Shown here in pieces: positions 1-61,396 of a stretch of 61,396 nt of DNA. The DNA lies in the NCBI RefSeq assembly GCF_021730435.1, contig NZ_JABWGX010000028.1, positions 1-61,396 on the forward strand, read 5' to 3'. The notes below the pieces were generated by a model. That model did not search any database. It was not told where the DNA came from and worked only from the letters and a program-made list of their open reading frames with translations. The translations under genes were made by a program, and so were the position numbers. The stretch comes from Xanthobacter agilis. Its GTDB lineage: Bacteria > Pseudomonadota > Alphaproteobacteria > Rhizobiales > Xanthobacteraceae. Position 1 is the first letter of the stretch, and each line of letters opens with the position of its first letter.

Positions 1-372
1 GACCACGCCTGCCTGCATCACAAATATCCCTCGACCGGCAAGCTTGAGCGCTGGCCGCTCGCGCGCGACGGGGTGGATCTCGATATGGCTCTGCCGGTTA
101 CGCTGGTGGCGAGCACGCTGGAACCCCAGATCTGCCTGGCCGAGGAAGGCTTTGGCCTCGTCTGTCTGCCGCAGTTCGCCGTGCGCACTCAGCTTTCACG
201 CGGCACGCTCGTCAGCGTGCTCGACGACTACATCCGCGATGTGGGTGCGTTCCATATTCTGTGGCCGGCAAGCCGCCACCCGTCGCCGAAACTGTCCGCC
301 TTCGTCTCGTTCATGGCCGAGAACCTGCTGCGTTATCCGCAACCGCTGCCCTGCAGAGCCGAAGCGCAGTGA
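1..372 (+). pseudogene. LysR-type regulator, C-terminal part (cut by window edge)
   Basis: The frame is open from base 1 and stops at TGA 370-372, giving about 123 residues of a LysR substrate-binding domain. Typical elements are visible: a segment like EEGFGLVCLPQFAV, the SRGTLVSVLDDY strand and a C-terminal LWPASRHPSPKL stretch. The DNA-binding half lies outside the window, so whether the gene is intact cannot be told. An almost identical 372-nt copy lies in opposite orientation at the right edge (61,025-61,396). LysR proteins are transcription activators or repressors with small-molecule inducers; the target is unknown. Confidence 0.8.
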
Positions 373-570
373 ACCAGCAACACGAGTCCATTCGCAGGAG
401 CGCGTCGTCACGGCCGGTTCGATCTCCCCCTCTCTACGAGCCCCGGTAACGCTGGCTGCCGCCGCGGCGCGGTCAAGCCCGGCCCGCACCAGACCGAGTA
501 GGGCCTGACCGCGCCGCTCGATCGCGCCGGCCGAACGCCTCCTCGCCCTCGATCGGAGGGTGACATCGAA
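1..570 (+). repeat. Left arm of terminal 570-bp inverted repeat
   Basis: Bases 1-570 (lysR 3' end plus the 197-bp stretch up to the DUF2958 start region) match 60,827-61,396 in inverted orientation. The two arms stay in register to the last base with no net insertion or deletion, but differ by scattered substitutions, more in the noncoding part than in the lysR part. The arms therefore look like diverged copies and not one sequence read twice. Confidence 0.85.
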
Positions 571-581
571 TGGAGGCCGAC

Positions 582-935
582 ATGGCCGCAGTGCTCATCA
601 CCGACGAACTCTATGCCCGGCTTCTCGCCAATGGTGCTCGCAGCGCCGCCGGAGAGGACATCGATCCGCGTCCTGTCGTCAAGCTCTTCACACCGGACGC
701 TGGCGCCACCTGGCTTCTCACCGAAGCCGATCCCGAAGACCCCGATCGTCTGTTCGGCCTTCGCGATCTCGGCCTTGGCGAACCTGAACTCGGTTACGTC
801 AGTCTTGCCGAAATCCGATCGGTGCGCGGACGTCTCCGGCTTCCGGTCGAACGCGACCTCCACTTCAAGGCCGAGCATCCGCTTAGTTGGTATGCCGGGT
901 GCGCCCGCCAATCCGGCAGGATAGTCACCGCCTGA
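582..935 (+). CDS. DUF2958 family protein
   Basis: A 117-residue soluble protein of the DUF2958 family, small proteins often encoded at the start of alphaproteobacterial ICE maintenance regions; molecular role unknown. The signature VKLFTPDAGATWLLTE followed by DPDRLFGLRDLGLGEPELG is clear. ATG 582 is preferred because GGAGG (572-576) lies at good spacing; an in-frame ATG at 570 has no such site. The gene stands alone and is followed by a stem-loop and by the long structured leader of the ParB-like gene. A nonfunctional copy lies at 55,547-55,915. Confidence 0.85.
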   Translation: MAAVLITDELYARLLANGARSAAGEDIDPRPVVKLFTPDAGATWLLTEADPEDPDRLFGLRDLGLGEPELGYVSLAEIRSVRGRLRLPVERDLHFKAEHPLSWYAGCARQSGRIVTA

Positions 936-946
936 CGATCGCAACC

Positions 947-970
947 GCGCTCCGCCTTCGGGCGGGGCGC
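947..970 (+). terminator. Stem-loop after DUF2958
   Basis: Ten-base-pair stem (947-956 with 961-970, one G-T pair) closed by a TTCG tetraloop, followed by TTCGTCGT. It begins 12 bp after the DUF2958 stop and is conserved, slightly altered, in the decayed copy at about 55,927-55,950. A terminator or mRNA-stabilising hairpin is likely; there is no long T run. Confidence 0.55.
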
Positions 971-1004
971 TTCGTCGTGCTCATGATCCGTCCGGAGACG
1001 GAAA

Positions 1005-1346
1005 GACGGCGATCAGGATGCACGGCTTTCAGGTTCTACGGCTTCGCACATCCTGTTCCGGTCATCATTCCCGGCGCCCGCTGGCGCTCATGCCGGGCGG
1101 CTTGCTTGGGGGCTCTGCCCCCTGGCGCGGCGCAAGGGATCGCTGACGCTCGGCCGGGACGGTCTCCCCAGCCTTCCGCGCGGATGCATGCCTTCGCACT
1201 CTCGCCCGTATTTCGATCCGCTTGTGCAGGCCGGGTGATCCCCCTCCGTCCCGTCCGCCCTTGCCCCTTGCACCCCCCGGTCTCGCCGACGGGCAGGGTT
1301 GCAGCGCAGCGCTGCGCTCCAACCCTAGCCCATGAGGATCAAGACA
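1005..1346 (+). promoter_or_regulatory. Structured leader of the ParB-like gene
   Basis: About 340 bp with no convincing gene but dense secondary structure: an outer hairpin at 1011-1060 (GATCAGGATG pairing with CATCCTGTTC, one mismatch), a nested hairpin at 1070-1097 (GCGCC-cgct-GGCGC inside), a perfect GGGGGC-tct-GCCCCC at 1108-1122, and a 30-bp near-palindrome at 1296-1325 just before the start codon. The same ordered blocks stand before the DUF932 gene (7,853-8,163), with a variable middle. This points to a shared cis-acting RNA or DNA control element. Confidence 0.65.
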
Positions 1347-3389
1347 ATGACCGACACTTTTGAGACGATCGCCTCGGTTTCCATAACCCCCGTCGTTGAG
1401 AACGGCGCGGTGCTGTTCGTGCCGCTGAACAAGTTGAAGAAGTCGCCCCGGAACGCTCGCAAGACCCCGCATAGCGAGGCCCATATCGAAGCGCTGGCGG
1501 CCAGCATCGCCGCCAAGGGGATGCTGCAAAATCTGGTGGTGGAGCCGGAAACGAACGCCGAAGGCGAGCCGACCGGTTGCTATTTCGTCACCATCGGCGA
1601 AGGCCGCAGGCTGGCGCAGGTGCTACGCGTGAAGCGCAAGCAGATCAGGAAGGCGGAGGCCATCCGCTGCGTTCTGGATACCGTGAACGACGCGGCGGAA
1701 ATCAGCCTTGATGAGAACGTCACCCGTGAGGCCATGCACCCAGCCGACCAGTTCGAGCGGTTCCGCGAACTGGCGGAAAATCGTGGATGGGGCGCGGAGG
1801 AAATCGCCGCTCGGTTCGGCGTCAGCGCCCATGTCGTGAGACAGCGGCTTCGCCTCGGCGCGGTCAGCCCGAAGCTGATGCAGGTCTATCGGGACGGCGG
1901 TTTGTCGCTGGATCAGTTGATGGCCTTCGCCCTCACCGAGGACCATGACCGGCAGGAACAGGTTTACGAAAACTTGTCGTGGAATCGCGACCCATCCACC
2001 ATCCGCCGCGATCTGACAAAGATGAACGTCGCGGCGACGGATCGGCGCGCAATTTTCGTCGGCGCTGACGTCTATGTGGAGGCGGGCGGGAACATCATCC
2101 GCGATCTCTTCACCGAGGACAGGGGCGGTTATTTCGAAGACGCCGCGTTGCTCGACCGGCTTGTCATCGAGAAGCTGGAGAGGATCGCCGCCGAGGTGCA
2201 GGCCGAAGGCTGGAAGTGGGCTTCTGTCCATATCGACTATCCGCACGGCAACGGCTTGCGCCGCACCTATCCGCATCCGGTGGCGTTGTCGGAGGAAGAC
2301 GAAGCAGCCTATGCCGCCGCGCAGGCGAACTATAATGCGCTGACCGAGCAATATGACAGCGCCGAGGAACTGCCCGATGACGTGGATCAGCGGTTCGGGC
2401 CGTTGGAAGCCGAGATCGAGCGCATCGACGCCTTGCGTCACGCCTATGAGACGCAAGAGATCGAGTGCGGCGGCGTGTTCGTCATCCTGTCCCATGACGG
2501 CGAAGCGCGCATCGAACGCGGCTTCATCCGGGCCGAGGATGAAAAGCCCGAAACCGAGGACGGTGCAAACGGCAGCGTGGCGGATGGCGTTCGCGTCAAC
2601 GGCGATGGCGAGATCATCGAGGATGGCGACCATGACGAGGACGGCAACCCCGTTTCCTCGCTCGAGATCGAGGAGGACACCGGGGATGCGGGCAAGCCGC
2701 TGTCGGACGGTCTCATCCGCGACCTGACCTCACACCGGACGCTTGGTCTTCGCCTGGCCTTGGGCGAGCAGCCGGACGCGGCGCTGATCGCCGTCACCCA
2801 TGCGCTGGCGGCGCAGACCTTCTATCGCGGGGTGGACGCCGCCTGCCTCGAAATCCGCCCGACCAGCGGCTATCTCGCTTCTCACGCGGACGGCATCGAG
2901 GACACGGCGGCGGGCAAGGCGCTGGCGGATCGTCATGCCGGATGGGCCGAGGACATGCCGCGCGATGTGGCCGACCTGTGGGGCTTTGTCGCCGGTCTGG
3001 ACCATGCCAGCGTCATGGCGTTGTTCGCCCACTGCGCTTCGCTCACCGTCAACGCGGTGAAGCAGCCTTGGGAGCGCAAGCCTCACGCCCATGCCACGGC
3101 CGACAAGCTGGCGACGGCAGTTGCCCTCGACATGACGGCGCACTGGACGCCGACCGTGCGGGCCTATCTGGGCCGTGTCACCAAGGCGCATATCCTCGCC
3201 GCCGTGCGCGAAGCCGTCAGCGACGAGGCGGCAGAGCGGATCGCGGGCTTGAAGAAGCCGGAGATGGCGGACGCCGCCGAGCAGCTTCTGGCCGGAACCG
3301 GCTGGCTTCCCGCCGTCATGCGGACCGCGCGGCCCGCTTGGTTGGACGACCGCCAAGACAACGACGCTTTCCAGATCGCCGCCGAGTGA
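1347..3389 (+). CDS. parB: ParB/RepB-like partition protein of the ICE
   Basis: A 680-residue ParB-like protein, much longer than chromosomal ParB (about 300). The ParB nuclease-like domain occupies roughly residues 15-130, with the motifs LKKSPRNAR and TIGEGRRLAQVL. A helix-turn-helix follows (about 150-175, EEIAARFGVSAHVVRQRL). The long C-terminal half is acidic in the middle and family-specific. ATG 1347 is preferred over ATG 1332: GAGGA (1334-1338) sits 8 nt before it, whereas the 30-bp palindrome abuts the earlier ATG. It probably acts with ParA (11,659) in element maintenance or as a regulator. A terminator and two perfect hairpins follow. About 80 codons of its C-terminal half recur as a remnant at 58,208-58,450. 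Confidence 0.88.
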   Translation: MTDTFETIASVSITPVVENGAVLFVPLNKLKKSPRNARKTPHSEAHIEALAASIAAKGMLQNLVVEPETNAEGEPTGCYFVTIGEGRRLAQVLRVKRKQIRKAEAIRCVLDTVNDAAEISLDENVTREAMHPADQFERFRELAENRGWGAEEIAARFGVSAHVVRQRLRLGAVSPKLMQVYRDGGLSLDQLMAFALTEDHDRQEQVYENLSWNRDPSTIRRDLTKMNVAATDRRAIFVGADVYVEAGGNIIRDLFTEDRGGYFEDAALLDRLVIEKLERIAAEVQAEGWKWASVHIDYPHGNGLRRTYPHPVALSEEDEAAYAAAQANYNALTEQYDSAEELPDDVDQRFGPLEAEIERIDALRHAYETQEIECGGVFVILSHDGEARIERGFIRAEDEKPETEDGANGSVADGVRVNGDGEIIEDGDHDEDGNPVSSLEIEEDTGDAGKPLSDGLIRDLTSHRTLGLRLALGEQPDAALIAVTHALAAQTFYRGVDAACLEIRPTSGYLASHADGIEDTAAGKALADRHAGWAEDMPRDVADLWGFVAGLDHASVMALFAHCASLTVNAVKQPWERKPHAHATADKLATAVALDMTAHWTPTVRAYLGRVTKAHILAAVREAVSDEAAERIAGLKKPEMADAAEQLLAGTGWLPAVMRTARPAWLDDRQDNDAFQIAAE

Positions 3390-3395
3390 GAATCG

Positions 3396-3428
3396 GGCCG
3401 GGATCGCATCAGCGGTCCCGGCCTTTCT
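3396..3428 (+). terminator. Terminator after parB
   Basis: Perfect 8-bp stem GGCCGGGA / TCCCGGCC (3396-3403 with 3416-3423) followed by TTTCT, 7 bp after the parB stop. Good intrinsic terminator shape. Confidence 0.7.
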
Positions 3429-3448
3429 CCCGTCCGATATCCAAAATT

Positions 3449-3478
3449 CCGGTCGCGCGGTGTTCACCGCGCGACCGG
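3449..3478. repeat. Perfect 14-bp inverted repeat
   Basis: CCGGTCGCGCGGTG and its exact complement are separated by only TT, a near-perfect 30-bp palindrome just downstream of parB. It could be a ParB-type binding site, a cruciform or an RNA hairpin. No family consensus known to me is matched, so the role is inference. Confidence 0.6.
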
Positions 3479-3493
3479 CTGACCTCGACTGTC

Positions 3494-3514
3494 CGATGAC
3501 GGCAACCGTCATCG
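3494..3514. repeat. Perfect 9-bp hairpin before the membrane gene
   Basis: CGATGACGG-caa-CCGTCATCG, ending 18 bp before the start of the small membrane protein gene. It is the third perfect hairpin within 120 bp. Confidence 0.55.
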
Positions 3515-3532
3515 ACGCTATGGAGGCCCGTC

Positions 3533-3811
3533 ATGATCGCCGTGATGTTGATGAGCGTGGCCTTGATCGCGGGACTGTGCGTCCTGGCCTATACGCTCGC
3601 CGTCTATGCGCTGCCCTTCATGCTCGCTGTGGAAGCCGCGCGTTTCGCCTACGCCACCGGCTCCGGCCTGATCGGCACAGGCCTCGTCGCCGGGGCCGCA
3701 GCCTATGGCCTACTGGTGTTCCTCGTCGTGTCGCTACGCTCGCTGGTCCTGCGCCTGATCGTGGCGCTGGTGTTCGCCGCACCTGCCGCCGTGGCGGGCC
3801 ACGCCCGATGA
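3533..3811 (+). CDS. Small membrane protein, probably 3'-truncated
   Basis: A 92-residue hydrophobic protein with about three predicted membrane segments (about residues 3-22, 28-62 broken by a Gly-rich turn, and 68-88). Proteins of this kind are common between parB and DUF736 in related elements but usually continue for roughly 40 more residues. Here the frame ends at TGA right after VAGHAR and the following sequence is unrelated, so a recombination joint near 3,805 is likely. A shorter, frameshifted piece of the same gene lies at about 5,869-5,942, on the other side of the TetR-SDR cassette. GGAGG (3522-3526) precedes ATG 3533. Function unknown. Confidence 0.7.
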   Translation: MIAVMLMSVALIAGLCVLAYTLAVYALPFMLAVEAARFAYATGSGLIGTGLVAGAAAYGLLVFLVVSLRSLVLRLIVALVFAAPAAVAGHAR

Positions 3812-3984
3812 AGATGAGCACTACGTCTACGCTATGGCACTCTAACGCCGCACGCGATCAGTGGGGCCGCTATTTCAGTTAAGCTGGCGGAACTGTCGCG
3901 CATCCTTCACGCGAAGAACGAAGCCGGGGATTTCTCCGTCGACTTCTCGTTCGACATGGGCGCGTTCTACGGCTGCTACGTTTC
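3812..3984. other. Gene-poor junk at cassette border
   Basis: No supported gene. A short frame near 3,892-4,002 reads like a fragment (ELSRILHAKNEAGDFSVDF) that I do not recognise. The stretch joins the truncated membrane gene to the dehydrogenase fragment. Confidence 0.5.
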
Positions 3985-4179
3985 GTGCGGATTGGCTCGA
4001 TAAGCGGCGCTGAAATCACTCTGCCAGCCGCCGTGCTGCGTTCTTCAGCTATCGAAATGAAGGGCAGCGGCCTTGGGAGCATCAGCCTGCCACGCCTCGT
4101 CGCGTCCATTGGCGGCGTCTTGAACGCGACAGCTTCGGCGAAGCAAGCGCTGGAATACTATTTAAATGCAGTTCGCTAA
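3985..4179 (+). pseudogene. C-terminal fragment of a zinc-type alcohol dehydrogenase (MDR)
   Basis: About 64 residues resembling the C-terminal end of medium-chain dehydrogenase/reductase proteins: LRIGSISGAEITLPAAVLR, then a stretch like GSGLGSISLPRLVASIGGVL. No catalytic or NAD-binding part is present, so this is a remnant. It ends 21 bp from the SDR stop on the other strand. A short MDR N-terminal fragment exists elsewhere in the window (52,259-52,366). Confidence 0.6.
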
Positions 4180-4200
4180 CGCAGAGCGCCGGCGCGCGAG

Positions 4201-5136
4201 TCACGCCCGCACGGCGTCGAGAAAGGCCCGCGTCTCATTGACGATGCGATCCTGGAACTTCGGATCGTGCGCGAGAGAAGATCCGTGCATCGCTATTCCC
4301 TTATGGTCGAAATACATCCCCGTTTCGACGGATTGGCTTGTCAGGATACGGGCAATGACACGCGCCGCCTGTTCCGGCGTGCTTCTGTAATGGCGGAAAG
4401 GCGGGAACCGCGTGATGATCTGTCCGAACAGGAGACGCATGAAAGCGTTCGCGCCGCCCAATCCGGTGCTTGGGTTGATCCCCGGCTCGACGGCGTTGAA
4501 CCGCAGCCTTGGCGTATCCCTGGCAAAGGCGAGTGCAGAGGCAAGGATGCATTGTTTCGACGTGGCATAGGCATCCATGCCCGGCATCTTGCTGCCACCT
4601 GGCATCCATTCGCCACGGGCGCTCGCTTCGACCGAGATGAAGCGACCCCCGCGCATCCCCATGACCTTGGCCGGCTTGTGTTCGGGGTTCTCGATGGCCG
4701 AGCACAGGAAGAGGACGCCTGCCCCATCGGGAAGATGCGGCACAAGCGCGTCCGTAAAGGCAAACGGTCCGAGATGGTTCGTCGCGAACGTCGTGTCCCA
4801 CCCGCTTGCGGTTGTCGTCGGGCGCGTCTGCATGACGCCGGCATTGTTGAGGAGGCCAGCGATCGGGAGGTTCATGGCGACGATGTCGGCTGCTGCCCGC
4901 CGCACGCTCGCTATGTCGGACAGGTCACCCACGACAGAGACGGCACGCTTGCCATCGCGTTCGAGCGCCTGCTCAACTTCGTTGAGTCTCCCCTGATCGC
5001 GCCCGACGAGGATAACAGTTCCATGATTTGCCAGCTCGAAGGCGGCTGCACGCCCGATGCCGGATGTTGGTCCGGTAATGATATAGGCTCGCGTGGGTGC
5101 CGCGTTTTGAATACCTGAGTTCTTCGCATCGCTCAT
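4201..5136 (-). CDS. SDR-family NAD(P)-dependent oxidoreductase
   Basis: A 311-residue classical short-chain dehydrogenase/reductase. Visible are the cofactor motif TGPTSGIGR near the N-terminus, LLNNAGV, a Ser-containing strand (LCSAIE) and the catalytic YATSK. The length and the insert after the Ser strand resemble the retinol dehydrogenase/protochlorophyllide reductase-like branch. ATG 5136 is chosen as the family-like start; an upstream in-frame ATG at 5166 would add 10 residues. It lies 36 bp after the TetR gene on the same strand, so the two are probably co-transcribed and the TetR protein probably controls it. Substrate unknown. Confidence 0.85.
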   Translation of the reverse strand: MSDAKNSGIQNAAPTRAYIITGPTSGIGRAAAFELANHGTVILVGRDQGRLNEVEQALERDGKRAVSVVGDLSDIASVRRAAADIVAMNLPIAGLLNNAGVMQTRPTTTASGWDTTFATNHLGPFAFTDALVPHLPDGAGVLFLCSAIENPEHKPAKVMGMRGGRFISVEASARGEWMPGGSKMPGMDAYATSKQCILASALAFARDTPRLRFNAVEPGINPSTGLGGANAFMRLLFGQIITRFPPFRHYRSTPEQAARVIARILTSQSVETGMYFDHKGIAMHGSSLAHDPKFQDRIVNETRAFLDAVRA

Positions 5137-5172
5137 TGTCTGTCCAGTCGCTCTTTCAAAGATCACAAAAAA

Positions 5173-5739
5173 TCAGGCGACGATGCGCCAGAGCGCTTCG
5201 AAGCCTGCGGCGGTATGGCTGGCCGCGTTCGCCGGATCGCGCGTCATGAAATCGATCGTCGCTTCTGCGACACCCGTCATCAGCGAGGCGACGAACATCA
5301 GTGGAGCGTCGCGCATCGGTCCGCCCGCACGAATCCGCTCCAACAGTAAAGCGATGTCGGCCTGCGACCGGCTTGCTGCTTCGTGACTCTCGGGTGTGAC
5401 ATCGTTCGAGACGTTCAAATAGGCAAGAACGCGCCGTTCCTGCGGATGCGCTGTTGCCCACCCTACCCATCCATTCCAAATATGACGCATCTGCACACGG
5501 GCATCGGCATGAACGGGAAGGTCAGCCAGGGTCGCGACCGCCATATCGATCTTCAGCTCGATATACAGTTGGTTCAGCAAGTCGGCTTTGGTTTCGAAAT
5601 ACGTGAACAATGCCCCGTTCGAGACACCGGCCTCTTTCCCGATCATCGCCGTGGGCGCACTGAGCCCCTGCGCGGCGATTACCTTGATCGCCGCCGCCAT
5701 GATTGCTTGTCGCTTCTCGTCGCTCCGTGGCCTCGCCAT
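5173..5739 (-). CDS. TetR/AcrR-family regulator
   Basis: A 188-residue TetR-type repressor. The N-terminal HTH is clear (residues about 10-50: AAIKVIAAQGLSAPTAMIG, then GVSNGALFTYFETKADLL), followed by an all-helical ligand domain. It is the first gene of a two-gene unit with the SDR enzyme. The promoter contains inverted sequence suited to autorepression. The pair looks like an inducible detoxification cassette inserted in the element's maintenance region. Confidence 0.88.
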   Translation of the reverse strand: MARPRSDEKRQAIMAAAIKVIAAQGLSAPTAMIGKEAGVSNGALFTYFETKADLLNQLYIELKIDMAVATLADLPVHADARVQMRHIWNGWVGWATAHPQERRVLAYLNVSNDVTPESHEAASRSQADIALLLERIRAGGPMRDAPLMFVASLMTGVAEATIDFMTRDPANAASHTAAGFEALWRIVA

Positions 5740-5755
5740 TCTCTCACCTGGATAA

Positions 5756-5792
5756 GTCGCCCATATCTATAGAAGAGCGACTGGTCGGTCAA
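5756..5792 (-). promoter_or_regulatory. Promoter and probable operator of tetR-SDR
   Basis: On the minus strand TTGACC (5787-5792) and TATAGA (5766-5771) form a sigma-70-like pair with 15-bp spacing (17 bp if TAGATA is used). An inverted repeat AGTCGC / GCGACT (5756-5761 and 5778-5783) overlaps it, as expected for TetR autoregulation. Its GGTGAGAG region just before ATG 5739 serves as ribosome binding site. Confidence 0.5.
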
Positions 5793-5868
5793 TATCTGAC
5801 GCCGAGAGACGAGGAATGCTGCGCGTTCATCGGCGCCGCGGACGGAGAGCGGGCCTTGCGCCTTGCAA

Positions 5869-5942
5869 GGCGCTATACGCTCGCCATCTATGCGCTGCCC
5901 TCATGCTCGGCGTCGAAGCGGCGCGCTTCGCCTATGAACCGG
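5869..5942 (+). pseudogene. Frameshifted fragment of the small membrane protein gene
   Basis: The DNA repeats the internal part of the 3,533 gene (YTLAIYALP, then MLGVEAARFAY), but one T is missing between the two blocks and no start is present. It is a second partial copy flanking the TetR-SDR cassette, a sign of recombination or duplication. Confidence 0.7.
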
Positions 5943-5946
5943 CGGC

Positions 5947-6489
5947 CTACATAGGGCCGGTCAAAAGAGACGCCAGGACGAAATCGGCGCGAGCAGATAC
6001 CGAGCTTTTCGGCAAGGTGACGGTTTCGTATCCGAAGGCCGGTATGACCGTCGCCAATCGTTGGTATTCTGTGAGGCTCGACTCGAATCCGTGTTGGCGC
6101 TCGCCATCCGTTGCGTAAATCTCGGGCCACGGCGGGGCCATGAAAACACGCCGATGATACCGATGCGCCGCGCAAAGTGTTTCCAGCATGGCGTCGCCCG
6201 TCACAGCACCTAGCGCCGATGCCGCGTCGATCAGCCCACGGTCGAAAAACACCCAGCCCGAGAGCGCTCGTGCCGCCTGTCTATCAGCCAGCGTCACCTC
6301 GATCGCTCGGCGTGCAAAAGCTGCCGGATCGACCCATGGGAGCGCCCTTTGGTCGCCCGCCATCTCCTCCCTTACGATGCGGCGGCCGGGCTCTTCGACA
6401 ACATGGTGTCCCCGAACACGAAGCTCATTCAGAAGAGTTGATTTTCCGCCTCCCGAGCAGCCGGAGATCAAAACGAAGTTCTCGTCCAA
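5947..6489 (-). CDS. AAA-type NTPase / kinase-like protein
   Basis: A 180-residue single-domain P-loop protein. The Walker A is GCSGGGKST at residues about 10-18, followed by LLNELRVRGHHVVEEPGR and an acidic strand WVFFDRGLID. This is the arrangement of small ATPases of the AAA_28 type or nucleoside-kinase-like enzymes. It is transcribed towards the truncated membrane gene and stands alone. The function could be nucleotide or small-molecule phosphorylation; no partner is evident. Confidence 0.75.
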   Translation of the reverse strand: MDENFVLISGCSGGGKSTLLNELRVRGHHVVEEPGRRIVREEMAGDQRALPWVDPAAFARRAIEVTLADRQAARALSGWVFFDRGLIDAASALGAVTGDAMLETLCAAHRYHRRVFMAPPWPEIYATDGERQHGFESSLTEYQRLATVIPAFGYETVTLPKSSVSARADFVLASLLTGPM

Positions 6490-7449
6490 TGTAGATTCCT
6501 CTCTTGATGATTTGGCGATTGGCGACGTGCAGAGCAGTCACACGGAACGCCTTGTCAGTTTGTCTGGCGGGAGATGCGCTCGGAGTTGTCTCGACGAGGC
6601 CGACATAAAATAGTGCCGTATGCAGACGGCGGCAATCCGACAACAAGTTAACCTGGTGCAAGCAACTTCGATAGCGATGGCGTTGCCCTTCGGGCCGCGC
6701 TTTCGGCTGCGCCGGAACCACGCTGAAGGCGCGTTTCCGCCATTCGGCTGCAATCGCTGACGCGAAGAGCGGCGGTTGGTAGCCCTTCCGCTGATGAAGC
6801 CCCATTCGGGTGAGCGAGGGCATCGAGATGTCCGCTCACAGCACTTGCGGCAGGACGATGAGCCCGTTAGCTCCGTTCTCGGCATCGACACCGTTGCCGC
6901 GGGTGGTGCGCGCGGCAGCTTGTCTCGCCAGTTGGCGAGAACGGCCACGTTGCGCCGGTGGGCGATCGTCTTCAGCCTGCCAATGATGCCACGGCGAAGA
7001 AGTTGAAGATCGGGAAGCAGCCGCGTCCGCCCGTGGACGATGGACGGGCCTTGCCATCGAAGGTCAGGGGTAAGGTTGACGCGACAGCAGGTTTGCCACC
7101 GTTCTCATGTCCGGCGCGCAGGCCGACCGCCACCAGTGTCGTGTTCCTCGGATTCCCTGTCAGCCACATCAACGGCGTCCTCGAATGGATTGGGTCTGAC
7201 CGAAGACCGGCTGCGCCTCGCTCGTCTTCCCGCAACGCCCGTCGCCAGCTTTTTTCCGCCGCCTTGACCACCCCACGCGACAAGTCGCGCGGGGACCCCG
7301 ATCCGGCTTTGCATCGCGAAGCAAAAAAGCCGTCGCCGCACGCCTTCCACTTCGTTCCAGCCCTGACGGGTGCGGGGCCGATCGTCCCCGGTCGCACGAC
7401 CACCATCGAGGTCGCGATAGGCGCGGCCCGAAGGAAAAAGGAACACGGC
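6490..7449. other. About 960 bp without a recognisable gene
   Basis: Several overlapping open frames exist on both strands but none has a family signature or a convincing start. The Arg/Pro/Ala-rich translations look like off-frame readings. The right part (about 7,040-7,449) is the leader of the DUF736 gene. A strong hairpin is at 7,271-7,294. The left part may be eroded coding sequence. Confidence 0.5.
7271..7294 (+). promoter_or_regulatory. Hairpin in the DUF736 leader
   Basis: CCCC-a-CGCGAC-aa-GTCGCG-c-GGGG, ten base pairs with one C-A mismatch in the arm, about 155 bp before the DUF736 start. Regulatory role inferred only from stability. Confidence 0.45.
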
Positions 7450-7773
7450 ATGGCGACCATCGGCACCTTCACCAAGAACGACAACGGCTCGGCTGGCTTC
7501 ACCGGCGCAGTCAAGACCCTGACCCTCAACGTCAAGACCGTGAAATTCGTCCCAACCGAGGGCGACAGCGAGCGCGGCCCCGACTTCCGCATCTTCGCTG
7601 GAGCCACGGAATTCGGAGCAGCCTGGAAGAAGACCGCCCGCGAGACGCAGCGCGAATACCTCTCCGTCAAGCTGGACGATCCGAGCTTCCCCGCACCGAT
7701 CTACGCCAGCCTGGTCGAAGGCGAGGACGGCGAAGGCCACAATCTCATCTGGTCACGCCGCAACGGCGACTGA
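7450..7773 (+). CDS. DUF736 family protein (copy 1)
   Basis: A 107-residue protein of the DUF736 family. It begins [19 protein letters not shown], carries a central GPDFRIFAG strand and ends NLIWSRRN, the standard layout. These small beta-rich proteins are near-universal in alphaproteobacterial plasmids and ICEs, but their biochemical role is not known. AAGGA lies a few bases before ATG 7450. A good terminator follows 17 bp after the stop, so the gene is monocistronic. A second, divergent DUF736 protein is encoded at 13,692. Confidence 0.9.
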
Positions 7774-7790
7774 GACCGGACATCTCCAGA

Positions 7791-7815
7791 AGCCCCGCTC
7801 GCCCCAGCGGGGCTT
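7791..7815 (+). terminator. Terminator after DUF736
   Basis: AGCCCCGCT / AGCGGGGCT, a perfect 9-bp stem followed by TCGTC, immediately before the structured leader of the DUF932 gene. Confidence 0.7.
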
Positions 7816-7852
7816 CGTCATGGTCATGGCCGTCACCGCCCGTCAGGAAATA

Positions 7853-8163
7853 CGGCAATCAGGATGTGCGGTTTTCAGGGTTTGCGACTTTGCACATCCC
7901 GATCAGATCCTGATGCCCGGCGCCCGCTGGCGCTCATGCCGGGCGGGTTTGGCTAGGGGCGCTGCCCCCGCGCGGCGCAAGGGATCGCTGACGCTCGTCC
8001 GGGCCGGTGTCCCCGGCCTTCCTCCACGTCGTTCCTCCGTTCCGTGCAGGTCGGGTGATCCCCCTCCGGCCCGGCCGCCCTTGCTCCTTGCTACCCCGGT
8101 CTCGGCGACGGCCAGGGTTGCAGCGCAGCGCTGCGCTCCAACCCAAGCCCACGGAGACAGAAA
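7853..8163 (+). promoter_or_regulatory. Structured leader of the DUF932 gene
   Basis: Second copy of the leader seen at 1,005-1,346. It holds an outer hairpin GGATGTGC / GCACATCC (7862-7869 and 7892-7899), the CCCGGC...GCCGGG nested stem, GGGGC-gct-GCCCC (7956-7968), the GCAAGGGATCGCTGACGCTC block and the 30-bp near-palindrome at 8,115-8,144. The middle segment is shorter and diverged. Start ATG 8164 follows with GGAG eight bases upstream. Confidence 0.65.
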
Positions 8164-9006
8164 ATGTATCATCAACTCGCCACCCGGTTCGGCCGGAACA
8201 GCCATCAGATCAGCGGGCGCGAAGCCCTCGACAACGAAGCCCTCTATCGCCACGTCCCGTCCGTCTTCGCCCGCGAGGCGCATGACAGCCGGTCGGATCG
8301 CTATGTCTACGTTCCCACCATTGAGATCGTGGAAGGGTTGCGCCGGGAAGGATGGTTTCCGTTCTTCGCCGTACAGTCCGTGCCGCGCGATGGGAGCCGC
8401 CACGGCCACGCCAAGCATATGCTGCGCCTGCGCCGGGATGACGGCATCGGCAAGCCCGAGGCGGCGGAAGTCATCATCGTCAACAGCCATGACGGAACGT
8501 CGGCCTATCAGATGTTCGCGGGGATGCTGCGCTTCGTCTGCACCAACAGCATGATTGCGGGCGAGCGCTTCGAGGAAGTCCGCGTGCCCCACAAGGGCGG
8601 CATTCAGGATCAGATTATCGAGGGCGTCTATACGGTCGCGGAAGACTTCCCGCGCCTGATCGACGCGACGGAGACGATGAAGGACACAAGGCTGTCGCAG
8701 GACGAACAACGTGTTCTGGCCGAGGCGAGCCTTGTCGTTCGCTATGGCGAGGACGAAAGTCCCGTCCGCCCCGATCAGATCATCGCGCCGCGCCGCCGTG
8801 AGGATGTCGGGCCAAGCCTCTGGAGCACGTTCAACGTCATTCAGGAGAACATGATACGCGGCGGGCTGGACGGTCGCCGCACCAATGCCGAGGGCCGTAT
8901 CCGTCGCAGCCAGACCCGTGCGATCAACGGTATCGACCAGAATGTCGGTCTCAATCGCGCATTGTGGACGTTGGCCGAAGGGATGCAGCGCCTGAAGCGC
9001 GGATGA
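8164..9006 (+). CDS. DUF932 family plasmid/phage-like protein
   Basis: A 280-residue DUF932 protein. Typical features are the N-terminal YVYVPTIEIVEGLRREGW, the HMLRLRR strand, VNSHDGTSAYQMFAGMLR and FVCTNSM. The family occurs on phages, plasmids and ICEs; the molecular function is not established. The gene is monocistronic, with the same type of leader as the ParB-like gene and strong hairpins downstream. The shared leader suggests both proteins answer to one control, perhaps element copy state or excision. Confidence 0.88.
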   Translation: MYHQLATRFGRNSHQISGREALDNEALYRHVPSVFAREAHDSRSDRYVYVPTIEIVEGLRREGWFPFFAVQSVPRDGSRHGHAKHMLRLRRDDGIGKPEAAEVIIVNSHDGTSAYQMFAGMLRFVCTNSMIAGERFEEVRVPHKGGIQDQIIEGVYTVAEDFPRLIDATETMKDTRLSQDEQRVLAEASLVVRYGEDESPVRPDQIIAPRRREDVGPSLWSTFNVIQENMIRGGLDGRRTNAEGRIRRSQTRAINGIDQNVGLNRALWTLAEGMQRLKRG

Positions 9007-9079
9007 TCGTGGAGCCGTGCAGCCGGATTTCCGGTTGCACGGCTTTGCGTCTTTCCGGTTCCGCACATCCTCAGATTTT

Positions 9080-9107
9080 CCGCCGATCCGTGGAGCCGGA
9101 TCGGCGG
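9080..9107 (+). terminator. Strong hairpin after DUF932
   Basis: CCGCCGATCC / GGATCGGCGG, a perfect 10-bp stem with an 8-nt loop, 73 bp after the DUF932 stop. A further perfect hairpin GCCGGGC-tgc-GCCCGGC follows at 9,139-9,155. The 5' part (about 9,013-9,070) resembles the outer hairpin sequence of the two leaders. Confidence 0.55.
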
Positions 9108-9155
9108 CGCGGCCATGTCGATGACACGGCCGCCGCTCGCCGGGCTGCGCCCGGC

Positions 9156-9313
9156 TCGCCAAATTACATCCGCGATGTTAAGTAATGATTCACCAATATT
9201 GATCGGATTGTGCGATCTACATATCCGATAACAGCAGGTTCAAAATATACCTCAAGTTGTGAACACTTCATCTTCCCGGCGCTGACGGCGCCCGGAAAGA
9301 AAGAGGTGACGCC
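9156..9313 (+). promoter_or_regulatory. AT-rich promoter region of the DUF6499/DUF2285 gene
   Basis: A short AT-rich island in GC-rich surroundings with an inverted repeat ATCGGAT / ATCCGAT (9202-9208 and 9223-9229). Probably the promoter and an operator for the downstream gene; exact -35/-10 elements are uncertain. AGAGG precedes ATG 9314. Confidence 0.4.
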
Positions 9314-10106
9314 ATGCCGAGTTCTGATTGGCGTGCGTCGGCGACTTATGGACATGCCCATAGCATTCCTGCCGCCGGCTTCGCTTGGGAGTATCTCCGC
9401 CGCGACGATGAGTACCGCCGCGACTTCCATCGCATGAAGCGGATACCCCGTTACGACAGCGAGGCGCAGACCGCGTTCTCTAACCGCTGGGGGTTACGAT
9501 TTCGCTGCGGACCCGGACCAGCCCGCCGATCGCGCCGCGCTCTTCTGGACGCCCGCACTCCAGCCTGACGCCTTCGAGCTTCGTCCATCAGGCGATCCAC
9601 CCGGCGACTTTGCCATGCCCATCGTGCTGCCGGGGCTTCCCGGTCTCGCGGCACGATCGCCGATGGACAGCGCCTGGCACGGTCTTTGGCGCGGATCGGG
9701 TGGGGAGCATCGCTTCTGGCTCGCGGACCCGCCGCCGGACGGCCGGGCGAGCTTCGTCGTCGTCCTGCCGCTCGACGCCCTGTTCGAGCTGCGCGCCGAG
9801 GCCGCGCTGCGCTTCTGGCTGGCGCTGGCCGGACGACCGCCGGGCAACCGGCGGCACGACCTTCCGGCCCAGACCCGCGAGCGTCATATCCTGATCCTGC
9901 GCGCGCTCGATGCAAAACTGGCCGGGGCCAGCTATCGCGTGATCGCCGAAGCGCTGCTCGGCTTTCACGGTCGGTCGAAGAACGATTGGGAAGTCAGCCC
10001 CTTGAAGAACAAGGTGCGCCGTCTCGTCGCCGATGGCCTGTTTTACATGCGCGGCGGCTATCGCGAACTACTCCATTATCCGGTCCGCCTGCCACGCCGC
10101 CGCTGA
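9314..10106 (+). pseudogene. DUF6499-DUF2285 regulator-like gene with +1 frameshift
   Basis: The first about 63 codons encode a DUF6499-like N-terminus (SDWRASATYGHAHSIPAAGF, then WEYLRRDDEYRRDF). One extra base near 9,503 shifts the frame. Reading on in the other frame gives AADPDQPADRAALFWTPALQ and then a full DUF2285-type DNA-binding domain (RERHILILRALDAKLAGASY, WEVSPLKNKVRRLVADGLF). Without the extra C the product would be about 263 residues, the usual size. It is either a recent loss of function or a sequencing error. The family is believed to contain transcription factors of mobile elements. An independent start for the C-terminal part is possible (ATG 9615). Confidence 0.75.
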
Positions 10107-10144
10107 ACGGCGGCGTGACCTCGGCTTGAGCCGACACCGCCGGG

Positions 10145-10211
10145 GTGCCGGGTCGTCACCCCTCTGATTTCGGCATCGGGTGCCGGAATCGCACCCCCCT
10201 GATTCCGGCAC
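10145..10211. repeat. Tandem inverted-repeat units upstream of the AlpA-like gene
   Basis: Two about 34-bp units in tandem. The second is a perfect inverted repeat GTGCCGGAATC / GATTCCGGCAC around GCACCCCCCT; the first is a degenerate version. It lies 87-150 bp upstream of the HTH-repA-parA operon, suited to be an operator or iteron for HTH or RepA binding. Confidence 0.6.
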
Positions 10212-10297
10212 GCTGCAAGCCGCCGATCCTCCGCCACGGTTCGCCATAGCCCGCTGTCGCCGCCGACAGCCGCCGAACCCGACCCGGAGGTCCAATC

Positions 10298-10567
10298 ATG
10301 ATCGACCCGAAGACGGGGCTGCCGCCCCGATTCCTGCGCACGCCCGATGCGGCCCGCTTCCTCGGCATTTCACTGCGGACGCTGGAGAAGCATCGCACCT
10401 ATGGCACCGGTCCGACCTATCGCAAGATCGGCGGGCGCGTCGTCTATGCGCTGGACGACCTGCAAGCCTGGACGGCCGTCGCCGCCCGCAAATCCACGAC
10501 CGACAAGGATGCGACCCGCGTTTTTCCGGCGCGTCCCCTGACGCCCGCCGAGCGGGGCGCACGCTGA
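10298..10567 (+). CDS. AlpA/excisionase-type helix-turn-helix protein
   Basis: An 89-residue protein with a MerR/excisionase-like winged helix: TPDAARFLGISLRTLEKHRT, then TGPTYRKIGGRVVYALDDLQ and AWTAV. Such proteins act as excisionase/recombination directionality factors or as regulators of the downstream rep genes. GGAGG lies 7 nt before ATG 10298. Its TGA (10565-10567) directly abuts the repA ATG, so it heads a co-translated maintenance operon. Which of the two roles applies cannot be read from the sequence. Confidence 0.85.
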   Translation: MIDPKTGLPPRFLRTPDAARFLGISLRTLEKHRTYGTGPTYRKIGGRVVYALDDLQAWTAVAARKSTTDKDATRVFPARPLTPAERGAR

Positions 10568-11662
10568 ATGTCCGGCGGTCCATCCCATGACGTCGGACGG
10601 CGCACCCAGCGCCTCGTCGGCAGCGAGCGGGCGCGGCTCGATCCCTTCGTCGTCGCGACGGGCGATGCCAGCCCCCGCGATCAGCGCGACCTGATGGAGC
10701 GCCCGTTCTTCTCGCTCGCCAAGGCCAAGCGGGTAGCGCCGATCCTCTATGAATCCGGCGGCGTCCGCGTCGAGGTCTTCGCCGTGCCCGAACACGGCAT
10801 GGCGACCATCTGGGACGCCGACGTGCTGATCTGGGCAGCGTCGCAGATCGTCGAGGCCGAGAACCATGGCCTGAAGACATCGCGCTTTCTGCGCTTCACG
10901 CCGTACCAGCTCCTGATGGCGATCGGACGGGGCACCGGCGCGAGGGAGTACCGGCTGCTCAAGGGCGCGTTCGCCCGCCTGCAATCGACCGTCATCGCCA
11001 CGACCCTCCGCCACGGCGAGCATTGGCGCCGGCATCAGTTCTCCTGGATCAACGAATGGGAAGAACTGACCACGCATGACGGCCGCGTCGAGGGCATGGA
11101 GTTCGTGCTGCCCGACTGGTTCTATCGCGGCGTCATTGACCGCTCGCTGGTCCTGACCATCGACCCGAACTATTTCCGGCTGACCGGCGGGATCGAACGC
11201 TGGCTCTACCGCGTCGCCCGCAAGCACGCCGGTCGCCAGCTTCATGGCTGGATCTTCGAGGTCGGGCATCTCCACGAGAAGTCCGGCAGCCTGGCGCGGC
11301 CGTCTGACTTCGCGCTCGACATTCGACGCATCGTCGCCCGTCAACCGCTGCCTGGCTATCAGCTCAAGATCTCCCGCCAGGGCCGGCGCGAACTGCTGCA
11401 TATCCGGCCGACGATGTTGTCCACAGTGCCTGTGGACGAGGCTGTGGAAACGCTCGTGACTTCGGGCGCAAACGGTATCGGGACTTCGGGCGCAGGACTA
11501 TCGGGATTTCGGGCGCACGGACCGCAGTTAAACCTTTGGCCCGAAACGCGGAATCCGACCGCTAACTTAGAGTCTAACCAAGAATCTAACTCTTTTTCTT
11601 TGACGCGCGCGGGCGCGACCCATGGTGCCGGTGCCGCCAGACGATCGAGGCGGGTGCCATGA
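10568..11662 (+). CDS. repA: Replication initiator protein A
   Basis: A 364-residue RepA of the replication initiator A family found on broad-host-range plasmids and Tn4371-like ICEs. Recognisable blocks are ERPFFSLAKAKRVAPILYES, FLRFTPYQLLMAIGRGTG, YRLLKGAFARLQSTVIATTL, SWINEWEEL and LTGGIERWLYRVARKHAG. The conserved domain ends near residue 285. The last about 80 residues are low-complexity (TSGANGIGTSGAG...) because the DNA there consists of iteron-like repeats. It starts immediately after the HTH gene and overlaps parA by ATGA. It would allow plasmid-like replication of the excised element. Confidence 0.92.
   Translation: MSGGPSHDVGRRTQRLVGSERARLDPFVVATGDASPRDQRDLMERPFFSLAKAKRVAPILYESGGVRVEVFAVPEHGMATIWDADVLIWAASQIVEAENHGLKTSRFLRFTPYQLLMAIGRGTGAREYRLLKGAFARLQSTVIATTLRHGEHWRRHQFSWINEWEELTTHDGRVEGMEFVLPDWFYRGVIDRSLVLTIDPNYFRLTGGIERWLYRVARKHAGRQLHGWIFEVGHLHEKSGSLARPSDFALDIRRIVARQPLPGYQLKISRQGRRELLHIRPTMLSTVPVDEAVETLVTSGANGIGTSGAGLSGFRAHGPQLNLWPETRNPTANLESNQESNSFSLTRAGATHGAGAARRSRRVP
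11418..11612. other. Candidate replication origin inside the repA 3' end
   Basis: Within about 195 bp there are TTGTCCACA (11418-11426, 8/9 to the DnaA box) and two further TGTGGA-type half matches; three direct repeats of 23-24 bp at 11456, 11480 and 11503 sharing GACTTCGGGCGCA (ATTTCGGGCGCA in the third); and an AT-rich tract with repeated TCTAACC / TCTAAC and a T-run (11566-11612). DnaA boxes, iterons and an AT-rich stretch in that order are the textbook layout of an iteron origin. Confidence 0.55.
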
Positions 11663-12312
11663 TCGTCGCCCTGCTCAATCAAAAGGGCGGTGTCGGCAAG
11701 ACGACGCTGGCGCTGCATCTCGCTGGCGAATGGGCCAGAACCGGCCGGCGGGTCACGCTGATCGACGCGGACCCGCAAGGCTCGGCGCTCGACTGGTCGC
11801 AACAGCGGGCGCGTGAAGGCTGCCCACGGCTGTTCGGCGTTGTCGGCCTGGCCCGAGACACCTTGCACCGGGAAGCCCCCGAGCTTGCGCGCGATGTCGA
11901 CCACATCGTCATCGACGGACCGCCGCGCGTCGCCGGGCTGATGCGCTCGGCTTTGCTCGCCGCCGATCTCGTGTTGATCCCGGTACAGCCGTCGCCGTTC
12001 GACGGCTGGGCCTCAGCCGAGATGCTGACGCTGCTGGCCGAGGCGCGCATTTACCGGCCCGAGCTTGTCGCCCGCTTCGTGCTGAACCGCTGTGGTGCGC
12101 GCACTGTCATCGCCCGTGAGACGGCCGAGACGCTGGCCGAGCACGATCCGCCCTTGCTCGCCACCACCATAGGCCAGCGCGTCGTCTTTGCCGATGCCGC
12201 GCAGTCCGGGCGGCTCGCATCGGAGATCGACGAGGACAGTCCCGCCGCGCGCGAGATCGCGGCGCTTACCGCCGAGATCGGTCGGCTCGGTATCGGAAGG
12301 ATCGCGCCATGA
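11659..12312 (+). CDS. parA: ParA-family partition ATPase
   Basis: A 217-residue short ParA/MinD-type ATPase without an N-terminal HTH. The deviant Walker A KGGVGKTT is at residues 9-16, DADPQGSALDW follows and IDGPP is the Walker B. It would form the dynamic ATPase of the partition system, with the small RHH protein downstream or the ParB-like protein as partner. It overlaps repA and the next gene by ATGA, so synthesis is coupled. The size matches the small ParA group that pairs with ribbon-helix-helix ParG-like proteins. Confidence 0.92.
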   Translation: MIVALLNQKGGVGKTTLALHLAGEWARTGRRVTLIDADPQGSALDWSQQRAREGCPRLFGVVGLARDTLHREAPELARDVDHIVIDGPPRVAGLMRSALLAADLVLIPVQPSPFDGWASAEMLTLLAEARIYRPELVARFVLNRCGARTVIARETAETLAEHDPPLLATTIGQRVVFADAAQSGRLASEIDEDSPAAREIAALTAEIGRLGIGRIAP

Positions 12313-12563
12313 GCGAGCGATCCCCGAAGCGCGGTTTTGCGGCCCGTCCTGCCGATCCCGAACGCTGGGTCAAAGCCACTGAGCCGCCATCGGCCCGCAC
12401 GAGCGATGGCGCTGCGTTCACAGCCCGGCTGACGATCGACATCACGACGGAGCTACGCGGCCGCATCAAGATCGTTGCCTTCCAGCGCGGCGTCACCGTC
12501 GCCGACATGCTGCGCGCGCTGCTCGCGCGCGAATTCCCCACCACCGAAGGAGACACCCCATGA
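12309..12563 (+). CDS. Small ribbon-helix-helix (ParG-like) protein
   Basis: 84 residues with a disordered basic N-terminus and a C-terminal RHH-like part (ARLTIDITTELRGRIKIVAF, VTVADMLRALLAREF). Size, position directly after parA and ATGA overlaps on both sides fit a centromere-binding ParG-type partner of the short ParA. The fold is inferred from the pattern of residues; no close family is recognised. Confidence 0.7.
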   Translation: MSERSPKRGFAARPADPERWVKATEPPSARTSDGAAFTARLTIDITTELRGRIKIVAFQRGVTVADMLRALLAREFPTTEGDTP

Positions 12564-13081
12564 CCGGCAACGCGGCTCCCCGCGTGCGCGGCGGCCCCGT
12601 GCCGTCGGCGCTTCCCTCCGACAACCTGACCCATGTCGAGCTGACGTTCGTCGAGAAGAAGATCGAGCACTGGATCAGGTTCGGCTGTGAGACGCATGAA
12701 CAGATCCTCGACCGTCGCCGCCGCATCTTCTCGTTCCGGCCGGACGCCATCTTCGCCTTCGTCCGATGGGCTTCGAACGACTTCGGCACGATCATCTCGT
12801 GCATCGACATCGTGCGTGCGGTGCAGCCGAGCGAACCCTATCAGACGCTGCCCTTCGTGCGTCCCGGCGGCGACATCCTGCTGAAGATCGACGGCTGGCC
12901 GAAGGTCGAACAGGTGCTCCGGCACATCGACGCGATCCAGGCGATCGGCATCGATCCGGAGGATGTATCGCCCGATCACTGGCGGCACGTCCACAATCGG
13001 CTGACCGCCAATCACGAACCGCGCACCTACACCATCGACCAGCACCGGGCGTTCCTCAAGCGCCGGAGGGCCGAGCCATGA
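12560..13081 (+). CDS. DUF2840 family protein
   Basis: A 173-residue DUF2840 protein: THVELTFVEKKIEHWIRFGC, RRRRIFSFRPDAIFAFVRW, ILLKIDGWPKVEQVL. The family is confined to ICE/plasmid maintenance-transfer regions between parA and traF and has no known function. It overlaps both neighbours by ATGA, which places it firmly in the repA-parA-traF operon. Confidence 0.88.
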   Translation: MTGNAAPRVRGGPVPSALPSDNLTHVELTFVEKKIEHWIRFGCETHEQILDRRRRIFSFRPDAIFAFVRWASNDFGTIISCIDIVRAVQPSEPYQTLPFVRPGGDILLKIDGWPKVEQVLRHIDAIQAIGIDPEDVSPDHWRHVHNRLTANHEPRTYTIDQHRAFLKRRRAEP

Positions 13082-13623
13082 CCCGCTTCGGCTATGTGAT
13101 GGTGACGTATTTCTCGATCATGGGCGTCGCCATCGCGTCGTTCGTTCCGACGCCGACGCGGCTGGTGTGGAACGTCTCCGCCAGCGCGCCGATCGGCCTC
13201 TACGATATCGATCCGCCCCGCGATCTCACCGTCACCGATCTTGTCGCGGTCGATCCGCCCGAAGCGCTCGCCGACTTCATGGTGGAGCGCGGCTATATTG
13301 GCCGCGGCGTGCCGCTGCTCAAGCGCGTCATGGGGCTGCCGGGGCAGGAAGTCTGCCGCGTCCGCCGCATCATCACGGTCGATGGCATCGAACTCGGCGC
13401 GGCGCTCGACCGCGACCGGGCGGGCCGCAAACTGCCGGTCTGGAACGGCTGCCGCCGCATTGCCGGTGACGAGATCTTCCTGATGAACGCGGATGTCCGC
13501 GACAGCCTGGACGGCCGCTACTTCGGTCCGATCCCGGCGAGTTCCGTCATCGGCCGCGCGACGCCGATCTACACCGACGAGGACGGCGACGGTCGTTTCG
13601 TCTGGCGCGCCGCGACGCGCTGA
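13078..13623 (+). CDS. traF: S26-family signal peptidase, TraF type
   Basis: A 181-residue membrane-anchored serine protease. One N-terminal transmembrane helix (about residues 5-23) precedes the catalytic serine S36 in SASAPIGLYD. The general-base lysine K82 lies in LLKRVMGLPG. A C-terminal conserved FGPIPASSVIGRATPIY follows. In RP4 TraF trims and cyclises pilin TrbC; here it probably processes the TrbC encoded at 25,696. It ends the ATGA-coupled chain from repA. Confidence 0.9.
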   Translation: MTRFGYVMVTYFSIMGVAIASFVPTPTRLVWNVSASAPIGLYDIDPPRDLTVTDLVAVDPPEALADFMVERGYIGRGVPLLKRVMGLPGQEVCRVRRIITVDGIELGAALDRDRAGRKLPVWNGCRRIAGDEIFLMNADVRDSLDGRYFGPIPASSVIGRATPIYTDEDGDGRFVWRAATR

Positions 13624-13691
13624 CCGCCAAGATTCCGGCGGGCATGGCGCTCGCTGGCTTTCACTCAACCACCAGCATCAAGGAGCTTCCC

Positions 13692-14027
13692 ATGCCGCAG
13701 ATCGGCCAATTCACGCGCGAGACGACAGGCTTCGTCGGGCGCGTCCATACGTTCACGCTCTTCCGCGAACTCACTATCGTTCCGGCCGAGCCCTCCGATG
13801 CCGAGAACGCGCCGGACTACCGCATCCACCATGGCGCGGACGACGGCCCGGAGATCGGCGCGGGCTGGAAACGCACCGGTGAACGCGCGGGCGAATACGT
13901 CTCGCTGCTGATTGACGATCCCGCCTTGCCGCAGCCCATCCGCGCCAACCTGTTCCGCGACGACGACGGCGGAGCCGCCTGGTCGCTGCACTGGACGCGC
14001 CCGGTCAAGCGCGGCGAGCGGGAGTGA
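13692..14027 (+). CDS. DUF736 family protein (copy 2)
   Basis: A 111-residue DUF736 protein: IGQFTRETTGFVGRVHTFTL, PDYRIHHG, EYVSLLIDDPALPQPIRANL, WSLHWTRP. AAGGAG lies 7-8 nt before ATG 13692. It is clearly related to but well diverged from the 7,450 copy. It sits between traF and the lytic transglycosylase, the usual place in this ICE group. Role unknown. Confidence 0.9.
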   Translation: MPQIGQFTRETTGFVGRVHTFTLFRELTIVPAEPSDAENAPDYRIHHGADDGPEIGAGWKRTGERAGEYVSLLIDDPALPQPIRANLFRDDDGGAAWSLHWTRPVKRGERE

Positions 14028-14241
14028 TCTCATGCGCTATGCCTTCAGAATTGCGCGCCTGATTTCCCGTCAAAGCCCCATCCCTTTGTTCGCGAACAGG
14101 CCGTCTCATCCCTTCGTCCCGCTCGAACGCAGGTCGGCCGGCGCGCGCAGCGAAGGTCCAGGGCGATCGAAGATCGGCGCGCCGCGCGAACCCTTGACCG
14201 CAGCGAGCACGTTGGCAGGCTGGCGTCGTTGCGGAGACAGA

Positions 14242-14958
14242 ATGCCCGTCCGATCGGCGGTCCTTCTGCTTTCCGTCGTGCTCGCCGTCGCGATGCCGCT
14301 GCCCTGTCAGGCGCAGTCGGAGCCGGTGCAGCATCAATCCCAGGCCGATCCTTATGCCGTGCACATCGCCGAGGCGGCGCAGCGGTTCGGCATTCCGGCG
14401 GCGTGGATCAGGGCCGTCATGCGCGTCGAAAGCGCCAACGACGTGCGGGCGATCTCGCCCAAGGGTGCGATGGGTCTGATGCAGATCATGCCCGCCACCT
14501 GGGCGGATTTGCGCGCCCGCCATCGGCTCGGCAGCGATCCCTATGATCCACGCGACAACATTCTGGCGGGCGCGGCATATCTGCGCGAGTTGCATGATCG
14601 CTACGGATCGCCGGGGTTTCTGGCCGCCTACAATGCCGGTCCGGGTCGCTACGAAGAACATCTCGCCGGCCGTCCGTTGCCGGCCGAAACACGCGCCTAT
14701 GTCGCGACGCTCGCCCCGGAGATCGGCGGCGGCGAGATCACCGGGCCGGTCGAAATCGCGGTGGCCGATCCGCTGTTGTGGACCCGCGCGCCGCTGTTCG
14801 TCGCGCAGGCGGAGCGCACGTCTTCCGCCGATCCCGTGCAGTCCGACGAGCGGTCCGGCGACACTCCCACCACATCGCCAGTGCGCGATCTCTCCGCGAT
14901 CGTACCGCAGTCGGACGGCCTGTTCGTGGCCCGCGCGGAAGCGGGAGGGCCGCGATGA
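14242..14958 (+). CDS. Lytic transglycosylase (SLT domain), conjugation-associated
   Basis: A 238-residue exported muramidase. ATG 14242 is preferred because it is followed at once by a signal peptide (MPVRSAVLLLSVVLAVAMPL, cleavage after CQAQ) and preceded by GGAGA; the frame is open further upstream. The SLT domain covers about residues 40-165, with the catalytic glutamate in AVMRVESAND and the motifs GAMGLMQIMPATW and AAYNAGPG. The Pro/Ser-rich tail is variable. In conjugation systems such VirB1-like enzymes open the peptidoglycan for the type IV channel. Confidence 0.88.
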   Translation: MPVRSAVLLLSVVLAVAMPLPCQAQSEPVQHQSQADPYAVHIAEAAQRFGIPAAWIRAVMRVESANDVRAISPKGAMGLMQIMPATWADLRARHRLGSDPYDPRDNILAGAAYLRELHDRYGSPGFLAAYNAGPGRYEEHLAGRPLPAETRAYVATLAPEIGGGEITGPVEIAVADPLLWTRAPLFVAQAERTSSADPVQSDERSGDTPTTSPVRDLSAIVPQSDGLFVARAEAGGPR

Positions 14959-15250
14959 GCATGGCGCGTGGGTGTGCCCGGCGGTCCTTTCCAGCGTGCA
15001 GGGGGCATGGGCGGGGTCTGGCTGAATCAGGGTCAGGACGGGCAAAAGGGGCAGAGAGGCGGGAGGGCAAGATTAAAGCGGACGGCACCCCATGGGTCCG
15101 ATCCGGGGGGCAAGCCCTTGTCTGCACACTGTTGGGGACGGCACCGTCATCCGGGCGGCATGGTGCCGCCGGTTGCCGAAAACCCAGCATCCGCCGCGTT
15201 TTGGACGGCACTCTCGCCCGAAACCGGCGCTTTCGGCCGGTTTTCCGGCC
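14959..15250. other. Noncoding region before the relaxase; candidate oriT
   Basis: 292 bp without a supported gene. It contains a purine-rich stretch (GGCAAAAGGGGCAGAGAGG, then GGGAGGGCAAGATTAAAGC) around 15,040-15,080 and ends in a perfect hairpin GGCCGG-TTTT-CCGGCC (15,235-15,250) touching the relaxase start. Origins of transfer usually lie next to the relaxase gene, so this is the best candidate. No nic consensus could be assigned. Confidence 0.35.
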
Positions 15251-17299
15251 ATGAGCGCCGACGACGATAATCGCTTTCGCCCAAAGCCCGGCCGCATCCG
15301 CTCCGATGCGTCGAAGGCCGGCCAGGCGAAGAGCTTCCTCACGAAGGTCAGGAAGATCGCCCGCCAGCATGGCGCGGCCTCCGGTCGGGTCTCGCGCGGC
15401 AGCGCAGGAGCCGGTGGCAAGCAGGGTCGCAATAGCGTGGTCGCCTCGGGCCGAGGTGTCAAGCGCGGGCGCGGCGCGGCCTTCGTCCGCTCGCGCAACC
15501 TGTCGAACGGCTGGAGCCATCGCCAGCCCGGGAGCCGTCGCGTCATCGTCAAATCGCGTTCGGTTCGCGCGGCAGGCAAGAGCGGCAAGGCCGCCGCCCA
15601 TCTGCGCTACATCCAGCGCGACGGCACCTCGCGCGACGGCGAGCGCGGCCGGCTCTACTCGGCCACCGAGGATCGCGCCGACGGCGATGCCTTCCTCGAT
15701 CGCGGCAAGGACGACCGTCACCAGTTCCGCTTCATCGTCTCGCCGGAAGATGCCACCGAGATCGAAGACCTGACCGGCCATACTCGCGACCTGATGCGCC
15801 AGCTCGAAGCCGACCTCGGGACCAAGCTCGATTGGGTCGCGGTCAACCACTTCAACACCGGCCATCCCCATGTCCATGTCATCGTCAACGGCCGCGACGA
15901 TCTCGGCGAGGATCTGGTCATCAACGGCGACTATCTTGCCAACGGCGTGCGCGAGCGGGCGAGCGAGCTGGCGACGCTGGAACTCGGTCCCGTCACCGAG
16001 ATCGAGCAGCGCCGCAAGCTGACCGCCGAGATCGACCAGGACCGCTTCACCCGGATCGACCGGGCGATGCTCAACGAGGCAGATGGCGGCGCGCTCGATC
16101 TGCGCCATGCGCCCGACGATCTGAGCGGCCAAGAGGATCGGACGCTTCGCCTTCGCCGTCTCGGCAAACTGGAGAAGATGGGTCTCGCCGCCGAACAGTC
16201 CCCCGGCGTCTGGGAACTCAGCGACCGGCTGGAGCCGACGCTGCGCGAGATGGCCGAGCGCGGCGATATCGTGCGCGCCATGCAGAAGGCGATGCAGGCC
16301 GAGGGCCACGACCGCGATCCAATGAGCTTCCAGATTCACGACACCGCGCCCGCGACGCCGATCGTCGGCCGCGTGATCGACAAGCATCTTTCCGACGAGT
16401 TGGGTGAGAACCTGACGCTGGTGATCGACGGCATCGACGGCCGCACCCACCACGTCTCCGGCGTCGATCAGGCGAAGGTGGCGGACGCCCGGATCGGCAG
16501 CGTTATCGAGATCGGCACGGCCGACGCCGGACCACGTCCGGCTGACCGCGCCATCGCCGGCATTGCGGAGGATGGCATCTATCGGCCGAGCCGCCATCTG
16601 GAGCAGGCCCGCTTCGACGGCCGTGTGCCAGGTGGCGATTATGATGGGTTCGTCGATGCCCATGTGCGTCGGCTGGAGGCGTTGCGCCGCGCCGGCGTCG
16701 TCGAGCGCATCGACGCCGACCAGTGGCGCATCCCGCAGGACTTCGAGACGCGCGCCGTCGCCCATGACGCTGGCCGAGGTCGCCAGCTCAACATCCGTGT
16801 CCTCTCGACCTTCGATCTGGAACAGCAGATCACGGCGGACGGTGCGACCTGGCTGGACCGCAGGCTGGTCGGGCGTGGTCCGTCCGAAATCGCACCGGCG
16901 GGGTTTGGACAGGAGGTCAGCCAGGCGATGGACCGCCGCCGCGATCGCTTGATCGAACAGGGCGACGCCACGCGCCAGCAGAACGGGCGCATCCTCTACC
17001 GCCGCGATCTTCTATCGACGTTGGAGACGCGCGAGGTCGCCCGCGCCGGGGCGGATTTGGCGGCGACAAAGCCGATGCCGTTCCGGGCGGCTGGCGACGG
17101 TGAGACGGTCAACGGCACCTTCACCGGGACGGTCCAGCTCACCAGCGGAAAGTTCGCCATCGTCGAGAAGAGCCGCGAGTTTACGCTTGTGCCGTGGCGG
17201 CCGGTGATCGACCGCCAGCTCGGCAAAGAGGTGACGGGCATCGTGCAGGGCGGGTCAGTATCGTGGCAATTGGGGCGGCCGAGGGGATTGGGCCTGTAG
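15251..17299 (+). CDS. rlxS: DUF3363-type relaxase / mobilization nuclease
   Basis: A 682-residue relaxase of the VirD2/RlxS type. The very basic N-terminus (residues 1-110) is followed by AAAHLRYIQRDGTSRDGERG and the HUH-like metal motif HPHVHVIVNG (about residues 205-214). The long DUF3363 C-terminal region includes RLRRLGKLEKMGLAAE and a stretch like REFTLVPWRPVIDRQLG. It should nick oriT and pilot the strand into the TraG/Trb channel. ATG 15251 is chosen because the preceding frame is only a low-complexity extension and a hairpin abuts it. The stop is 35 bp from the convergent LysR gene. Confidence 0.9.
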   Translation: MSADDDNRFRPKPGRIRSDASKAGQAKSFLTKVRKIARQHGAASGRVSRGSAGAGGKQGRNSVVASGRGVKRGRGAAFVRSRNLSNGWSHRQPGSRRVIVKSRSVRAAGKSGKAAAHLRYIQRDGTSRDGERGRLYSATEDRADGDAFLDRGKDDRHQFRFIVSPEDATEIEDLTGHTRDLMRQLEADLGTKLDWVAVNHFNTGHPHVHVIVNGRDDLGEDLVINGDYLANGVRERASELATLELGPVTEIEQRRKLTAEIDQDRFTRIDRAMLNEADGGALDLRHAPDDLSGQEDRTLRLRRLGKLEKMGLAAEQSPGVWELSDRLEPTLREMAERGDIVRAMQKAMQAEGHDRDPMSFQIHDTAPATPIVGRVIDKHLSDELGENLTLVIDGIDGRTHHVSGVDQAKVADARIGSVIEIGTADAGPRPADRAIAGIAEDGIYRPSRHLEQARFDGRVPGGDYDGFVDAHVRRLEALRRAGVVERIDADQWRIPQDFETRAVAHDAGRGRQLNIRVLSTFDLEQQITADGATWLDRRLVGRGPSEIAPAGFGQEVSQAMDRRRDRLIEQGDATRQQNGRILYRRDLLSTLETREVARAGADLAATKPMPFRAAGDGETVNGTFTGTVQLTSGKFAIVEKSREFTLVPWRPVIDRQLGKEVTGIVQGGSVSWQLGRPRGLGL

Positions 17300-17334
17300 A
17301 GGCGGCACCGAGGCATTGCCGGCCGAGTGGTGCG

Positions 17335-18282
17335 TCAATCGCGCTCTGCTTCAGACGACGAAACCATCAACTGCTTCAACCACTGGGCTGGTGTGTTCGC
17401 TCCAGCCTTAGCGGTGATCGCGCCGATGCGAACGGCTGGTGGAATATAGGCGGTCTTAGCCTCCACAAGCTGACCTGCCCGAAGCGCGCTGGCGACCAGA
17501 CGTCGCGGCAGCAATGCCGTCATGTCCGTCTCCAGTACGATTTCCCGCGCGGTATGCACATCCGGAGCCCAAAGCGACGGCGCGGGCATAGTCTCCAGTC
17601 CCTGCATGTAGACCTCGCTCCAGCCTACCGGACGCTTAAGGCCTGAACCATCGAGGGTGGAGTCCTCGCCGTTCCAGGGGTCCAGCGCCGAGACAGCAAT
17701 GCGGGAAAGCATCGACAGCTTTCCGATCGAAAGTCCTTGCTTAGCTGCGGGGTGTTTTCCCCGAACCACCCAGACGGCGGTCTCTTCGAAAAGCGCGTCA
17801 TACGTAAAGCGTGGTGGAACTTCCTCGTATGCGCAGACCACGACATCGACCATGCCTTGATCGAGCGCTTCGGCCAGCCCAGGCCCCGGCGCCCTGATGC
17901 GTAGCTTCGATCCCGGAGATGCTTCGCGCAATGCTGCGGCGACTTTGGGCAACAGAACGGAGCAGCCATAGGCGCTAGCGACGACGACGAACTCACGTTC
18001 CGATGTGGCTGGATCAAAGGGCGTAAAGGACACAGCCCGCTCCAGGTCCTCCATTGCGCGGCGCACCAGCGGCGCCATTTCCAGCGCTCGCGGTGTCGGA
18101 CGCAGGCTCGCGCTGCCTCGAATGAACAGAGGATCACCCAACCGGTCGCGAAGGCGGCTGAGTGCGTGGCTGACTGCCGAGGGGCTGAGGTTCAGGCGCT
18201 CGCCCGCGCGCGTAGCATTCCCCTCATCCATCAGGACCACGAAGACTCGGAGAAGATTCAGGTCCAGAGCCATGAACTGCAT
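17335..18282 (-). CDS. LysR-type regulator of the SDR-AKR cassette
   Basis: About 315 residues with an N-terminal winged HTH (LDLNLLRVFVVLMDEGNATR, LSPSAVSHALSRLRDRLGDP) and a NodD-like substrate domain. ATG 18282 is used; GTG 18291 and ATG 18273 are alternatives. It is transcribed divergently from the SDR-aldo/keto reductase pair, the classic LysR arrangement, with repeated CATATCA elements between. It probably activates these enzymes in response to an unknown compound. It lies between relaxase and TraR-like LysR and looks like inserted cargo. Confidence 0.88.
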   Translation of the reverse strand: MQFMALDLNLLRVFVVLMDEGNATRAGERLNLSPSAVSHALSRLRDRLGDPLFIRGSASLRPTPRALEMAPLVRRAMEDLERAVSFTPFDPATSEREFVVVASAYGCSVLLPKVAAALREASPGSKLRIRAPGPGLAEALDQGMVDVVVCAYEEVPPRFTYDALFEETAVWVVRGKHPAAKQGLSIGKLSMLSRIAVSALDPWNGEDSTLDGSGLKRPVGWSEVYMQGLETMPAPSLWAPDVHTAREIVLETDMTALLPRRLVASALRAGQLVEAKTAYIPPAVRIGAITAKAGANTPAQWLKQLMVSSSEAERD

Positions 18283-18363
18283 ATCATTCACACCAACTCT
18301 GAAAACATATCATTTCATTCATATCACATCGTCGGGTTAAATAAACCGGGAAAGGAGTTCCTG
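18280..18363. promoter_or_regulatory. Divergent promoter region with CATATCA repeats
   Basis: Three direct repeats of CATATCA (starting 18280, 18306 and 18320) in an AT-rich 80-bp gap between the LysR and SDR genes. The first overlaps the LysR start. They are candidate LysR or RNA polymerase contact sites. AAAGGAG is the SDR ribosome binding site. Confidence 0.45.
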
Positions 18364-19098
18364 ATGTCGAAAACAATTGCCGTGGTGGGCGCTGGGCCCG
18401 GAATAGGAATGGCAGTAGCCGAGCGCTTCGGCCGCGAGGGCTTCAATGTCGCGTTGCTGGCGCGGAACCCCACTGCTCTGGCTGGCCATGCCAGCAATCT
18501 CAAAGACATCGGCGTGGGGGCGGCGGCATTCCCGACCGACGTGCTCGACAGAGTCGCTCTGGCAAACTCTATTGACGAAGTAATCTCGCGTTTTGGTTCC
18601 GTCGATGTGCTGGAATACGGGCCAACCCCGCCTCCTGCGAGCATGCGCCTGCCGAGAGACACCGATGTTGAGAATGAACAATTCCATCTCAACCTTCAGG
18701 TACTCGGCGCCATTGCTGCGGTACGCGCGGTCCTACCCGCCATGCTGGAGCGGGAAACCGGAACCCTTCTCTTCACTACAGCGGCGTCAGCTCAGCATCC
18801 CGCCCTTATCACCGGTAGCTTCGGCATCGCGGCGGGTGCGCTTTTGAACTATGTCCGCCTGCTCAACAAAGACCTTGCCGCCAATGGCGTACACGCCGGT
18901 CTGGTGTCCGTGGCGGGGCTGGTGGCGCCTCCCGGTAAGACCGCCGCAGACAACGCATCGGATTTTCCGCCCGGCATCCCTCTTGTTGCAGCGGAAGATG
19001 TGGCCGAGCTGCATTGGCGCATGCACCGCGACAGAGACCAAGTCGAAGTCTTCGCAGGCGACATCGACGTGCTGCTAGCCAACAAGCAACTTTATTGA
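18364..19098 (+). CDS. Atypical SDR-family protein lacking the Tyr-Lys pair
   Basis: A 244-residue Rossmann-fold protein. The cofactor motif is GAGPGIG at residues about 9-15, with LLARNP after beta-2. Where classical SDRs have YxxxK, this one reads GSFGIAAGALLNY, so the catalytic Tyr and Lys are replaced. The NNAG motif is also absent (EYGPTPPP). Related SDR-like proteins with this motif exist, so loss of function is not certain. It is translated from a strong ribosome binding site and lies 23 bp before the aldo/keto reductase gene. The pair is divergent from its LysR regulator. Confidence 0.82.
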   Translation: MSKTIAVVGAGPGIGMAVAERFGREGFNVALLARNPTALAGHASNLKDIGVGAAAFPTDVLDRVALANSIDEVISRFGSVDVLEYGPTPPPASMRLPRDTDVENEQFHLNLQVLGAIAAVRAVLPAMLERETGTLLFTTAASAQHPALITGSFGIAAGALLNYVRLLNKDLAANGVHAGLVSVAGLVAPPGKTAADNASDFPPGIPLVAAEDVAELHWRMHRDRDQVEVFAGDIDVLLANKQLY

Positions 19099-19121
19099 GT
19101 CTTGGAACAGGAAGCGCAGAT

Positions 19122-20108
19122 ATGAAGTACAGATATTTCGGCCGAGGGACCGGCATCAAGGCATCTCCTTTGATCCTCGGAAGCGGTATGCTCGGAAACG
19201 TCTCGGGTTATGGATCTCCCCCCGATGAGGCCAAGGCGATTCTGACCGATTTTGTTGTCGCCGGAGGCAATTTCATCGACACGTCGGATGCTTATCAATT
19301 TGGGCAATCTGAAACGCTCATCGGCGAGTTTATTTCGTCGTGCCGGGACGACTACATCATCTCGTCCAAATACAGCCGCACGGCGTCGCAGAAACCCTCG
19401 GTCGCCGCGCAAGGGTCGCATCGAAAAGCGATGGTACAGTCAGTCGAAGCCAGCCTTAGGCGTCTGAATACCGATCGGATCGACATCTACCTCGCGCACA
19501 TGGACGATGGCGCGACCCCGATTGAAGAGGTGGTACGCGGTTTTGAAGACCTCGTTTCGGCTGGAAAGATTATCTTCGGCGGCTTCTCCAACACCCCAGC
19601 CTGGCGCGTCGCGAAAGCTGCGACCGTCGCGGATATGAGGGGATGGGCTCCGCTCGGCGCGGTTCAACTCGAATATAGCCTGCTGCAACGAACGCCGGAG
19701 CGGGAGCTTCTGCCAATGGCCGATGAATTTGGTCTCGCCGTGATGGGCTATTCACCTCTGGCTGGAGGCGTTCTGACCGGCAAATATCGCAAAGGCGAGG
19801 AAGGCCGCGCCACAGCATTCAAGGGAGCGATATCGCATAACGATGCCGGATTGAGCGCGAAGGTCATCGACATTCTCGTGGAAGCTTCCGAGCAGCTTGG
19901 AGCATCGCCAGGACAGATCGCCATAGCATGGGCGATATCCAAAGGCGTCTTTCCGATCATCGGACCGCGAAGCGCAGCACAGCTAGAGGATAATCTCGGT
20001 GCGGCATCAATCAGCCTTGATAACGAAACCATCAAGCGGCTGGACGCAGCCAGTGAGATCTCACTGGGCTATCCGCATGAACTTCTAGCCAGCATTCGGC
20101 AGCCCTAA
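19122..20108 (+). CDS. Aldo/keto reductase
   Basis: A 328-residue (beta/alpha)8 NADPH-dependent oxidoreductase. The catalytic tetrad is visible: D53 in FIDTSD, Y58, K83 in SSKY and H126 in YLAHMDD. The NADPH-binding end is near GPRSAAQLEDNLGA. It resembles AKR families that reduce aldehydes, quinones or sugars. ATG 19122 has GGAA upstream. Together with the SDR-like protein it forms a two-gene operon under the divergent LysR, probably a carbonyl-reduction or detoxification module carried as cargo. Confidence 0.9.
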   Translation: MKYRYFGRGTGIKASPLILGSGMLGNVSGYGSPPDEAKAILTDFVVAGGNFIDTSDAYQFGQSETLIGEFISSCRDDYIISSKYSRTASQKPSVAAQGSHRKAMVQSVEASLRRLNTDRIDIYLAHMDDGATPIEEVVRGFEDLVSAGKIIFGGFSNTPAWRVAKAATVADMRGWAPLGAVQLEYSLLQRTPERELLPMADEFGLAVMGYSPLAGGVLTGKYRKGEEGRATAFKGAISHNDAGLSAKVIDILVEASEQLGASPGQIAIAWAISKGVFPIIGPRSAAQLEDNLGAASISLDNETIKRLDAASEISLGYPHELLASIRQP

Positions 20109-20156
20109 ACACTTGGTTCTGATCGTCTTAGCGGGTGTCGGTGAGGCAGCCTAGTT

Positions 20157-21134
20157 ATGCGTCGACTTTCCTCACCCAAAGGTAACGACCAAAGGCCGCG
20201 GCGGTTGACTGAGGCGCTCTCACCTTTGGGTTCGCGCATTCCACTGGCATCGTTGATCCAAACCTTGGCCGTTGCAGAGCATTTGAACTTTCGTCACGCC
20301 GCTAATACGCTCGGCGTGAGCCAATCCTGCGTCAGCACCCGCGTGAAATTGTTGGAGCAGGATTTGGGCATCCTGCTGTTCGAACGCCTACCGCGCGGCG
20401 TGCGGTTAACGGAGGCGGGACGGCATTTTGTCGATCAGGTGGCGGTCGGCATCGGTCACCTCGACCATGCGGTCAAAACGGCTGGCCTGCTTGCGCGCGG
20501 CGAACACGGCCGTCTGCGCATCGGCGCCAACGCCCTGATCTCCAACGGCTTCCTCGCCGATCTCCTGAACCGTTACCGGGGGCTCTACCCCGGCGTTGAA
20601 ATGGAGATCGCCGAGCGCAGGGTGGGCGAGGCGGTGAAGCAGGTGCGTGACGGGAATCTCGATGTCGCCTTTGTGCTGGGAACGCCGGCCATACCGGACT
20701 GTCATTCAAAGCCGATATGGACCGAACAGACCATGATCGCATTGCCGGCGACGCATCCGCTTGCCCACAGAGAAAGTGTCGCCTGGGTCGAGCTTTCGGC
20801 AGAGACCTTTCTGGTCCGCTACGGCGGAACAGGCCCGCAGCTTCACGACCTTATCCTGCAGCGGCTCGCCGAGCGCTGGCCGCGACCGTCCATCCAACGC
20901 TTCGACGTGGACCGGCTGACGCTGATATCGATGGTCGAGCAGGGCTACGGTGTGACGCTGGTCCCGGAGGCGACGGCGCAGATCCGATTTCCGGGCGTGG
21001 TCTTCCTCCCGATTATCGACGAGCACAAGCCCGCTGTCTTCTCGGCGGTGTGGTCGCCGAACAACCGCGCCGTGGCGCTCCGCGATTTGCTCGACCTCGC
21101 CAAGGAAGCCCGTCGCTCAAGCCCGCACGCCTGA
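20157..21134 (+). CDS. LysR-family regulator in the TraR position
   Basis: A 325-residue LysR regulator with an N-terminal HTH at about residues 33-90 (LASLIQTLAVAEHLNFRHAA, VSQSCVSTRVKLLEQDL) and the periplasmic-binding-like domain. A LysR gene between relaxase and traG is typical of Tn4371-like ICEs, where it is called traR and thought to control transfer. The first 25 residues before the HTH may be dispensable, so a later start is possible. It is independent of the preceding SDR-AKR operon. Confidence 0.85.
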   Translation: MRRLSSPKGNDQRPRRLTEALSPLGSRIPLASLIQTLAVAEHLNFRHAANTLGVSQSCVSTRVKLLEQDLGILLFERLPRGVRLTEAGRHFVDQVAVGIGHLDHAVKTAGLLARGEHGRLRIGANALISNGFLADLLNRYRGLYPGVEMEIAERRVGEAVKQVRDGNLDVAFVLGTPAIPDCHSKPIWTEQTMIALPATHPLAHRESVAWVELSAETFLVRYGGTGPQLHDLILQRLAERWPRPSIQRFDVDRLTLISMVEQGYGVTLVPEATAQIRFPGVVFLPIIDEHKPAVFSAVWSPNNRAVALRDLLDLAKEARRSSPHA

Positions 21135-21179
21135 AGCCTTGAGCAAATCCCCAGGCTCAGCACCATGCGCTTCGGCAAT

Positions 21180-21302
21180 CTACCCAACGACAGTGACGCT
21201 GGCGGATACGTCGGCGCGTTCGACCGCCCCGACGTAGCGGGCGCTCAAACCCGAGCGATCCGCCAATTCCTCCTGCGTCAGTTGCTTGTCATGACCCGCG
21301 AC
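21180..21302 (-). pseudogene. Remnant of a second XRE-type HTH gene
   Basis: In a different frame from the intact XRE gene, directly downstream of it, the minus strand encodes [20 protein letters not shown], then VGAVERADVSASVTVVG and a TAG. That is a clear piece of an XRE helix-turn-helix without start or C-terminus. It overlaps the end of the intact gene by a few codons, suggesting replacement of one regulator by another. Confidence 0.7.
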
Positions 21303-21537
21303 CGACCGATTCAATCCGCGACAGTATTTCAGCGGTGGACACTTCAAGCGCAGCCGCAATATCTACGAACTCGATAACATCAATCCGTCGCTCTCCGTTC
21401 TCATACTTGGCGACGAAGGACTGCGGCTTGTTCAGCCGATCGGCAAGTTCCGCCTGCGTCAGATTTCTGTCCTTGCGTGCTGCCGAGAGAAGCGTCTGAA
21501 GAAGTTGTTGGCGGGGCGCGCGCAAGGTTTTCTGCAT
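21289..21537 (-). CDS. XRE-family transcriptional regulator
   Basis: An 82-residue Cro/CI-type repressor consisting of one HTH domain ([47 protein letters not shown]). It is transcribed divergently from the RovC-like/traG block. The intergenic region carries a GATAATCC / GGATTATC palindrome plus a third half-site, which fits binding by such a dimer. It is therefore a good candidate for the repressor that keeps the transfer genes off. Confidence 0.9.
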
Positions 21538-21573
21538 TCGGACGGCTCTCCATTGAAAAAGGGGAGCAGTTCC

Positions 21574-21612
21574 GATAATCCTGATCTGGGATTATCCCAT
21601 TTCAGGATTATT
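21574..21612. promoter_or_regulatory. Operator with three GGATTAT half-sites
   Basis: GATAATCC (21574-21581), spacer of 7, GGATTATC (21589-21596), and a further AGGATTAT (21604-21611). A perfect 8-bp palindrome plus a tandem half-site, located between the divergent XRE and RovC-like genes, 28-66 bp before the latter start. Confidence 0.65.
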
Positions 21613-21639
21613 GTTTCCGTGGGTCCGAGGGAGGACCAG

Positions 21640-21939
21640 ATGCGCGTCAAACCCGAACTCGATCCTGACGTTGATGACCTGGCCCCGGCGGCGCCGGACG
21701 TAACCCTCTATGACGAGGCGCATTTCGTCACCTATTTGCGCCTGCTGGACGCCGAGACCGACGGTGCGGACTGGGCGGAGGTGGCGAGGATCGTCCTGCA
21801 TCGCGATCCGCTGGCAGAGCAAGACCGAACGAAGGCGTGCTGGGAAAGCCATCTCGCCCGCGCACAGTGGATGACGAAGATCGGCTATCGGCGCATCCTC
21901 CAACAGGCCGTCGAAGAAGCTCGCAACACGCGGCACTGA
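21640..21939 (+). CDS. Small DUF2285/RovC-like DNA-binding protein
   Basis: A 99-residue protein with the conserved core YDEAHFVTYLRLLDAETDGA, DWAEVARIVLHRDP and CWESHLARAQWMTKIGYRRI. This is the compact form of the family related to the C-terminal DUF2285/RovC-type DNA-binding domain; the assignment is from memory of the motif. GGGAGGA lies 4-10 nt before ATG 21640. Position between the XRE repressor and traG suggests an activator of transfer genes, as proposed for related proteins in ICEs. Confidence 0.8.
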   Translation: MRVKPELDPDVDDLAPAAPDVTLYDEAHFVTYLRLLDAETDGADWAEVARIVLHRDPLAEQDRTKACWESHLARAQWMTKIGYRRILQQAVEEARNTRH

Positions 21940-22056
21940 CCCATCCGATTTCTACGCCATGGTATCCGGCAGCACGCCGCTTGTTCTTTCATGTTGCCTA
22001 TCGCGAAACCGCCTATTCTCTGATCGGCTCCTTCTCTTTTGCCGATTGGAGCCTGT

Positions 22057-24060
22057 ATGTCGGGAGGTCGTGTCCTCTGGGGCCAGATCACCATCGTCGT
22101 CGCCATCGTGCTGGCGACGATCTGGGGCGCAACCGAGTGGACGGCGTGGCGGCTCGGGTTTCAGGGGCAACTCGGCACACCATGGTTCGAGTTGGGCGGC
22201 TGGCCGGTCTATTATCCGCCGGCCTTCTTCTGGTGGTGGTATTCTTACGACGCCTACGCGCCCGCGATCTTCATCGAAGGAGCGATCATCGCAGCGTCCG
22301 GCGGGTTCCTGTCCATCGCCGTCGCCATCACCCTATCGATCATCCGGGCGCGTGAAGCCAAGAACGCCGCCACCTACGGGTCGGCACGCTGGGCCTCTCC
22401 CGAGGAGGTGAAGGCCGCCGGGCTGCTCGGCCCAGATGGCGTGGTGCTCGGCAGATTGGAGCGCAACTATCTGCGCCACAACGGGCCGGAGCATGTGCTG
22501 TGCTTCGCGCCGACCCGTTCAGGCAAGGGCGTCGGCCTCGTGGTGCCGACGCTGCTGACCTGGCCGGGCAGCGTGATCGTCCATGATATCAAGGGCGAGA
22601 ACTGGGGTCTGACGGCGGGGTTTCGCGCCCGGCACGGCCGCGTCCTGCTGTTCGACCCGACCGACGCAAAGTCCTCGGCCTACAATCCGCTGCTGGAGGT
22701 CCGGCGCGGCGATAGGGAAGTGCGCGACGTTCAGAATATCGCCGACATTCTCGTCGATCCCGAAGGCGCGCTGGACAAGCGGAACCATTGGGAAAAGACC
22801 AGCCATTCGCTGCTGGTCGGCGTGATCCTGCACGTCCTTTATGCCGAGCCGGACAAGACGCTGGCCGGCGTCGCCAACTTCCTTTCCGATCCGAAGCGCC
22901 CCATGGAGGCGACGCTGCGCGCCATGATGTCCACGCCGCATCTGGGCGAAGCCGGCGTGCATCCCGTCATCGCCTCATCGGCGCGCGAGTTGCTCAACAA
23001 ATCCGACAACGAGCGCTCGGGCGTGCTGTCCACCGCCATGTCCTTCCTCGGCCTCTATCGCGATCCCGTGGTGGCGAAGGTGACGGCGCGCTGCGACTGG
23101 CGCATCGCCGATCTCGTCTCGGGCAAGCGGCCCGTCAGCCTCTACCTCGTCGTGCCGCCCTCCGACATCGCCCGCACCAAGCCGCTGATCCGCCTAATCC
23201 TCAATCAGGTCGGGCGGCGATTGACCGAGGAATTGAACGCTTCCGCCAACCGCCATCGGCTGTTGCTGATGCTGGACGAGTTTCCTGCGCTGGGACGGCT
23301 CGACTTCTTCGAGTCGGCGCTGGCCTTCATGGCCGGCTACGGCATCAAGAGTTTCTTGATCGCGCAGAGCCTCAACCAGATCGAGAAGGCTTACGGCGCA
23401 AACAATTCCGTGCTCGACAATTGCCATGTCCGCGTCGCCTTCGCCACCAACGACGAGCGCACCGCCAAGCGCGTTTCGGACTCGCTCGGCACCGCGACCG
23501 AGATGCGCGATTCCACCAACTATGCCGGCCACCGGCTGTCACCCTGGCTCGGCCATCTCATGGTCTCGCGGCAGGAGACGGCACGCCCGCTGCTGACCCC
23601 CGGCGAGGTCATGCAACTTCCGCCGACCGACGAACTGCTGCTGGTCGCAGGCGTGCCGCCGATCCGGGCGAGGAAGGCGCGCTATTACGAGGACGCGCGT
23701 TTCAAGGAGCGGTTGCTGCCACCGCCGGACCTGTCCGCCAAACCCAAAACACCGCATGGCCCATCAGGCGACGACTGGTCGGCCCTAAAAACACCGGCAC
23801 CCGTCGCATCATCCACACCACCCGCACCGCCGACGCACGACGCCGCCGCGACCGATCCTGCGAATGCCGGCATTCGTCGCGAGCCCGAACTGCCCAAGCA
23901 CGAGGAGATCGTGCCCCAAGAACGCCCGGTGGCCGGTGAGTTCGACGTGCTCGACGACGAACCGGACGTGGACGCCGCCAAGGCCCGCACCATCCGCCAG
24001 CAAGTCACGTCCGTCGCCCGACAGGCAACGATGGACCCGGCCGATGGCATCGAACTGTAG
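22057..24060 (+). CDS. traG: Conjugal transfer coupling protein TraG (VirD4 family)
   Basis: A 667-residue type IV coupling ATPase. Two N-terminal transmembrane helices (about residues 8-28 and 75-95) anchor it. Walker A is APTRSGKGVG (about residue 150), Walker B LLMLDEFPALG (about 403), with SFLIAQSLNQIEKAYG after it. The last about 110 residues are Pro/Ala-rich and variable. It links the relaxase-DNA complex to the Trb channel. ATG 22057 with GGAG 6-9 nt upstream is preferred to an upstream TTG. The small RHH gene follows 14 bp downstream. Confidence 0.95.
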   Translation: MSGGRVLWGQITIVVAIVLATIWGATEWTAWRLGFQGQLGTPWFELGGWPVYYPPAFFWWWYSYDAYAPAIFIEGAIIAASGGFLSIAVAITLSIIRAREAKNAATYGSARWASPEEVKAAGLLGPDGVVLGRLERNYLRHNGPEHVLCFAPTRSGKGVGLVVPTLLTWPGSVIVHDIKGENWGLTAGFRARHGRVLLFDPTDAKSSAYNPLLEVRRGDREVRDVQNIADILVDPEGALDKRNHWEKTSHSLLVGVILHVLYAEPDKTLAGVANFLSDPKRPMEATLRAMMSTPHLGEAGVHPVIASSARELLNKSDNERSGVLSTAMSFLGLYRDPVVAKVTARCDWRIADLVSGKRPVSLYLVVPPSDIARTKPLIRLILNQVGRRLTEELNASANRHRLLLMLDEFPALGRLDFFESALAFMAGYGIKSFLIAQSLNQIEKAYGANNSVLDNCHVRVAFATNDERTAKRVSDSLGTATEMRDSTNYAGHRLSPWLGHLMVSRQETARPLLTPGEVMQLPPTDELLLVAGVPPIRARKARYYEDARFKERLLPPPDLSAKPKTPHGPSGDDWSALKTPAPVASSTPPAPPTHDAAATDPANAGIRREPELPKHEEIVPQERPVAGEFDVLDDEPDVDAAKARTIRQQVTSVARQATMDPADGIEL

Positions 24061-24074
24061 AGGAAGCCGTCACC

Positions 24075-24512
24075 ATGCAGACCAAGGCCCGCATGAATGT
24101 CTATTTCGAACCGGATCTGCTGAAGAAGGTCGAAGCGCTGGCGCTTCGCCGCAATGTCTCCAAGTCGGCCGTGATCGAAGCGGCCGTCGCGTCCTTCCTG
24201 TCGGCCGATGCTTCCGAACGGCTGGAAGCGGTGTTCGCCCGGCGCATGGACAAGCTCGGCCGACAGGTTGACGGACTGGACGAGGATCTCGCCATCCTCG
24301 GCGAGACGCTTTCGCTGTTCATCCGCTTCTGGCTAACCGTGACCCCACCATTGCCCGACAGCGCCCAGGCGTCGGCTCGCGCAAAGGGCGCAGAGAGGTT
24401 CGACGGATTCCTGCAATCGCTCGGCCGCAGGCTCGCGACCGGCGATCGATTCTTGAAGGAGCTGTCGCGTGACATCGACTCCGCACGAACTGGCGGCGCT
24501 GAAACCGACTAA
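24075..24512 (+). CDS. CopG/RHH-type regulator accompanying traG
   Basis: A 145-residue protein with an N-terminal ribbon-helix-helix (KARMNVYFEPDLLKKVEALA, RRNVSKSAVIEAAVASFL), a central coiled-coil-like helix and a conserved C-terminal part (FDGFLQSLGRRLATGDRFLK). It always accompanies traG in related ICEs and is thought to regulate transfer genes. Its C-terminal 55 codons recur as a fragment at 60,615-60,776 on the minus strand. Confidence 0.85.
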   Translation: MQTKARMNVYFEPDLLKKVEALALRRNVSKSAVIEAAVASFLSADASERLEAVFARRMDKLGRQVDGLDEDLAILGETLSLFIRFWLTVTPPLPDSAQASARAKGAERFDGFLQSLGRRLATGDRFLKELSRDIDSARTGGAETD

Positions 24513-24599
24513 AACAGGTCGAGTGAAACACCCGTCAAATATTCAATCCCGCCGATTGCCGCCTTTTCTTCGCCATAGCCGCACGCTGCTAGATACTTG

Positions 24600-24682
24600 T
24601 TGAATCGGCCCAACTTACGGCTCTTTTAATCATCCCCGTCCGGGGAGCATCTGTGTTGCCCCCGGGCTAGATCGGGGATCAG
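24600..24682 (+). promoter_or_regulatory. Probable trb operon promoter and leader
   Basis: TTGAAT (24600-24605) and TTTAAT (24625-24630) are a possible -35/-10 pair, though with 19-bp spacing. The leader folds: CCCCG-t-CCGGGG at about 24,634 and a long-range ATCCCCG / CGGGGAT pair ending at the trbB ribosome binding site. This is the only gap above 100 bp between traG and trbI, so an own promoter for trb genes is plausible. Confidence 0.4.
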
Positions 24683-25699
24683 ATGGCGGTATCGCAGCAG
24701 AATTCGGAGAGCTTGACGCGAGGCGCGCGGATGCTGCGCACCGCGCTCGGCCCCGCCATCGCGCGATTTCTGGAAGACCCCACCGTCGTCGAAGTGATGC
24801 TGAACCCGGATGGGCGGCTATGGATCGACCGGCTGTCGGAAGGCCTGTCCGATACAGGTGAGCGACTGTCGCCGGCCGATGGCGAGCGGATCGTGCGTCT
24901 GGTCGCGCATCATGTCGGTGCGGAGGTCCACTCCGGCGCGCCGCGTGTGTCGGCCGAACTGCCCGAAACCGGCGAGCGGTTCGAGGGACTGTTGCCGCCG
25001 GTCGTGGCCGCACCGGCTTTCGCGATCCGTAAACCCGCCGTCGCCGTGTTCACGCTCGACGATTATGTCGCCGCCGGGATTATGTCGGCGGGACAGGGCG
25101 AGGCGTTGCGTTCAGCCGTCGCGTCGCACGCCAACATCCTCGTCGCCGGAGGCACCTCGACTGGCAAGACGACGCTAACCAACGCGCTGCTGGCCGAGGT
25201 CGCCAAGACCGCCGATCGCGTCGTGCTGATCGAGGACACGCGCGAGCTGCAATGCGCCGCGCCCAACCTCGTCGCCATGCGCACCAAGGATGGCGTCGCC
25301 TCGCTCTCTGATCTCGTTCGCTCGTCGCTGCGCCTGCGGCCTGACCGAATCCCGATCGGCGAGGTGCGCGGCCCGGAAGCGCTCGATCTGTTGAAGGCGT
25401 GGGGCACGGGCCATCCCGGCGGCATCGGCACCATCCACGCCGGCAGCGCCATCGGCGCGCTCCGGCGGATGGAGCAACTCATCCAGGAAGCCGTCGTCAC
25501 CGTGCCCCGCGCACTGATCGCCGAGACCATCGATCTCGTCGCGGTCCTGGCTGGGCGCGGATCGCAACGCCGCCTCGTCGAACTCGCCCGGGTCGAAGGC
25601 CTCGGCGCGCAAGGCGATTACCGCGTCGTGCCTGCTGTCGGTGACGGCGGCGACATCCAGCCCGTCCTCAATCTTGAACCCACAGGAGATATCCGATGA
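24683..25699 (+). CDS. trbB: Conjugal transfer ATPase TrbB
   Basis: A 338-residue VirB11-type secretion ATPase. Walker A is GGTSTGKTT (about residue 154), with [10 protein letters not shown] after it and the His box [14 protein letters not shown] hexameric cytoplasmic motor that energises pilus assembly and DNA transfer. First gene of the trb operon, overlapping trbC by ATGA. Confidence 0.95.
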
Positions 25700-26028
25700 T
25701 CCGAACGCTTTCGCGGGGCTGCCGCCGCATGGCGATGGCCGCCGCCACCGTTTCCCTCAGCCTCATGTTGGCGCCCGCCGCCTACGCCTCCGGTTCGTCG
25801 ATGCCGTGGGAAGCCCCGCTGCAATCCATCCTCCAGTCGATCGAAGGCCCGGTCGCCAAGATCATCGCGGTGATCGTCATCATCTCGACCGGCCTGGCGC
25901 TGGCCTTCGGCGATACGTCCGGCGGCTTCCGCCGGCTGATCCAGATCGTTTTCGGCCTGTCGATCGCGTTTGCCGCGTCCAGCTTCTTCCTGTCGTTCTT
26001 CTCGTTCGGCGGCGGGGCGCTGGTCTGA
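25696..26028 (+). CDS. trbC: Pilin TrbC (VirB2 family)
   Basis: A 110-residue prepilin. A basic N-terminus and hydrophobic signal end at PAAYASGS, followed by two long hydrophobic helices (IIAVIVIISTGLALAF and the IVFGLSIAFAASSFFLSF region). Probably matured by the TraF peptidase at 13,078. Its stop overlaps the trbD start (TGATG). Confidence 0.93.
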   Translation: MIRTLSRGCRRMAMAAATVSLSLMLAPAAYASGSSMPWEAPLQSILQSIEGPVAKIIAVIVIISTGLALAFGDTSGGFRRLIQIVFGLSIAFAASSFFLSFFSFGGGALV

Positions 26029-26309
26029 TGGCCTCGCTGCCTGACAACGCCGGCGAAGTGCCGGGTTATTCCGTGCCGGTCCACCGGGCGCTGACCGAGC
26101 ATATCCTGCTCGGCGGCGCGCCGCGTGGCCTCGCCATCCTCAACGGCACGCTGGCGGCGGCGCTTGGCCTGGGCCTGCGCCTCTGGCTGGTCGGCCTCGC
26201 CATCTGGGCTGTCGGCCATCTCGCCGCCGTATGGGCGGCGAAGCGCGATCCGATGTTCGTCGATGTGGTGCGCCGCCATCTGCGCATCCCCGGCCATCTT
26301 GGCGTTTGA
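26028..26309 (+). CDS. trbD: Mating-channel inner-membrane protein TrbD (VirB3 family)
   Basis: A 93-residue protein with the VirB3-like pattern: PVHRALTEHILLGGAPRGLA, a hydrophobic segment of about 40 residues, and MFVDVVRRHLR at the end. It anchors the TrbE ATPase at the inner membrane. Lies 13 bp before trbE. Confidence 0.93.
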   Translation: MASLPDNAGEVPGYSVPVHRALTEHILLGGAPRGLAILNGTLAAALGLGLRLWLVGLAIWAVGHLAAVWAAKRDPMFVDVVRRHLRIPGHLGV

Positions 26310-26322
26310 GGAGGCCGATCCC

Positions 26323-28761
26323 ATGATGAACCTGGCTGAATATCGCCGCACTGCTACCCGTCTCGCCGACTTCTTGCCCTGGGTCGCACTCGTGGGCGAA
26401 GGCGTCGTCCTCAACAAGGACGGCAGCTTCCAGCGCACAGCGTGCTTCCGTGGTCCCGACCTCGACAGTGCCGTGCCCGCCGAACTGGTCGCGGTCGCTG
26501 GGCGGCTCAACAATGCCTTCCGCCGCCTGGGATCGGGGTGGGCGATCTTCGTCGAGGCCCAGCGGCATGAGGCCGAGTCCTATCCGGCCAGCCGGTTTCC
26601 CGATGCGGCCTCGGCTCTGGTCGATGCCGAGCGCAAGGCCGATCTGGAGGAAGCCGGATCGCATTACGAATCCAGCTATTTCGTGACCTTCACTTATCTG
26701 CCGCCGGTCGAGGACGCGGCACGGGCCGAGACCTGGTTGTACGAGGGCCGCGAGCGCGTTGGCGTCGATGGACGCGAGATGCTCACCGGCTTCGTCGATC
26801 GCACCGACCGCGTGCTGCAACTGGTCGATGGCTTCATGCCGGAATGCGTCTGGCTCGATGATGCCCAGACGCTGACCTATCTGCATTCGACCGTCTCCAC
26901 CAATCGGCACCGCGTTCGCGTGCCCGAGACGCCGATGTATCTCGACGCGCTCGTGGCCGACCAGCCGCTCACCGGCGGGCTGGAGCCGCGCTTGGGTTCG
27001 ACGCATCTGCGCGTGCTGACCATCGTGGGCTTCCCGTCCGCGACCACGCCCGGTCTGCTCGACGAGCTGAACCGGCTGGCCTTTCCCTATCGCTGGTCCA
27101 CCCGCGCCATCCTGCTCGACAAGACCGACGCCACCAAGCTGCTGACCAAGATCCGGCGGCAATGGTTCGCCAAGCGCAAGTCGATCGCCGCCATCCTGAA
27201 AGAGGTGATGACCAACGAGGCCTCGGCGCTGGTCGATACCGACGCCGCCAACAAAGCGGCTGACGCTGATATGGCCCTGCAGGAACTGGGCGCAGACTAT
27301 GCCGGTATCGCCTATGTCACCGCGACCGTCACAGTCTGGGACGACGATCCGCGTCTCGCCGACGAGAAGCTGCGGCTGGTCGAAAAAATCGTCCAGGGCC
27401 GCGATTTCACGGCGATGGCGGAGACGATCAACGCCGCAGATGCCTGGCTCGGCAGCTTGCCCGGCCACGTCTACGCCAACGTCCGACAACCGCCCATCAG
27501 CACTTTGAACCTCGCCCACATGATACCGCTCAGTGCGGTGTGGGCGGGTCCGGAACGGGACGAGCATTTTGCAGCGCCCCCACTGCTGTTCGGCAAGACC
27601 GAAGGCTGGACCCCGTTCCGGTTATCCCTTCACGTCGGCGATGTCGGCCATACGCTCGTCGTCGGCCCGACCGGCGCTGGCAAGTCCGTGCTGCTCGCGC
27701 TCATGGCGCTCCAGTTCCGGCGCTATGCCGACGCCCAAGTGTTCGCCTTCGACTTCGGCGGCAGCATTCGCGCGGCCGCTCTGGCGATGGGTGGGGACTG
27801 GCACGATCTCGGCGGCGGATTGTCGGATGAGGCGGAGGAGAGCGTCAGCCTCCAGCCGCTTGCCCGCATCCATGACGTGCCCGAGCGCGCCTGGGCCGCC
27901 GACTGGATCGTGGCGATCCTGACCCGCGAAGGCGTCGCCATCACGCCAGAGGTGAAAGAATACATCTGGACGGCGCTGACCTCGTTGGCCTCCGCGCCGG
28001 TCGCCGAGCGCACCATCACCGGCCTTGCGGTCCTGCTCCAATCCAATGACCTGAAGCAGGCGCTCCGGCCTTACTGCGTCGGCGGCGCCCATGGACGCTT
28101 GCTCGACGCGGAGGCCGAATATCTCGGCTCCGCCACGGTCCAGGCCTTCGAGACCGAAGGGCTGATCGGCACCGAGGCCACGCCTGCCGTGCTGGCCTAT
28201 CTGTTTCATCGTATTGGCGACCGGCTCGACGGCTCGCCAACGCTCATCATCATCGACGAAGGCTGGCTCGCCCTCGACGACGAGGGATTTTCCGGCCAGC
28301 TCCGCGAGTGGCTGAAGACGCTGCGCAAGAAGAACGCCAGCGTGATCTTCGCCACCCAATCGCTGTCGGACATCGACGGTTCGGCCATCGCGCCCGCCAT
28401 CATCGAGAGCTGCCAAACCCGGCTTCTGCTCCCGAACGAGCGGGCGATCGAGCCGCAGATTACCGCCATCTATCGGCGGTTCGGCCTCAACGACCGCCAG
28501 ATCGAGATCCTCGCGCGAGCCACGCCGAAGCGCGACTATTACTGCCAGTCGCGGCGCGGCAACCGGCTGTTCGAGCTGGGCCTGTCCGACGTGGCATTGG
28601 CGCTCTGCGCCGCCTCGTCGAAAACCGACCAGACCGAGATCGCCCGCATCGTCGCCGAGCATGGCCGCGACGGCTTCCTCGCCGCCTGGCTTCGCCATCG
28701 CGGCGTCGCCTGGGCCGCCGACCTCATCCCCAACCTCACCAATATGGAGATCCCATCATGA
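26323..28761 (+). CDS. trbE: Conjugal transfer ATPase TrbE (VirB4 family)
   Basis: An 812-residue VirB4-type ATPase. The N-terminal CagE/TrbE domain is followed by Walker A VGPTGAGKSVLLAL (about residue 446) and Walker B LIIIDEGWLAL (about 641), with ASVIFATQSLSDI next. ATG 26323 has GAGGAG about 10 nt upstream; the second Met is two codons on. It drives pilus biogenesis and substrate transfer. Overlaps trbJ by ATGA. Confidence 0.95.
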   Translation: MMNLAEYRRTATRLADFLPWVALVGEGVVLNKDGSFQRTACFRGPDLDSAVPAELVAVAGRLNNAFRRLGSGWAIFVEAQRHEAESYPASRFPDAASALVDAERKADLEEAGSHYESSYFVTFTYLPPVEDAARAETWLYEGRERVGVDGREMLTGFVDRTDRVLQLVDGFMPECVWLDDAQTLTYLHSTVSTNRHRVRVPETPMYLDALVADQPLTGGLEPRLGSTHLRVLTIVGFPSATTPGLLDELNRLAFPYRWSTRAILLDKTDATKLLTKIRRQWFAKRKSIAAILKEVMTNEASALVDTDAANKAADADMALQELGADYAGIAYVTATVTVWDDDPRLADEKLRLVEKIVQGRDFTAMAETINAADAWLGSLPGHVYANVRQPPISTLNLAHMIPLSAVWAGPERDEHFAAPPLLFGKTEGWTPFRLSLHVGDVGHTLVVGPTGAGKSVLLALMALQFRRYADAQVFAFDFGGSIRAAALAMGGDWHDLGGGLSDEAEESVSLQPLARIHDVPERAWAADWIVAILTREGVAITPEVKEYIWTALTSLASAPVAERTITGLAVLLQSNDLKQALRPYCVGGAHGRLLDAEAEYLGSATVQAFETEGLIGTEATPAVLAYLFHRIGDRLDGSPTLIIIDEGWLALDDEGFSGQLREWLKTLRKKNASVIFATQSLSDIDGSAIAPAIIESCQTRLLLPNERAIEPQITAIYRRFGLNDRQIEILARATPKRDYYCQSRRGNRLFELGLSDVALALCAASSKTDQTEIARIVAEHGRDGFLAAWLRHRGVAWAADLIPNLTNMEIPS

Positions 28762-29531
28762 CGCTTCCTCGTGTCCGTGGCCGTTCCCGCGCGGCGTTCG
28801 TCGCCGCATCCATCCTGTCCATGCCGCTGGCACTGGCGCCGATCGTCACCACGCCGGCCGCCGCGCAGTGGATCGTCTACGATCCGACCAACTACGCGCA
28901 GAACGTTCTCACGGCGGCGCGCACGCTCCAGCAGGTTAATCAGCAGATCACCCAGCTTCAGAACGAAGCGACGATGCTGATCAATCAGGCCCGCAATCTG
29001 GCGAGCCTGCCGTACTCGTCCCTCAGCCAGCTTCAGCAGTCGATCGCCAAGACGCAGGCGCTTCTCACGCAAGCGCAGAACATCGCCTACGATGTCCAGA
29101 ACATCGACCGGGCCTTCCAGACGACCTACGGCACGGCCTCGACCTCGGCGAGCAGCGCCACCCTGATCGCCGACGCCAAGACGCGCTGGCAGAACTCAGT
29201 CGCCGGTTTGCAGGACGCCATGCGAGTGCAGGCCACCGTCGTCGGCAATATCGACACCAACAGCACCCAGATGCCGGTGCTGGTCGGATCGAGCCAGTCC
29301 GCCACCGGCGCGCTCCAGGCGACGCAGGCCGGCAACCAACTTCTCGCGCTTCAGGCCCAGCAGCTCGCTGATCTTACCGCCGTCGTCGCCGCCAACGGCC
29401 GGGCACAAGCGCTGACCGAGGCCGAGCGCGCGGCCGCGGCCGAACAGGGCCGCGAGCAGCGCCGCCGCTTCCTGACGCCTGGCACGGGCTACCAGCCCGG
29501 CGCGGCCAAGATGTTCTACGGCAGCAACTGA
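28758..29531 (+). CDS. trbJ: Conjugal transfer protein TrbJ (VirB5-like)
   Basis: A 257-residue exported protein. The signal peptide ends about AAAQW (residue 36). The mature part begins WIVYDPTNYAQNVLTAART and is helical and Gln-rich (QQVNQQITQLQNEATMLINQ), typical of TrbJ. It is a minor pilus component or adhesin in the periplasm. TrbK follows after 10 bp. Confidence 0.93.
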   Translation: MTLPRVRGRSRAAFVAASILSMPLALAPIVTTPAAAQWIVYDPTNYAQNVLTAARTLQQVNQQITQLQNEATMLINQARNLASLPYSSLSQLQQSIAKTQALLTQAQNIAYDVQNIDRAFQTTYGTASTSASSATLIADAKTRWQNSVAGLQDAMRVQATVVGNIDTNSTQMPVLVGSSQSATGALQATQAGNQLLALQAQQLADLTAVVAANGRAQALTEAERAAAAEQGREQRRRFLTPGTGYQPGAAKMFYGSN

Positions 29532-29541
29532 GGGCGCGGCG

Positions 29542-29811
29542 ATGGACGGCAAGACCCTCGCACGTATCGGTGCCGTCGCCTTCGTCGCGGTGGCGATCAC
29601 CGCCACGGTGATCGAACTGACGCGTAACGACGAAGCGACGGAGATCCGCACCGTCAGCCGTCCTCACGGCGGCAATCCCGAACCACTGCGAGCCGTGCTC
29701 CGGCATTGCCGCGACATGGGCGAGGCCGCCAGCCGTGATGCGAGCTGCCTCAAGGCATGGGCGGAGAACCGTGACAGCTTCCTCGGTGCCACCTCGCCGG
29801 AGGCGCATTGA
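29542..29811 (+). CDS. trbK: TrbK-like entry exclusion protein
   Basis: An 89-residue protein with one N-terminal membrane helix (ARIGAVAFVAVAITATVIEL) and a short periplasmic part with two Cys (RHCRDMGEAASRDASCLKAW). This matches the alternative TrbK group found between trbJ and trbL in these ICEs and is thought to block redundant transfer into cells already carrying the element. Stop overlaps the trbL leader. Confidence 0.82.
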   Translation: MDGKTLARIGAVAFVAVAITATVIELTRNDEATEIRTVSRPHGGNPEPLRAVLRHCRDMGEAASRDASCLKAWAENRDSFLGATSPEAH

Positions 29812-29813
29812 CC

Positions 29814-31139
29814 ATGGGCGGCTCCGGCGTCATCGACCACTTCCTGGAAGTCTTCACCCGCTACATCGACAGCGGCTTCGGTCTTTTGCAGGGCGAGGTG
29901 GCCTTCATCGCCACGACGTTGATCGTCATCGACGTGACGCTGGCCGCACTGTTCTGGTCGTGGGGCGCCGACAACGACATCATCGCTCGGCTGATCAAAA
30001 AGACCCTGTTCGTCGGCGTCTTCGCCTACATCATCGGCAACTGGAACAACCTCGCGCGCATCGTCTTCGAGAGTTTTGCGGGGCTCGGCCTGAAAGCGTC
30101 GGGCACGGGCTTCTCGGTCAGCGATCTCATGCGTCCCGGCAAGGTGGCGCAGACCGGTCTTGATGCCGGACGGCCGCTGCTCGATTCCATTTCCGATCTG
30201 ATGGGCTGGGTGTCGTTCTTCGAGAACTTCATCCAGATCGCCTGCCTGCTGTTCGCCTGGGCGCTGATCCTGCTCGCCTTCTTCATCCTCGCCGTCCAGC
30301 TCTTCGTCACGCTAATCGAGTTCAAGCTGACGACGCTCGCTGGCTTCGTGCTGATCCCCTTCGGCCTCTTTGGCAAATCCGCTTTCATGGCCGAGCGGGT
30401 GCTCGGCAACGTGATCTCGTCGGGCATCAAGGTGATGGTGCTCGCCGTCATCATCGGCATCGGCTCGACGCTGTTCTCCGAGTTCACCGCCGGCTTCAAC
30501 GGCGCGACGCCGACGATCGACGACGCCATGGCAATCGTGCTGGCGGCGTTGTCGCTGCTCGGCCTCGGCATCTTCGGTCCCGGCATCGCCAACGGTCTCG
30601 TCTCTGGAGGGCCGCAACTCGGTGCCGGCGCGGCGATCGGAACAGGTCTTGCCGCCGGCGGCATGGCGATGGCGGGTGCTGCGGCGGTCGGTGCCGCAGC
30701 CTCCGGTGGTGCGGCGTTGGCGGGAGGCGCTGCCGCAGCGGCGCGTGGTGGGGCTGCTCTCGCAGGCGGAGCGTCGTCTGCTTACATCCTCGGCGCGGCC
30801 GGACACACTGGCGCGTCAGGCATCGCAGCAAGTCTCGGCAATGTCGCCGGTACCGGCGCATCCAAACTCGGCTTCGCCTTTGCTAGTCCGTTCAAGCGCG
30901 CCGCTGCGTCGATGAAGGAGAGCTTCGGATCTGGTGGCCAGTCGGTCACCGGCGAAGGCGGCGCACCGGATGCCATCGCTTCCTCATCTGCAACCACGGA
31001 CGGTCCGCCCGCTTGGGCCAAGCGCATGAAGCGCTCGCAAGCGATGTCGCACGGCGTCCAGGCCGCCGCCCATGCGGTCAAGTCCGGCGACAGCCATGGC
31101 GGCGGCTCGTCCGTCCATCTTTCTGAAAGCGACCGCTGA
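29814..31139 (+). CDS. trbL: P-type conjugal transfer protein TrbL (VirB6-like)
   Basis: A 441-residue polytopic membrane protein. About six hydrophobic helices occupy residues 20-255 (for example FIQIACLLFAWALILLAFFI and TTLAGFVLIPFGLFG), followed by an Ala/Gly-rich region and a polar tail. It forms the inner-membrane part of the channel. ATG 29814 is preferred to the TTG two codons earlier. Overlaps trbF by one base. Confidence 0.94.
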   Translation: MGGSGVIDHFLEVFTRYIDSGFGLLQGEVAFIATTLIVIDVTLAALFWSWGADNDIIARLIKKTLFVGVFAYIIGNWNNLARIVFESFAGLGLKASGTGFSVSDLMRPGKVAQTGLDAGRPLLDSISDLMGWVSFFENFIQIACLLFAWALILLAFFILAVQLFVTLIEFKLTTLAGFVLIPFGLFGKSAFMAERVLGNVISSGIKVMVLAVIIGIGSTLFSEFTAGFNGATPTIDDAMAIVLAALSLLGLGIFGPGIANGLVSGGPQLGAGAAIGTGLAAGGMAMAGAAAVGAAASGGAALAGGAAAAARGGAALAGGASSAYILGAAGHTGASGIAASLGNVAGTGASKLGFAFASPFKRAAASMKESFGSGGQSVTGEGGAPDAIASSSATTDGPPAWAKRMKRSQAMSHGVQAAAHAVKSGDSHGGGSSVHLSESDR

Positions 31140-31822
31140 TGTTCAAACGACCCTCCACCCATTACGGCAGATCTCCCGAACCCGAGACGCCCTATCAACG
31201 CGCCGCCCAGGTCTGGGACGACCGCATCGGCTCGGCCCGCGTACAGGCGAAGAACTGGCGACTGATGGCCTTCGGATCACTGGCCTTGTCGGTGGGGCTC
31301 TCCGTGGCGCTGGTCTGGCAATCGTTGAGTGGCTCGGTCGTGCCGTGGGTGGTGCAGGTCGACAAGCTCGGCGCAGCGCAGGCTGTCGCTCCGGCTAGCG
31401 CCGATTATCGGCCGACCGATCCGCAGATCGCCTTCCATCTTGCGCGCTTCATTGAAGAGGTTCGTTCGATCCCGGCCGACGCCATCATCGTTCGCCAGAA
31501 CTGGCTCCGAGCCTACGATTTCACCACGCAGGCCGGGGCGCTGGCGCTCAACGACTACGCCCGCGCCAACGACCCCTTCACCAAGGTCGGCAAGACGCAG
31601 ATCGCCGTCGATGTCTCGAGCGTCATCCGCGCGTCGCCCGACAGTTTCCGCGTCGCCTGGGTTCAGCGGACCTATCTGGACGGCTCGCTCGCCTCCACCG
31701 AACGCTGGACCGCCATCTTGACCGTCGTCGTGCAGGTGCCGCGCGACGCCGAAAAGCTCCGGGCGAACCCGCTCGGAATCTACGTCACCGCCATCAACTG
31801 GTCGAAGGAGCTGACCCAATGA
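31139..31822 (+). CDS. trbF: Conjugal transfer protein TrbF (VirB8 family)
   Basis: A 227-residue bitopic protein with a short cytoplasmic N-terminus (PETPYQRAAQVWDDRIGSAR), one helix (about residues 42-62) and a VirB8-like periplasmic domain (WLRAYDFTT, WTAILTVVVQVP, NPLGIYVTAINWS). It nucleates the channel. Overlaps trbG by ATGA. Confidence 0.94.
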   Translation: MFKRPSTHYGRSPEPETPYQRAAQVWDDRIGSARVQAKNWRLMAFGSLALSVGLSVALVWQSLSGSVVPWVVQVDKLGAAQAVAPASADYRPTDPQIAFHLARFIEEVRSIPADAIIVRQNWLRAYDFTTQAGALALNDYARANDPFTKVGKTQIAVDVSSVIRASPDSFRVAWVQRTYLDGSLASTERWTAILTVVVQVPRDAEKLRANPLGIYVTAINWSKELTQ

Positions 31823-32862
31823 CGCCGACCTTCCGCAAGGCCGCCCCCGGACAAGCGGGACGTCCGGCTTTCCGTAAATCCGCCTTGCCGCTTCTCTTGG
31901 CTTTCACATCCGTGCTCGCCGGCTGTGCCACGGCGCAGAAGCCGCCCGAAATCTCCTATGACGATGCGATGCCTGCTGTCCAGACCGCCGATCCGCCGGT
32001 GCCGGTCCGAGTGGTGGAATTGCCGAAGCCTCTCCCGTTGCCCGGCCAGTTGAAGCCCGTCGGCAAGGACGGCAAGCCGACGCCCGAACTGCCGGACCCG
32101 GCCGCGCGGGTGAACGAGGCCAACGCCGCCGCGCGGATGCAACCGGTCAGGAACGGCTTCATCAACGCCATCCAGGTCTATCCCTTCGTCGATGGCGCGC
32201 TCTATCAAGTCTACACCGCGCCCGGCCAGATTACCGACATCGCCTTGCAGGCCGGCGAAACACTGGTCGGCTCGGGACCCGTTGCCGCCGGCGACACGGT
32301 GCGTTGGATCATCGGCGACACCGAGAGCGGCGCCGGCACCACCAAGCAGGTTCATATCCTCGTCAAACCGACCCGGCCCGAGCTGATGACCAATCTTGTC
32401 ATCAACACCAACGCGCGCACCTACCACATGGAGCTGCGCTCGACCGAGAAGACCTATATGGCCTCGGTGTCCTGGCAGTATCCACAGGATCAGCTCATCG
32501 CGCTGCGCCGGCAGAACGCCGAGGCGCAAGCCGTCCAGCCGGTGGCGACCGGCATCGATCTCGCGCGCGTCAACTTCCGCTACGAAGTGACGGGCGATCG
32601 CGCGCCGTGGCGGCCGCTCCGCGCCTTCGACGACGGCCGCCAGGTCTTCATCGAGTTCCCGCGCGGTATCGGCCAGGGCGAGATGCCACCGCTCTTCGTC
32701 GTCGGTCCGGAGGGCGATACCTCGGAACTGGTGAATTATCGGGTGCGCGACAACTACATGATCGTCGACCGGTTGTTCGCTGCCGCCGAGTTGCGCTTCG
32801 GCGCCGACAAGAATCAGAAGCGCGTTCGCATCTCGCGCACCGACGGGAGGCCGGCGTCGTGA
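31819..32862 (+). CDS. trbG: Conjugal transfer lipoprotein TrbG (VirB9 family)
   Basis: A 347-residue outer-membrane-core component. The signal peptide ends in a lipobox LAGC (about residues 34-37). The VirB9-like region includes QVYPFVDGALYQVYTAPGQI, a stretch like VHILVKPTRPELMTNLVINT, and NYMIVDRLFAAAELR. The lipobox is a noteworthy trait of P-type TrbG. Overlaps trbI by GTGA. Confidence 0.94.
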   Translation: MTPTFRKAAPGQAGRPAFRKSALPLLLAFTSVLAGCATAQKPPEISYDDAMPAVQTADPPVPVRVVELPKPLPLPGQLKPVGKDGKPTPELPDPAARVNEANAAARMQPVRNGFINAIQVYPFVDGALYQVYTAPGQITDIALQAGETLVGSGPVAAGDTVRWIIGDTESGAGTTKQVHILVKPTRPELMTNLVINTNARTYHMELRSTEKTYMASVSWQYPQDQLIALRRQNAEAQAVQPVATGIDLARVNFRYEVTGDRAPWRPLRAFDDGRQVFIEFPRGIGQGEMPPLFVVGPEGDTSELVNYRVRDNYMIVDRLFAAAELRFGADKNQKRVRISRTDGRPAS

Positions 32863-34082
32863 GTGAGATCGACCCCGATCGTCAGAAGCCGGACGCAGAC
32901 GCCGATGCCCGGCCGCTGACCGGAGAGCCTGTCGCGCCGATGCGGCTGCGCCCCGAACCGCCGCGCGTGACGCGTCTGTCGCGAAAGGTGCTGATCGCCC
33001 TTGGTGTGCTTGCCGGCATCGGTATCGGCGGAACGTTGATCTACGCGCTTCAAACCCAGCGCGGCGGCAAGACGAACGAGGAACTGTATTCGACCGACAA
33101 CCGGACGACGCCCGACGGCCTCGCCGCCTTGCCGAAGGACTATGCCGGTATCCCGAAGCTCGGTCCGCCGCTGCCGGGCGACCTCGGCCGCCCGATCCTC
33201 AGCGCCCAGAATGCCGGCCAGCCGGTGCCGACACCGGAGATCGCGACGCCCAATCCGGGGATCAGTCAGGAAGAGCAGCGCCGCATTCAGGAGTCGGAGG
33301 CCGCGCGGACGGCACGTCTCTTTGCTTCGACCGAGACGCGGCCAGCCAGCACCGCTGTCCCTCAGCCGCAAGCGGCGGTCACGCCGCAGGCGGACCTCTC
33401 CAGCCTTGGGCTGGCACCACAGCCTGCGACGCCGTCCGCGCAGGATCGTCAACTCGCATTTCTGAACCGGGCACCCGACAAGCGCACGGTCTCACCGGAT
33501 CGTATCGCCGCTCCTGCGTCGGCCAATGTGCTTCAGGCGGGGGCGGTCATCGCGGCGGCACTCATCACCGGCATCCGCTCCGATCTTCCCGGCCAGATCA
33601 CTGCTCAGGTCACGGAGAACGTCTATGATAGCCCGACCGGGCGCATCCTGCTCGTTCCGCAGGGCACGCGGATCATCGGTCAGTACGACAACGGCGTCGG
33701 CTTCGGTCAGCGCCGAGTGCTGCTGGTCTGGAACCGGCTGATCTTCCCCAATGGCCGCTCGATCGTGTTGGAGCGCCAGCCAGGTGCAGACGCCGAGGGC
33801 TATGCCGGGCTCGAAGATGGCGTCGACTACCATTGGGGTGAGCTGTTCAAGGCCGCGGCGCTTTCAACGCTGCTCAGCGTTGGTGCCGAGGCGGGATCAT
33901 CGGGTCAGGAGAGTGACATCATCCGCGCGTTGCGCAACGGCGCATCCGACAGCATCAACCAGACCGGTCAGCAGATCGTGCAGCGCCAGCTCAACATCGC
34001 GCCGACACTGACCATCCGGCCAGGCTTCCCGGTCCGCGTGATCGTTACGCGAGACTTGGTACTCGAACCCTATGGAGGCTGA
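32859..34082 (+). CDS. trbI: Conjugal transfer protein TrbI (VirB10 family)
   Basis: A 407-residue protein that starts with GTG inside the end of trbG. A cytoplasmic Pro-rich N-terminus, one transmembrane helix (VLIALGVLAGIGIGGTLIYA, about residues 45-64), a Pro/Gln-rich periplasmic linker and a VirB10 barrel (LVPQGTRIIGQYDNGVGFGQ, TIRPGFPVRVIVTRDL) follow. It spans both membranes. DUF2274 follows directly. Confidence 0.95.
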   Translation: MSEIDPDRQKPDADADARPLTGEPVAPMRLRPEPPRVTRLSRKVLIALGVLAGIGIGGTLIYALQTQRGGKTNEELYSTDNRTTPDGLAALPKDYAGIPKLGPPLPGDLGRPILSAQNAGQPVPTPEIATPNPGISQEEQRRIQESEAARTARLFASTETRPASTAVPQPQAAVTPQADLSSLGLAPQPATPSAQDRQLAFLNRAPDKRTVSPDRIAAPASANVLQAGAVIAAALITGIRSDLPGQITAQVTENVYDSPTGRILLVPQGTRIIGQYDNGVGFGQRRVLLVWNRLIFPNGRSIVLERQPGADAEGYAGLEDGVDYHWGELFKAAALSTLLSVGAEAGSSGQESDIIRALRNGASDSINQTGQQIVQRQLNIAPTLTIRPGFPVRVIVTRDLVLEPYGG

Positions 34083-34083
34083 C

Positions 34084-34314
34084 ATGGCGAAACTGAAACT
34101 CGGACCGATCGCCGACGACAAGCCGGTGAAGGTCACGCTGGAATTGCCTGCCAGCCTACATCGCGACCTGATCGCCTATGCCGAAATCCTCGGGCGGGAG
34201 GGAGGACAAGTCGCCGCCGATCCCGTTCGCCTGATCGTCCCCATGCTGGAGCGGTTCATGGCAACGGACCGGGGATTTGCAGAGGCGCGGCGGGGAAGGC
34301 CTGACCCCCGTTAA
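34084..34314 (+). CDS. DUF2274 family protein
   Basis: A 76-residue protein beginning MAKLKLGPIADDKPVKVTLE, with LHRDLIAYAEILGREGG. Its LPASLHRDL / YAE pattern is like a ribbon-helix-helix fold. It closes the trb operon in most related ICEs; role unknown. ATG 34084 with GGAGG 6 nt upstream, one base after the trbI stop. Confidence 0.88.
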   Translation: MAKLKLGPIADDKPVKVTLELPASLHRDLIAYAEILGREGGQVAADPVRLIVPMLERFMATDRGFAEARRGRPDPR

Positions 34315-34602
34315 GAATATAATGTGGGCCGCCGAACCATCGCAGTCCTCGCTTTCGGCTTGCACGCATTCTCGATATTTCGGAGCATCCGCTTCGGAAA
34401 AGAGCTTTAGATAAAGTGCCTTACAGGCAAAGCGCGTCCGGTTGCAGCATTCCCCATACGAGTGCCGAACACTTCTATTCGCGCTTCGGGCCATCTTGTT
34501 CAGCCCATGCAGCACGGCTTCGGGCACCCTTCTGATGAAAAGTGCATCACTTTGTTGAAGTCTGATGCGCGAGCCGGTAGGTTGATACGAGGAACCGTGA
34601 GG
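34315..34602. other. Junction between trb operon and defence island
   Basis: 288 bp with lower GC than the trb genes and no supported gene. An off-strand frame reads through but has no recognised family or start. It probably holds the promoter of the following operon. GAGG precedes ATG 34603. Confidence 0.45.
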
Positions 34603-34815
34603 ATGGAAATGAACGAGCGTCCGCGCAAGGCAACGCGACTGACCGTGAGTCTGGAAGAACAAGATTATCAGACTCTGTGCCAGATCGCGCTATCGAGGGA
34701 CGCTTCGGTTTCGTGGGTCATCCGCCAGGCGATCCGACAATTCATCGAAAGCTCGTCCGAAGCCCGTGGCCCATCGTCTATGTCTAGACCCCCTCGGAAG
34801 GGTGGTGAGGCATGA
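34603..34815 (+). CDS. Small CopG-like RHH protein heading the defence operon
   Basis: A 70-residue RHH protein: RKATRLTVSLEEQDYQTLCQ, SRDASVSWVIRQAIRQFI, then a polar tail. MEMNERP gives two possible starts (34603, 34609). It overlaps the helicase gene by ATGA, so it is co-translated and probably autoregulates the operon. RHH regulators are common first genes of defence loci. Confidence 0.75.
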   Translation: MEMNERPRKATRLTVSLEEQDYQTLCQIALSRDASVSWVIRQAIRQFIESSSEARGPSSMSRPPRKGGEA

Positions 34816-37800
34816 GGCTTATTAGGAACAGCGGGACGGACCGTGCCATCGACAGATTGCGCGAATGGCTGGATCAGGGCGCTCTCATAGACATCGTTTC
34901 CCCGTCCTTTTCACTGCTTGCATTTGCCGAGCTTCGAGGCGTTCTCGATCGAATCGAGCGATGCCGGCTGTTGCTGGGAGACGCCAGTTCCGTTCTTCCT
35001 AGCCTTCTCGGCGGTGAAGCTGACATCGTCTTCCGGGGACAACTTCAAGGGCGTTGGCTCGCCCGTCTCGTCGCCGAATGGGCGCGGAAGCGGGTTGAGA
35101 TTCGGCACGCACGTCGAACACCGCCACAGTCGCTAATACTCGTCAACGGCAAACCCGACTTCCGCCGGGCCATGGTCGGGACATGCTCATTCACGTCCGA
35201 TGGTCTGGGTGTCACCCCGAGCGGTCGATTGGGGTTGGTTCAAGCAACCGAGTCGGATGCCGAAACCGCTGATTTTTCGGAATGGTTTCGCTCGAACTGG
35301 GAGGACATCGAGGCGAGCCCATCGGCGAAGGCCCACTTTCTGAACGCACTGGAGGAAATCGCCTCGCAGCGCGCGCCATCTCTCGTCTATTTCCAGATAC
35401 TCTATCAAGTCTTCAAGGACCTGGGTGATGAGCTCGACGAGGAGCGGATCATCAAGTCGGCGACGGGCATTCGAAACACCGTCGTGTGGAAGAAGCTGTT
35501 TCGCTTCCAACGCGATGGGGTGGTGGGTGCGATCGACAAATTGGAGAGGATCGGCGGCTGCATTATTGCTGACAGTGTTGGCCTCGGAAAGACATTCGAA
35601 GCGCTCGCAGTTGTAAAGTACTATGAGCTTCGCAATGATCGCGTTCTCGTGCTTTGCCCGAAGCGCCTTCGTGATAATTGGACCCTTTATAAGGCAAATG
35701 ACCGCCGAAACATTCTGGCTTCAGATCGGTTCAATTATGATGTTTTGAACCACACGGATCTGTCGCGCGATGGCGGTGTATCCGGCGACATTGATCTTGC
35801 TCACGTAAACTGGGGCAATTACGACCTCGTGGTCATCGACGAGTCGCACAACTTCAGGAACAAGCCGACCCATAAGGACCGCGACAGCCGCTACGACCAC
35901 CTCATGAAACGGATCATTCTGTCGGGGGTGAAGACCAAGGTGCTGATGCTGTCTGCAACGCCGGTCAACAACCGTCTTGCCGACCTCAAGAACCAAATCG
36001 CATTTGTAACAGAAGGGAATGACGTGGCTCTTGCGGCCAATGGCATTCCAAGCATCGAAGCGACGATCCGGAAAGCGCAAGGGCAGTTCAATCGTTGGCT
36101 CGACCTTTCGGAAAGCGAACGCCGGCCCGCTAAGCTTATGGACATGCTCGGCTTTGACTATTTCAAGTTGCTCGACATGTTGACGATCGCCAGGTCACGA
36201 AAGCATGTGCAACGCTATTATGGGATTGAGGAAACGGGGCAGTTTCCTGACCGGCTGCCGCCGGTGAACATCAAGGCGGACGTTGATCTCACGGGTGAGT
36301 TTCGGCCTATTCGCGAGGTCAACAACGAAATTCGTCGCCTTACTCTCGGTGCCTACGCGCCACTGCGATACGTGCTGCCACACAAGCAGGCTGCGTATGA
36401 CGAGAAGTACAGTACAAAGATTCGAGGTGGCGATCAGTTCTTCCGGCAGCTCGACCGCGAGGAAAGCCTCACCCACCTCCTGCGTGTGAATATCCTGAAG
36501 CGCATGGAGAGTTCCGTTGCGTCGTTCTCCCTGACCATCGAACGCCAACTTGCGGACGTTGATGCACTGCTCGCCAAAATCGACTCCCATGACGACGCGA
36601 TCGAGGAAATCCCGATTGACGACGTGGATGTGGACGATCCCGCATTCGAGCCGCTGCTCGTCGGCCGAAAGGTCAAGGTGCTTCTCCAGGACGTTGACCG
36701 TATTCGCTGGCGACAGGATCTTGTCGAGGACCATGAACGTTTGGCGGCGCTTCTATCGGCCGCGCGTCTTGTTATCCCCAAACGGGATGCCAAGTTGGCT
36801 GCGCTCAAACGGCTTGTCGTTGAGAAGGTTCGTAATCCGATAAACCCGGACAACCGGAAGATTTTGCTGTTCACGGCGTTCGCCGATACGGCTGACTATC
36901 TCTATCGCGAGTTGGCCGATTGGGCGCGATCGGCGCTCGGCCTACATAGCGCGGTCGTTACCGGCGCTGGGGCGAATAAGACCACATTGCCGGGCGTTCG
37001 CGGGGACATGAGCAGCATTCTGAGCGCTTTCTCTCCAAGGTCCAAAGAACGGCCGGCAGAGCTTGTCGCCGAGGGAGAAATCGATCTTCTGATTGCCACG
37101 GACTGTATTTCGGAAGGTCAGAACCTTCAGGACTGCGATTACCTCGTCAATTACGATATCCATTGGAACCCTGTCCGGATCATCCAACGATTTGGCCGCA
37201 TCGACCGGATCGGCTCCCGAAACGCAAGGATTCAGTTGGTCAACTTCTGGCCGAATATGGAGTTGGACGAGTACCTCGACCTCGAATCCCGCGTCAGCGG
37301 GCGCATGATGCTCCTTGATGTGTCGGCTACCGGCGAGGAGAACGTCATCGAGTTCCAGGCGGGCAACGAGATGAACGATCTGGAATACCGTCGCGCGCAG
37401 CTTCAGAAGCTGCAGGATGCCGTGATCGATCTTGAGGACTTGTCCAGTGGCGTTTCCATCGCGGATCTCACACTCAACGATTTCCGGATCGATCTGGCGG
37501 GCTATCTGGGTGCCAATCGGGAGCGGCTCGATGCGTTGCCGCTCGGCACCTATGCCGTCACGGAGGCTTCCGACGACGGAGAGAGCCCAGTTCCGCCGGG
37601 TGTCATCTTCTGTTTGAGGGCCGTTGGCGAGGCAGCTTCCTCCGTCGTCGAGCCGGGCTATCCGCTGGCTCCCCATTACGTTGTTCATGTCGGAGAGGAT
37701 GGAGAAGTCCTGCTTCCCTACACGCAGGCGAAGCAGGTGCTCGATCGCCTGAAGAAACTCAGTCTCGGCCGTGACCAGCCGGACCAGGCGGCTTATGGTC

Positions 37801-38024
37801 GATTCGACAAGACCACGCGCGCCGGTCGCGACATGGAGCCCTACCGCAAGCTGCTCGCCCGCGCCGTCGGTACGATTGTCGGCAAACGTGAAGAGCGAGC
37901 GGTTGCCAGCCTGTTCCAAATGGGTGGCACCCACGCGGTGAAGGGGGAGTTTGCCGGCATCAATGACTTCGAGGTTGTCGCGTTTTTGGTGGCTCTGGCT
38001 CCGACGACGGACGTGGCGCCATGA
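34812..38024 (+). CDS. PLD-like / SNF2-family helicase
   Basis: A 1,070-residue superfamily 2 ATPase. The N-terminal about 200 residues look like a phospholipase-D-type nuclease-like domain (LDQGALIDIVSPSFSLLAFA), though no HKD motif is evident. The SNF2 core has Walker A ADSVGLGKTFEAL (about 250), motif II VIDESHN (about 342), motif III LSATPVNN (about 379) and motif VI IQRFGRIDRIGS (about 793). The C-terminal region is unassigned. It overlaps the DUF4391 gene by ATGA. Likely a DNA translocase of an anti-phage system, with the DUF4391 and downstream nuclease proteins as partners. Confidence 0.85.
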   Translation: MRLIRNSGTDRAIDRLREWLDQGALIDIVSPSFSLLAFAELRGVLDRIERCRLLLGDASSVLPSLLGGEADIVFRGQLQGRWLARLVAEWARKRVEIRHARRTPPQSLILVNGKPDFRRAMVGTCSFTSDGLGVTPSGRLGLVQATESDAETADFSEWFRSNWEDIEASPSAKAHFLNALEEIASQRAPSLVYFQILYQVFKDLGDELDEERIIKSATGIRNTVVWKKLFRFQRDGVVGAIDKLERIGGCIIADSVGLGKTFEALAVVKYYELRNDRVLVLCPKRLRDNWTLYKANDRRNILASDRFNYDVLNHTDLSRDGGVSGDIDLAHVNWGNYDLVVIDESHNFRNKPTHKDRDSRYDHLMKRIILSGVKTKVLMLSATPVNNRLADLKNQIAFVTEGNDVALAANGIPSIEATIRKAQGQFNRWLDLSESERRPAKLMDMLGFDYFKLLDMLTIARSRKHVQRYYGIEETGQFPDRLPPVNIKADVDLTGEFRPIREVNNEIRRLTLGAYAPLRYVLPHKQAAYDEKYSTKIRGGDQFFRQLDREESLTHLLRVNILKRMESSVASFSLTIERQLADVDALLAKIDSHDDAIEEIPIDDVDVDDPAFEPLLVGRKVKVLLQDVDRIRWRQDLVEDHERLAALLSAARLVIPKRDAKLAALKRLVVEKVRNPINPDNRKILLFTAFADTADYLYRELADWARSALGLHSAVVTGAGANKTTLPGVRGDMSSILSAFSPRSKERPAELVAEGEIDLLIATDCISEGQNLQDCDYLVNYDIHWNPVRIIQRFGRIDRIGSRNARIQLVNFWPNMELDEYLDLESRVSGRMMLLDVSATGEENVIEFQAGNEMNDLEYRRAQLQKLQDAVIDLEDLSSGVSIADLTLNDFRIDLAGYLGANRERLDALPLGTYAVTEASDDGESPVPPGVIFCLRAVGEAASSVVEPGYPLAPHYVVHVGEDGEVLLPYTQAKQVLDRLKKLSLGRDQPDQAAYGRFDKTTRAGRDMEPYRKLLARAVGTIVGKREERAVASLFQMGGTHAVKGEFAGINDFEVVAFLVALAPTTDVAP

Positions 38025-38806
38025 CGGAGGTGGCGGCAACTGACCCGATCATAACGGCTCTCGATTTGCCGCCGGGCGCGCGCCTTGACATGCGCGTGCC
38101 GAAGAAGGCGCTGCTTGAGCAGGGCGCGCCGACGGCGACTGACAAGCGGGCCATTCAAGACGGCATCGAAGAGATGCAGTGGATCGCAGCTCTCAAGCCC
38201 AACACCGTCGCCATACCGGCATTCGTGAACGAAGGCCGGAACTATTCGGAGATTGCGGTCCTATCCGCGACGCTTCGGCCGGAGGCACGCTCGCCCCGCC
38301 TCACGGAGCTCATTCATCGTGCCATTCCCTATCCGGTTCTGCTGATCACTCTGTCGGGCTCGCACTCGGCCTTGTCGGTCGCACCTAAGCGGGCGGCTCA
38401 GAACGAGGGCAACAAGATCGTGGTCGAACGCATCGTGCTCGCGGACGAGATCGATCCTGGCGCACCGTCGGCGATCGAACGGTCATTCCTGGAAAGCCTG
38501 GCACTCGCACAGCAACCCGCACGCGATCTATCGACGGTATACGATGGTTGGCTGGTTCGGATCGAGGCGCTGAATGCGGCGCGCGTCTCGGGCCATTTCA
38601 TGCTCACCAATGAAGCCGATCGGATCGACCGCCGTCGCTCGGCGCTGGAAGAGCACGCTCGGCTTTTGCGCGAGATCGCACAGTTGCGGGCGCAGGCGGG
38701 TCGCGCCAAACAGATTAGTCAACGGGTTGATTTGAACCAGAAGATCAAGGCGGTCGAAGCCGCGATCGATCGCGCCAAGCGGTTGATGCTGGGGGATGTT
38801 GAATGA
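38021..38806 (+). CDS. DUF4391 family protein
   Basis: A 261-residue protein of the DUF4391 family: VPKKALLEQGAPTATDKRAI, DGIEEMQWIAALKPNTVAIP, then IHRAIPYPVLLI and a C-terminal coiled coil (about residues 205-255). The family is regularly found beside SNF2-type helicases and type III-like methyltransferases in defence loci; biochemical function unknown. The two ATGA overlaps make it an obligate companion of helicase and DUF262 protein here. Confidence 0.8.
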   Translation: MTEVAATDPIITALDLPPGARLDMRVPKKALLEQGAPTATDKRAIQDGIEEMQWIAALKPNTVAIPAFVNEGRNYSEIAVLSATLRPEARSPRLTELIHRAIPYPVLLITLSGSHSALSVAPKRAAQNEGNKIVVERIVLADEIDPGAPSAIERSFLESLALAQQPARDLSTVYDGWLVRIEALNAARVSGHFMLTNEADRIDRRRSALEEHARLLREIAQLRAQAGRAKQISQRVDLNQKIKAVEAAIDRAKRLMLGDVE

Positions 38807-40752
38807 AGATTTCCACGATCCTGGACCATATCGACAGCGGGCACATGGCGCTGCCCGAGTTTCAGCGCGGTTATGTCTGGAACCGCGATCAGGTCCGGGG
38901 CCTGTTCGACTCGCTCTACCGGAGGCATCCGGTCGGCGGCCTGCTTGTATGGGCGACGGAGGCCAAAACGGCCGCACATCGCGGTGACGGTCCGATCGCG
39001 GCGGGCATCGTCAAGCTCCTGCTCGACGGTCAGCAACGCATGACATCGCTCTACGGTGTGGTGCGCGGGCATCCGCCGAAATTCTTCGATGGCAACACCC
39101 AGGCCTTCAGCGGCTTACGGTTCCATCTCGGAACAGAGACCTTCGCTTTCTACCAGCCGGTCAAGATGCAGGACGATCCGCTATGGATTGATGTCACCGC
39201 CTTGATGAAGGCGGGGAACGCCGGGCTTGGGGCGTTGATCGCTCAGCTTTCCGCCGATCCTGCACATGTCGCGAATGTCGGCGCTTATGTCGGCCGGCTT
39301 GGCGCTCTGCTCGGTGTCACCGAGATCGATCTGCACGTCGAGGAGGTCACCGGTCAGGACAAGACCCTTGATGTCGTCGTCGATATCTTCAACCGGGTGA
39401 ACAGTGGCGGCACCAAGCTGTCGAAGGGCGACCTGGCGCTGGCGAAAATCTGCGCCGAATGGCCGGAAGCCCGCGACTCCATGAAGGCCAAGCTGAAGGA
39501 GTGGACCGCCGCCGGCTACCAGTTCAACCTCGATTGGCTGCTGCGCTCCGTCAACACGGTTCTGACCGGCGAGGCCAAGTTCAGCTATCTCCACGACAAG
39601 GGCGCGCTCGACATTCAGGATGGCTTGAAGCGCGCCGGTAAGCATATCGATGCGAGCTTGAACTTCATCGCCGGGCGCTTGGGCCTGGATCATGACCAAG
39701 TCTTCTTCGGGCGTTTCGGCGTGCCCGTTATGGTGCGCTACATGGACAAGGCGAAGGGCCCGCTGGACGCCAAGGAGCGCGACAAACTCCTGTTCTGGTT
39801 CGCGCAGGCCGGCATGTGGGGGCGCTTTTCGGGGTCGACGGAAACCTTCATCGATCAGGATCTGGCCGCCCTCGAAGGGCTGAACGGCGGCCTGGACACG
39901 CTGTTGGAACAGCTCCGGCTATGGCATGGCGGCCTGCGGGTCGAGGCAGGCCACTTCACCGGCTGGAGCCTCGGTGCGCGGTTTTATCCGGTACTCTACA
40001 TGCTGACCCGCATGGGTGAGGCGCGTGATTGGGGGACGGGGTTGCCTCTGCGCGCGAGCCTGCTCGGGAAAATGAGCCGCCTGGAAGTGCATCACATCTT
40101 CCCCAAGGCGCAGCTCTACAAGCTGAAACACCGCAGGGCCGACGTTAACGCGCTCGGCAATTTCTGCTTCCTGACCAAGGACACGAATCTCAACATCAGC
40201 GACCGCCTGCCGGAAGAGTATTTCCCGCAGATCGAGGCGCGGCATCCCGGCGCGCTGGCGTCGCAGTGGATACCGACCGATCCCGCGCTGTGGAAGATCG
40301 AGCGCTACCTCGATTTTCTCGAGGCTCGGAAGGCGTTGCTGGCCGCGGAGGCGAACCGGCGCTTCGAAGATTTGCTCCATGGCGATACGCGCTGGCTCGG
40401 CACGGCAGCGCCGGTGACGGAGGCCGAGACACAGACTGCGGGCGGCATCACGAGCGAGGTCGAGGAAGCCGAACTCGAAGCCCTCAACGATTGGGTCGAC
40501 GGCCAAGGCTTGCCGCGTGGCCTGCTCGGCTTCGACTACGCCGATCCGGCCACGGGTGCGCAAAAGGCGCTGTTCGATCTGGCGTGGCCGGACGGTCTGC
40601 AGCCCGGCTTGAGTGCCCCCATTGCCGTGTTGCTCAATGAAGGTCCGGAGATCCTCGCCCTGGCGAGCAAGGCAGGATTCCGCTGCTTCACGTCCTCGGC
40701 TGATTTCCGCACCTATGTCGAAACCGAAATTCTGCACCTGGAAGCGGCCTGA
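38803..40752 (+). CDS. GmrSD-like DUF262 plus HNH nuclease
   Basis: A 649-residue protein. The N-terminal DUF262 (ParB-like NTPase fold) has ALPEFQRGYVWNRDQVRGLF and LLLDGQQRMTSLYG (DGQQR about residues 74-78), then FNRVNSGGTKLSKGDLALAK. A DUF1524-like HNH motif LEVHHIFPKAQL ... NALGNFCFL lies at about residues 427-460. GmrSD-type proteins cut modified (for example glucosylated) phage DNA. The extra about 170-residue C-terminus is unassigned. Coupled to DUF4391 by ATGA. An Asn/His-type HNH appears complete. Confidence 0.85.
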   Translation: MKISTILDHIDSGHMALPEFQRGYVWNRDQVRGLFDSLYRRHPVGGLLVWATEAKTAAHRGDGPIAAGIVKLLLDGQQRMTSLYGVVRGHPPKFFDGNTQAFSGLRFHLGTETFAFYQPVKMQDDPLWIDVTALMKAGNAGLGALIAQLSADPAHVANVGAYVGRLGALLGVTEIDLHVEEVTGQDKTLDVVVDIFNRVNSGGTKLSKGDLALAKICAEWPEARDSMKAKLKEWTAAGYQFNLDWLLRSVNTVLTGEAKFSYLHDKGALDIQDGLKRAGKHIDASLNFIAGRLGLDHDQVFFGRFGVPVMVRYMDKAKGPLDAKERDKLLFWFAQAGMWGRFSGSTETFIDQDLAALEGLNGGLDTLLEQLRLWHGGLRVEAGHFTGWSLGARFYPVLYMLTRMGEARDWGTGLPLRASLLGKMSRLEVHHIFPKAQLYKLKHRRADVNALGNFCFLTKDTNLNISDRLPEEYFPQIEARHPGALASQWIPTDPALWKIERYLDFLEARKALLAAEANRRFEDLLHGDTRWLGTAAPVTEAETQTAGGITSEVEEAELEALNDWVDGQGLPRGLLGFDYADPATGAQKALFDLAWPDGLQPGLSAPIAVLLNEGPEILALASKAGFRCFTSSADFRTYVETEILHLEAA

Positions 40753-40789
40753 GCGCGACCGACACAATGTGGGGAAAATGGGGGTGGTT

Positions 40790-41764
40790 ATGAAACCGCA
40801 GATGCTTTGGAGGCGCATTAGTCCAACTGATTTCCGTTCCATGAACGGAAATGCGTCCCCCCATGGCCGAGGCGGTGGCGCGATGCACATTTCCCTCGGT
40901 GTGAGAACAGACCATTTCCCTATTGATGACTTTCTGGATGCGCACGGGAAAACTGAAGTCACGATCTCTGCTGTTGCAGGCAGCAATCGCGCCAACATCA
41001 CCAACTTGGCGTTTAGTGGAAACCCCCAACGCAGAGGCGGGGAATGGCGAATCCGAGATCAGTATAGCAACCGTCACCCTGCGTGGACTCCGGCCGCTGA
41101 CTTCCCGTCTGTATATGACACCAAAAATCCCCCTTACATTTTCATCTTCAAGATAGGTAAGACATTTTACGCGCGATTTGTTCTCGACACCGAGATCGCT
41201 AAGCTAACATCTGCGGCTGGCGCTAGAGAGATATTAGATAGCAATACTGGATTGGGGCCAGCGTCTCCCGAACTCATAAAGGCGCTCAATGTCCCTCGGG
41301 TCAGCCGGATCGACGAGCTTTTGTTAAAACAAGACGATGATTACGGAGAGCCCTTCGATCCCAAAAATATACCGGATGGAAAGAACCGTATTATTGCAGA
41401 AATAGTCCGCCGCCTTGGGCAACAGGCATTTCGTCGAAAGCTCGTATCTGCGTACGGCGCCAAATGCGCTATGACGCGATGCAAGACCCAGTGGGTGCTG
41501 GAAGCGGCCCATATCGTGCCTTACCGGGGCTTGAAGACGAATGCTGTCTCTAACGGCCTATTGCTTCGTGCCGATGTCCACACACTTTTCGATCTCGGCT
41601 TAATATCGGTCGATCCAAAAATCCTGAAAACCAAGGTATCAAACATACTTAGTGGTTCGGAATACGAGGAACTTGATGGCCGAGAATTATCACTCCCATC
41701 CAGATCTACCCATTACCCAAGTATAGCAGCCCTCGAATACCACTACAGCATCTTTCATCCGTAG
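40790..41764 (+). CDS. HNH endonuclease with N-terminal recognition-like domain
   Basis: About 324 residues. The C-terminal HNH_2-type domain shows KLVSAYGAKCAMTRCKTQWV, EAAHIVPYRG (about residues 237-246), NAVSNGLLLRADVHTLFDLG. The N-terminal about 190 residues are not recognised but resemble DNA-recognition parts of restriction enzymes. ATG 40790 has GGGGTGG upstream; ATG 40778 is an alternative. Base composition drops sharply (23 of 60 G+C at 41,101-41,160), unlike the preceding genes. It may be a type IV-like or type II-like nuclease acquired separately. Confidence 0.75.
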   Translation: MKPQMLWRRISPTDFRSMNGNASPHGRGGGAMHISLGVRTDHFPIDDFLDAHGKTEVTISAVAGSNRANITNLAFSGNPQRRGGEWRIRDQYSNRHPAWTPAADFPSVYDTKNPPYIFIFKIGKTFYARFVLDTEIAKLTSAAGAREILDSNTGLGPASPELIKALNVPRVSRIDELLLKQDDDYGEPFDPKNIPDGKNRIIAEIVRRLGQQAFRRKLVSAYGAKCAMTRCKTQWVLEAAHIVPYRGLKTNAVSNGLLLRADVHTLFDLGLISVDPKILKTKVSNILSGSEYEELDGRELSLPSRSTHYPSIAALEYHYSIFHP

Positions 41765-41809
41765 CGGCTTCCCGGACACAATTGAACTCTAGACAATATG
41801 AGATGCTGA

Positions 41810-43714
41810 ATGAGCGATATTAAGAAAATGAACCGCGAGGCTCCCGAAGCCCAAAGCGCGGATCTCATGGCAAATAATGTGGTTGCGCTGAAAAGCCTAT
41901 TTCCCGAAATTGCGGTTGAGGGAAAGCTTGATCTCGACCTTCTCAAAGAGTTGCTAGGTCTATCCGTTGCTCAATCTGATGAGAGATTTGGTCTCAATTG
42001 GCATGGCAAGCGCAAGGCACGACAGATTGCGTTGACGCCCTCGCTGGGGACACTGCTCCCTTGTCCTGCAGAGAGCCTTAATTGGGATACAACCCAAAAT
42101 CTGATGATCGAGGGGGACAATCTTGAGGTCCTGAAGCTTCTACAAAAAAGCTTCGCCGCAAAAATCAAGCTTATATATATAGATCCGCCTTATAATACGG
42201 GGAAGGACTTTGTATATCCCGATGACTATCGCGATAATATTGGAAATTACCTTGAGCTAACGGGGCAAACGGAGGGTGGACGTCGCATCAGCTCGAATGC
42301 CGAAGCTTCTGGTCGATTTCACACGGATTGGCTGAACATGATGTACCCTCGATTGAGGGTCGCAAGAACGCTGCTTCACCCTGAGGGTGTTATTCTCGTT
42401 TCGTGCGATGACGGGGAGGTGGCAAATCTTAAGTTGATGCTGAACGAGATTTTTGGAGAAGAAAATTTCGTTGCGCAGTTTGTTTGGAAGGCGCGCCAAT
42501 TCAGCGACACGCGCGCAAACACAAACATATCAACGGATCACGAGTATATCCTGGCTTACTCCAGAGATGACGGAATTTCTCTAAAAGGCGTGGGCCGCGA
42601 CGAGTCTAAATTCGCCAATCCCGACAACGATCCTCGCGGAGAGTGGATGAGCCGTAGTATGCTCGGCCTCGCGACGCGAGATCAGCGGCCCAACCTTCAC
42701 TATGAAATCCGCGAGCCGTCCACAGGGCGGGTATTTCCGCCGAATCCATCGACCGGTTGGCGGTACTCGAAAGAAAAGATGACGGAGCTGATTTCTGAGG
42801 GAAAGGTGCTATTCCCCAAAAGCGATCAAGGTCGTCCACGCGAAAAAAAGTTCCGGAACGAAATGAGAGCGGAATTCATTGCGTTCCGCTCGATTATTGA
42901 CGGCGTACACACTGCGGATGGGACGCAAGAAATTCGGTCGCTCTTCGGAGTCGATCTCTTTGCTTTTCCAAAGCCGACAGAGCTGGTTGCAAGCCTGATC
43001 GAGCAGGTCGCAGGCGAAGGTGATATTGTTATGGATTTTTTTGCGGGGTCTGGCACAACCGGACATGCCGTAATGAAAAAGAACTCCGCCGAGAGTGTAG
43101 GGCGCCGCTATATTCTCGTTCAACTTCCAGAACCGCTCGATCCCAGCAACAGAGAGCAGAAGGTTGCCGCTGACTTTTGCGATAAATTGAAATTGCCACG
43201 ACGTATATCGGAATTGACAAAAGAGCGGCTTCGGCGTGCGGCTCAGCGCATTGAAGGGGAGAGCCCGCTTCTTAAGGGAGATCTCGGCTTCCGAGTCTTC
43301 AAGCTCGCATCGTCAAATATCCGCGCATGGCAACCCGATGTCGCTGATCTCGAGGACAGCCTTCTGAAGAATGCCGAACACCTCGTTCAGGGTCGCAAGG
43401 AGCAAGACGTGCTCTATGAGCTCTTGCTCAAGCTTGGCCTTGATCTCTGCGTGCCGATCGAGACGAAGACGATGGCCGGCAAGACAGTTCATTCCATTGG
43501 CGGTGGCACGCTGATCGTCTGTCTCGCTGACGGTCTGACCAAGGACGTAGTTGAGGAACTCGCGAAAGGCATCGTTGAATGGCGGAAGGCTTTGGCGCCG
43601 GCCGTTGATACACGCGTCGTGTTCAAGGACACCGGCTTCGCCGATGACATCGCCAAGACCAACATGGCCGCGATCCTGAACCAGGCCGGCATTTCCGACG
43701 TTCGTAGCCTGTGA
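41810..43714 (+). CDS. mod: Type III restriction-modification DNA methyltransferase
   Basis: A 634-residue beta-class N6-adenine methyltransferase. Motif IV DPPYNTG (about residue 126) precedes motif I DFFAGSGTTGHAVM (about 409), the order of type III Mod proteins. Between them lies the variable target-recognition region. The N-terminal part is AT-rich (25 of 60 G+C at 42,181-42,240) and the last about 130 codons are GC-rich (35 of 60 at 43,501-43,560), a mosaic. Res follows 10 bp downstream. Mod modifies host sites and also gives Res its specificity. Confidence 0.9.
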   Translation: MSDIKKMNREAPEAQSADLMANNVVALKSLFPEIAVEGKLDLDLLKELLGLSVAQSDERFGLNWHGKRKARQIALTPSLGTLLPCPAESLNWDTTQNLMIEGDNLEVLKLLQKSFAAKIKLIYIDPPYNTGKDFVYPDDYRDNIGNYLELTGQTEGGRRISSNAEASGRFHTDWLNMMYPRLRVARTLLHPEGVILVSCDDGEVANLKLMLNEIFGEENFVAQFVWKARQFSDTRANTNISTDHEYILAYSRDDGISLKGVGRDESKFANPDNDPRGEWMSRSMLGLATRDQRPNLHYEIREPSTGRVFPPNPSTGWRYSKEKMTELISEGKVLFPKSDQGRPREKKFRNEMRAEFIAFRSIIDGVHTADGTQEIRSLFGVDLFAFPKPTELVASLIEQVAGEGDIVMDFFAGSGTTGHAVMKKNSAESVGRRYILVQLPEPLDPSNREQKVAADFCDKLKLPRRISELTKERLRRAAQRIEGESPLLKGDLGFRVFKLASSNIRAWQPDVADLEDSLLKNAEHLVQGRKEQDVLYELLLKLGLDLCVPIETKTMAGKTVHSIGGGTLIVCLADGLTKDVVEELAKGIVEWRKALAPAVDTRVVFKDTGFADDIAKTNMAAILNQAGISDVRSL

Positions 43715-43724
43715 GGATGGTTCG

Positions 43725-46700
43725 ATGAAACTGCATTTCGAACCCGATCTCGACTACCAGAAACGCGCGATCGAAGCCGTCGCGGACCTGTTTCGTGGCC
43801 AGGAGATCAACCGTACCGAGTTCACCGTCACCGCCTTCGGCACAGGCAAGGCTGGCGGTATCGGTCGATTGAAGGAAGATGCGGCTCTTGATGCGCAGTC
43901 AGAGCTCGGGCTGGTCGAGAGTGAACTCGGCATCGGCAATCGGCTCACGCTGCTGGATGACGAGATCATCGCCAATCTGAAGGATATCCAGCTCCGCAAT
44001 GGCTTGGCGCCATCCTCCGCGCTGACCTCTGGCGACTTCACGGTGGAAATGGAGACCGGCACGGGCAAGACCTATGTCTATCTCCGCACCATTTTCGAGC
44101 TGAACAAGCTCTTTGGCTTCACCAAATTCGTCATCGTCGTGCCGTCGGTCGCGATCAAGGAGGGCGTCTACAAGACGCTCCAGATCACCGAGGAGCATTT
44201 CAAGGGCCTCTATTCGGGACAGCCTTTCGACTATTTCCTCTACGACTCCACCAAGCTCGGCCAGGTGCGCAATTTCGCGACCAGCCCCAACATCCAGATC
44301 ATGGTGGTGACGGTCGGCGCCATCAACAAGAAGGATGTGAACAACCTCTACAAGGACAGCGAGAAGACGGGCGGCGAGCGGCCGATCGACCTCATCCGCG
44401 CGACGCGGCCCATCCTGATCGTGGACGAACCGCAGAGCGTCGACGGCGGCCTTTCTGGCGCGGGCAAGAACGCCCTCGGCGAGATGAATCCGCTTTGCAC
44501 GCTGCGCTATTCGGCGACCCACGTCGACAAGCATCACATGGTGTTCCGCCTGGACGCGGTCGACGCCTACGAGCGCAAGCTGGTCAAGCAGATCGAAGTC
44601 GCCTCGCTCGAAGTGGAAGGAGGCCACAACAAGGCCTATGTCCGTTTCGTCTCCGCCAGCAACGCCAAGGGAACCATCACCGCGCGCGTTGAAATCGATG
44701 TGCTCGATGGCAAGCAGGTGCGTCGCCAGGAGGTGACGGTTCAGGATGGCGACGACCTGGAGGAGCCGACCAAGCGCGCGATTTACGCCGATTGCCGCAT
44801 CGGCGAGATCCGCGCCGGACGCGACAATCAGCTCCTGGAGGTAAAGCTACCGGGCGGTGAAGAGTTTCTCCAGCCAGGCCAAGCCGTCGGCGATGTTGAT
44901 GCCGACGCGCTGAAGCGCCTGATGATCCGCCGCACGATCCACGAGCATCTGGTAAAGGAGAAGCGCTTGGCGCCGCTCGGCATCAAGGTGCTGAGCCTGT
45001 TCTTCATCGATGCGGTGGAGCACTACCGCTCCTACGACGCCGATGGAAATCCCGTGAAGGGCAAATATGCCCGCATCTTCGAGGAAGAGTATCGCCGCGC
45101 GGCGAAGCTTCCCGACTTCGTCAGCCTGTTCAAGGAGGTCGACGTTACGTCGGAAGCCGAAGAGGTGCATGACGGCTATTTCTCGATCGACAAGGCGCGG
45201 CGCTGGACCGATACGGCCGACAACAATCAGGCAGGCCGCGACAATGCCGAGCGTGCCTATAACCTGATCATGAAGGACAAGGAGAAGCTGCTCAGCTTCG
45301 AGACGAAGCTGAAGTTCATCTTTTCGCACTCGGCCCTGAAGGAGGGGTGGGACAATCCCAACGTCTTCCAGATCTGTGCGCTCCGCGAGATCGGCACCGA
45401 GCGCGAGCGGCGGCAAACCATCGGCCGTGGTCTTAGACTGTGCGTGAACCAGAATGGCGAACGCCTGCGCGGCTTCGACATCAACACGCTGACCGTCATC
45501 GCCACAGAGAGCTATGAGGACTTCGCCGAGAACCTGCAGAAGGAGATCGAGAAGGACACCGGCATCAAATTCGGCATCGTCGAAAAGCACCAGTTCGCGA
45601 CCATTCCAGTGGTCAATCCGGACGGCTCGACCGGAATGCTGGGTTTCGAGGAATCAGCCGCCATCTTCGATCACCTGAAGGCCGAGGGCTTCGTCGACAC
45701 CAAGGGCAAGGTGCAGGACACGCTGCGCACCGCCCTGAAGGACGGAACGCTCGCGCTGCCGGTGGCGCTCGCCGCCCACCTTGGCGCGGTTCGTGACGTG
45801 CTGAAGAAGGTCGCTGGGAAGCTCGACATCAAGAACGCCGACGAGCGCGTCACCGTCAAGACACGGCAGGCCATTCTTGAGAGCGCCGAATTCCAGGCGC
45901 TCTGGGACCGCATCAAGCACAAGACGACCTATCGCGTTCACTTCGACAATGAAAAGCTGATCACCGATTGCGCCAAGGCGATCGCCAATGGTCCGCCCGT
46001 CTCCAAGGCCCGCGTGCGGGTCAGGAAGGCCGATCTCTCTATCGGACAGGGTGGTGTCGAGGCCAAGGAGCACGCCAAGGACAGCGGGACGATCATCACG
46101 ATCGAGGAAGGCGACATTATCCTGCCCGACGTGCTGACCGATCTTCAGGACCGGACCCAGCTCACCCGCAAGAGCCTCGTCCGCATTCTGACCGAGTGCG
46201 GCCGCTTGACCGACTTCAAGCGCAATCCGCAAGCCTTCATCGAGATCGCCGGCGAGGTCATCAACCGGACCAAGCGCCTGGCCATTGTCGACGGCATCAA
46301 ATATCAGCGGATCGGCGACGAGCACTATTACGCGCAGGAGCTTTTCGCACAGGAGGAACTGACCGGCTATTTGCGCAACATGCTCAAGGACGCGCAGAAG
46401 TCGGTCTTCGAGCACGTCGTCTATGATTCCGGAGGTGTCGAACGGACATTCGCAGAGCAGCTCGAAAAGAACGAGTCCGTGAAGATCTACGCCAAGCTGC
46501 CTGGGTGGTTCAAAGTGCCGACTCCGCTCGGCACCTACAATCCCGATTGGGCGGTTCTGGTCGAAGTCAGCGGCGAAGAGCGCCTCTATTTCGTCGTGGA
46601 GACCAAAAGCAGCCTCTTCGTGGACGACTTGCGCGATATCGAAGCCGGCAAGATCGCGTGCGGGGAGGCGCACTTCAGCGCGCTCGCCTCCGGACCGAAC

Positions 46701-46754
46701 CCGGCTCGATACATAAAGGCCAGAACGGTCGACGACCTGATGGATCACACGTAA
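43725..46754 (+). CDS. res: Type III restriction enzyme, Res subunit
   Basis: A 1,009-residue helicase-nuclease. Walker A is METGTGKTYV (about residue 108), motif II ILIVDEPQS (about 232), LRYSATH next, and motif VI RRQTIGRGLRL (about 565). The C-terminal PD-(D/E)xK-type nuclease is YNPDWAVL ... YFVVETKSS (about 938-965). All parts for ATP-dependent cleavage of unmodified DNA are present. GAGGA 7-11 nt upstream of ATG 43725 supports coupling to mod. GC-rich like the ICE core. Confidence 0.92.
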   Translation: MKLHFEPDLDYQKRAIEAVADLFRGQEINRTEFTVTAFGTGKAGGIGRLKEDAALDAQSELGLVESELGIGNRLTLLDDEIIANLKDIQLRNGLAPSSALTSGDFTVEMETGTGKTYVYLRTIFELNKLFGFTKFVIVVPSVAIKEGVYKTLQITEEHFKGLYSGQPFDYFLYDSTKLGQVRNFATSPNIQIMVVTVGAINKKDVNNLYKDSEKTGGERPIDLIRATRPILIVDEPQSVDGGLSGAGKNALGEMNPLCTLRYSATHVDKHHMVFRLDAVDAYERKLVKQIEVASLEVEGGHNKAYVRFVSASNAKGTITARVEIDVLDGKQVRRQEVTVQDGDDLEEPTKRAIYADCRIGEIRAGRDNQLLEVKLPGGEEFLQPGQAVGDVDADALKRLMIRRTIHEHLVKEKRLAPLGIKVLSLFFIDAVEHYRSYDADGNPVKGKYARIFEEEYRRAAKLPDFVSLFKEVDVTSEAEEVHDGYFSIDKARRWTDTADNNQAGRDNAERAYNLIMKDKEKLLSFETKLKFIFSHSALKEGWDNPNVFQICALREIGTERERRQTIGRGLRLCVNQNGERLRGFDINTLTVIATESYEDFAENLQKEIEKDTGIKFGIVEKHQFATIPVVNPDGSTGMLGFEESAAIFDHLKAEGFVDTKGKVQDTLRTALKDGTLALPVALAAHLGAVRDVLKKVAGKLDIKNADERVTVKTRQAILESAEFQALWDRIKHKTTYRVHFDNEKLITDCAKAIANGPPVSKARVRVRKADLSIGQGGVEAKEHAKDSGTIITIEEGDIILPDVLTDLQDRTQLTRKSLVRILTECGRLTDFKRNPQAFIEIAGEVINRTKRLAIVDGIKYQRIGDEHYYAQELFAQEELTGYLRNMLKDAQKSVFEHVVYDSGGVERTFAEQLEKNESVKIYAKLPGWFKVPTPLGTYNPDWAVLVEVSGEERLYFVVETKSSLFVDDLRDIEAGKIACGEAHFSALASGPNPARYIKARTVDDLMDHT

Positions 46755-46979
46755 GGCGCTCTCCTTCACGAGGACTGCCGCCCGTCAATTGCCTTGCCCC
46801 CTGGAGAGCGGCGAACATACGCCGGCACCAGGAGCAAAGTCAGAGCCTGCGCTTTGGCGGTGCCGGCGCGCAGGTGGCCGCTTCGAGGGGCAAGCGCAAC
46901 GGATTGCTGTTTCCTGAAAATGTGATAAAACCTCTGCTATATTTTAAATCTGTCGAGGAAACATCACATCGCTACGGCC
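46755..46979 (+). promoter_or_regulatory. Promoter region of the abiE pair
   Basis: 225 bp between res and abiEi. The last 60 bp are AT-rich with a TGC-TATATT extended -10 (46935-46943) and an inverted GTGAT / ATCAC pair (46922-46926, 46963-46967), which could serve AbiEi autoregulation. The earlier part holds nothing recognised. Confidence 0.45.
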
Positions 46980-47591
46980 ATGGATTCTCAACGCACTCAA
47001 GCGCTCAAGCTGCTGAAAGCGTGCCCGATGATGCGGCTGAAGGACTTTGCCGCCCACGGCATCGGCCCGGAAACGCTGGCGCGTCTTGTCCGGGACGGGG
47101 CGGTCGTTCGCCCCGCGCGCGGTCTCTATCAGCTTGCGGATAGTTCGGGCGATGCGGCTCGCATTCTGGCGGAAGCTTCGGTGCTCGTTCCCAAAGGCGT
47201 CATCTGCCTGACCTCAGCGCTGCAATTCCATGAGCTGACGCTGCAAATGCCATCCGCCGTTTGGATGGCCATCGATCGCACCGCCTGGCGTCCCAAAATC
47301 GATTATCCGCCCATCCGCTTCGTGCGATTTACAGGCCCATCTCTGGCGGACGGTGTCGAGCGGCATTCCATCGATGGCATCGAGGTGTCGATCACAAATC
47401 CAGCGCGGACGATCGTCGATTGCTTTCGCTATCGGGCGAAGGTCGGACTGGATGTCGCTCTGGAAGGCCTGCGTGAGGGACTTCGACGGCGGAAAGTCAC
47501 GAGCGACCAGCTCTGGACCTATGGGACAAAGGGAAAGGTCTGGTCGACCATGAGGCCCTATGTGGAAGCGACGGTAGCCGATGGCACATGA
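46980..47591 (+). CDS. abiEi: AbiEi-type antitoxin of a type IV toxin-antitoxin system
   Basis: A 203-residue protein with an N-terminal winged HTH (ALKLLKACPMMRLKDFAAHG, LARLVRDGAVVRPARGLYQL) and the AbiEi C-terminal region (VCLTSALQFHEL-like GVICLTSALQFHELTLQMP, ISNPARTIVDCFRYR-like ITNPARTIVDCFRYR). It represses the operon and neutralises AbiEii. Overlaps the toxin gene by 11 bp. Confidence 0.88.
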   Translation: MDSQRTQALKLLKACPMMRLKDFAAHGIGPETLARLVRDGAVVRPARGLYQLADSSGDAARILAEASVLVPKGVICLTSALQFHELTLQMPSAVWMAIDRTAWRPKIDYPPIRFVRFTGPSLADGVERHSIDGIEVSITNPARTIVDCFRYRAKVGLDVALEGLREGLRRRKVTSDQLWTYGTKGKVWSTMRPYVEATVADGT

Positions 47592-48495
47592 ACCAAGGAA
47601 AAACGTCGGTGCTTCGGTCCGGGCTCGCCTGCTCGACCGGTCTCGTGTCGAACGCACGGACTTTCAGATTCTGCTGACGCGCTATGCGCTGGAACGGCTT
47701 CTGTATCGACTGAGCCTGTCACCTCATCGCGACCGCTTCATCCTGAAGGGTGCGATGCTGTTCGTGACCTGGGTGGCAGATCCTTTCCGGCCTACACGCG
47801 ATCTCGATTTCCTCGGCTATGGCGAGAACAGCCCGGAGGCGATCGGAGAGGTCTTTCGAGAGATCTGCGGGCAGCCGGTCGATGACGATGGCGTCGTATT
47901 TGATATTGTAGCGATCGCGGCTGTTCCGATCCGGGAGGACGTTGAATACGGCGGCATCCGCGTGCGCACCTCTGCGACGATCGCAGGCGCCCGCGTTCCT
48001 ATCCAAGTGGACATCGGCTTTGGTGATGCCGTCACGCCCGGGCCTGTCGAGATTGAATATCCGTCGCTGCTCGACGCGCCTGCGCCCCGCCTGCGTGCCT
48101 ATCCGGTGACGACGGTGGTTGCCGAGAAATTCCAGGCACTCGTCGTGCTCGGCATAGCGAACAGCCGGTTGAAGGATTTCTATGACCTCTGGCTGATCGC
48201 TCAGACGTTCGAATTCGATCAGGCATCGCTTGCAGAGGCCGTCCGCCAGACCTTTGCTCGGCGCGGAACCATGCTTCCAATCGAGAAGCCTACTGGCCTG
48301 AGTGATGCTTACGCTGAAGCCTGGGGGCGCCAGTGGCAGGCCTTTTTGGGACGAGAGCGTATGGCCGCGGCGCCGGCGGAGCTAGCTGTCGTCGTCTCCG
48401 ACCTCGCGGGATTTCTGCTTCCCCTGATCGGGCCTGCTGAAAGGGACGAGCGTTGGAAGCCTCGTGAAGGTTGGAGGGCATTGGATGCCGGCTAG
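47581..48495 (+). CDS. abiEii: AbiEii-type nucleotidyltransferase toxin
   Basis: A 304-residue nucleotidyltransferase. Key motifs are LKGAMLF, RPTRDLDFLGYG with the Asp pair of the active site, and SRLKDFYDLWLI. AbiEii toxins modify tRNA or act through GTP binding and give abortive infection. Overlap with abiEi and lack of a gap fit the usual bicistronic pair. It is the last gene before the integrase, a frequent place for stabilising toxin-antitoxin modules. Confidence 0.88.
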   Translation: MAHEPRKNVGASVRARLLDRSRVERTDFQILLTRYALERLLYRLSLSPHRDRFILKGAMLFVTWVADPFRPTRDLDFLGYGENSPEAIGEVFREICGQPVDDDGVVFDIVAIAAVPIREDVEYGGIRVRTSATIAGARVPIQVDIGFGDAVTPGPVEIEYPSLLDAPAPRLRAYPVTTVVAEKFQALVVLGIANSRLKDFYDLWLIAQTFEFDQASLAEAVRQTFARRGTMLPIEKPTGLSDAYAEAWGRQWQAFLGRERMAAAPAELAVVVSDLAGFLLPLIGPAERDERWKPREGWRALDAG

Positions 48496-48771
48496 GATGC
48501 GTAGCCTGGAGGGTAGCGAGCAATGCGCGCGCGGCAGAATCGGTTTCGCCACGTATCGCAGTCAATCGCGGACGTTTTCGACCGGCTGTAGCTATTTCTC
48601 CTGCACTTCGTATATAATACGAACGAAGAGATTGACGCCGCGCACCGCACCACATTTATTGTGGAAAATCAATTGCGTGTGATTCTGACGGTATATCTGA
48701 CGGTAAACGTCGATTTCTCCGTCTTACACTCATCGAAAATTCAAATACTTACTACTTCGGTTGATCATCGA
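48496..48771. promoter_or_regulatory. Integrase upstream region with recombination-type repeats
   Basis: 276 bp, AT-rich from 48,590. Contains a TTCGTAT-ata-ATACGAA palindrome (48607-48623) and two direct repeats TCTGACGGTA (48684, 48696; spacing 12 bp). These may be integrase core/arm-type sites or an operator. No tRNA 3' end was seen. Confidence 0.45.
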
Positions 48772-50016
48772 GTGGGCATCAAGAGGCTGAAACCAAAGGA
48801 TAAATTGTACAAGGTGACCGATCGTGACGGTATGTACGCTTCCGTCGCCACGACAGGTCAAATCACCTTCCGGTACGACTACCGTCTGAATGGCCGCCGG
48901 GAGACGCTGACGATCGGCCCCTACGGCCCCGATGGCTTCACGCTCGCCGAAGCGCGCGAGCGCTGCATCGCAGCCCGCAAGCAGGTGGCGGAGGGGCTTT
49001 CTCCGGCTCACGAGAAACAGCGCGACAAGCGGCGCAAGGCCATGGAGCGCAGCTTCGGCGCGGTGAGCGGCTTATGGATCAAGGAAGCGCGCATGGCGGA
49101 AAGCACCCGCTCGATGCGTAAGGCCATCCTCGATCGCGACATTCTCCCCGCCTGGAAGAACCGCCTTCTGACCGAGGTGACGCCGGACGATTTGCGGCAG
49201 CTCTGCGCCGAGGTGAAGGAGCGCGGCGCCCCGGCGACCGCCATCCACGCCCGCGACATCGTCAAGCAGATCTTCGCCTTCGCCATCCTGCATGGTGAGA
49301 AGGTGCCGAACCCGGCCGACGAGGTCGGGCCGGCCTCGATCGCGACCTTCCAGCCGAAGGACAGGGCGCTGTCGCCGGCCGAGATCAAGATCATGCTGCA
49401 GCAGATCGAGCACGTGCCGACCCTGCCGACCATCCGCCTCGGCCTGCGTCTGATCCTGCTCACCATGGTGCGCAAGAGCGAGCTGACCGATGCCGTCTGG
49501 GACGAGGTCGATTTCGAGAACGCCGTCTGGACCATTCCGAAGGAGCGTATGAAGCGGTCGAAGGCGCACAACGTCTACCTGTCGCAACAGTCGCTCGACA
49601 TCCTGATCGCGCTCAAGACCTGCGCCGGCAATTCGCGCTTTCTGCTGCCGTCCCGCTATGACGCCGACGCCCCCATGTCGCGCGCGACCTTCAATCGCGT
49701 GACCACGGCCGTCGTGACGCGGGCGAAGAAGGAGGGGTTGCCGCTGGAGCCCTTCACGGTCCACGACCTGCGCCGGACCGGCTCGACGCTCCTGAACGAG
49801 ATGGGCTTCAACAGCGACTGGATCGAGAAATGCCTCGCCCACGAGGACGGGCGCTCGTCACGCGGCGTCTACAACAAAGCGGAATACGAACCGCAGCGCC
49901 GGCACATGCTCCAGGAATGGGCCGATATGATCGACGCCTGGGTGACTGGCCAGAAGCGGGCACCGACGCTGTTGCCGTCCGCGATGCCGTTTATTGGGAT
50001 TGAAAGTGTGTCGTGA
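48772..50016 (+). CDS. int: Tyrosine recombinase / P4-type integrase
   Basis: A 414-residue integrase with an N-terminal DUF4102-like arm-binding domain (IKRLKPKDKLYKVTDRDGMY, TLTIGPYGPDGFTLAEARER) and a catalytic domain with Arg (TMVRKSELTD, about 234), HxxR (VHDLRRTGSTLLNEMGF, about 331) and the nucleophile Tyr (GVYNKAEY, about 367). GTG 48772 is chosen because the DUF4102 fold begins there; the frame is open to 48,661. It should catalyse integration and excision of the ICE. It differs from the resolvase-like gene order of classic Tn4371, where int is at the parB end. Confidence 0.9.
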   Translation: MGIKRLKPKDKLYKVTDRDGMYASVATTGQITFRYDYRLNGRRETLTIGPYGPDGFTLAEARERCIAARKQVAEGLSPAHEKQRDKRRKAMERSFGAVSGLWIKEARMAESTRSMRKAILDRDILPAWKNRLLTEVTPDDLRQLCAEVKERGAPATAIHARDIVKQIFAFAILHGEKVPNPADEVGPASIATFQPKDRALSPAEIKIMLQQIEHVPTLPTIRLGLRLILLTMVRKSELTDAVWDEVDFENAVWTIPKERMKRSKAHNVYLSQQSLDILIALKTCAGNSRFLLPSRYDADAPMSRATFNRVTTAVVTRAKKEGLPLEPFTVHDLRRTGSTLLNEMGFNSDWIEKCLAHEDGRSSRGVYNKAEYEPQRRHMLQEWADMIDAWVTGQKRAPTLLPSAMPFIGIESVS

Positions 50017-50352
50017 GCGGATGCATGCGCCGCATATTTCAGTGGACAGCGGCTGATGAGAACGCGATCGGAATAGAGCGGCGCGGCGGTGTTCGGCGGC
50101 GATCACGAGCCACGTGCGTTACCGGATGTTCGGCGGTGCCCTTTTCGCCACACGGTCGATGGCATCCGCGACCGTGCGATGCAGCGTGGCCGGCAGGTGG
50201 TGTCCCATGCCGGCATGGTCATGTATCACGACAGAAAACGTCCGCAACAGTCATAAAAAATACATTGATATGTTTTCTGCCGCCCTGAATGATATCGCCG
50301 CCGTCAGTGTTGCATTGCTATGAGGAAAACCTGAATACGCAATGTAAGGAAG
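50017..50352. other. Region after the integrase
   Basis: 336 bp with no intact gene. The minus strand holds an alpha/beta hydrolase C-terminal fragment (see next entry). AT-rich DNA at 50,245-50,345 probably holds the AraC gene promoter. The element border may lie here, but no att repeat was identified. Confidence 0.4.
50119..50225 (-). pseudogene. C-terminal fragment of an alpha/beta hydrolase
   Basis: About 35 codons reading DHAGMGHHLPATLHRTVADA, IDRVAKRAPPNIR and stop. The GMGHxLP...I pattern with the catalytic His is that of small alpha/beta hydrolases. No upstream part remains. Confidence 0.5.
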
Positions 50353-51288
50353 ATGATATTGGTTTTGAATAAACCATCCACACCGCCACCTACCCCTGAG
50401 CGGACCTCCCCGATCGGGCTTGAAAGCTATATCAGCGGGACCACGTTGATCAGCGGCGATGGACCGGCGTGGAAAGACGTTTTCGTGCAGGTCTTCTCCC
50501 GCAATCACGTTCAACAGCCCTTCCTGGTTCCCGCCGTCGCTGAGCCGCTCATCGTCTGGGTCATGTCGGGCAGTGCCACCGTCGAAGAAAGGGATCTTGG
50601 AGGTGAATGGGAAGCGAGCCGTGTGAGTGTCGGCGATTTCTTCCTGACACGATCACCTGCTCCCTATGAAATGCGATGGCAGGCCGACGGTGATCAGCCA
50701 TTTCAGGTCATGCACCTCTATGTCTCCATCGCGCTGTTCGAAAAGGTCGCGCGAGAGATGCTGGGCAAGGCCAGCGGCAACGTCACCTTGAAGGATATCT
50801 CCGGGGGGCGCGACACGACGATCTCGCATATCCTAAGCCTCCTTCGTGGAGAATTGGTCGCCGAAAACGGCGGCAGCGCGCTGTTCGTCGAAGGACTGGC
50901 GCAGAGCTTGGCCGTGCACCTCGTGCGCCACTATGGCGTTGCAGATACCGCAGCGCGTGCCCAAACCGCCTTGTCCGGCTCGAAACTGCGGCGGGCCATT
51001 GCCTTCATGGCCGCCCGGCTCGATCAGCCCTTTGATCTCAACAGCTTGGCGCATGAGGTGGGAATGAGCGCGTTCCATTTCAGTCGGCTCTTCAAGAAAT
51101 CGACCGGGGTCTCGCCGTCGCGGTATTTCATTCGGCAGCGTGTCGCCAAGGCACAGCAACTGCTGCAAGAAACCGACGCCAGCATCATCGAGATCGGAAT
51201 GACCGTCGGCTATTCCAGCCCCAGCCATTTCGCGCAGATCTTCCGCCGCGAGACGGGCCTCTCACCGACCGACTATCGGCGAGGCTGA
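50353..51288 (+). CDS. AraC-family transcriptional regulator
   Basis: A 311-residue AraC protein. The cupin-like N-terminus (about residues 30-150) is followed by a two-HTH C-terminal domain ([60 protein letters not shown]). It lies 158 bp before an SDR gene on the same strand and may control it. First intact gene outside the integrase. Confidence 0.88.
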
Positions 51289-51446
51289 GGCGTTTCGCGC
51301 GTGTTGATGGCGAATTGAGCAAAATCCCGACAGCCTCGGCAAGGCGCCGAGAGAGGAAAAAGCCGGGGTTTCATAAATTTCTCCCTGTCGAACGCGAGCG
51401 CCTGTCCACTCCCGGGACGGGTTCGCGAGCAACAAGGAGACGTGCC

Positions 51447-52196
51447 GTGACGAACATCAATGGAAAAGTCGCACTGATTTCCGGTGCATCGAGCGGCATC
51501 GGTGCGGCCGCGGCGCACAAGCTGGCTGCGGCGGGCGTCAAGGTCGGCATCGCGGCCCGGCGTACCGAGCGCCTCGAAGCCCTGAAGGCCGACATCACGG
51601 AAAAGGGCGGCGAAGCTCTCGTGATCGAAATGGACGTGGTCGATCCGGCCTGCGTCGAAGCGGGAGTCAAGAAGCTGGTCGCGGCCTACGGCTCGATCGA
51701 CATTCTCCTCAACAATGCCGGCCTGATGCCGCTTTCCGACGTTGACCAGCTCAAGACCAGCGAATGGCACCGCATGGTCGATGTCAACGTCAAGGGCCTG
51801 CTCAACACGACGGCGGCCGTACTGCCGCAGATGATCAAGCAGCATTCGGGCCATATCTTCAACACATCCTCGATCGCCGGCCGCAAGGTCTTCAAGGGGC
51901 TGTCGGTCTATTGTGCGACGAAGCACGCGGTCACCGCCTTCTCCGACGGCCTGCGCATGGAGGTCGGGCAGAAGCACAACATCCGCGTCACCTGCATCCA
52001 GCCCGGCGCCGTCGCCACCGAACTCTACGACCAGATCACGGACCCCGGCTACCGCCAGCAAATGGATGATCTCACCAAGCAGATGTCCTTCCTGCAAGGC
52101 GCAGACATCGCCGACACCATCCTGTTCGCGCTTCAGGCGCCGGCTCATGTCAACGTCGCGGAGCTCTTCGTTCTGCCGATCGACCAGGGCTGGTGA
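51447..52196 (+). CDS. SDR-family oxidoreductase (classical)
   Basis: A 249-residue classical SDR with GASSGIG (residues 12-18), NNAG, SSIAG and catalytic YCATK. GTG 51447 has AAGGAG 7-12 nt upstream; the frame continues further up. It resembles NADP-dependent dehydrogenases of the YdfG type. A terminator lies 32 bp downstream. Substrate unknown; likely partner of the preceding AraC regulator. Confidence 0.9.
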
Positions 52197-52228
52197 GCCG
52201 CCAACCCACACAACGAAACGTCCGCTAG

Positions 52229-52251
52229 CCTTCCCGTCTTTGGCGGGAAGG
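52229..52251. terminator. Bidirectional terminator
   Basis: CCTTCCCG-tctttgg-CGGGAAGG, a perfect 8-bp stem between the convergent SDR gene and the TetR-headed minus-strand operon. Confidence 0.6.
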
Positions 52252-52258
52252 TCGACGG

Positions 52259-52366
52259 TCAAGGAACCGGAACCTGGTCATCCGCAGTGAAGGCCGGATC
52301 CGGCACGTCGATGCATTCGGCCACATCCGCCGGACGGCCGGTCGTGTGGAAGGTGATCTGTCTCAT
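52259..52366 (-). pseudogene. N-terminal stub of a zinc-type alcohol dehydrogenase
   Basis: 35 residues (MRQITFHTTGRPADVAECID, VPDPAFTADDQVPVP) like the first strands of MDR alcohol dehydrogenases, then TGA. It starts inside the TfoX-like stop (ATGA), so the intact ancestor was the fourth gene of this operon. Truncation is likely by recombination at the terminator. Confidence 0.55.
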
Positions 52367-52716
52367 GATGCGCCGCGCTTTCGTTGCGGAACCGAGCGGG
52401 CGGCCCTGAGCGCATCCGCTGCCCAGCCGGACAAGCCTTCGGGGTCGTCGAGGGCCTCGCCCGGTGCCTCGTAATAGGCCGCGACCGTCACTTGGCCTGA
52501 GGCGCCGGCGTAGCTGAACGGCGCGCAGCCATGTCGTTCGAAGGCGCCGCGACTGACCTCGTCGGCCTTGAGATAGAGGACGCCCTTCATGACGAAGCCA
52601 AACTGAACGCCATCGGCCCGCAGGCTCGCGCCCCCGAAATAGCGGTGCACGGAAATCGGGCCGAAACCTTCGATCCTGGCGGCGTACTCCTCCGCCAGCG
52701 CCCGCTGCGACGTCAT
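52363..52716 (-). CDS. TfoX/Sxy N-terminal domain protein
   Basis: A 117-residue TfoX N-terminal domain protein: ISVHRYFGGASLRADGVQFG, KGVLYLKADEVSRGAFERHG, PFSYAGASGQVTVAAYYEAP. In gamma-proteobacteria Sxy/TfoX induces competence; stand-alone short forms have unknown roles. ATGA overlaps with both neighbours put it in the TetR-SnoaL operon. Confidence 0.82.
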   Translation of the reverse strand: MTSQRALAEEYAARIEGFGPISVHRYFGGASLRADGVQFGFVMKGVLYLKADEVSRGAFERHGCAPFSYAGASGQVTVAAYYEAPGEALDDPEGLSGWAADALRAARSVPQRKRGAS

Positions 52717-53090
52717 GTCGAGGCTCTCGCCGTGGGGTCTGACGACGTCAGCGGGAAGAATCCGTTGATTTCCTTCAGGCGCCCTTCGGCATCATGATGG
52801 GCGAAGCTCGCGCCGAGCTGCAGCACGGTACCATCCGCATTCTGGAGCGCCCATCGGGCGAGAGACCGGCCGTTATGCGCGATCACCTGGATGATCCGGA
52901 AGCGGCCGCCCGGCACGCTCTGCTGGAAGCCGGCCATGTAGTCGGACAGCGCGGCCCGGCCCTTCAGCGGACCGTTCGGATCGCAGTAGCTGGCGTCGTC
53001 GGCGAGGCATTCCTTCAGCTCGCTCTCCCGCCGCGCCGGGTCGGACGACCAGATCGCGGCATAGCGGGGCCAGAGCGCTTCAGCATCCAT
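52713..53090 (-). CDS. SnoaL/NTF2-like protein
   Basis: A 125-residue NTF2-fold protein: LWPRYAAIWSSDPARRESEL, ASYCDPNGPLKGRAALSDYM, GGRFRIIQVIAHNGRSLARW. The family includes cyclases, isomerases and ligand-binding proteins. The gene overlaps tetR by 11 bp and tfoX-like by 4 bp. Function not predictable. Confidence 0.82.
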   Translation of the reverse strand: MDAEALWPRYAAIWSSDPARRESELKECLADDASYCDPNGPLKGRAALSDYMAGFQQSVPGGRFRIIQVIAHNGRSLARWALQNADGTVLQLGASFAHHDAEGRLKEINGFFPLTSSDPTARAST

Positions 53091-53628
53091 GGTGCTTCTC
53101 CAAGGTCTCGAAATGCTGCGTGATCATCGCTTCGAGCGCGGCCTTGTCGTAGCCGGCCCGGATCAGAACGAGGATGCCCTGATAGAGCGCGAGCAAGGCG
53201 ACGGCCTCAGTATCGTTGCCGCCGAGGCGGTCGGCGAAACACGCGCGGAGGACGGCGAATCCCTCGGTTACGAAACCAGGCTGATCCTTGCGGCCGAATT
53301 CGACCGCACTGTTGGTGATCAGGCAGCCGGACGAGCCGCCGTCCGGCTCATGCAGGAGGGACAGGAACAGCCGCCGAAGGCCCGCGATGCCCGCGCCCTC
53401 GGGCGCATGATCCGCGATACGGCGGGCGAGGACCGTCCGGTTGTAGTGGGCGGATGCGGCCTCGAAGAGGCCTCGCTTGTCGCGGTAGCTGTTGTAGAGG
53501 CTTCCAGACGTCATGCCGGTCGCCTCCTCCAGATCGCGCACGGAACTTGCGGCAAAGCCCTGACGGCGGAACACGTGCATCGCCCCGGTCAAGAGACGGT
53601 CTTCGTCGAAGCTACGTGGGCGAGCCAT
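53080..53628 (-). CDS. TetR/AcrR-family regulator
   Basis: A 182-residue regulator with HTH SFDEDRLLTGAMHVFRRQGF, AASSVRDLEEATGMTSGSLY. ATG 53628 is used; ATG 53643 is possible. It is the first gene of a minus-strand operon with the SnoaL-like and TfoX-like genes and the broken dehydrogenase, which it probably represses. Confidence 0.88.
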   Translation of the reverse strand: MARPRSFDEDRLLTGAMHVFRRQGFAASSVRDLEEATGMTSGSLYNSYRDKRGLFEAASAHYNRTVLARRIADHAPEGAGIAGLRRLFLSLLHEPDGGSSGCLITNSAVEFGRKDQPGFVTEGFAVLRACFADRLGGNDTEAVALLALYQGILVLIRAGYDKAALEAMITQHFETLEKHHGC

Positions 53629-53644
53629 TTCCGTGGACTCCATT

Positions 53645-53680
53645 TCATAACGCTTATTGTATAATGTGTGTTGTGAAATA
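53645..53680 (-). promoter_or_regulatory. Promoter/operator of the second tetR operon
   Basis: AT-rich stretch with TATACA as -10 (minus strand) and an imperfect inverted pair CTTATT / AATAAG at its ends, immediately upstream of tetR. Confidence 0.4.
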
Positions 53681-53811
53681 AGATCAAGTCCCTTCGTGCA
53701 GGGAACAGGTCCGCTCCCGCAAAGGCCGCGCGAACCGAACCGGTTGCCCGCGTCATCGTCGCCTGCCGCGACGAAGCCCAGGCGGATGAGGCGATATGTC
53801 GGATCCGGCAG

Positions 53812-53910
53812 ATGACTCCCAGCCGCATCGCCAGGGGATACGACAAGCTCGCCCGCAACTTCCTCAGCGCAACCGATCTCGCCGCCGTCGTTGCCTATTG
53901 GCTCAACTGA
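53812..53910 (+). pseudogene. IS5-family transposase C-terminal remnant
   Basis: About 32 codons: SRIARGYDKLARNFLSATDL, AAVVAYWLN, stop. This is the conserved tail of IS5-type transposases. The preceding codons (about 53,715-53,811) are open but not recognised. No inverted repeats were found. Confidence 0.7.
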
Positions 53911-54073
53911 GTCTGGAGCCCAGCGGGCCAAGACCGATGAAACAGAGAACTGCGTCGACGCCGTAGTTCTCCGTGATTCTTCGAAATGGCGTCGTGGGCA
54001 AATGGTTCCCACCAATAGACAACGGCCCATCCGCCGCCGGCTGGCGGAATGGACAGGCCGCCATCCGAGGACG

Positions 54074-54955
54074 CTATTTCAGCGGCAAGAACAGTTCCGC
54101 GACAGCCTCATGCTCCGGCACCTCCGGGAAGAAGCTCAGCCGCTGGCAATAGATCGGAAAATCGCGGGCTTCCTCGCCGCTGGCCGGCAGCCAGTCGCGA
54201 TAGAGATAGAGCACGGCGGGCTCCAGATTGTCGGTGTAGCCGACGACGCGCAGCACCGCACAACGTCCGCCGGGGATCTCGCCGGCCTTGATCCCTTCGC
54301 CGTTCGCCTCGATCGGTCGGTCGATCCCGACGCACAGGTCGACGCTATAGTCGGCAGGCGAGGCAGGACGCCGCTCGGACCGCCAGACATTGAAGGTCGG
54401 ACTTGTCTTGGGGTGCAGGCCGGCGGCGGTGCGCCAGGCGATGAACCGCTGGATGGTGGCGCCGAGCGTCGCCGGGGCGCCGCGATGCTCCATGATCGCC
54501 ACCGGTGTCGCGGGCACATCGCGAATCGTCACGTCGTCCGTGGTAAAGGTCTTCTGCATGAGCTTGCTCCTCGCGTTGTCGAGAGGCCCGAAGGCCGCAA
54601 GCCACAGCTCCCAATCGGGAGATTTTCGGAACGACGAAGGCGATTGCCCGAACCGTTGCCGAAAGGCGCGGGCGAAAGCATCCGGCGCGTCGTACCCGGC
54701 ATCCATCGCAATGTCCGTAACGTTTTGGGCGTGCCTGTAGGCCAGCCGGTAGGAAGCACGCTTCATGCGGGCGAGCTGGACATAGCGATGCACGGACAAC
54801 CCGAAGATCGCCGTGAACTGCCGGTGGAAATGATACATCGAGAAGGCCGCGACGCCGCTCACCGTTTCCAGGTCCAAATCAACGTCGAGATGCTGGTCGA
54901 TGTAGTCCAGCACCCGCTGCATCCGGGCATGATAGTTTTGAAGAGCCGCCCTCAT
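54074..54955 (-). CDS. AraC-family regulator with GyrI-like effector domain
   Basis: A 293-residue protein. Two HTH motifs at the N-terminus (MQRVLDYIDQHLDVDLDLET, AAFSMYHFHRQFTAIFGLSV, GYDAPDAFARAFRQRFGQSP) join a GyrI/SOUL-like effector-binding domain (about residues 130-293). This Rob/SbmC-like architecture often senses drugs. Monocistronic. Confidence 0.88.
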   Translation of the reverse strand: MRAALQNYHARMQRVLDYIDQHLDVDLDLETVSGVAAFSMYHFHRQFTAIFGLSVHRYVQLARMKRASYRLAYRHAQNVTDIAMDAGYDAPDAFARAFRQRFGQSPSSFRKSPDWELWLAAFGPLDNARSKLMQKTFTTDDVTIRDVPATPVAIMEHRGAPATLGATIQRFIAWRTAAGLHPKTSPTFNVWRSERRPASPADYSVDLCVGIDRPIEANGEGIKAGEIPGGRCAVLRVVGYTDNLEPAVLYLYRDWLPASGEEARDFPIYCQRLSFFPEVPEHEAVAELFLPLK

Positions 54956-55159
54956 CGTTCATTCCTCTGTGGCGATACCAATTAGGCGCTCGCGGCTATG
55001 GCGTGCTCGACTGATCTTGCGGTTTGGCATGGATCGACGGAATCTCCCGTCGCTCACAGGGATCACCGGCGGTGGCGGAATGGCCGCGACCGGGCCGGAA
55101 GCTTCATTTGTTGCGCTGAATTCGTCTGGAAGCCTGGAAAGCGATCACACCGGTGCCTT

Positions 55160-55380
55160 TCAATCCCGCTGAAGCGATGTCCTGATCGGTCGCGCACGCC
55201 GTTGACGAACGTCCGGCGCTGGTGCCTTGCGCAAGGTGTCCGCTTCCGATGCGTGGAGCCTCTCGTCGAGCCACGCTTCGACCTCGGCCAAATCCCAAAC
55301 CACGCAGCGCGGTGTCAGGAAGAAGCGCTTCGAGGCCTGATGCGCGTGTCGGCTCTTGGGACGGCCTGTCTGCACCTTCC
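55160..55380 (-). pseudogene. AlpA-like regulator remnant
   Basis: The minus strand encodes HQASKRFFLTPRCVVWDLAE, VEAWLDERLHASEADTLRKA and a TGA at 55160-55162, the C-terminal part of an AlpA/Prophage-CP4-57-type HTH protein. Its N-terminus is replaced at about 55,383 by the shared leader block. It is a recombination joint of the second-element debris. Confidence 0.65.
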
Positions 55381-55546
55381 GCCTCGATCTCCCCCTCTCG
55401 ACGAGCTTGGGTAACGCTGGCCGCCGCCGCGGCGCGGTCAAGCCCGGCCCGCACCAGACCGAGTAGGGCCTGACCGCGCTGCTCGATTGCGCCGGCCGAA
55501 CGCCTCCTCGCCCTCGATCGGAGGGTGACATCGAAGGGAGGCCGAC

Positions 55547-55915
55547 ATGGCCGCAGCACTCCTCACCGACGAACTCTATACCCGGCTCCTCGCCAATGGC
55601 GCGCGCAGCGCCGCCGGCGAGAACATCGATCCGCCTCCCGTCGTGAAGCTCTTCACGCCGGACGCTGGTGCCACCTGGCTTCTCACCAAAGCCGATCCCG
55701 AGGACCCCGACCGTCTGTTCGGCCTCTGCGATCTCGGCCTCTGCGATCTCGGCCTTGGCGAACCCGAGCTCGGCTATGTCAGTCTTGCCTAAATCCGATC
55801 GGTGCGCGGGCGGCTCCGGCTCCCGGTCGAACGGGACCTCCACTTCAAGGCCGAGCATCCGTTGAGCTGATAGGCGCTGCGCGCCCGCCAGTCCGGCAAG
55901 ATCGTCACCGCCTGA
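55547..55915 (+). pseudogene. DUF2958 gene, decayed copy
   Basis: Closely similar to 582-935 but disrupted: an in-frame 15-bp tandem duplication (CDLGLCDLGL), a nonsense codon (GAA to TAA) after ELGYVSLA, and later TGA and TAG codons (Trp and following) before the end. The start and GGAGG site persist. Clearly nonfunctional. Confidence 0.85.
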
Positions 55916-55926
55916 CGATCGCGATA

Positions 55927-56100
55927 GCGCTCCGTCTTCGGGCGGGGCGCTTCGTCGTGTTCATGAGGAAAGACGGCGATCAGGATGCACGGCTTTCAGG
56001 TTCTACGGCTTTGTGCATCCTGATCCGGTCATCATTCCCGGCGCTCGCTTCTACGGGCCGGATGATCCCCTCCATCCCGGCCGCCCTTGCCCGGGCTTTA
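55927..56100 (+). repeat. Decayed copy of the structured leader
   Basis: Repeats the post-DUF2958 hairpin and the outer leader hairpin, here as a perfect 13-bp stem GATCAGGATGCAC / GTGCATCCTGATC (55978-55990 and 56013-56025). The middle of the leader is deleted; only GGCGCTCGC, GGATGATCCCCTCCATCCC and GGCCGCCCTTGCC blocks remain. leuA ends 38 bp further. Confidence 0.7.
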
Positions 56101-56137
56101 CTTGCGCCGAGGCCGGGGTGCCCGGTCGCGAGAAGGG

Positions 56138-57805
56138 TCATCCCAAACCGTTGGCGGCGCTCAGCACCGCGCGCACCGACGCCGTGGCCACGTTGGTGTC
56201 GATGCCCACGCCGAAGACCACGCGACCGTCGGCGGTTTGGCATTGCACATAGGCGGCGGCGCGGGCGTCACCGCCGTGACCGATGGCGTGCTCCTGGTAG
56301 TCGAGGATATCCATGTCGATGTCGCAGTCGGCCTTCAGCGCGGCGAGCACGCTGGACAGCAGCCCGTTGCCTCGGCCGCTGATCGAGCGTTCCTCGCGCC
56401 CGATGCTCACGCGGCCCACGAACATGCGATCGGGGCTGCGGGGTGAGCCTGTCTCCCGGTGGTCGATCAGATCGAAGCGCCGGTCGCCGGTCGGCAGGTA
56501 GGTGTCCTGGAAGATCGCCCAGATATCGGTGGCGGTCAGCTCCCGGCCGGTCTCGTCGGCGTGGCTCTGGACGATGCGGCTGAAGTGCACCTGTAGGGCG
56601 CGGGGGAGCTTCAGGCCTTTGTCTTGTTCCAGCACCCAAGCGACGCCGCCTTTGCCCGACTGGCTGTTGACGCGGATCACCGCTTCGTAGCTGCAGCCCA
56701 GGTCGGCCGGGTCGATGGGCAGGTAGGGAACGTCCCACGATATGTCGTTGCGGGCCGCCTGAGCCTCCAGGCCTTTCTTGATGGCGTCCTGGTGTGAGCC
56801 GGAGAAAGCGGTGAACACCAGTTCGCCGGCATAGGGGTGGCGTGGGTGCACGGGGATCTGGTTGCAGTACTGCACGGTCTGAACAACCGATTGGATGTCG
56901 GAGAAGTCCAGTCCTGGATCGACGCCCTGGGTGTACAGGTTCAGCGCCAGGGTCACCAAGTCGACGTTGCCCGTGCGCTCGCCGTTGCCGAACAGGCAGC
57001 CTTCCACGCGGTCGGCGCCGGCCTGCACCGCCAGCTCTGCGGCGGCGACGCCGGTGCCTCGGTCGTTGTGGGGATGGACGCTGACGACGACGCTGTCGCG
57101 GCGGCTGATCTGGCGGCAGAAGCGCTCGATCTGGTCGGCATAGACGTGAGGACCGGCCGCCTCCACCGTCGCAGGCAGGTTCAGGATGACCGGGTGGTCG
57201 GGCGTCGGTTGCAGCACGTCCAGCACCGCCTCGCACACCTCGATCGCGAAGTCGGGTTCCGCCGTGCTGAAGGTTTCGGGCGAATATTCATAGGTCCAGC
57301 GCGTTTCGGGGTATTTCTCCGCCTGTTCGCGCAGGATGGTGACGCCTTTGACGGCAATGTCCTTGATGCCGGCCCGGTCCAGGCCGAAGACGATGCGGCG
57401 CCAGGCGGGCGATATGGCATTGTACAGGTGCACGATGGCGCGTGGCGCCCCGCGCAGGCTTTCGAAAGTACGCTCGATCAGATCCCGCCGCGCCTGAGTC
57501 AGCACCTGGATGTGCACGTCGTCGGGAATGAGGTCGCCCTCCACCAGATGGCGGATGAAGTCGAACTCCGTCTGCGAGGCGGAGGGGAAGCCGACTTCGA
57601 TTTCCTTCAAGCCGATCTTCAGCAGCATGTCGAGGAAGCGACGCTTCTTCTCCGCGTCCATGGGATCGACCAGGGCCTGGTTGCCGTCGCGCAGGTCGGT
57701 GGACAGCCAGCGCGGCGCCTTGGTGATGGTCCGTGACGGCCAGGTGCGGTCGGGCAGGTCGACATGAGCGAAGGGGGCGTATTTGATGGAAGGATCGCGC
57801 AACAT
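56138..57805 (-). CDS. leuA: 2-isopropylmalate synthase (alpha-IPMS)
   Basis: A 555-residue type-2 LeuA. It catalyses acetyl-CoA plus 2-oxoisovalerate to 2-isopropylmalate, first step of leucine synthesis. The TIM-barrel shows [16 protein letters not shown] (near residue 35), [31 protein letters not shown] with the metal-binding His pair, and [13 protein letters not shown]. The C-terminal regulatory LeuA dimer domain includes [23 protein letters not shown] 57805 starts MLRDPS, the usual beginning in alphaproteobacteria. It is a housekeeping gene sandwiched between ICE remnants. Confidence 0.95.
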
Positions 57806-57870
57806 GGTGGGTGCGTCTCCGCTGGGTGTATTCGAAATGGGGACGAATACGGCCAGGGGTGCAGCCGCCG

Positions 57871-58004
57871 GGCAGCCGTCAGGCCCGACGGCTGCCGATA
57901 AGTCGCAGGGCTGCAATCGGATCGATGCCGCAATACTGAGCGACGAGGCGCTTTGCGAAGAAATTGCGCCGGGCCGAACGCTCCGGCTGGTCGATGAACG
58001 ACAT
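57871..58004 (-). promoter_or_regulatory. leuA leader with short ORF and strong hairpin
   Basis: On the minus strand an ATG at 58004 opens a 41-codon frame ([20 protein letters not shown] ... [11 protein letters not shown]) whose TGA lies within a perfect 10-bp hairpin GGCAGCCGTC / GACGGCTGCC (57871-57880 and 57887-57896). Three Leu codons occur. This could be an attenuator-type leader, though no U-run follows. Confidence 0.35.
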
Positions 58005-58207
58005 GTGGTATTTCCCGCGGATCACAGAACACGAACGGCGACGAACCCGGTCCTCTCAGGAGGCCGGGCAGAGAAGTCGCAGAAGGTTCACGGACGCGGT
58101 GTCGATCATGATGCGTGGATGAAAGCGGGTTCGACGGATGCTGTCAACCAACCGGTCGGGCGTCACCCGGTACGAGGACGAGGAGACAGGGGGCACGGAC
58201 AGGTCGT

Positions 58208-58450
58208 TTGTCGGACCTTCTCATCCGCGACCTGACCGCCCATCGCCCCCTTGGTCTGCGCCTCGCTCTTGGCGAGCAGCCGGACATGGCGCGTGTTGCC
58301 GTGGTTCATGCGCTGGCGGAGCAGACCTTCTATCGTGGCAGGGAAATCTCCTACCTCGAAATCCGGCTGACCAGCGCCTCTCTCGCCTCCTGCGCGGATG
58401 GGATCGAAGACGCACCCGCCGCGCATCTGGTGGAACACCACACGGGATGA
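58208..58450 (+). pseudogene. Fragment of a second parB-like gene
   Basis: 81 codons matching an internal part of the ParB-like protein (coded at about 2,700-2,940): LSDLLIRDLTAHRPLGLRLA, EQPDMARVAVVHALAEQTFY, then LASCADGIEDAP, stop. Both ends of the gene are missing. Confidence 0.85.
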
Positions 58451-58547
58451 GCGAACGGTCGACATGTAAAGCCATCGGTTTCTGACGCATGACGGTGAGA
58501 TACCAGTCGACCCGGTCTGCCGACCGGATTTCGAGGGAGAGCATGGC

Positions 58548-58629
58548 TATCCGCAGTCCATCCGGGTCGACCAGGGCAGCGAATTTATCAGTCGTCCTCG
58601 ATCTGTAGGCCCATCGGTATGGCGTCACC
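58548..58629 (+). pseudogene. IS3-family transposase (OrfB) remnant
   Basis: YPQSIRVDQGSEFIS followed, after a frame change, by LDL-stop-AHRYGVT: the integrase-core motif of IS3-type OrfB (DQGSEF contains the second Asp). Degraded by frameshift and stop; no ends seen. Confidence 0.65.
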
Positions 58630-58877
58630 CGCAGCCTACGCTGCACACCTGACCGCAATAAGCCGATCCGCTGAGCAATCTGAAAGCTCCGCAGCCCGGC
58701 CTGTTGCTCACACCGCGCCCAACGGCGTAACCAAGATCGAGACTCTGGTCCGCGCTGGATGAAAAGTCAGGAGCAGGTCACTATTTTGGCCGATCTGGCG
58801 TAGTTTCTGTCAAATAGCGCGGCGAACACCCTCGCGGAAACAGGCAAAAGGGTCTCCGAACCCAGCGGAGATTTCCC
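58630..58877. other. Spacer before the hydrolase gene
   Basis: About 250 bp, nothing recognised apart from the probable hydrolase promoter in the last 100 bp; GGAG lies about 11-14 nt before ATG 58878. Confidence 0.4.
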
Positions 58878-59780
58878 ATGCGCACCGATGTCGAATTTCC
58901 GTCCGAAGGTTGCACGTTGCGGGGCTGGCTCTACCGGCCGGCAAACGGCTATGATGATCGCCCGGCCATCGTCATGGCGCACGGGCTATCCTGCGTGAAG
59001 GAACAGTATCTCGATCGGTATGCCGAGGTATTCGCGACAGCCGGATTCGGTGTCCTCGTCTACGATCACGCCAATTTCGGTGCCAGCGACGGCGCGCCGC
59101 GTCAGGAGGTCGACCCTGTGTTGCAGCGACGCGGTTATCGCGATGCAATCAGCTTCGCGCAAACTGTGCCATGGGTTGATCCGACCCGTATCGGCATCTG
59201 GGGGACGAGCTTCAGCGGCGGTCATGTCATTGAGATCGGGGCAACCGACCGGCGCGTCAAATGCGTCGTCAGTCAGGTTCCGACGATCAGCGGCTATCAG
59301 TCGGCGCTCCGGCGTACCCGCGCCGATCTCGTGCCTGCCCTGATCGCCCGGTTCGAAGCCGACCGCGCAGCGCGCTATCGGGGCGAGGCGCCGATGATGT
59401 TGCCCGCTGTCTCCGACGATCCGACCGTAGCCTGCGCCATGGGCGGCCCGGACAGCTTTGACTTCTTCACCGAAACCCGGCCCGTTGCGCCAGGCTGGCG
59501 CAACGAAATCACGCTGCGCAGCGCCGAACTGGCCCGCGAGAACGAACCGGGCATCTACATCACCCGCATCAGTCCGACGCCATTCTTGATGATCGTGGCA
59601 GAGAAGGATGTGCTCACGGCGACCGATCTATGCCTGTCGGCCTACCAGCAAGCGCTGCCACCCAAACGTCTCGTCACCATTCCCGGAGGCCATTTCGATC
59701 CCTATGTCCGTCAATTCGACCGCACCAGTGGAGCAGCCCGAGACTGGTTCGCGGAGCATCTGTACGCCAGCAACCGGTGA
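58878..59780 (+). CDS. Alpha/beta hydrolase (DLH/X-Pro-type)
   Basis: A 300-residue alpha/beta hydrolase: AIVMAHGLSCVKEQYLDRYA (oxyanion region), VLVYDHANFGASDG, nucleophile elbow GTSFSGG, catalytic Asp near VAEKDVLT and His in IPGGHFDPY. The N-terminus FPSEGCTLRGWLYRP resembles putative acetyl-xylan-esterase or peptidase S15-like enzymes. It is followed 13 bp later by an AraC regulator on the same strand. Substrate unknown. Confidence 0.88.
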   Translation: MRTDVEFPSEGCTLRGWLYRPANGYDDRPAIVMAHGLSCVKEQYLDRYAEVFATAGFGVLVYDHANFGASDGAPRQEVDPVLQRRGYRDAISFAQTVPWVDPTRIGIWGTSFSGGHVIEIGATDRRVKCVVSQVPTISGYQSALRRTRADLVPALIARFEADRAARYRGEAPMMLPAVSDDPTVACAMGGPDSFDFFTETRPVAPGWRNEITLRSAELARENEPGIYITRISPTPFLMIVAEKDVLTATDLCLSAYQQALPPKRLVTIPGGHFDPYVRQFDRTSGAARDWFAEHLYASNR

Positions 59781-59793
59781 ACAAGTCAGCTTG

Positions 59794-60561
59794 ATGACGC
59801 CTGCGAATGGTCAACCTCGGCCTGCCGTCATCGCGGTCGCGCGTGACTATCCCAATGGATGGATGGTGGGGCCACACTGTCATGCAGACGGTCAATTCAT
59901 TCATGCGACCGAAGGCGTCATGGAAATCCGGGCAGCGCATCGGCTTTGGCTGGTTCCGCCGGGACGCGCGGTGTGGACGCCGCCTCGTATGGTCCACGAA
60001 ATGCGTGGGCGGGGGGTGGTTTCGTTGCGAACGCTCTACATCGCGCCGGACAGCATCTGCTCGCGCTCAAGTCAATTTCCTGCCGGCTACGCCGTCACGC
60101 CGCTGCTGCGCGAGTTGATCCTGCGCGCGATCCGCGACCAGGAACGCGATGACGCTATCGAAAGACGGGCTCGGTTGCTCGCGGTGCTGCTCGATGAACT
60201 GACCGATCTTCCAGACGACGAACTTTCGCTTACCATGCCATCCGATATCCGGCTGGCACGCGCCTGCCAGACTATTCTGGCCAATCCCGGATCAGAGCAC
60301 CGCATCGCCGACCTGGCTGTTCTTGCCGGGGCCTCCGTGCGAACTCTGGTGCGGCTGGCGCGAGAGGAACTCGGCTGCACGCTGTCCGTCTGGCGCCAGC
60401 AGGCATGCATATTGGCAGCTGTGCCGATGTTGATTGCGGGCGAGACCGTTATGCAAACGGCGCAAGCCTTGGGCTATGAAACACCTAGCGCTTTTGCAGC
60501 GATGTTCCGACGCCTGTTGGGGACCAACCCGCGCGATTATGTGGCGAAGCGACCAAAATAG
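59794..60561 (+). CDS. AraC-family regulator, cupin type
   Basis: A 255-residue regulator with an N-terminal cupin (GWMVGPHCHADGQFIHATEG, WTPPRMVHEMR) and C-terminal HTH pair (HRIADLAVLAGASVRTLVRL, LGYETPSAFAAMFRRLLGTN). ATG 59794 is used; the frame is open further upstream inside the hydrolase. It is co-oriented with the hydrolase gene, likely its regulator. Confidence 0.87.
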   Translation: MTPANGQPRPAVIAVARDYPNGWMVGPHCHADGQFIHATEGVMEIRAAHRLWLVPPGRAVWTPPRMVHEMRGRGVVSLRTLYIAPDSICSRSSQFPAGYAVTPLLRELILRAIRDQERDDAIERRARLLAVLLDELTDLPDDELSLTMPSDIRLARACQTILANPGSEHRIADLAVLAGASVRTLVRLAREELGCTLSVWRQQACILAAVPMLIAGETVMQTAQALGYETPSAFAAMFRRLLGTNPRDYVAKRPK

Positions 60562-60614
60562 AATGGGATGGTCGCTCAATCTCCGCGGTGCTTCGCAGCC
60601 TGCGCCAGACCCCC

Positions 60615-60776
60615 CGCGACAGCTCTCTCAGGAATCGGTCGCCCGTCGCGAGTCTGCGGCCAAGCGATTGCAGGAAGCCCTCGAACCGCTCGTTACCCTT
60701 GGCGCGGGCTGAGGCTTGCGCGCTGTCGGAGAGCGGTGGCGTCAGCGCCATCCAGAAGCGGATGAACAGCGAGAGC
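60615..60776 (-). pseudogene. Fragment of the traG-associated RHH gene
   Basis: About 54 codons matching the C-terminal half of the 24,075 protein: SLFIRFWMALTPPLSDSAQA, ERFEGFLQSLGRRLATGDRF. Upstream it is joined, at about 60,777-60,826, to the shared lysR leader; downstream it abuts the AraC gene. It marks another joint in the second-element debris. Confidence 0.8.
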
Positions 60777-60826
60777 GCTAGCCTTCCATTACCGCGAATC
60801 GCTCGTTTCGTTGCATCGCTGCTCCC

Positions 60827-61396
60827 TTCGATGTCACCCTCCGATCGAGGGCGAGGAGGCGTTCGGCCGGCGCAATCGAGCGGCGCGGTCAGGCTCTATA
60901 CGGTCTGGTGCGGGCCGGGCTTGACCGTGTCGCGGCGGCGGCTAGCGTTACCGAAGCTCGTTGAGAGGGGAAGATCGAACCGGACACGACGAAGCGCTCC
61001 CGCAAACGGACCCGTGTTGCTGGTTCACTGCGCTTCGGCTTTGCAGGGCAACGGTTGCGGATAGCGCAGCAGGTTCTCGGCCATGAACGAGACGAAGGCG
61101 GACAGCTTCGGCGACGGGTGGCGGCTTGCCGGCCACAGAATATGGAAAGCGCCCACATCGCGGATGTAGTCGTCGAGCACGCTGACCAGCGTGCCGCGCG
61201 AAAGCTGAGTGCGCACGGCGAACTGCGGCAGACAGACGAGGCCAAAGCCTTCCTCGGCCAGGCAGATCTGGGGTTCCAGCGTGCTCGCAACCAGCGTGAC
61301 CGGCAGAGCCATATCGAGATCCGCCCCATCGCGCGCGAGCGGCCAGCGCTCCAGCTTGCCCGTCGAGGGATACTTGTGGTGAAGGCAGGCGTGAGT
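60827..61396 (-). repeat. Right arm of terminal 570-bp inverted repeat
   Basis: Inverted partner of 1-570, in register throughout. Within it the noncoding part (60,827-61,024) is shared also with about 55,385-55,555. The last shared base before the two arms diverge is at 60,827/570. Confidence 0.85.
61025..61396 (-). pseudogene. LysR-type regulator, C-terminal part (cut by window edge)
   Basis: Minus-strand frame open from base 61,396 to the stop at 61,025-61,027. The translation differs from the left copy by only a few residues (for example PCKAEAQ versus PCRAEAQ). The N-terminal half is outside the window. Confidence 0.8.

Follow-up and report, generated by a model that had tools for sequence, protein, structure and literature searches.

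Seven reading frames on the plus strand (34603-46754) of the stretch analysed here, a window of 61,396 nucleotides, place a helicase, a DUF4391 protein, a DUF262 protein and an HNH endonuclease immediately ahead of a type III methyltransferase and restriction enzyme, and raise the question of which of these genes belong together. The original prediction saw a defence locus here, as it does appear to be, and took the helicase, DUF4391 and DUF262 genes for its functional unit. Comparison with related loci leads to a different grouping: the locus is a widespread four-gene restriction-modification operon, made up of the helicase (HEL), DUF4391 and the type III Mod-Res pair, with swappable defence genes between the core genes.

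Gene layout and carrier element

ORF calling in the window returned the seven frames, and their coordinates bore out the predicted chaining of the leading four, since three four-base ATGA overlaps link the RHH, HEL, DUF4391 and DUF262 frames. The chain opens with a small DNA-binding protein of the CopG type (RHH; 34603..34815, inside an ORF at 34462-34815; Pfam RHH_1, 6.4e-8), followed by the first core gene, HEL, an ATPase of the SNF2 type whose N-terminal domain shows the PLD fold but no HKD motif (34812..38024; PADLOC C3a139 "HKD+Snf2", 5.5e-118; Pfam SNF2-rel_dom and Helicase_C), the second core gene, encoding the DUF4391 protein (38021..38806; PF14335, 1.4e-67), and an accessory insert encoding a DUF262/GmrSD_N protein (38803..40752; Pfam GmrSD_N, 2.9e-24; PADLOC HEC-05, 1.5e-40). 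A second accessory insert encodes an HNH_2 endonuclease (40790..41764, in an ORF at 40613-41764; Pfam HNH_2, 1e-12), whose likely start, 40790, is the point where homology with related locus L059 begins. The third core gene, Mod (41810..43714), encodes a type III adenine methyltransferase (Pfam N6_N4_Mtase, 3e-32; PADLOC MTase_III, 1.3e-212, 706 bits), and the fourth, Res (43725..46754), a type III restriction ATPase/nuclease (Pfam ResIII and RE_endonuc, 1.9e-34; PADLOC REase_III, 1264.5 bits).

The predicted domain labels thus hold as named by Pfam and PADLOC, save for the PLD label of the helicase, which is structural only: Pfam reported no PLD domain in HEL, while the model of its N-terminus has a PLD fold (7clg, E 9.3e-6; 4gel, 8.9e-5; 4rct, 4.9e-4), its structure matches including SauUSI and Zucchini. 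The HKD motif (HxKx4D) was found in none of 60 sequences by pattern search of the first 260 residues and in none of 82 over the aligned stretch, and HEL was accordingly rejected as an active PLD nuclease. Its ATPase motifs (GLGKT at 257, DESH at 343 and QRFGRIDR at 792) are intact in 60/60 sequences, and it weakly matches the DrmD, DpdE and RapA translocase models. What the PADLOC name C3a139 stands for was not found in the literature searched. Mod is an N6-adenine methyltransferase with DPPY (125, present in 59/60 sequences) and FxGxG (FAGSGT, 411), and Res combines an SF2 ATPase (TGTGKT, 111; DEPQ, 234) with a C-terminal PD-(D/E)XK nuclease (PDW, 940; ETK, 959), these motifs being present in 60/60 sequences. 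The RHH gene precedes HEL in only a few relatives (L055, L057, L058, L059 and L061, and weakly, at 26 bits, in L082); it is perhaps an autoregulator of the operon, and a search for its operator upstream turned up nothing beyond short repeats and a single imperfect palindrome of 11 bases.

The operon sits among genes that Pfam assigns to an integrase, a relaxase, TraG and Trb proteins and that mark the carrier as a Trb-type integrative conjugative element, possibly Tn4371-like. Conjugation genes (relaxase with DUF3363, TraG, and TrbB-, TrbE-, TrbL-, VirB8-, CagX- and TrbI-type genes) occupy 15092..34082 on the plus strand, interspersed with an aldo/keto reductase gene and a LysR gene. Downstream, on the same strand, come an AbiEi/AbiEii toxin-antitoxin pair, neighbouring cargo outside the core that is conserved in L057 (46980..48495; Pfam AbiEi_4 and AbiEii), and a tyrosine integrase (48661..50016; Pfam Phage_integrase, 4.2e-23). 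Around the integrase, the search for attachment-site repeats gave only matches of at most 16 bases, and the far end may lie beyond the window, in which no tRNA was found.

A four-gene core shared by distant genomes

A collection of 106 DUF4391 loci was reduced to 98 by removing 8 repeats (L050, L085, L088, L092, L100, L106, L115 and L119), recognised from their coordinates and the lengths of their contigs, leaving no identical DUF4391 tails; relatives from the contig collection were the best 80 of 226, and the window is counted in neither the 98 loci nor the complete set below. The gene order was predicted to recur in unrelated genomes, and it does: 71 of the 98 are complete, with HEL, DUF4391, Mod and Res in a single order, while the other 27 are cut by contig ends (n = 18), ambiguous (n = 3) or incomplete (n = 6). 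Mod and Res occur in 71/71 complete loci by definition of completeness, and they are found in every one of the 98 except those cut or incomplete; the sample, picked by DUF4391 similarity, favours DUF4391-containing loci by design. Among the incomplete arrangements, L070 has HEL-DUF4391-Mod devoid of Res, and L123 is without HEL. In L165, HEL is accompanied by a highly diverged DUF4391-like protein, and Mod-Res is absent. Of 35 matches to plasmid and phage records, 6 were inspected: the core was present in 4 of the 5 complete-looking annotated ones (from an archaeon, E. coli, Lactococcus and an Erysipelothrix phage record), the fifth, from Acetobacter, having a split Res, and also in one unannotated record; the archaeal and Lactococcus plasmids keep the same order.

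In a set of 398 genomes from the phylum, 21 encode HEL, 23 encode DUF4391 and 20 encode both (Fisher 1.5e-29, the genomes not being independent of each other), in agreement with the expectation that DUF4391 travels with the helicase. A Res relative is present anywhere in the genome in 22 of the 23 DUF4391 genomes (on a separate contig in G001, G101 and G185). Conversely, 22 of the 44 genomes with Res relatives (E of at most 1e-60) have no DUF4391, so Mod-Res does not need HEL-DUF4391 everywhere. Over 60 loci with four full-length proteins (59 relatives and the window, the same rows that served for the motif counts), pairwise distances correlate at 0.96 for HEL-DUF4391, 0.95 for HEL-Res, 0.90 for DUF4391-Res and 0.86 for HEL-Mod, and median identity between loci is 0.67 for HEL and 0.68 for Res. 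On a Res tree (FastTree, with long branches flagged) of 60 coupled and 9 uncoupled sequences with readable context, the latter a subset of the 44 Res genomes (7 alone and 2 with a DrmD-like helicase), the coupled/uncoupled label is clustered, changing 4 times where shuffled labels change 8.6 times on average.

The DUF4391 protein gave a model (pLDDT 91.9) that matched nothing at E of 0.001 or better by Foldseek, either among viral models or in the PDB, where the best E was 0.058 and the query-based TM did not exceed 0.22 among the matches listed. A profile search of PDB sequences was discarded as a source of identity, its three matches lying at E 0.06-0.32 and two of them being ATP synthase delta subunits. 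None of these matches (PDB sequences, PDB, viral models) lends support to a physical link or a role of DUF4391, and in the literature searched the family appeared in a single paper, as a row of a table.

Accessory genes and an exchanged cassette

DUF262 and HNH are accessory genes inserted between the core genes. By clustering of the slot proteins, DUF262 is present in 12 of the 71 complete loci, in 3 of these at another junction, and HNH in 2 of the 71. In other loci, the junctions that hold them are occupied by Zeta-toxin-like, RhuM, YhcG, GajA/GajB and AIG2-like genes, and slot genes match HEC-01, HEC-05, HEC-06 and Gabija models; of the 59 clusters formed by 97 frames of at least 90 aa, about 22 were examined with family models or compared directly, the remainder being mostly singletons. 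The DUF262 protein carries a GmrSD_N domain with DGQQR, which we assume to be the motif of GmrSD_N/DUF262, and a C-terminal HHIFP...N motif, presumably HNH-like. Its subfamily also occurs without this operon, at 67% and 52% identity: it either neighbours other systems (DISARM genes or another helicase/methylase set) or stands by itself on plasmids; two genomes of the class encode it at 66-75% identity with no core genes on the stretch.

These distributions decide against the originally proposed HEL-DUF4391-DUF262 unit. A self-contained system of these three genes, with Mod-Res as a mere neighbour, would draw on the ATGA chain of the window and on the recurrence of the same overlap in L055, L057, L058, L062, L063 and L066; however, DUF262 and HNH are largely missing from other helicase-DUF4391 loci, which comes close to the outcome that the prediction itself had named as refuting it, the DUF262 subfamily also lives elsewhere, and Mod and Res remain with HEL-DUF4391 where DUF262 is absent. 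We therefore rule this unit out, leaving it the slightest of probabilities, and take HEL-DUF4391-Mod-Res as the conserved one.

Mod belongs to a cassette that is exchanged between operons. Compared with a 99%-identical Rhizobium operon, the HNH and Mod genes of the window are replaced by another Mod and an AIG2-like gene, which occupy the cassette in L055 and L057. High blastn identity to these two loci ends at 40756 and is full again at 43725; inside the cassette (40757..43724, plus strand), delimited also by per-gene identity, only 5' (74%) and 3' (83-88%) pieces of Mod align. Exchange of Mod together with its neighbour would change specificity.

GmrSD-type (type IV, DUF262) enzymes cut glucosylated hydroxymethylcytosine DNA, and DUF262 and HNH may possibly form an accessory second layer against modified phages. 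That they are functionally paired with Mod, as type IV nucleases directed at phage DNA modified against Mod-Res rather than random cargo, seems to us somewhat unlikely. It would fit the presence of DUF262 in the slots of 12 loci, the fact that HNH and one and the same Mod allele go together in L059, L060 and the window, and a weak hit of HNH (36 bits, cut-off 180) on a model of phosphorothioate-dependent nucleases; yet the HNH cases number only three, window included, and unrelated genes fill the same slots.

Proposed function and comparison with known systems

How would the four core genes act together? Judging from the protein families, Mod would methylate one adenine motif and Res would cut DNA with unmodified sites, the usual type III scheme. 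HEL may translocate on or remodel DNA, its dead PLD domain serving for binding and not for cutting, and DUF4391 would link HEL with either Mod-Res or the substrate; DNA lacking the Mod mark might in this way be blocked as well, without or ahead of cleavage by Res. DUF262 and HNH would be accessory nucleases between the core genes. That HEL-DUF4391 is in this way an ATP-driven second arm of a type III variant is a reading we consider about evenly balanced between right and wrong. Its more specific form, in which two ATP-driven effectors read a single Mod mark, one being the Res nuclease and the other a HEL-DUF4391 machine without nuclease that, in the manner of DISARM or BREX, blocks unmarked DNA but leaves it uncut, with DUF4391 as a new fold linking both, is rather doubtful.

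HEL-DUF4391 could instead assist Mod-Res by remodelling or regulation, either freeing the path of the sliding Res complex from bound proteins or holding Res back until host DNA is methylated. We give this a minor but real share of the probability: the pair adjoins Mod-Res in the 71 complete loci, HEL lacks HKD and weakly matches translocase models, and Mod-Res without the pair is expected if a helper is dispensable, whereas HEL is conserved like Res, more than expected of a dispensable helper. Improbable, by comparison, is that HEL-DUF4391 and Mod-Res are independent systems co-travelling on mobile elements with no functional link. Mobile carriers, Mod-Res lacking the pair and the one pair devoid of Mod-Res (L165) speak for such co-travel, but the gene order, fixed in all complete loci as well as in the plasmids of the archaeon and of Lactococcus, the parallel divergence of the core genes and the clustering on the Res tree speak against it.

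Under the four-gene grouping, a textbook type III class contains a large lineage, its members ranging from an archaeon to plasmids of E. coli, that carries two additional core genes. If HEL-DUF4391 act on the same mark as Res, type III restriction would be linked to methylation-based exclusion (DISARM, BREX) and DUF4391 would gain a function; cassette exchange between near-identical operons offers a natural experiment in how specificity changes, and from the slots comes a list of accessory genes for defence testing.

Classical type III systems have two genes, and their Mod-Res complex cleaves 25-27 bp from head-to-head asymmetric sites. Mod and Res of the window match the type III (EcoP15I-like) models over almost their full length (706 and 1264 bits) with motifs intact, but here HEL and DUF4391 precede them. 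DISARM (the SNF2 helicase DrmD, a methylase and the PLD protein DrmC) shares with the present locus an SNF2 helicase, a PLD fold and an adenine methylase, and DISARM_DrmD is the best NCBIfam model for HEL; in contrast, the PLD fold of HEL is fused and without HKD, and the locus has a full type III Res. Membership was rejected, as the DrmD score (144 bits) is far under the cut-off of 610 and DISARM genes are missing: for DrmA, the PADLOC model hit the 7 operon proteins only in part, through the helicase of HEL (86 bits), and for DrmB (DUF1998), a Pfam scan of 17 window proteins between 31819 and 54030 gave no match. SauUSI, a PLD and SF2 helicase restriction enzyme, matches the HEL N-terminus in fold (E 9.3e-6) and presumably has the same domain order, but HEL has lost the HKD residues and belongs to a Mod-Res operon. 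BREX can harbour a nested GmrSD-family gene, BrxU, and resembles the present locus in that a system relying on methylation encloses a DUF262/GmrSD gene; no BREX set was seen here, however, and BrxH models are weak helicase matches only.

A description of the four-gene set as a unit was not found in those parts of the literature that our searches reached (type III with SNF2/PLD/HKD, four-gene). The candidates embedded in Hma ("guilt-by-embedding"; Payne 2024 preprint, as cited in PMC12988326) are, as far as that citation describes them, akin to the present slot genes, which match HEC-01, HEC-05, HEC-06 and Gabija models, but the host operon here is a type III one with HEL-DUF4391 and not Hma. 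In the RptR island, DarTG2 lies within a type I operon; by the description consulted, it likewise has a small regulator and foreign defence genes nested among restriction-modification genes, differing in being type I and not type III (PMC12255303). Finally, the integrative element IECsakMK101 of Cronobacter has as cargo a type III endonuclease, a Mod-type methyltransferase and an SNF2 family helicase; the passage seen treats them as separate cargo genes, with DUF4391 unnamed and no system proposed, but since it lists Res, Mod and the helicase together, the element is, by description, perhaps a member of this operon class (PMC12757443).

A four-gene core and its distribution

As the original prediction had described, with coordinates that agree, the plus strand of the window carries an RHH gene (34603-34815), the SNF2-type helicase gene HEL (34812-38024), DUF4391 (38021-38806) and DUF262/GmrSD (38803-40752), chained by ATGA overlaps and followed by HNH (40790-41764), Mod (41810-43714) and Res (43725-46754). 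The domain labels were borne out by Pfam, PADLOC and NCBIfam, save that "PLD" lacks Pfam support.

A PF14335 (DUF4391) search of 398 genomes of the phylum and 61 relatives, both sets including the window's own genome, yielded 23 and 3 positives, respectively. HEL (E <= 1e-60) was present in 21 of the same 398 genomes, and both proteins in 20 (Fisher P = 1.5e-29, kinship ignored). In the HEL genome without a DUF4391 match (G071), a divergent DUF4391-like protein adjoins HEL (17 bits vs the Pfam cut-off of 29.9), while the three with DUF4391 but no HEL match (G018, G022 and G257) have DUF4391 near a contig end, G018 containing a HEL fragment. Res relatives (E <= 1e-60) occurred in 44 of the 398 genomes, 22 with and 22 without DUF4391; thus Res is present in 22 of the 23 DUF4391 genomes, on another contig in three (G001, G101 and G185). 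From these counts, the HEL-DUF4391 pair nearly always accompanies Mod-Res, but Mod-Res is able to occur without the pair. The G071 locus (L165, 6954-11263), with a HEL of 1071 bits, a very divergent DUF4391-like protein of 353 aa and neither Mod nor Res on its 20 kb stretch, is possibly a stand-alone form of the pair.

Scanning a named contig collection with a 21-row alignment gave 226 relatives, of which the best 80 were kept; the fetched loci numbered 98 distinct ones after removal of 8 repeats. All four genes were present in 71, always in the order HEL-DUF4391-Mod-Res. The other 27 comprised 18 loci cut within 300 bases of an end, 3 ambiguous ones (L105, L108 and L122) and 6 incomplete ones, namely L035 (neither Mod nor Res in 9.6 kb), L067 (Mod cut short, Res absent), L070 (Res absent), L120 (a deletion running from DUF4391 into Res), L123 (HEL absent in 10 kb) and L132 (DUF4391 fragment). 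In L070, the HEL-DUF4391-Mod frames (6804-12807) are open, Res is absent from the next 7.9 kb, and a gene resembling an integrase (by eye) lies nearby.

Named origins included Pseudomonadota, Nitrospirota, Acidobacteriota, Chloroflexota, Verrucomicrobiota, Planctomycetota and Myxococcota. Among 35 plasmid or phage records matching DUF4391, the six inspected for gene content showed all four genes complete in Methanomethylovorans, an E. coli plasmid (L185), Lactococcus, an Erysipelothrix phage record and an unannotated faecal phage record, and Res split by an insertion in an Acetobacter record. The L185 version occurred in 10 of 5,426 E. coli genomes (at least 80% of its length in 9), 10 of its 11 places being plasmids. 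In the Erysipelothrix record, labelled phage phi1605 (L187), the operon lies between two recombinase genes, near genes annotated for macrolide efflux.

Pairwise distances among 60 sets of four full-length proteins (59 relatives and the window) correlated at 0.96 for HEL-DUF4391, 0.95 for HEL-Res, 0.90 for DUF4391-Res, 0.87 for Mod-Res, 0.86 for HEL-Mod and 0.83 for DUF4391-Mod, with 0 of 500 permutations exceeding 0.37. On the Res tree, coupling to HEL-DUF4391 needs 4 changes vs a shuffled mean of 8.6 (0 of 500 shuffles as low); some uncoupled rows are nested within the coupled part, which would fit losses of the pair, and one of them, L166, retains just a remnant of Mod, next to a Fic gene. 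The unit is HEL-DUF4391-Mod-Res, and not HEL-DUF4391-DUF262 as originally proposed: DUF4391 does co-occur with HEL and with Mod/Res, and gene order is kept, but DUF262 was found in the junctions of 12 loci only. The original observation is confirmed and its interpretation partly upheld, the composition of the unit being different.

Exchange of Mod and accessory genes

In the 49 closer loci, the HEL-Res correlation was retained at 0.79, while the values for HEL-Mod and Mod-Res fell to 0.50 and 0.46, respectively, a drop that exchange of Mod specificity would be expected to cause. The operon of Rhizobium sp. SL86 (L055) is 99, 98, 99 and 99% identical to the window in HEL, DUF4391, DUF262 and Res, respectively, vs 64-70% in the two pieces of its Mod, and has no HNH. 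Nucleotide identity stays high up to 40756, four bases past the DUF262 stop, and regains its full level where Res begins (43725); the only stretches of the interval that align are the 5' (74%) and 3' (83%) parts of Mod. Compared with L057 and four other loci, most of the divergence of Mod falls within residues 200-400, where 40-residue segments are 15-45% identical, vs 70-97% for its last 114 residues. The specificity cassette is cleanly exchanged between operons. The SL86 Mod (L055, 12741-17327) is interrupted by a 2.5 kb insertion carrying an opposite-strand gene resembling a transposase (by eye).

L059 and L060 share both Mod allele (83%) and HNH (66%) with the window, and L060 also retains a DUF262 remnant of 92 aligned residues; judging from these three cases, window included, HNH accompanies the Mod allele rather than HEL-DUF4391. 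Window-type DUF262 lies in the DUF4391-Mod junction of L055, L057, L058, L062, L063 and L066, and more distant versions occupy that junction in L038, L094 and L109 and the HEL-DUF4391 one in L112, L126 and L134; a profile of this 12-locus set (E <= 0.1) found no further DUF262 among the other inserted frames (102 in all). Surroundings were inspected in 4 of 12 plasmid records with a DUF262 relative: a Paracoccus copy (67% identical) is flanked by two other helicases and an N6-methylase, a Nostoc copy (52%) adjoins DrmA and DrmC, a second Nostoc copy has no DrmA/DrmC-type or helicase/methylase neighbours, and an Aulosira copy (53%) is near a weak helicase match. DUF262 matched in 12 of 357 class genomes; apart from the window's own, the best two matches (75 and 66%) lay on examined stretches that showed none of the four core genes. 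Given these other contexts, DUF262 is a free module. DUF262 and HNH are exchangeable accessories.

Junctions of at least 240 bases were scored in 9 of 89 cases for HEL-DUF4391, 29 of 88 for DUF4391-Mod and 38 of 77 for Mod-Res, and 45 of the 71 complete loci had at least one. Inserted frames of at least 150 aa lay on the operon strand in 71 of 76 cases, though some may be spurious, as they were chosen as the longest non-overlapping frames. Besides DUF262, clusters named by the Pfam/PADLOC match of single representatives (about 22 of 59 scanned) included RhuM (7 loci), AIG2/GGACT-like (6 loci, with copies 54-67% identical to these also in L055 and L057), Zeta-toxin-like and Schlafen-AlbA (4 each), AAA ATPase (3; the L087 copy and its neighbour match HEC-01), YhcG nuclease, Abi_2, OLD-type (L129 matching GajA-GajB) and HNH (L059 and L060), the last four in 2 loci each, along with clusters of other kinds. 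In L055 and L057, an AIG2-like gene in the Mod-Res junction takes the place of HNH. In L129, a Gabija-like GajA-GajB pair (1500-4090) is nested whole in the DUF4391-Mod junction. Fic genes between Mod and Res in L166 and L169, relatives without HEL-DUF4391, indicate that this slot is not peculiar to HEL loci.

An AbiEi/AbiEii pair (46980-48495) separates Res from an adjoining tyrosine integrase gene, and relaxase, TraG and Trb genes lie upstream, so that the locus is cargo, placed between trbI and int, of an apparent integrative conjugative element; GC drops across the locus to 0.54-0.63 from about 0.66-0.67. The AbiE pair is also kept in L057, and an AbiEi homologue lies upstream of HEL in L045. 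Related integrase and trb genes also surround the operon in L058 (4728-20777) and L068 (4666-20268), where, as compared with the window, it is inverted jointly with the integrase with respect to the trb genes.

Motifs, predicted structures and known systems

All 60 full-length sequences keep GLGKT, DESH and QRFGRxDR in HEL and TGTGKT, DEPQ and PDW...E(T/S/A)K in Res; Mod has DPPY in 59 and the FxGxG pattern in 54. The predicted HEL N-terminus (pLDDT 82.2) resembles the PLD-superfamily structures SauUSI, Zucchini and the NgoAVII R protein (TM 0.42-0.46 over the query). HxKx4(D/N) is absent from the first 260 residues in 60/60, HxK occurring elsewhere there in 10/60; by strand order, the nearly invariant glutamine Q106 would stand at the HxK place. 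The domain is PLD by fold and very probably not a nuclease. The DUF4391 model (pLDDT 91.9) comprises an alpha/beta part and a helical hairpin, and matched nothing in PDB or among viral models at E <= 0.001.

In type III systems such as EcoP15I, the sites recognised by Mod are asymmetric and are methylated by it on one strand, and Res slides with Mod and cuts where two unmodified sites meet. The intact motor motifs, dead PLD domain and small conserved partner suggest that HEL-DUF4391 would act by DNA translocation, roadblock clearing or exclusion instead of cleavage. From its linkage and parallel divergence, this arm may read the Mod mark.

HEL matches the PADLOC model C3a139 "HKD+Snf2", so its family had already been flagged by the PADLOC authors; the origin of this model was not found in the literature searched, and the part of PMC8565338 available does not name HKD. 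In that literature, DUF4391 appeared in one paper, as a table row. According to the accessible portion of Iyer 2008 (PMC2292703), MORC-linked R-M operons hold SF2 helicases, which include HKD-bearing and SNF2 members, and the HEL-DUF4391-Mod-Res set was not found in that portion. Likewise from partial texts, HKD-helicase proteins occur alongside Dnd systems (PMC10853773), the listed cargo of a Cronobacter element includes a type III Res, a Mod and an SNF2 helicase, with neither DUF4391 nor a unit named (PMC12757443), and defence genes embedded in other systems are already known (PMC12988326, PMC12255303). As the literature searched, which excluded most subscription papers, preprints and supplements, gave no such unit, the four-gene system is here regarded as a new variant of type III R-M. 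Among SNF2-type proteins of methylation-based and other systems, HEL shows weaker matches to the DrmD, DpdE, BrxH and RapA models. DrmD-like helicases (705 and 657 bits) lie upstream of related Mod-Res, without DUF4391, in L168 (8132-16461) and L173 (8144-15998), suggesting repeated recruitment of SNF2 motors by type III pairs. As a restriction system the locus is ordinary; what sets it apart is two conserved core genes of unexplained role and the clean exchange of its specificity cassette.
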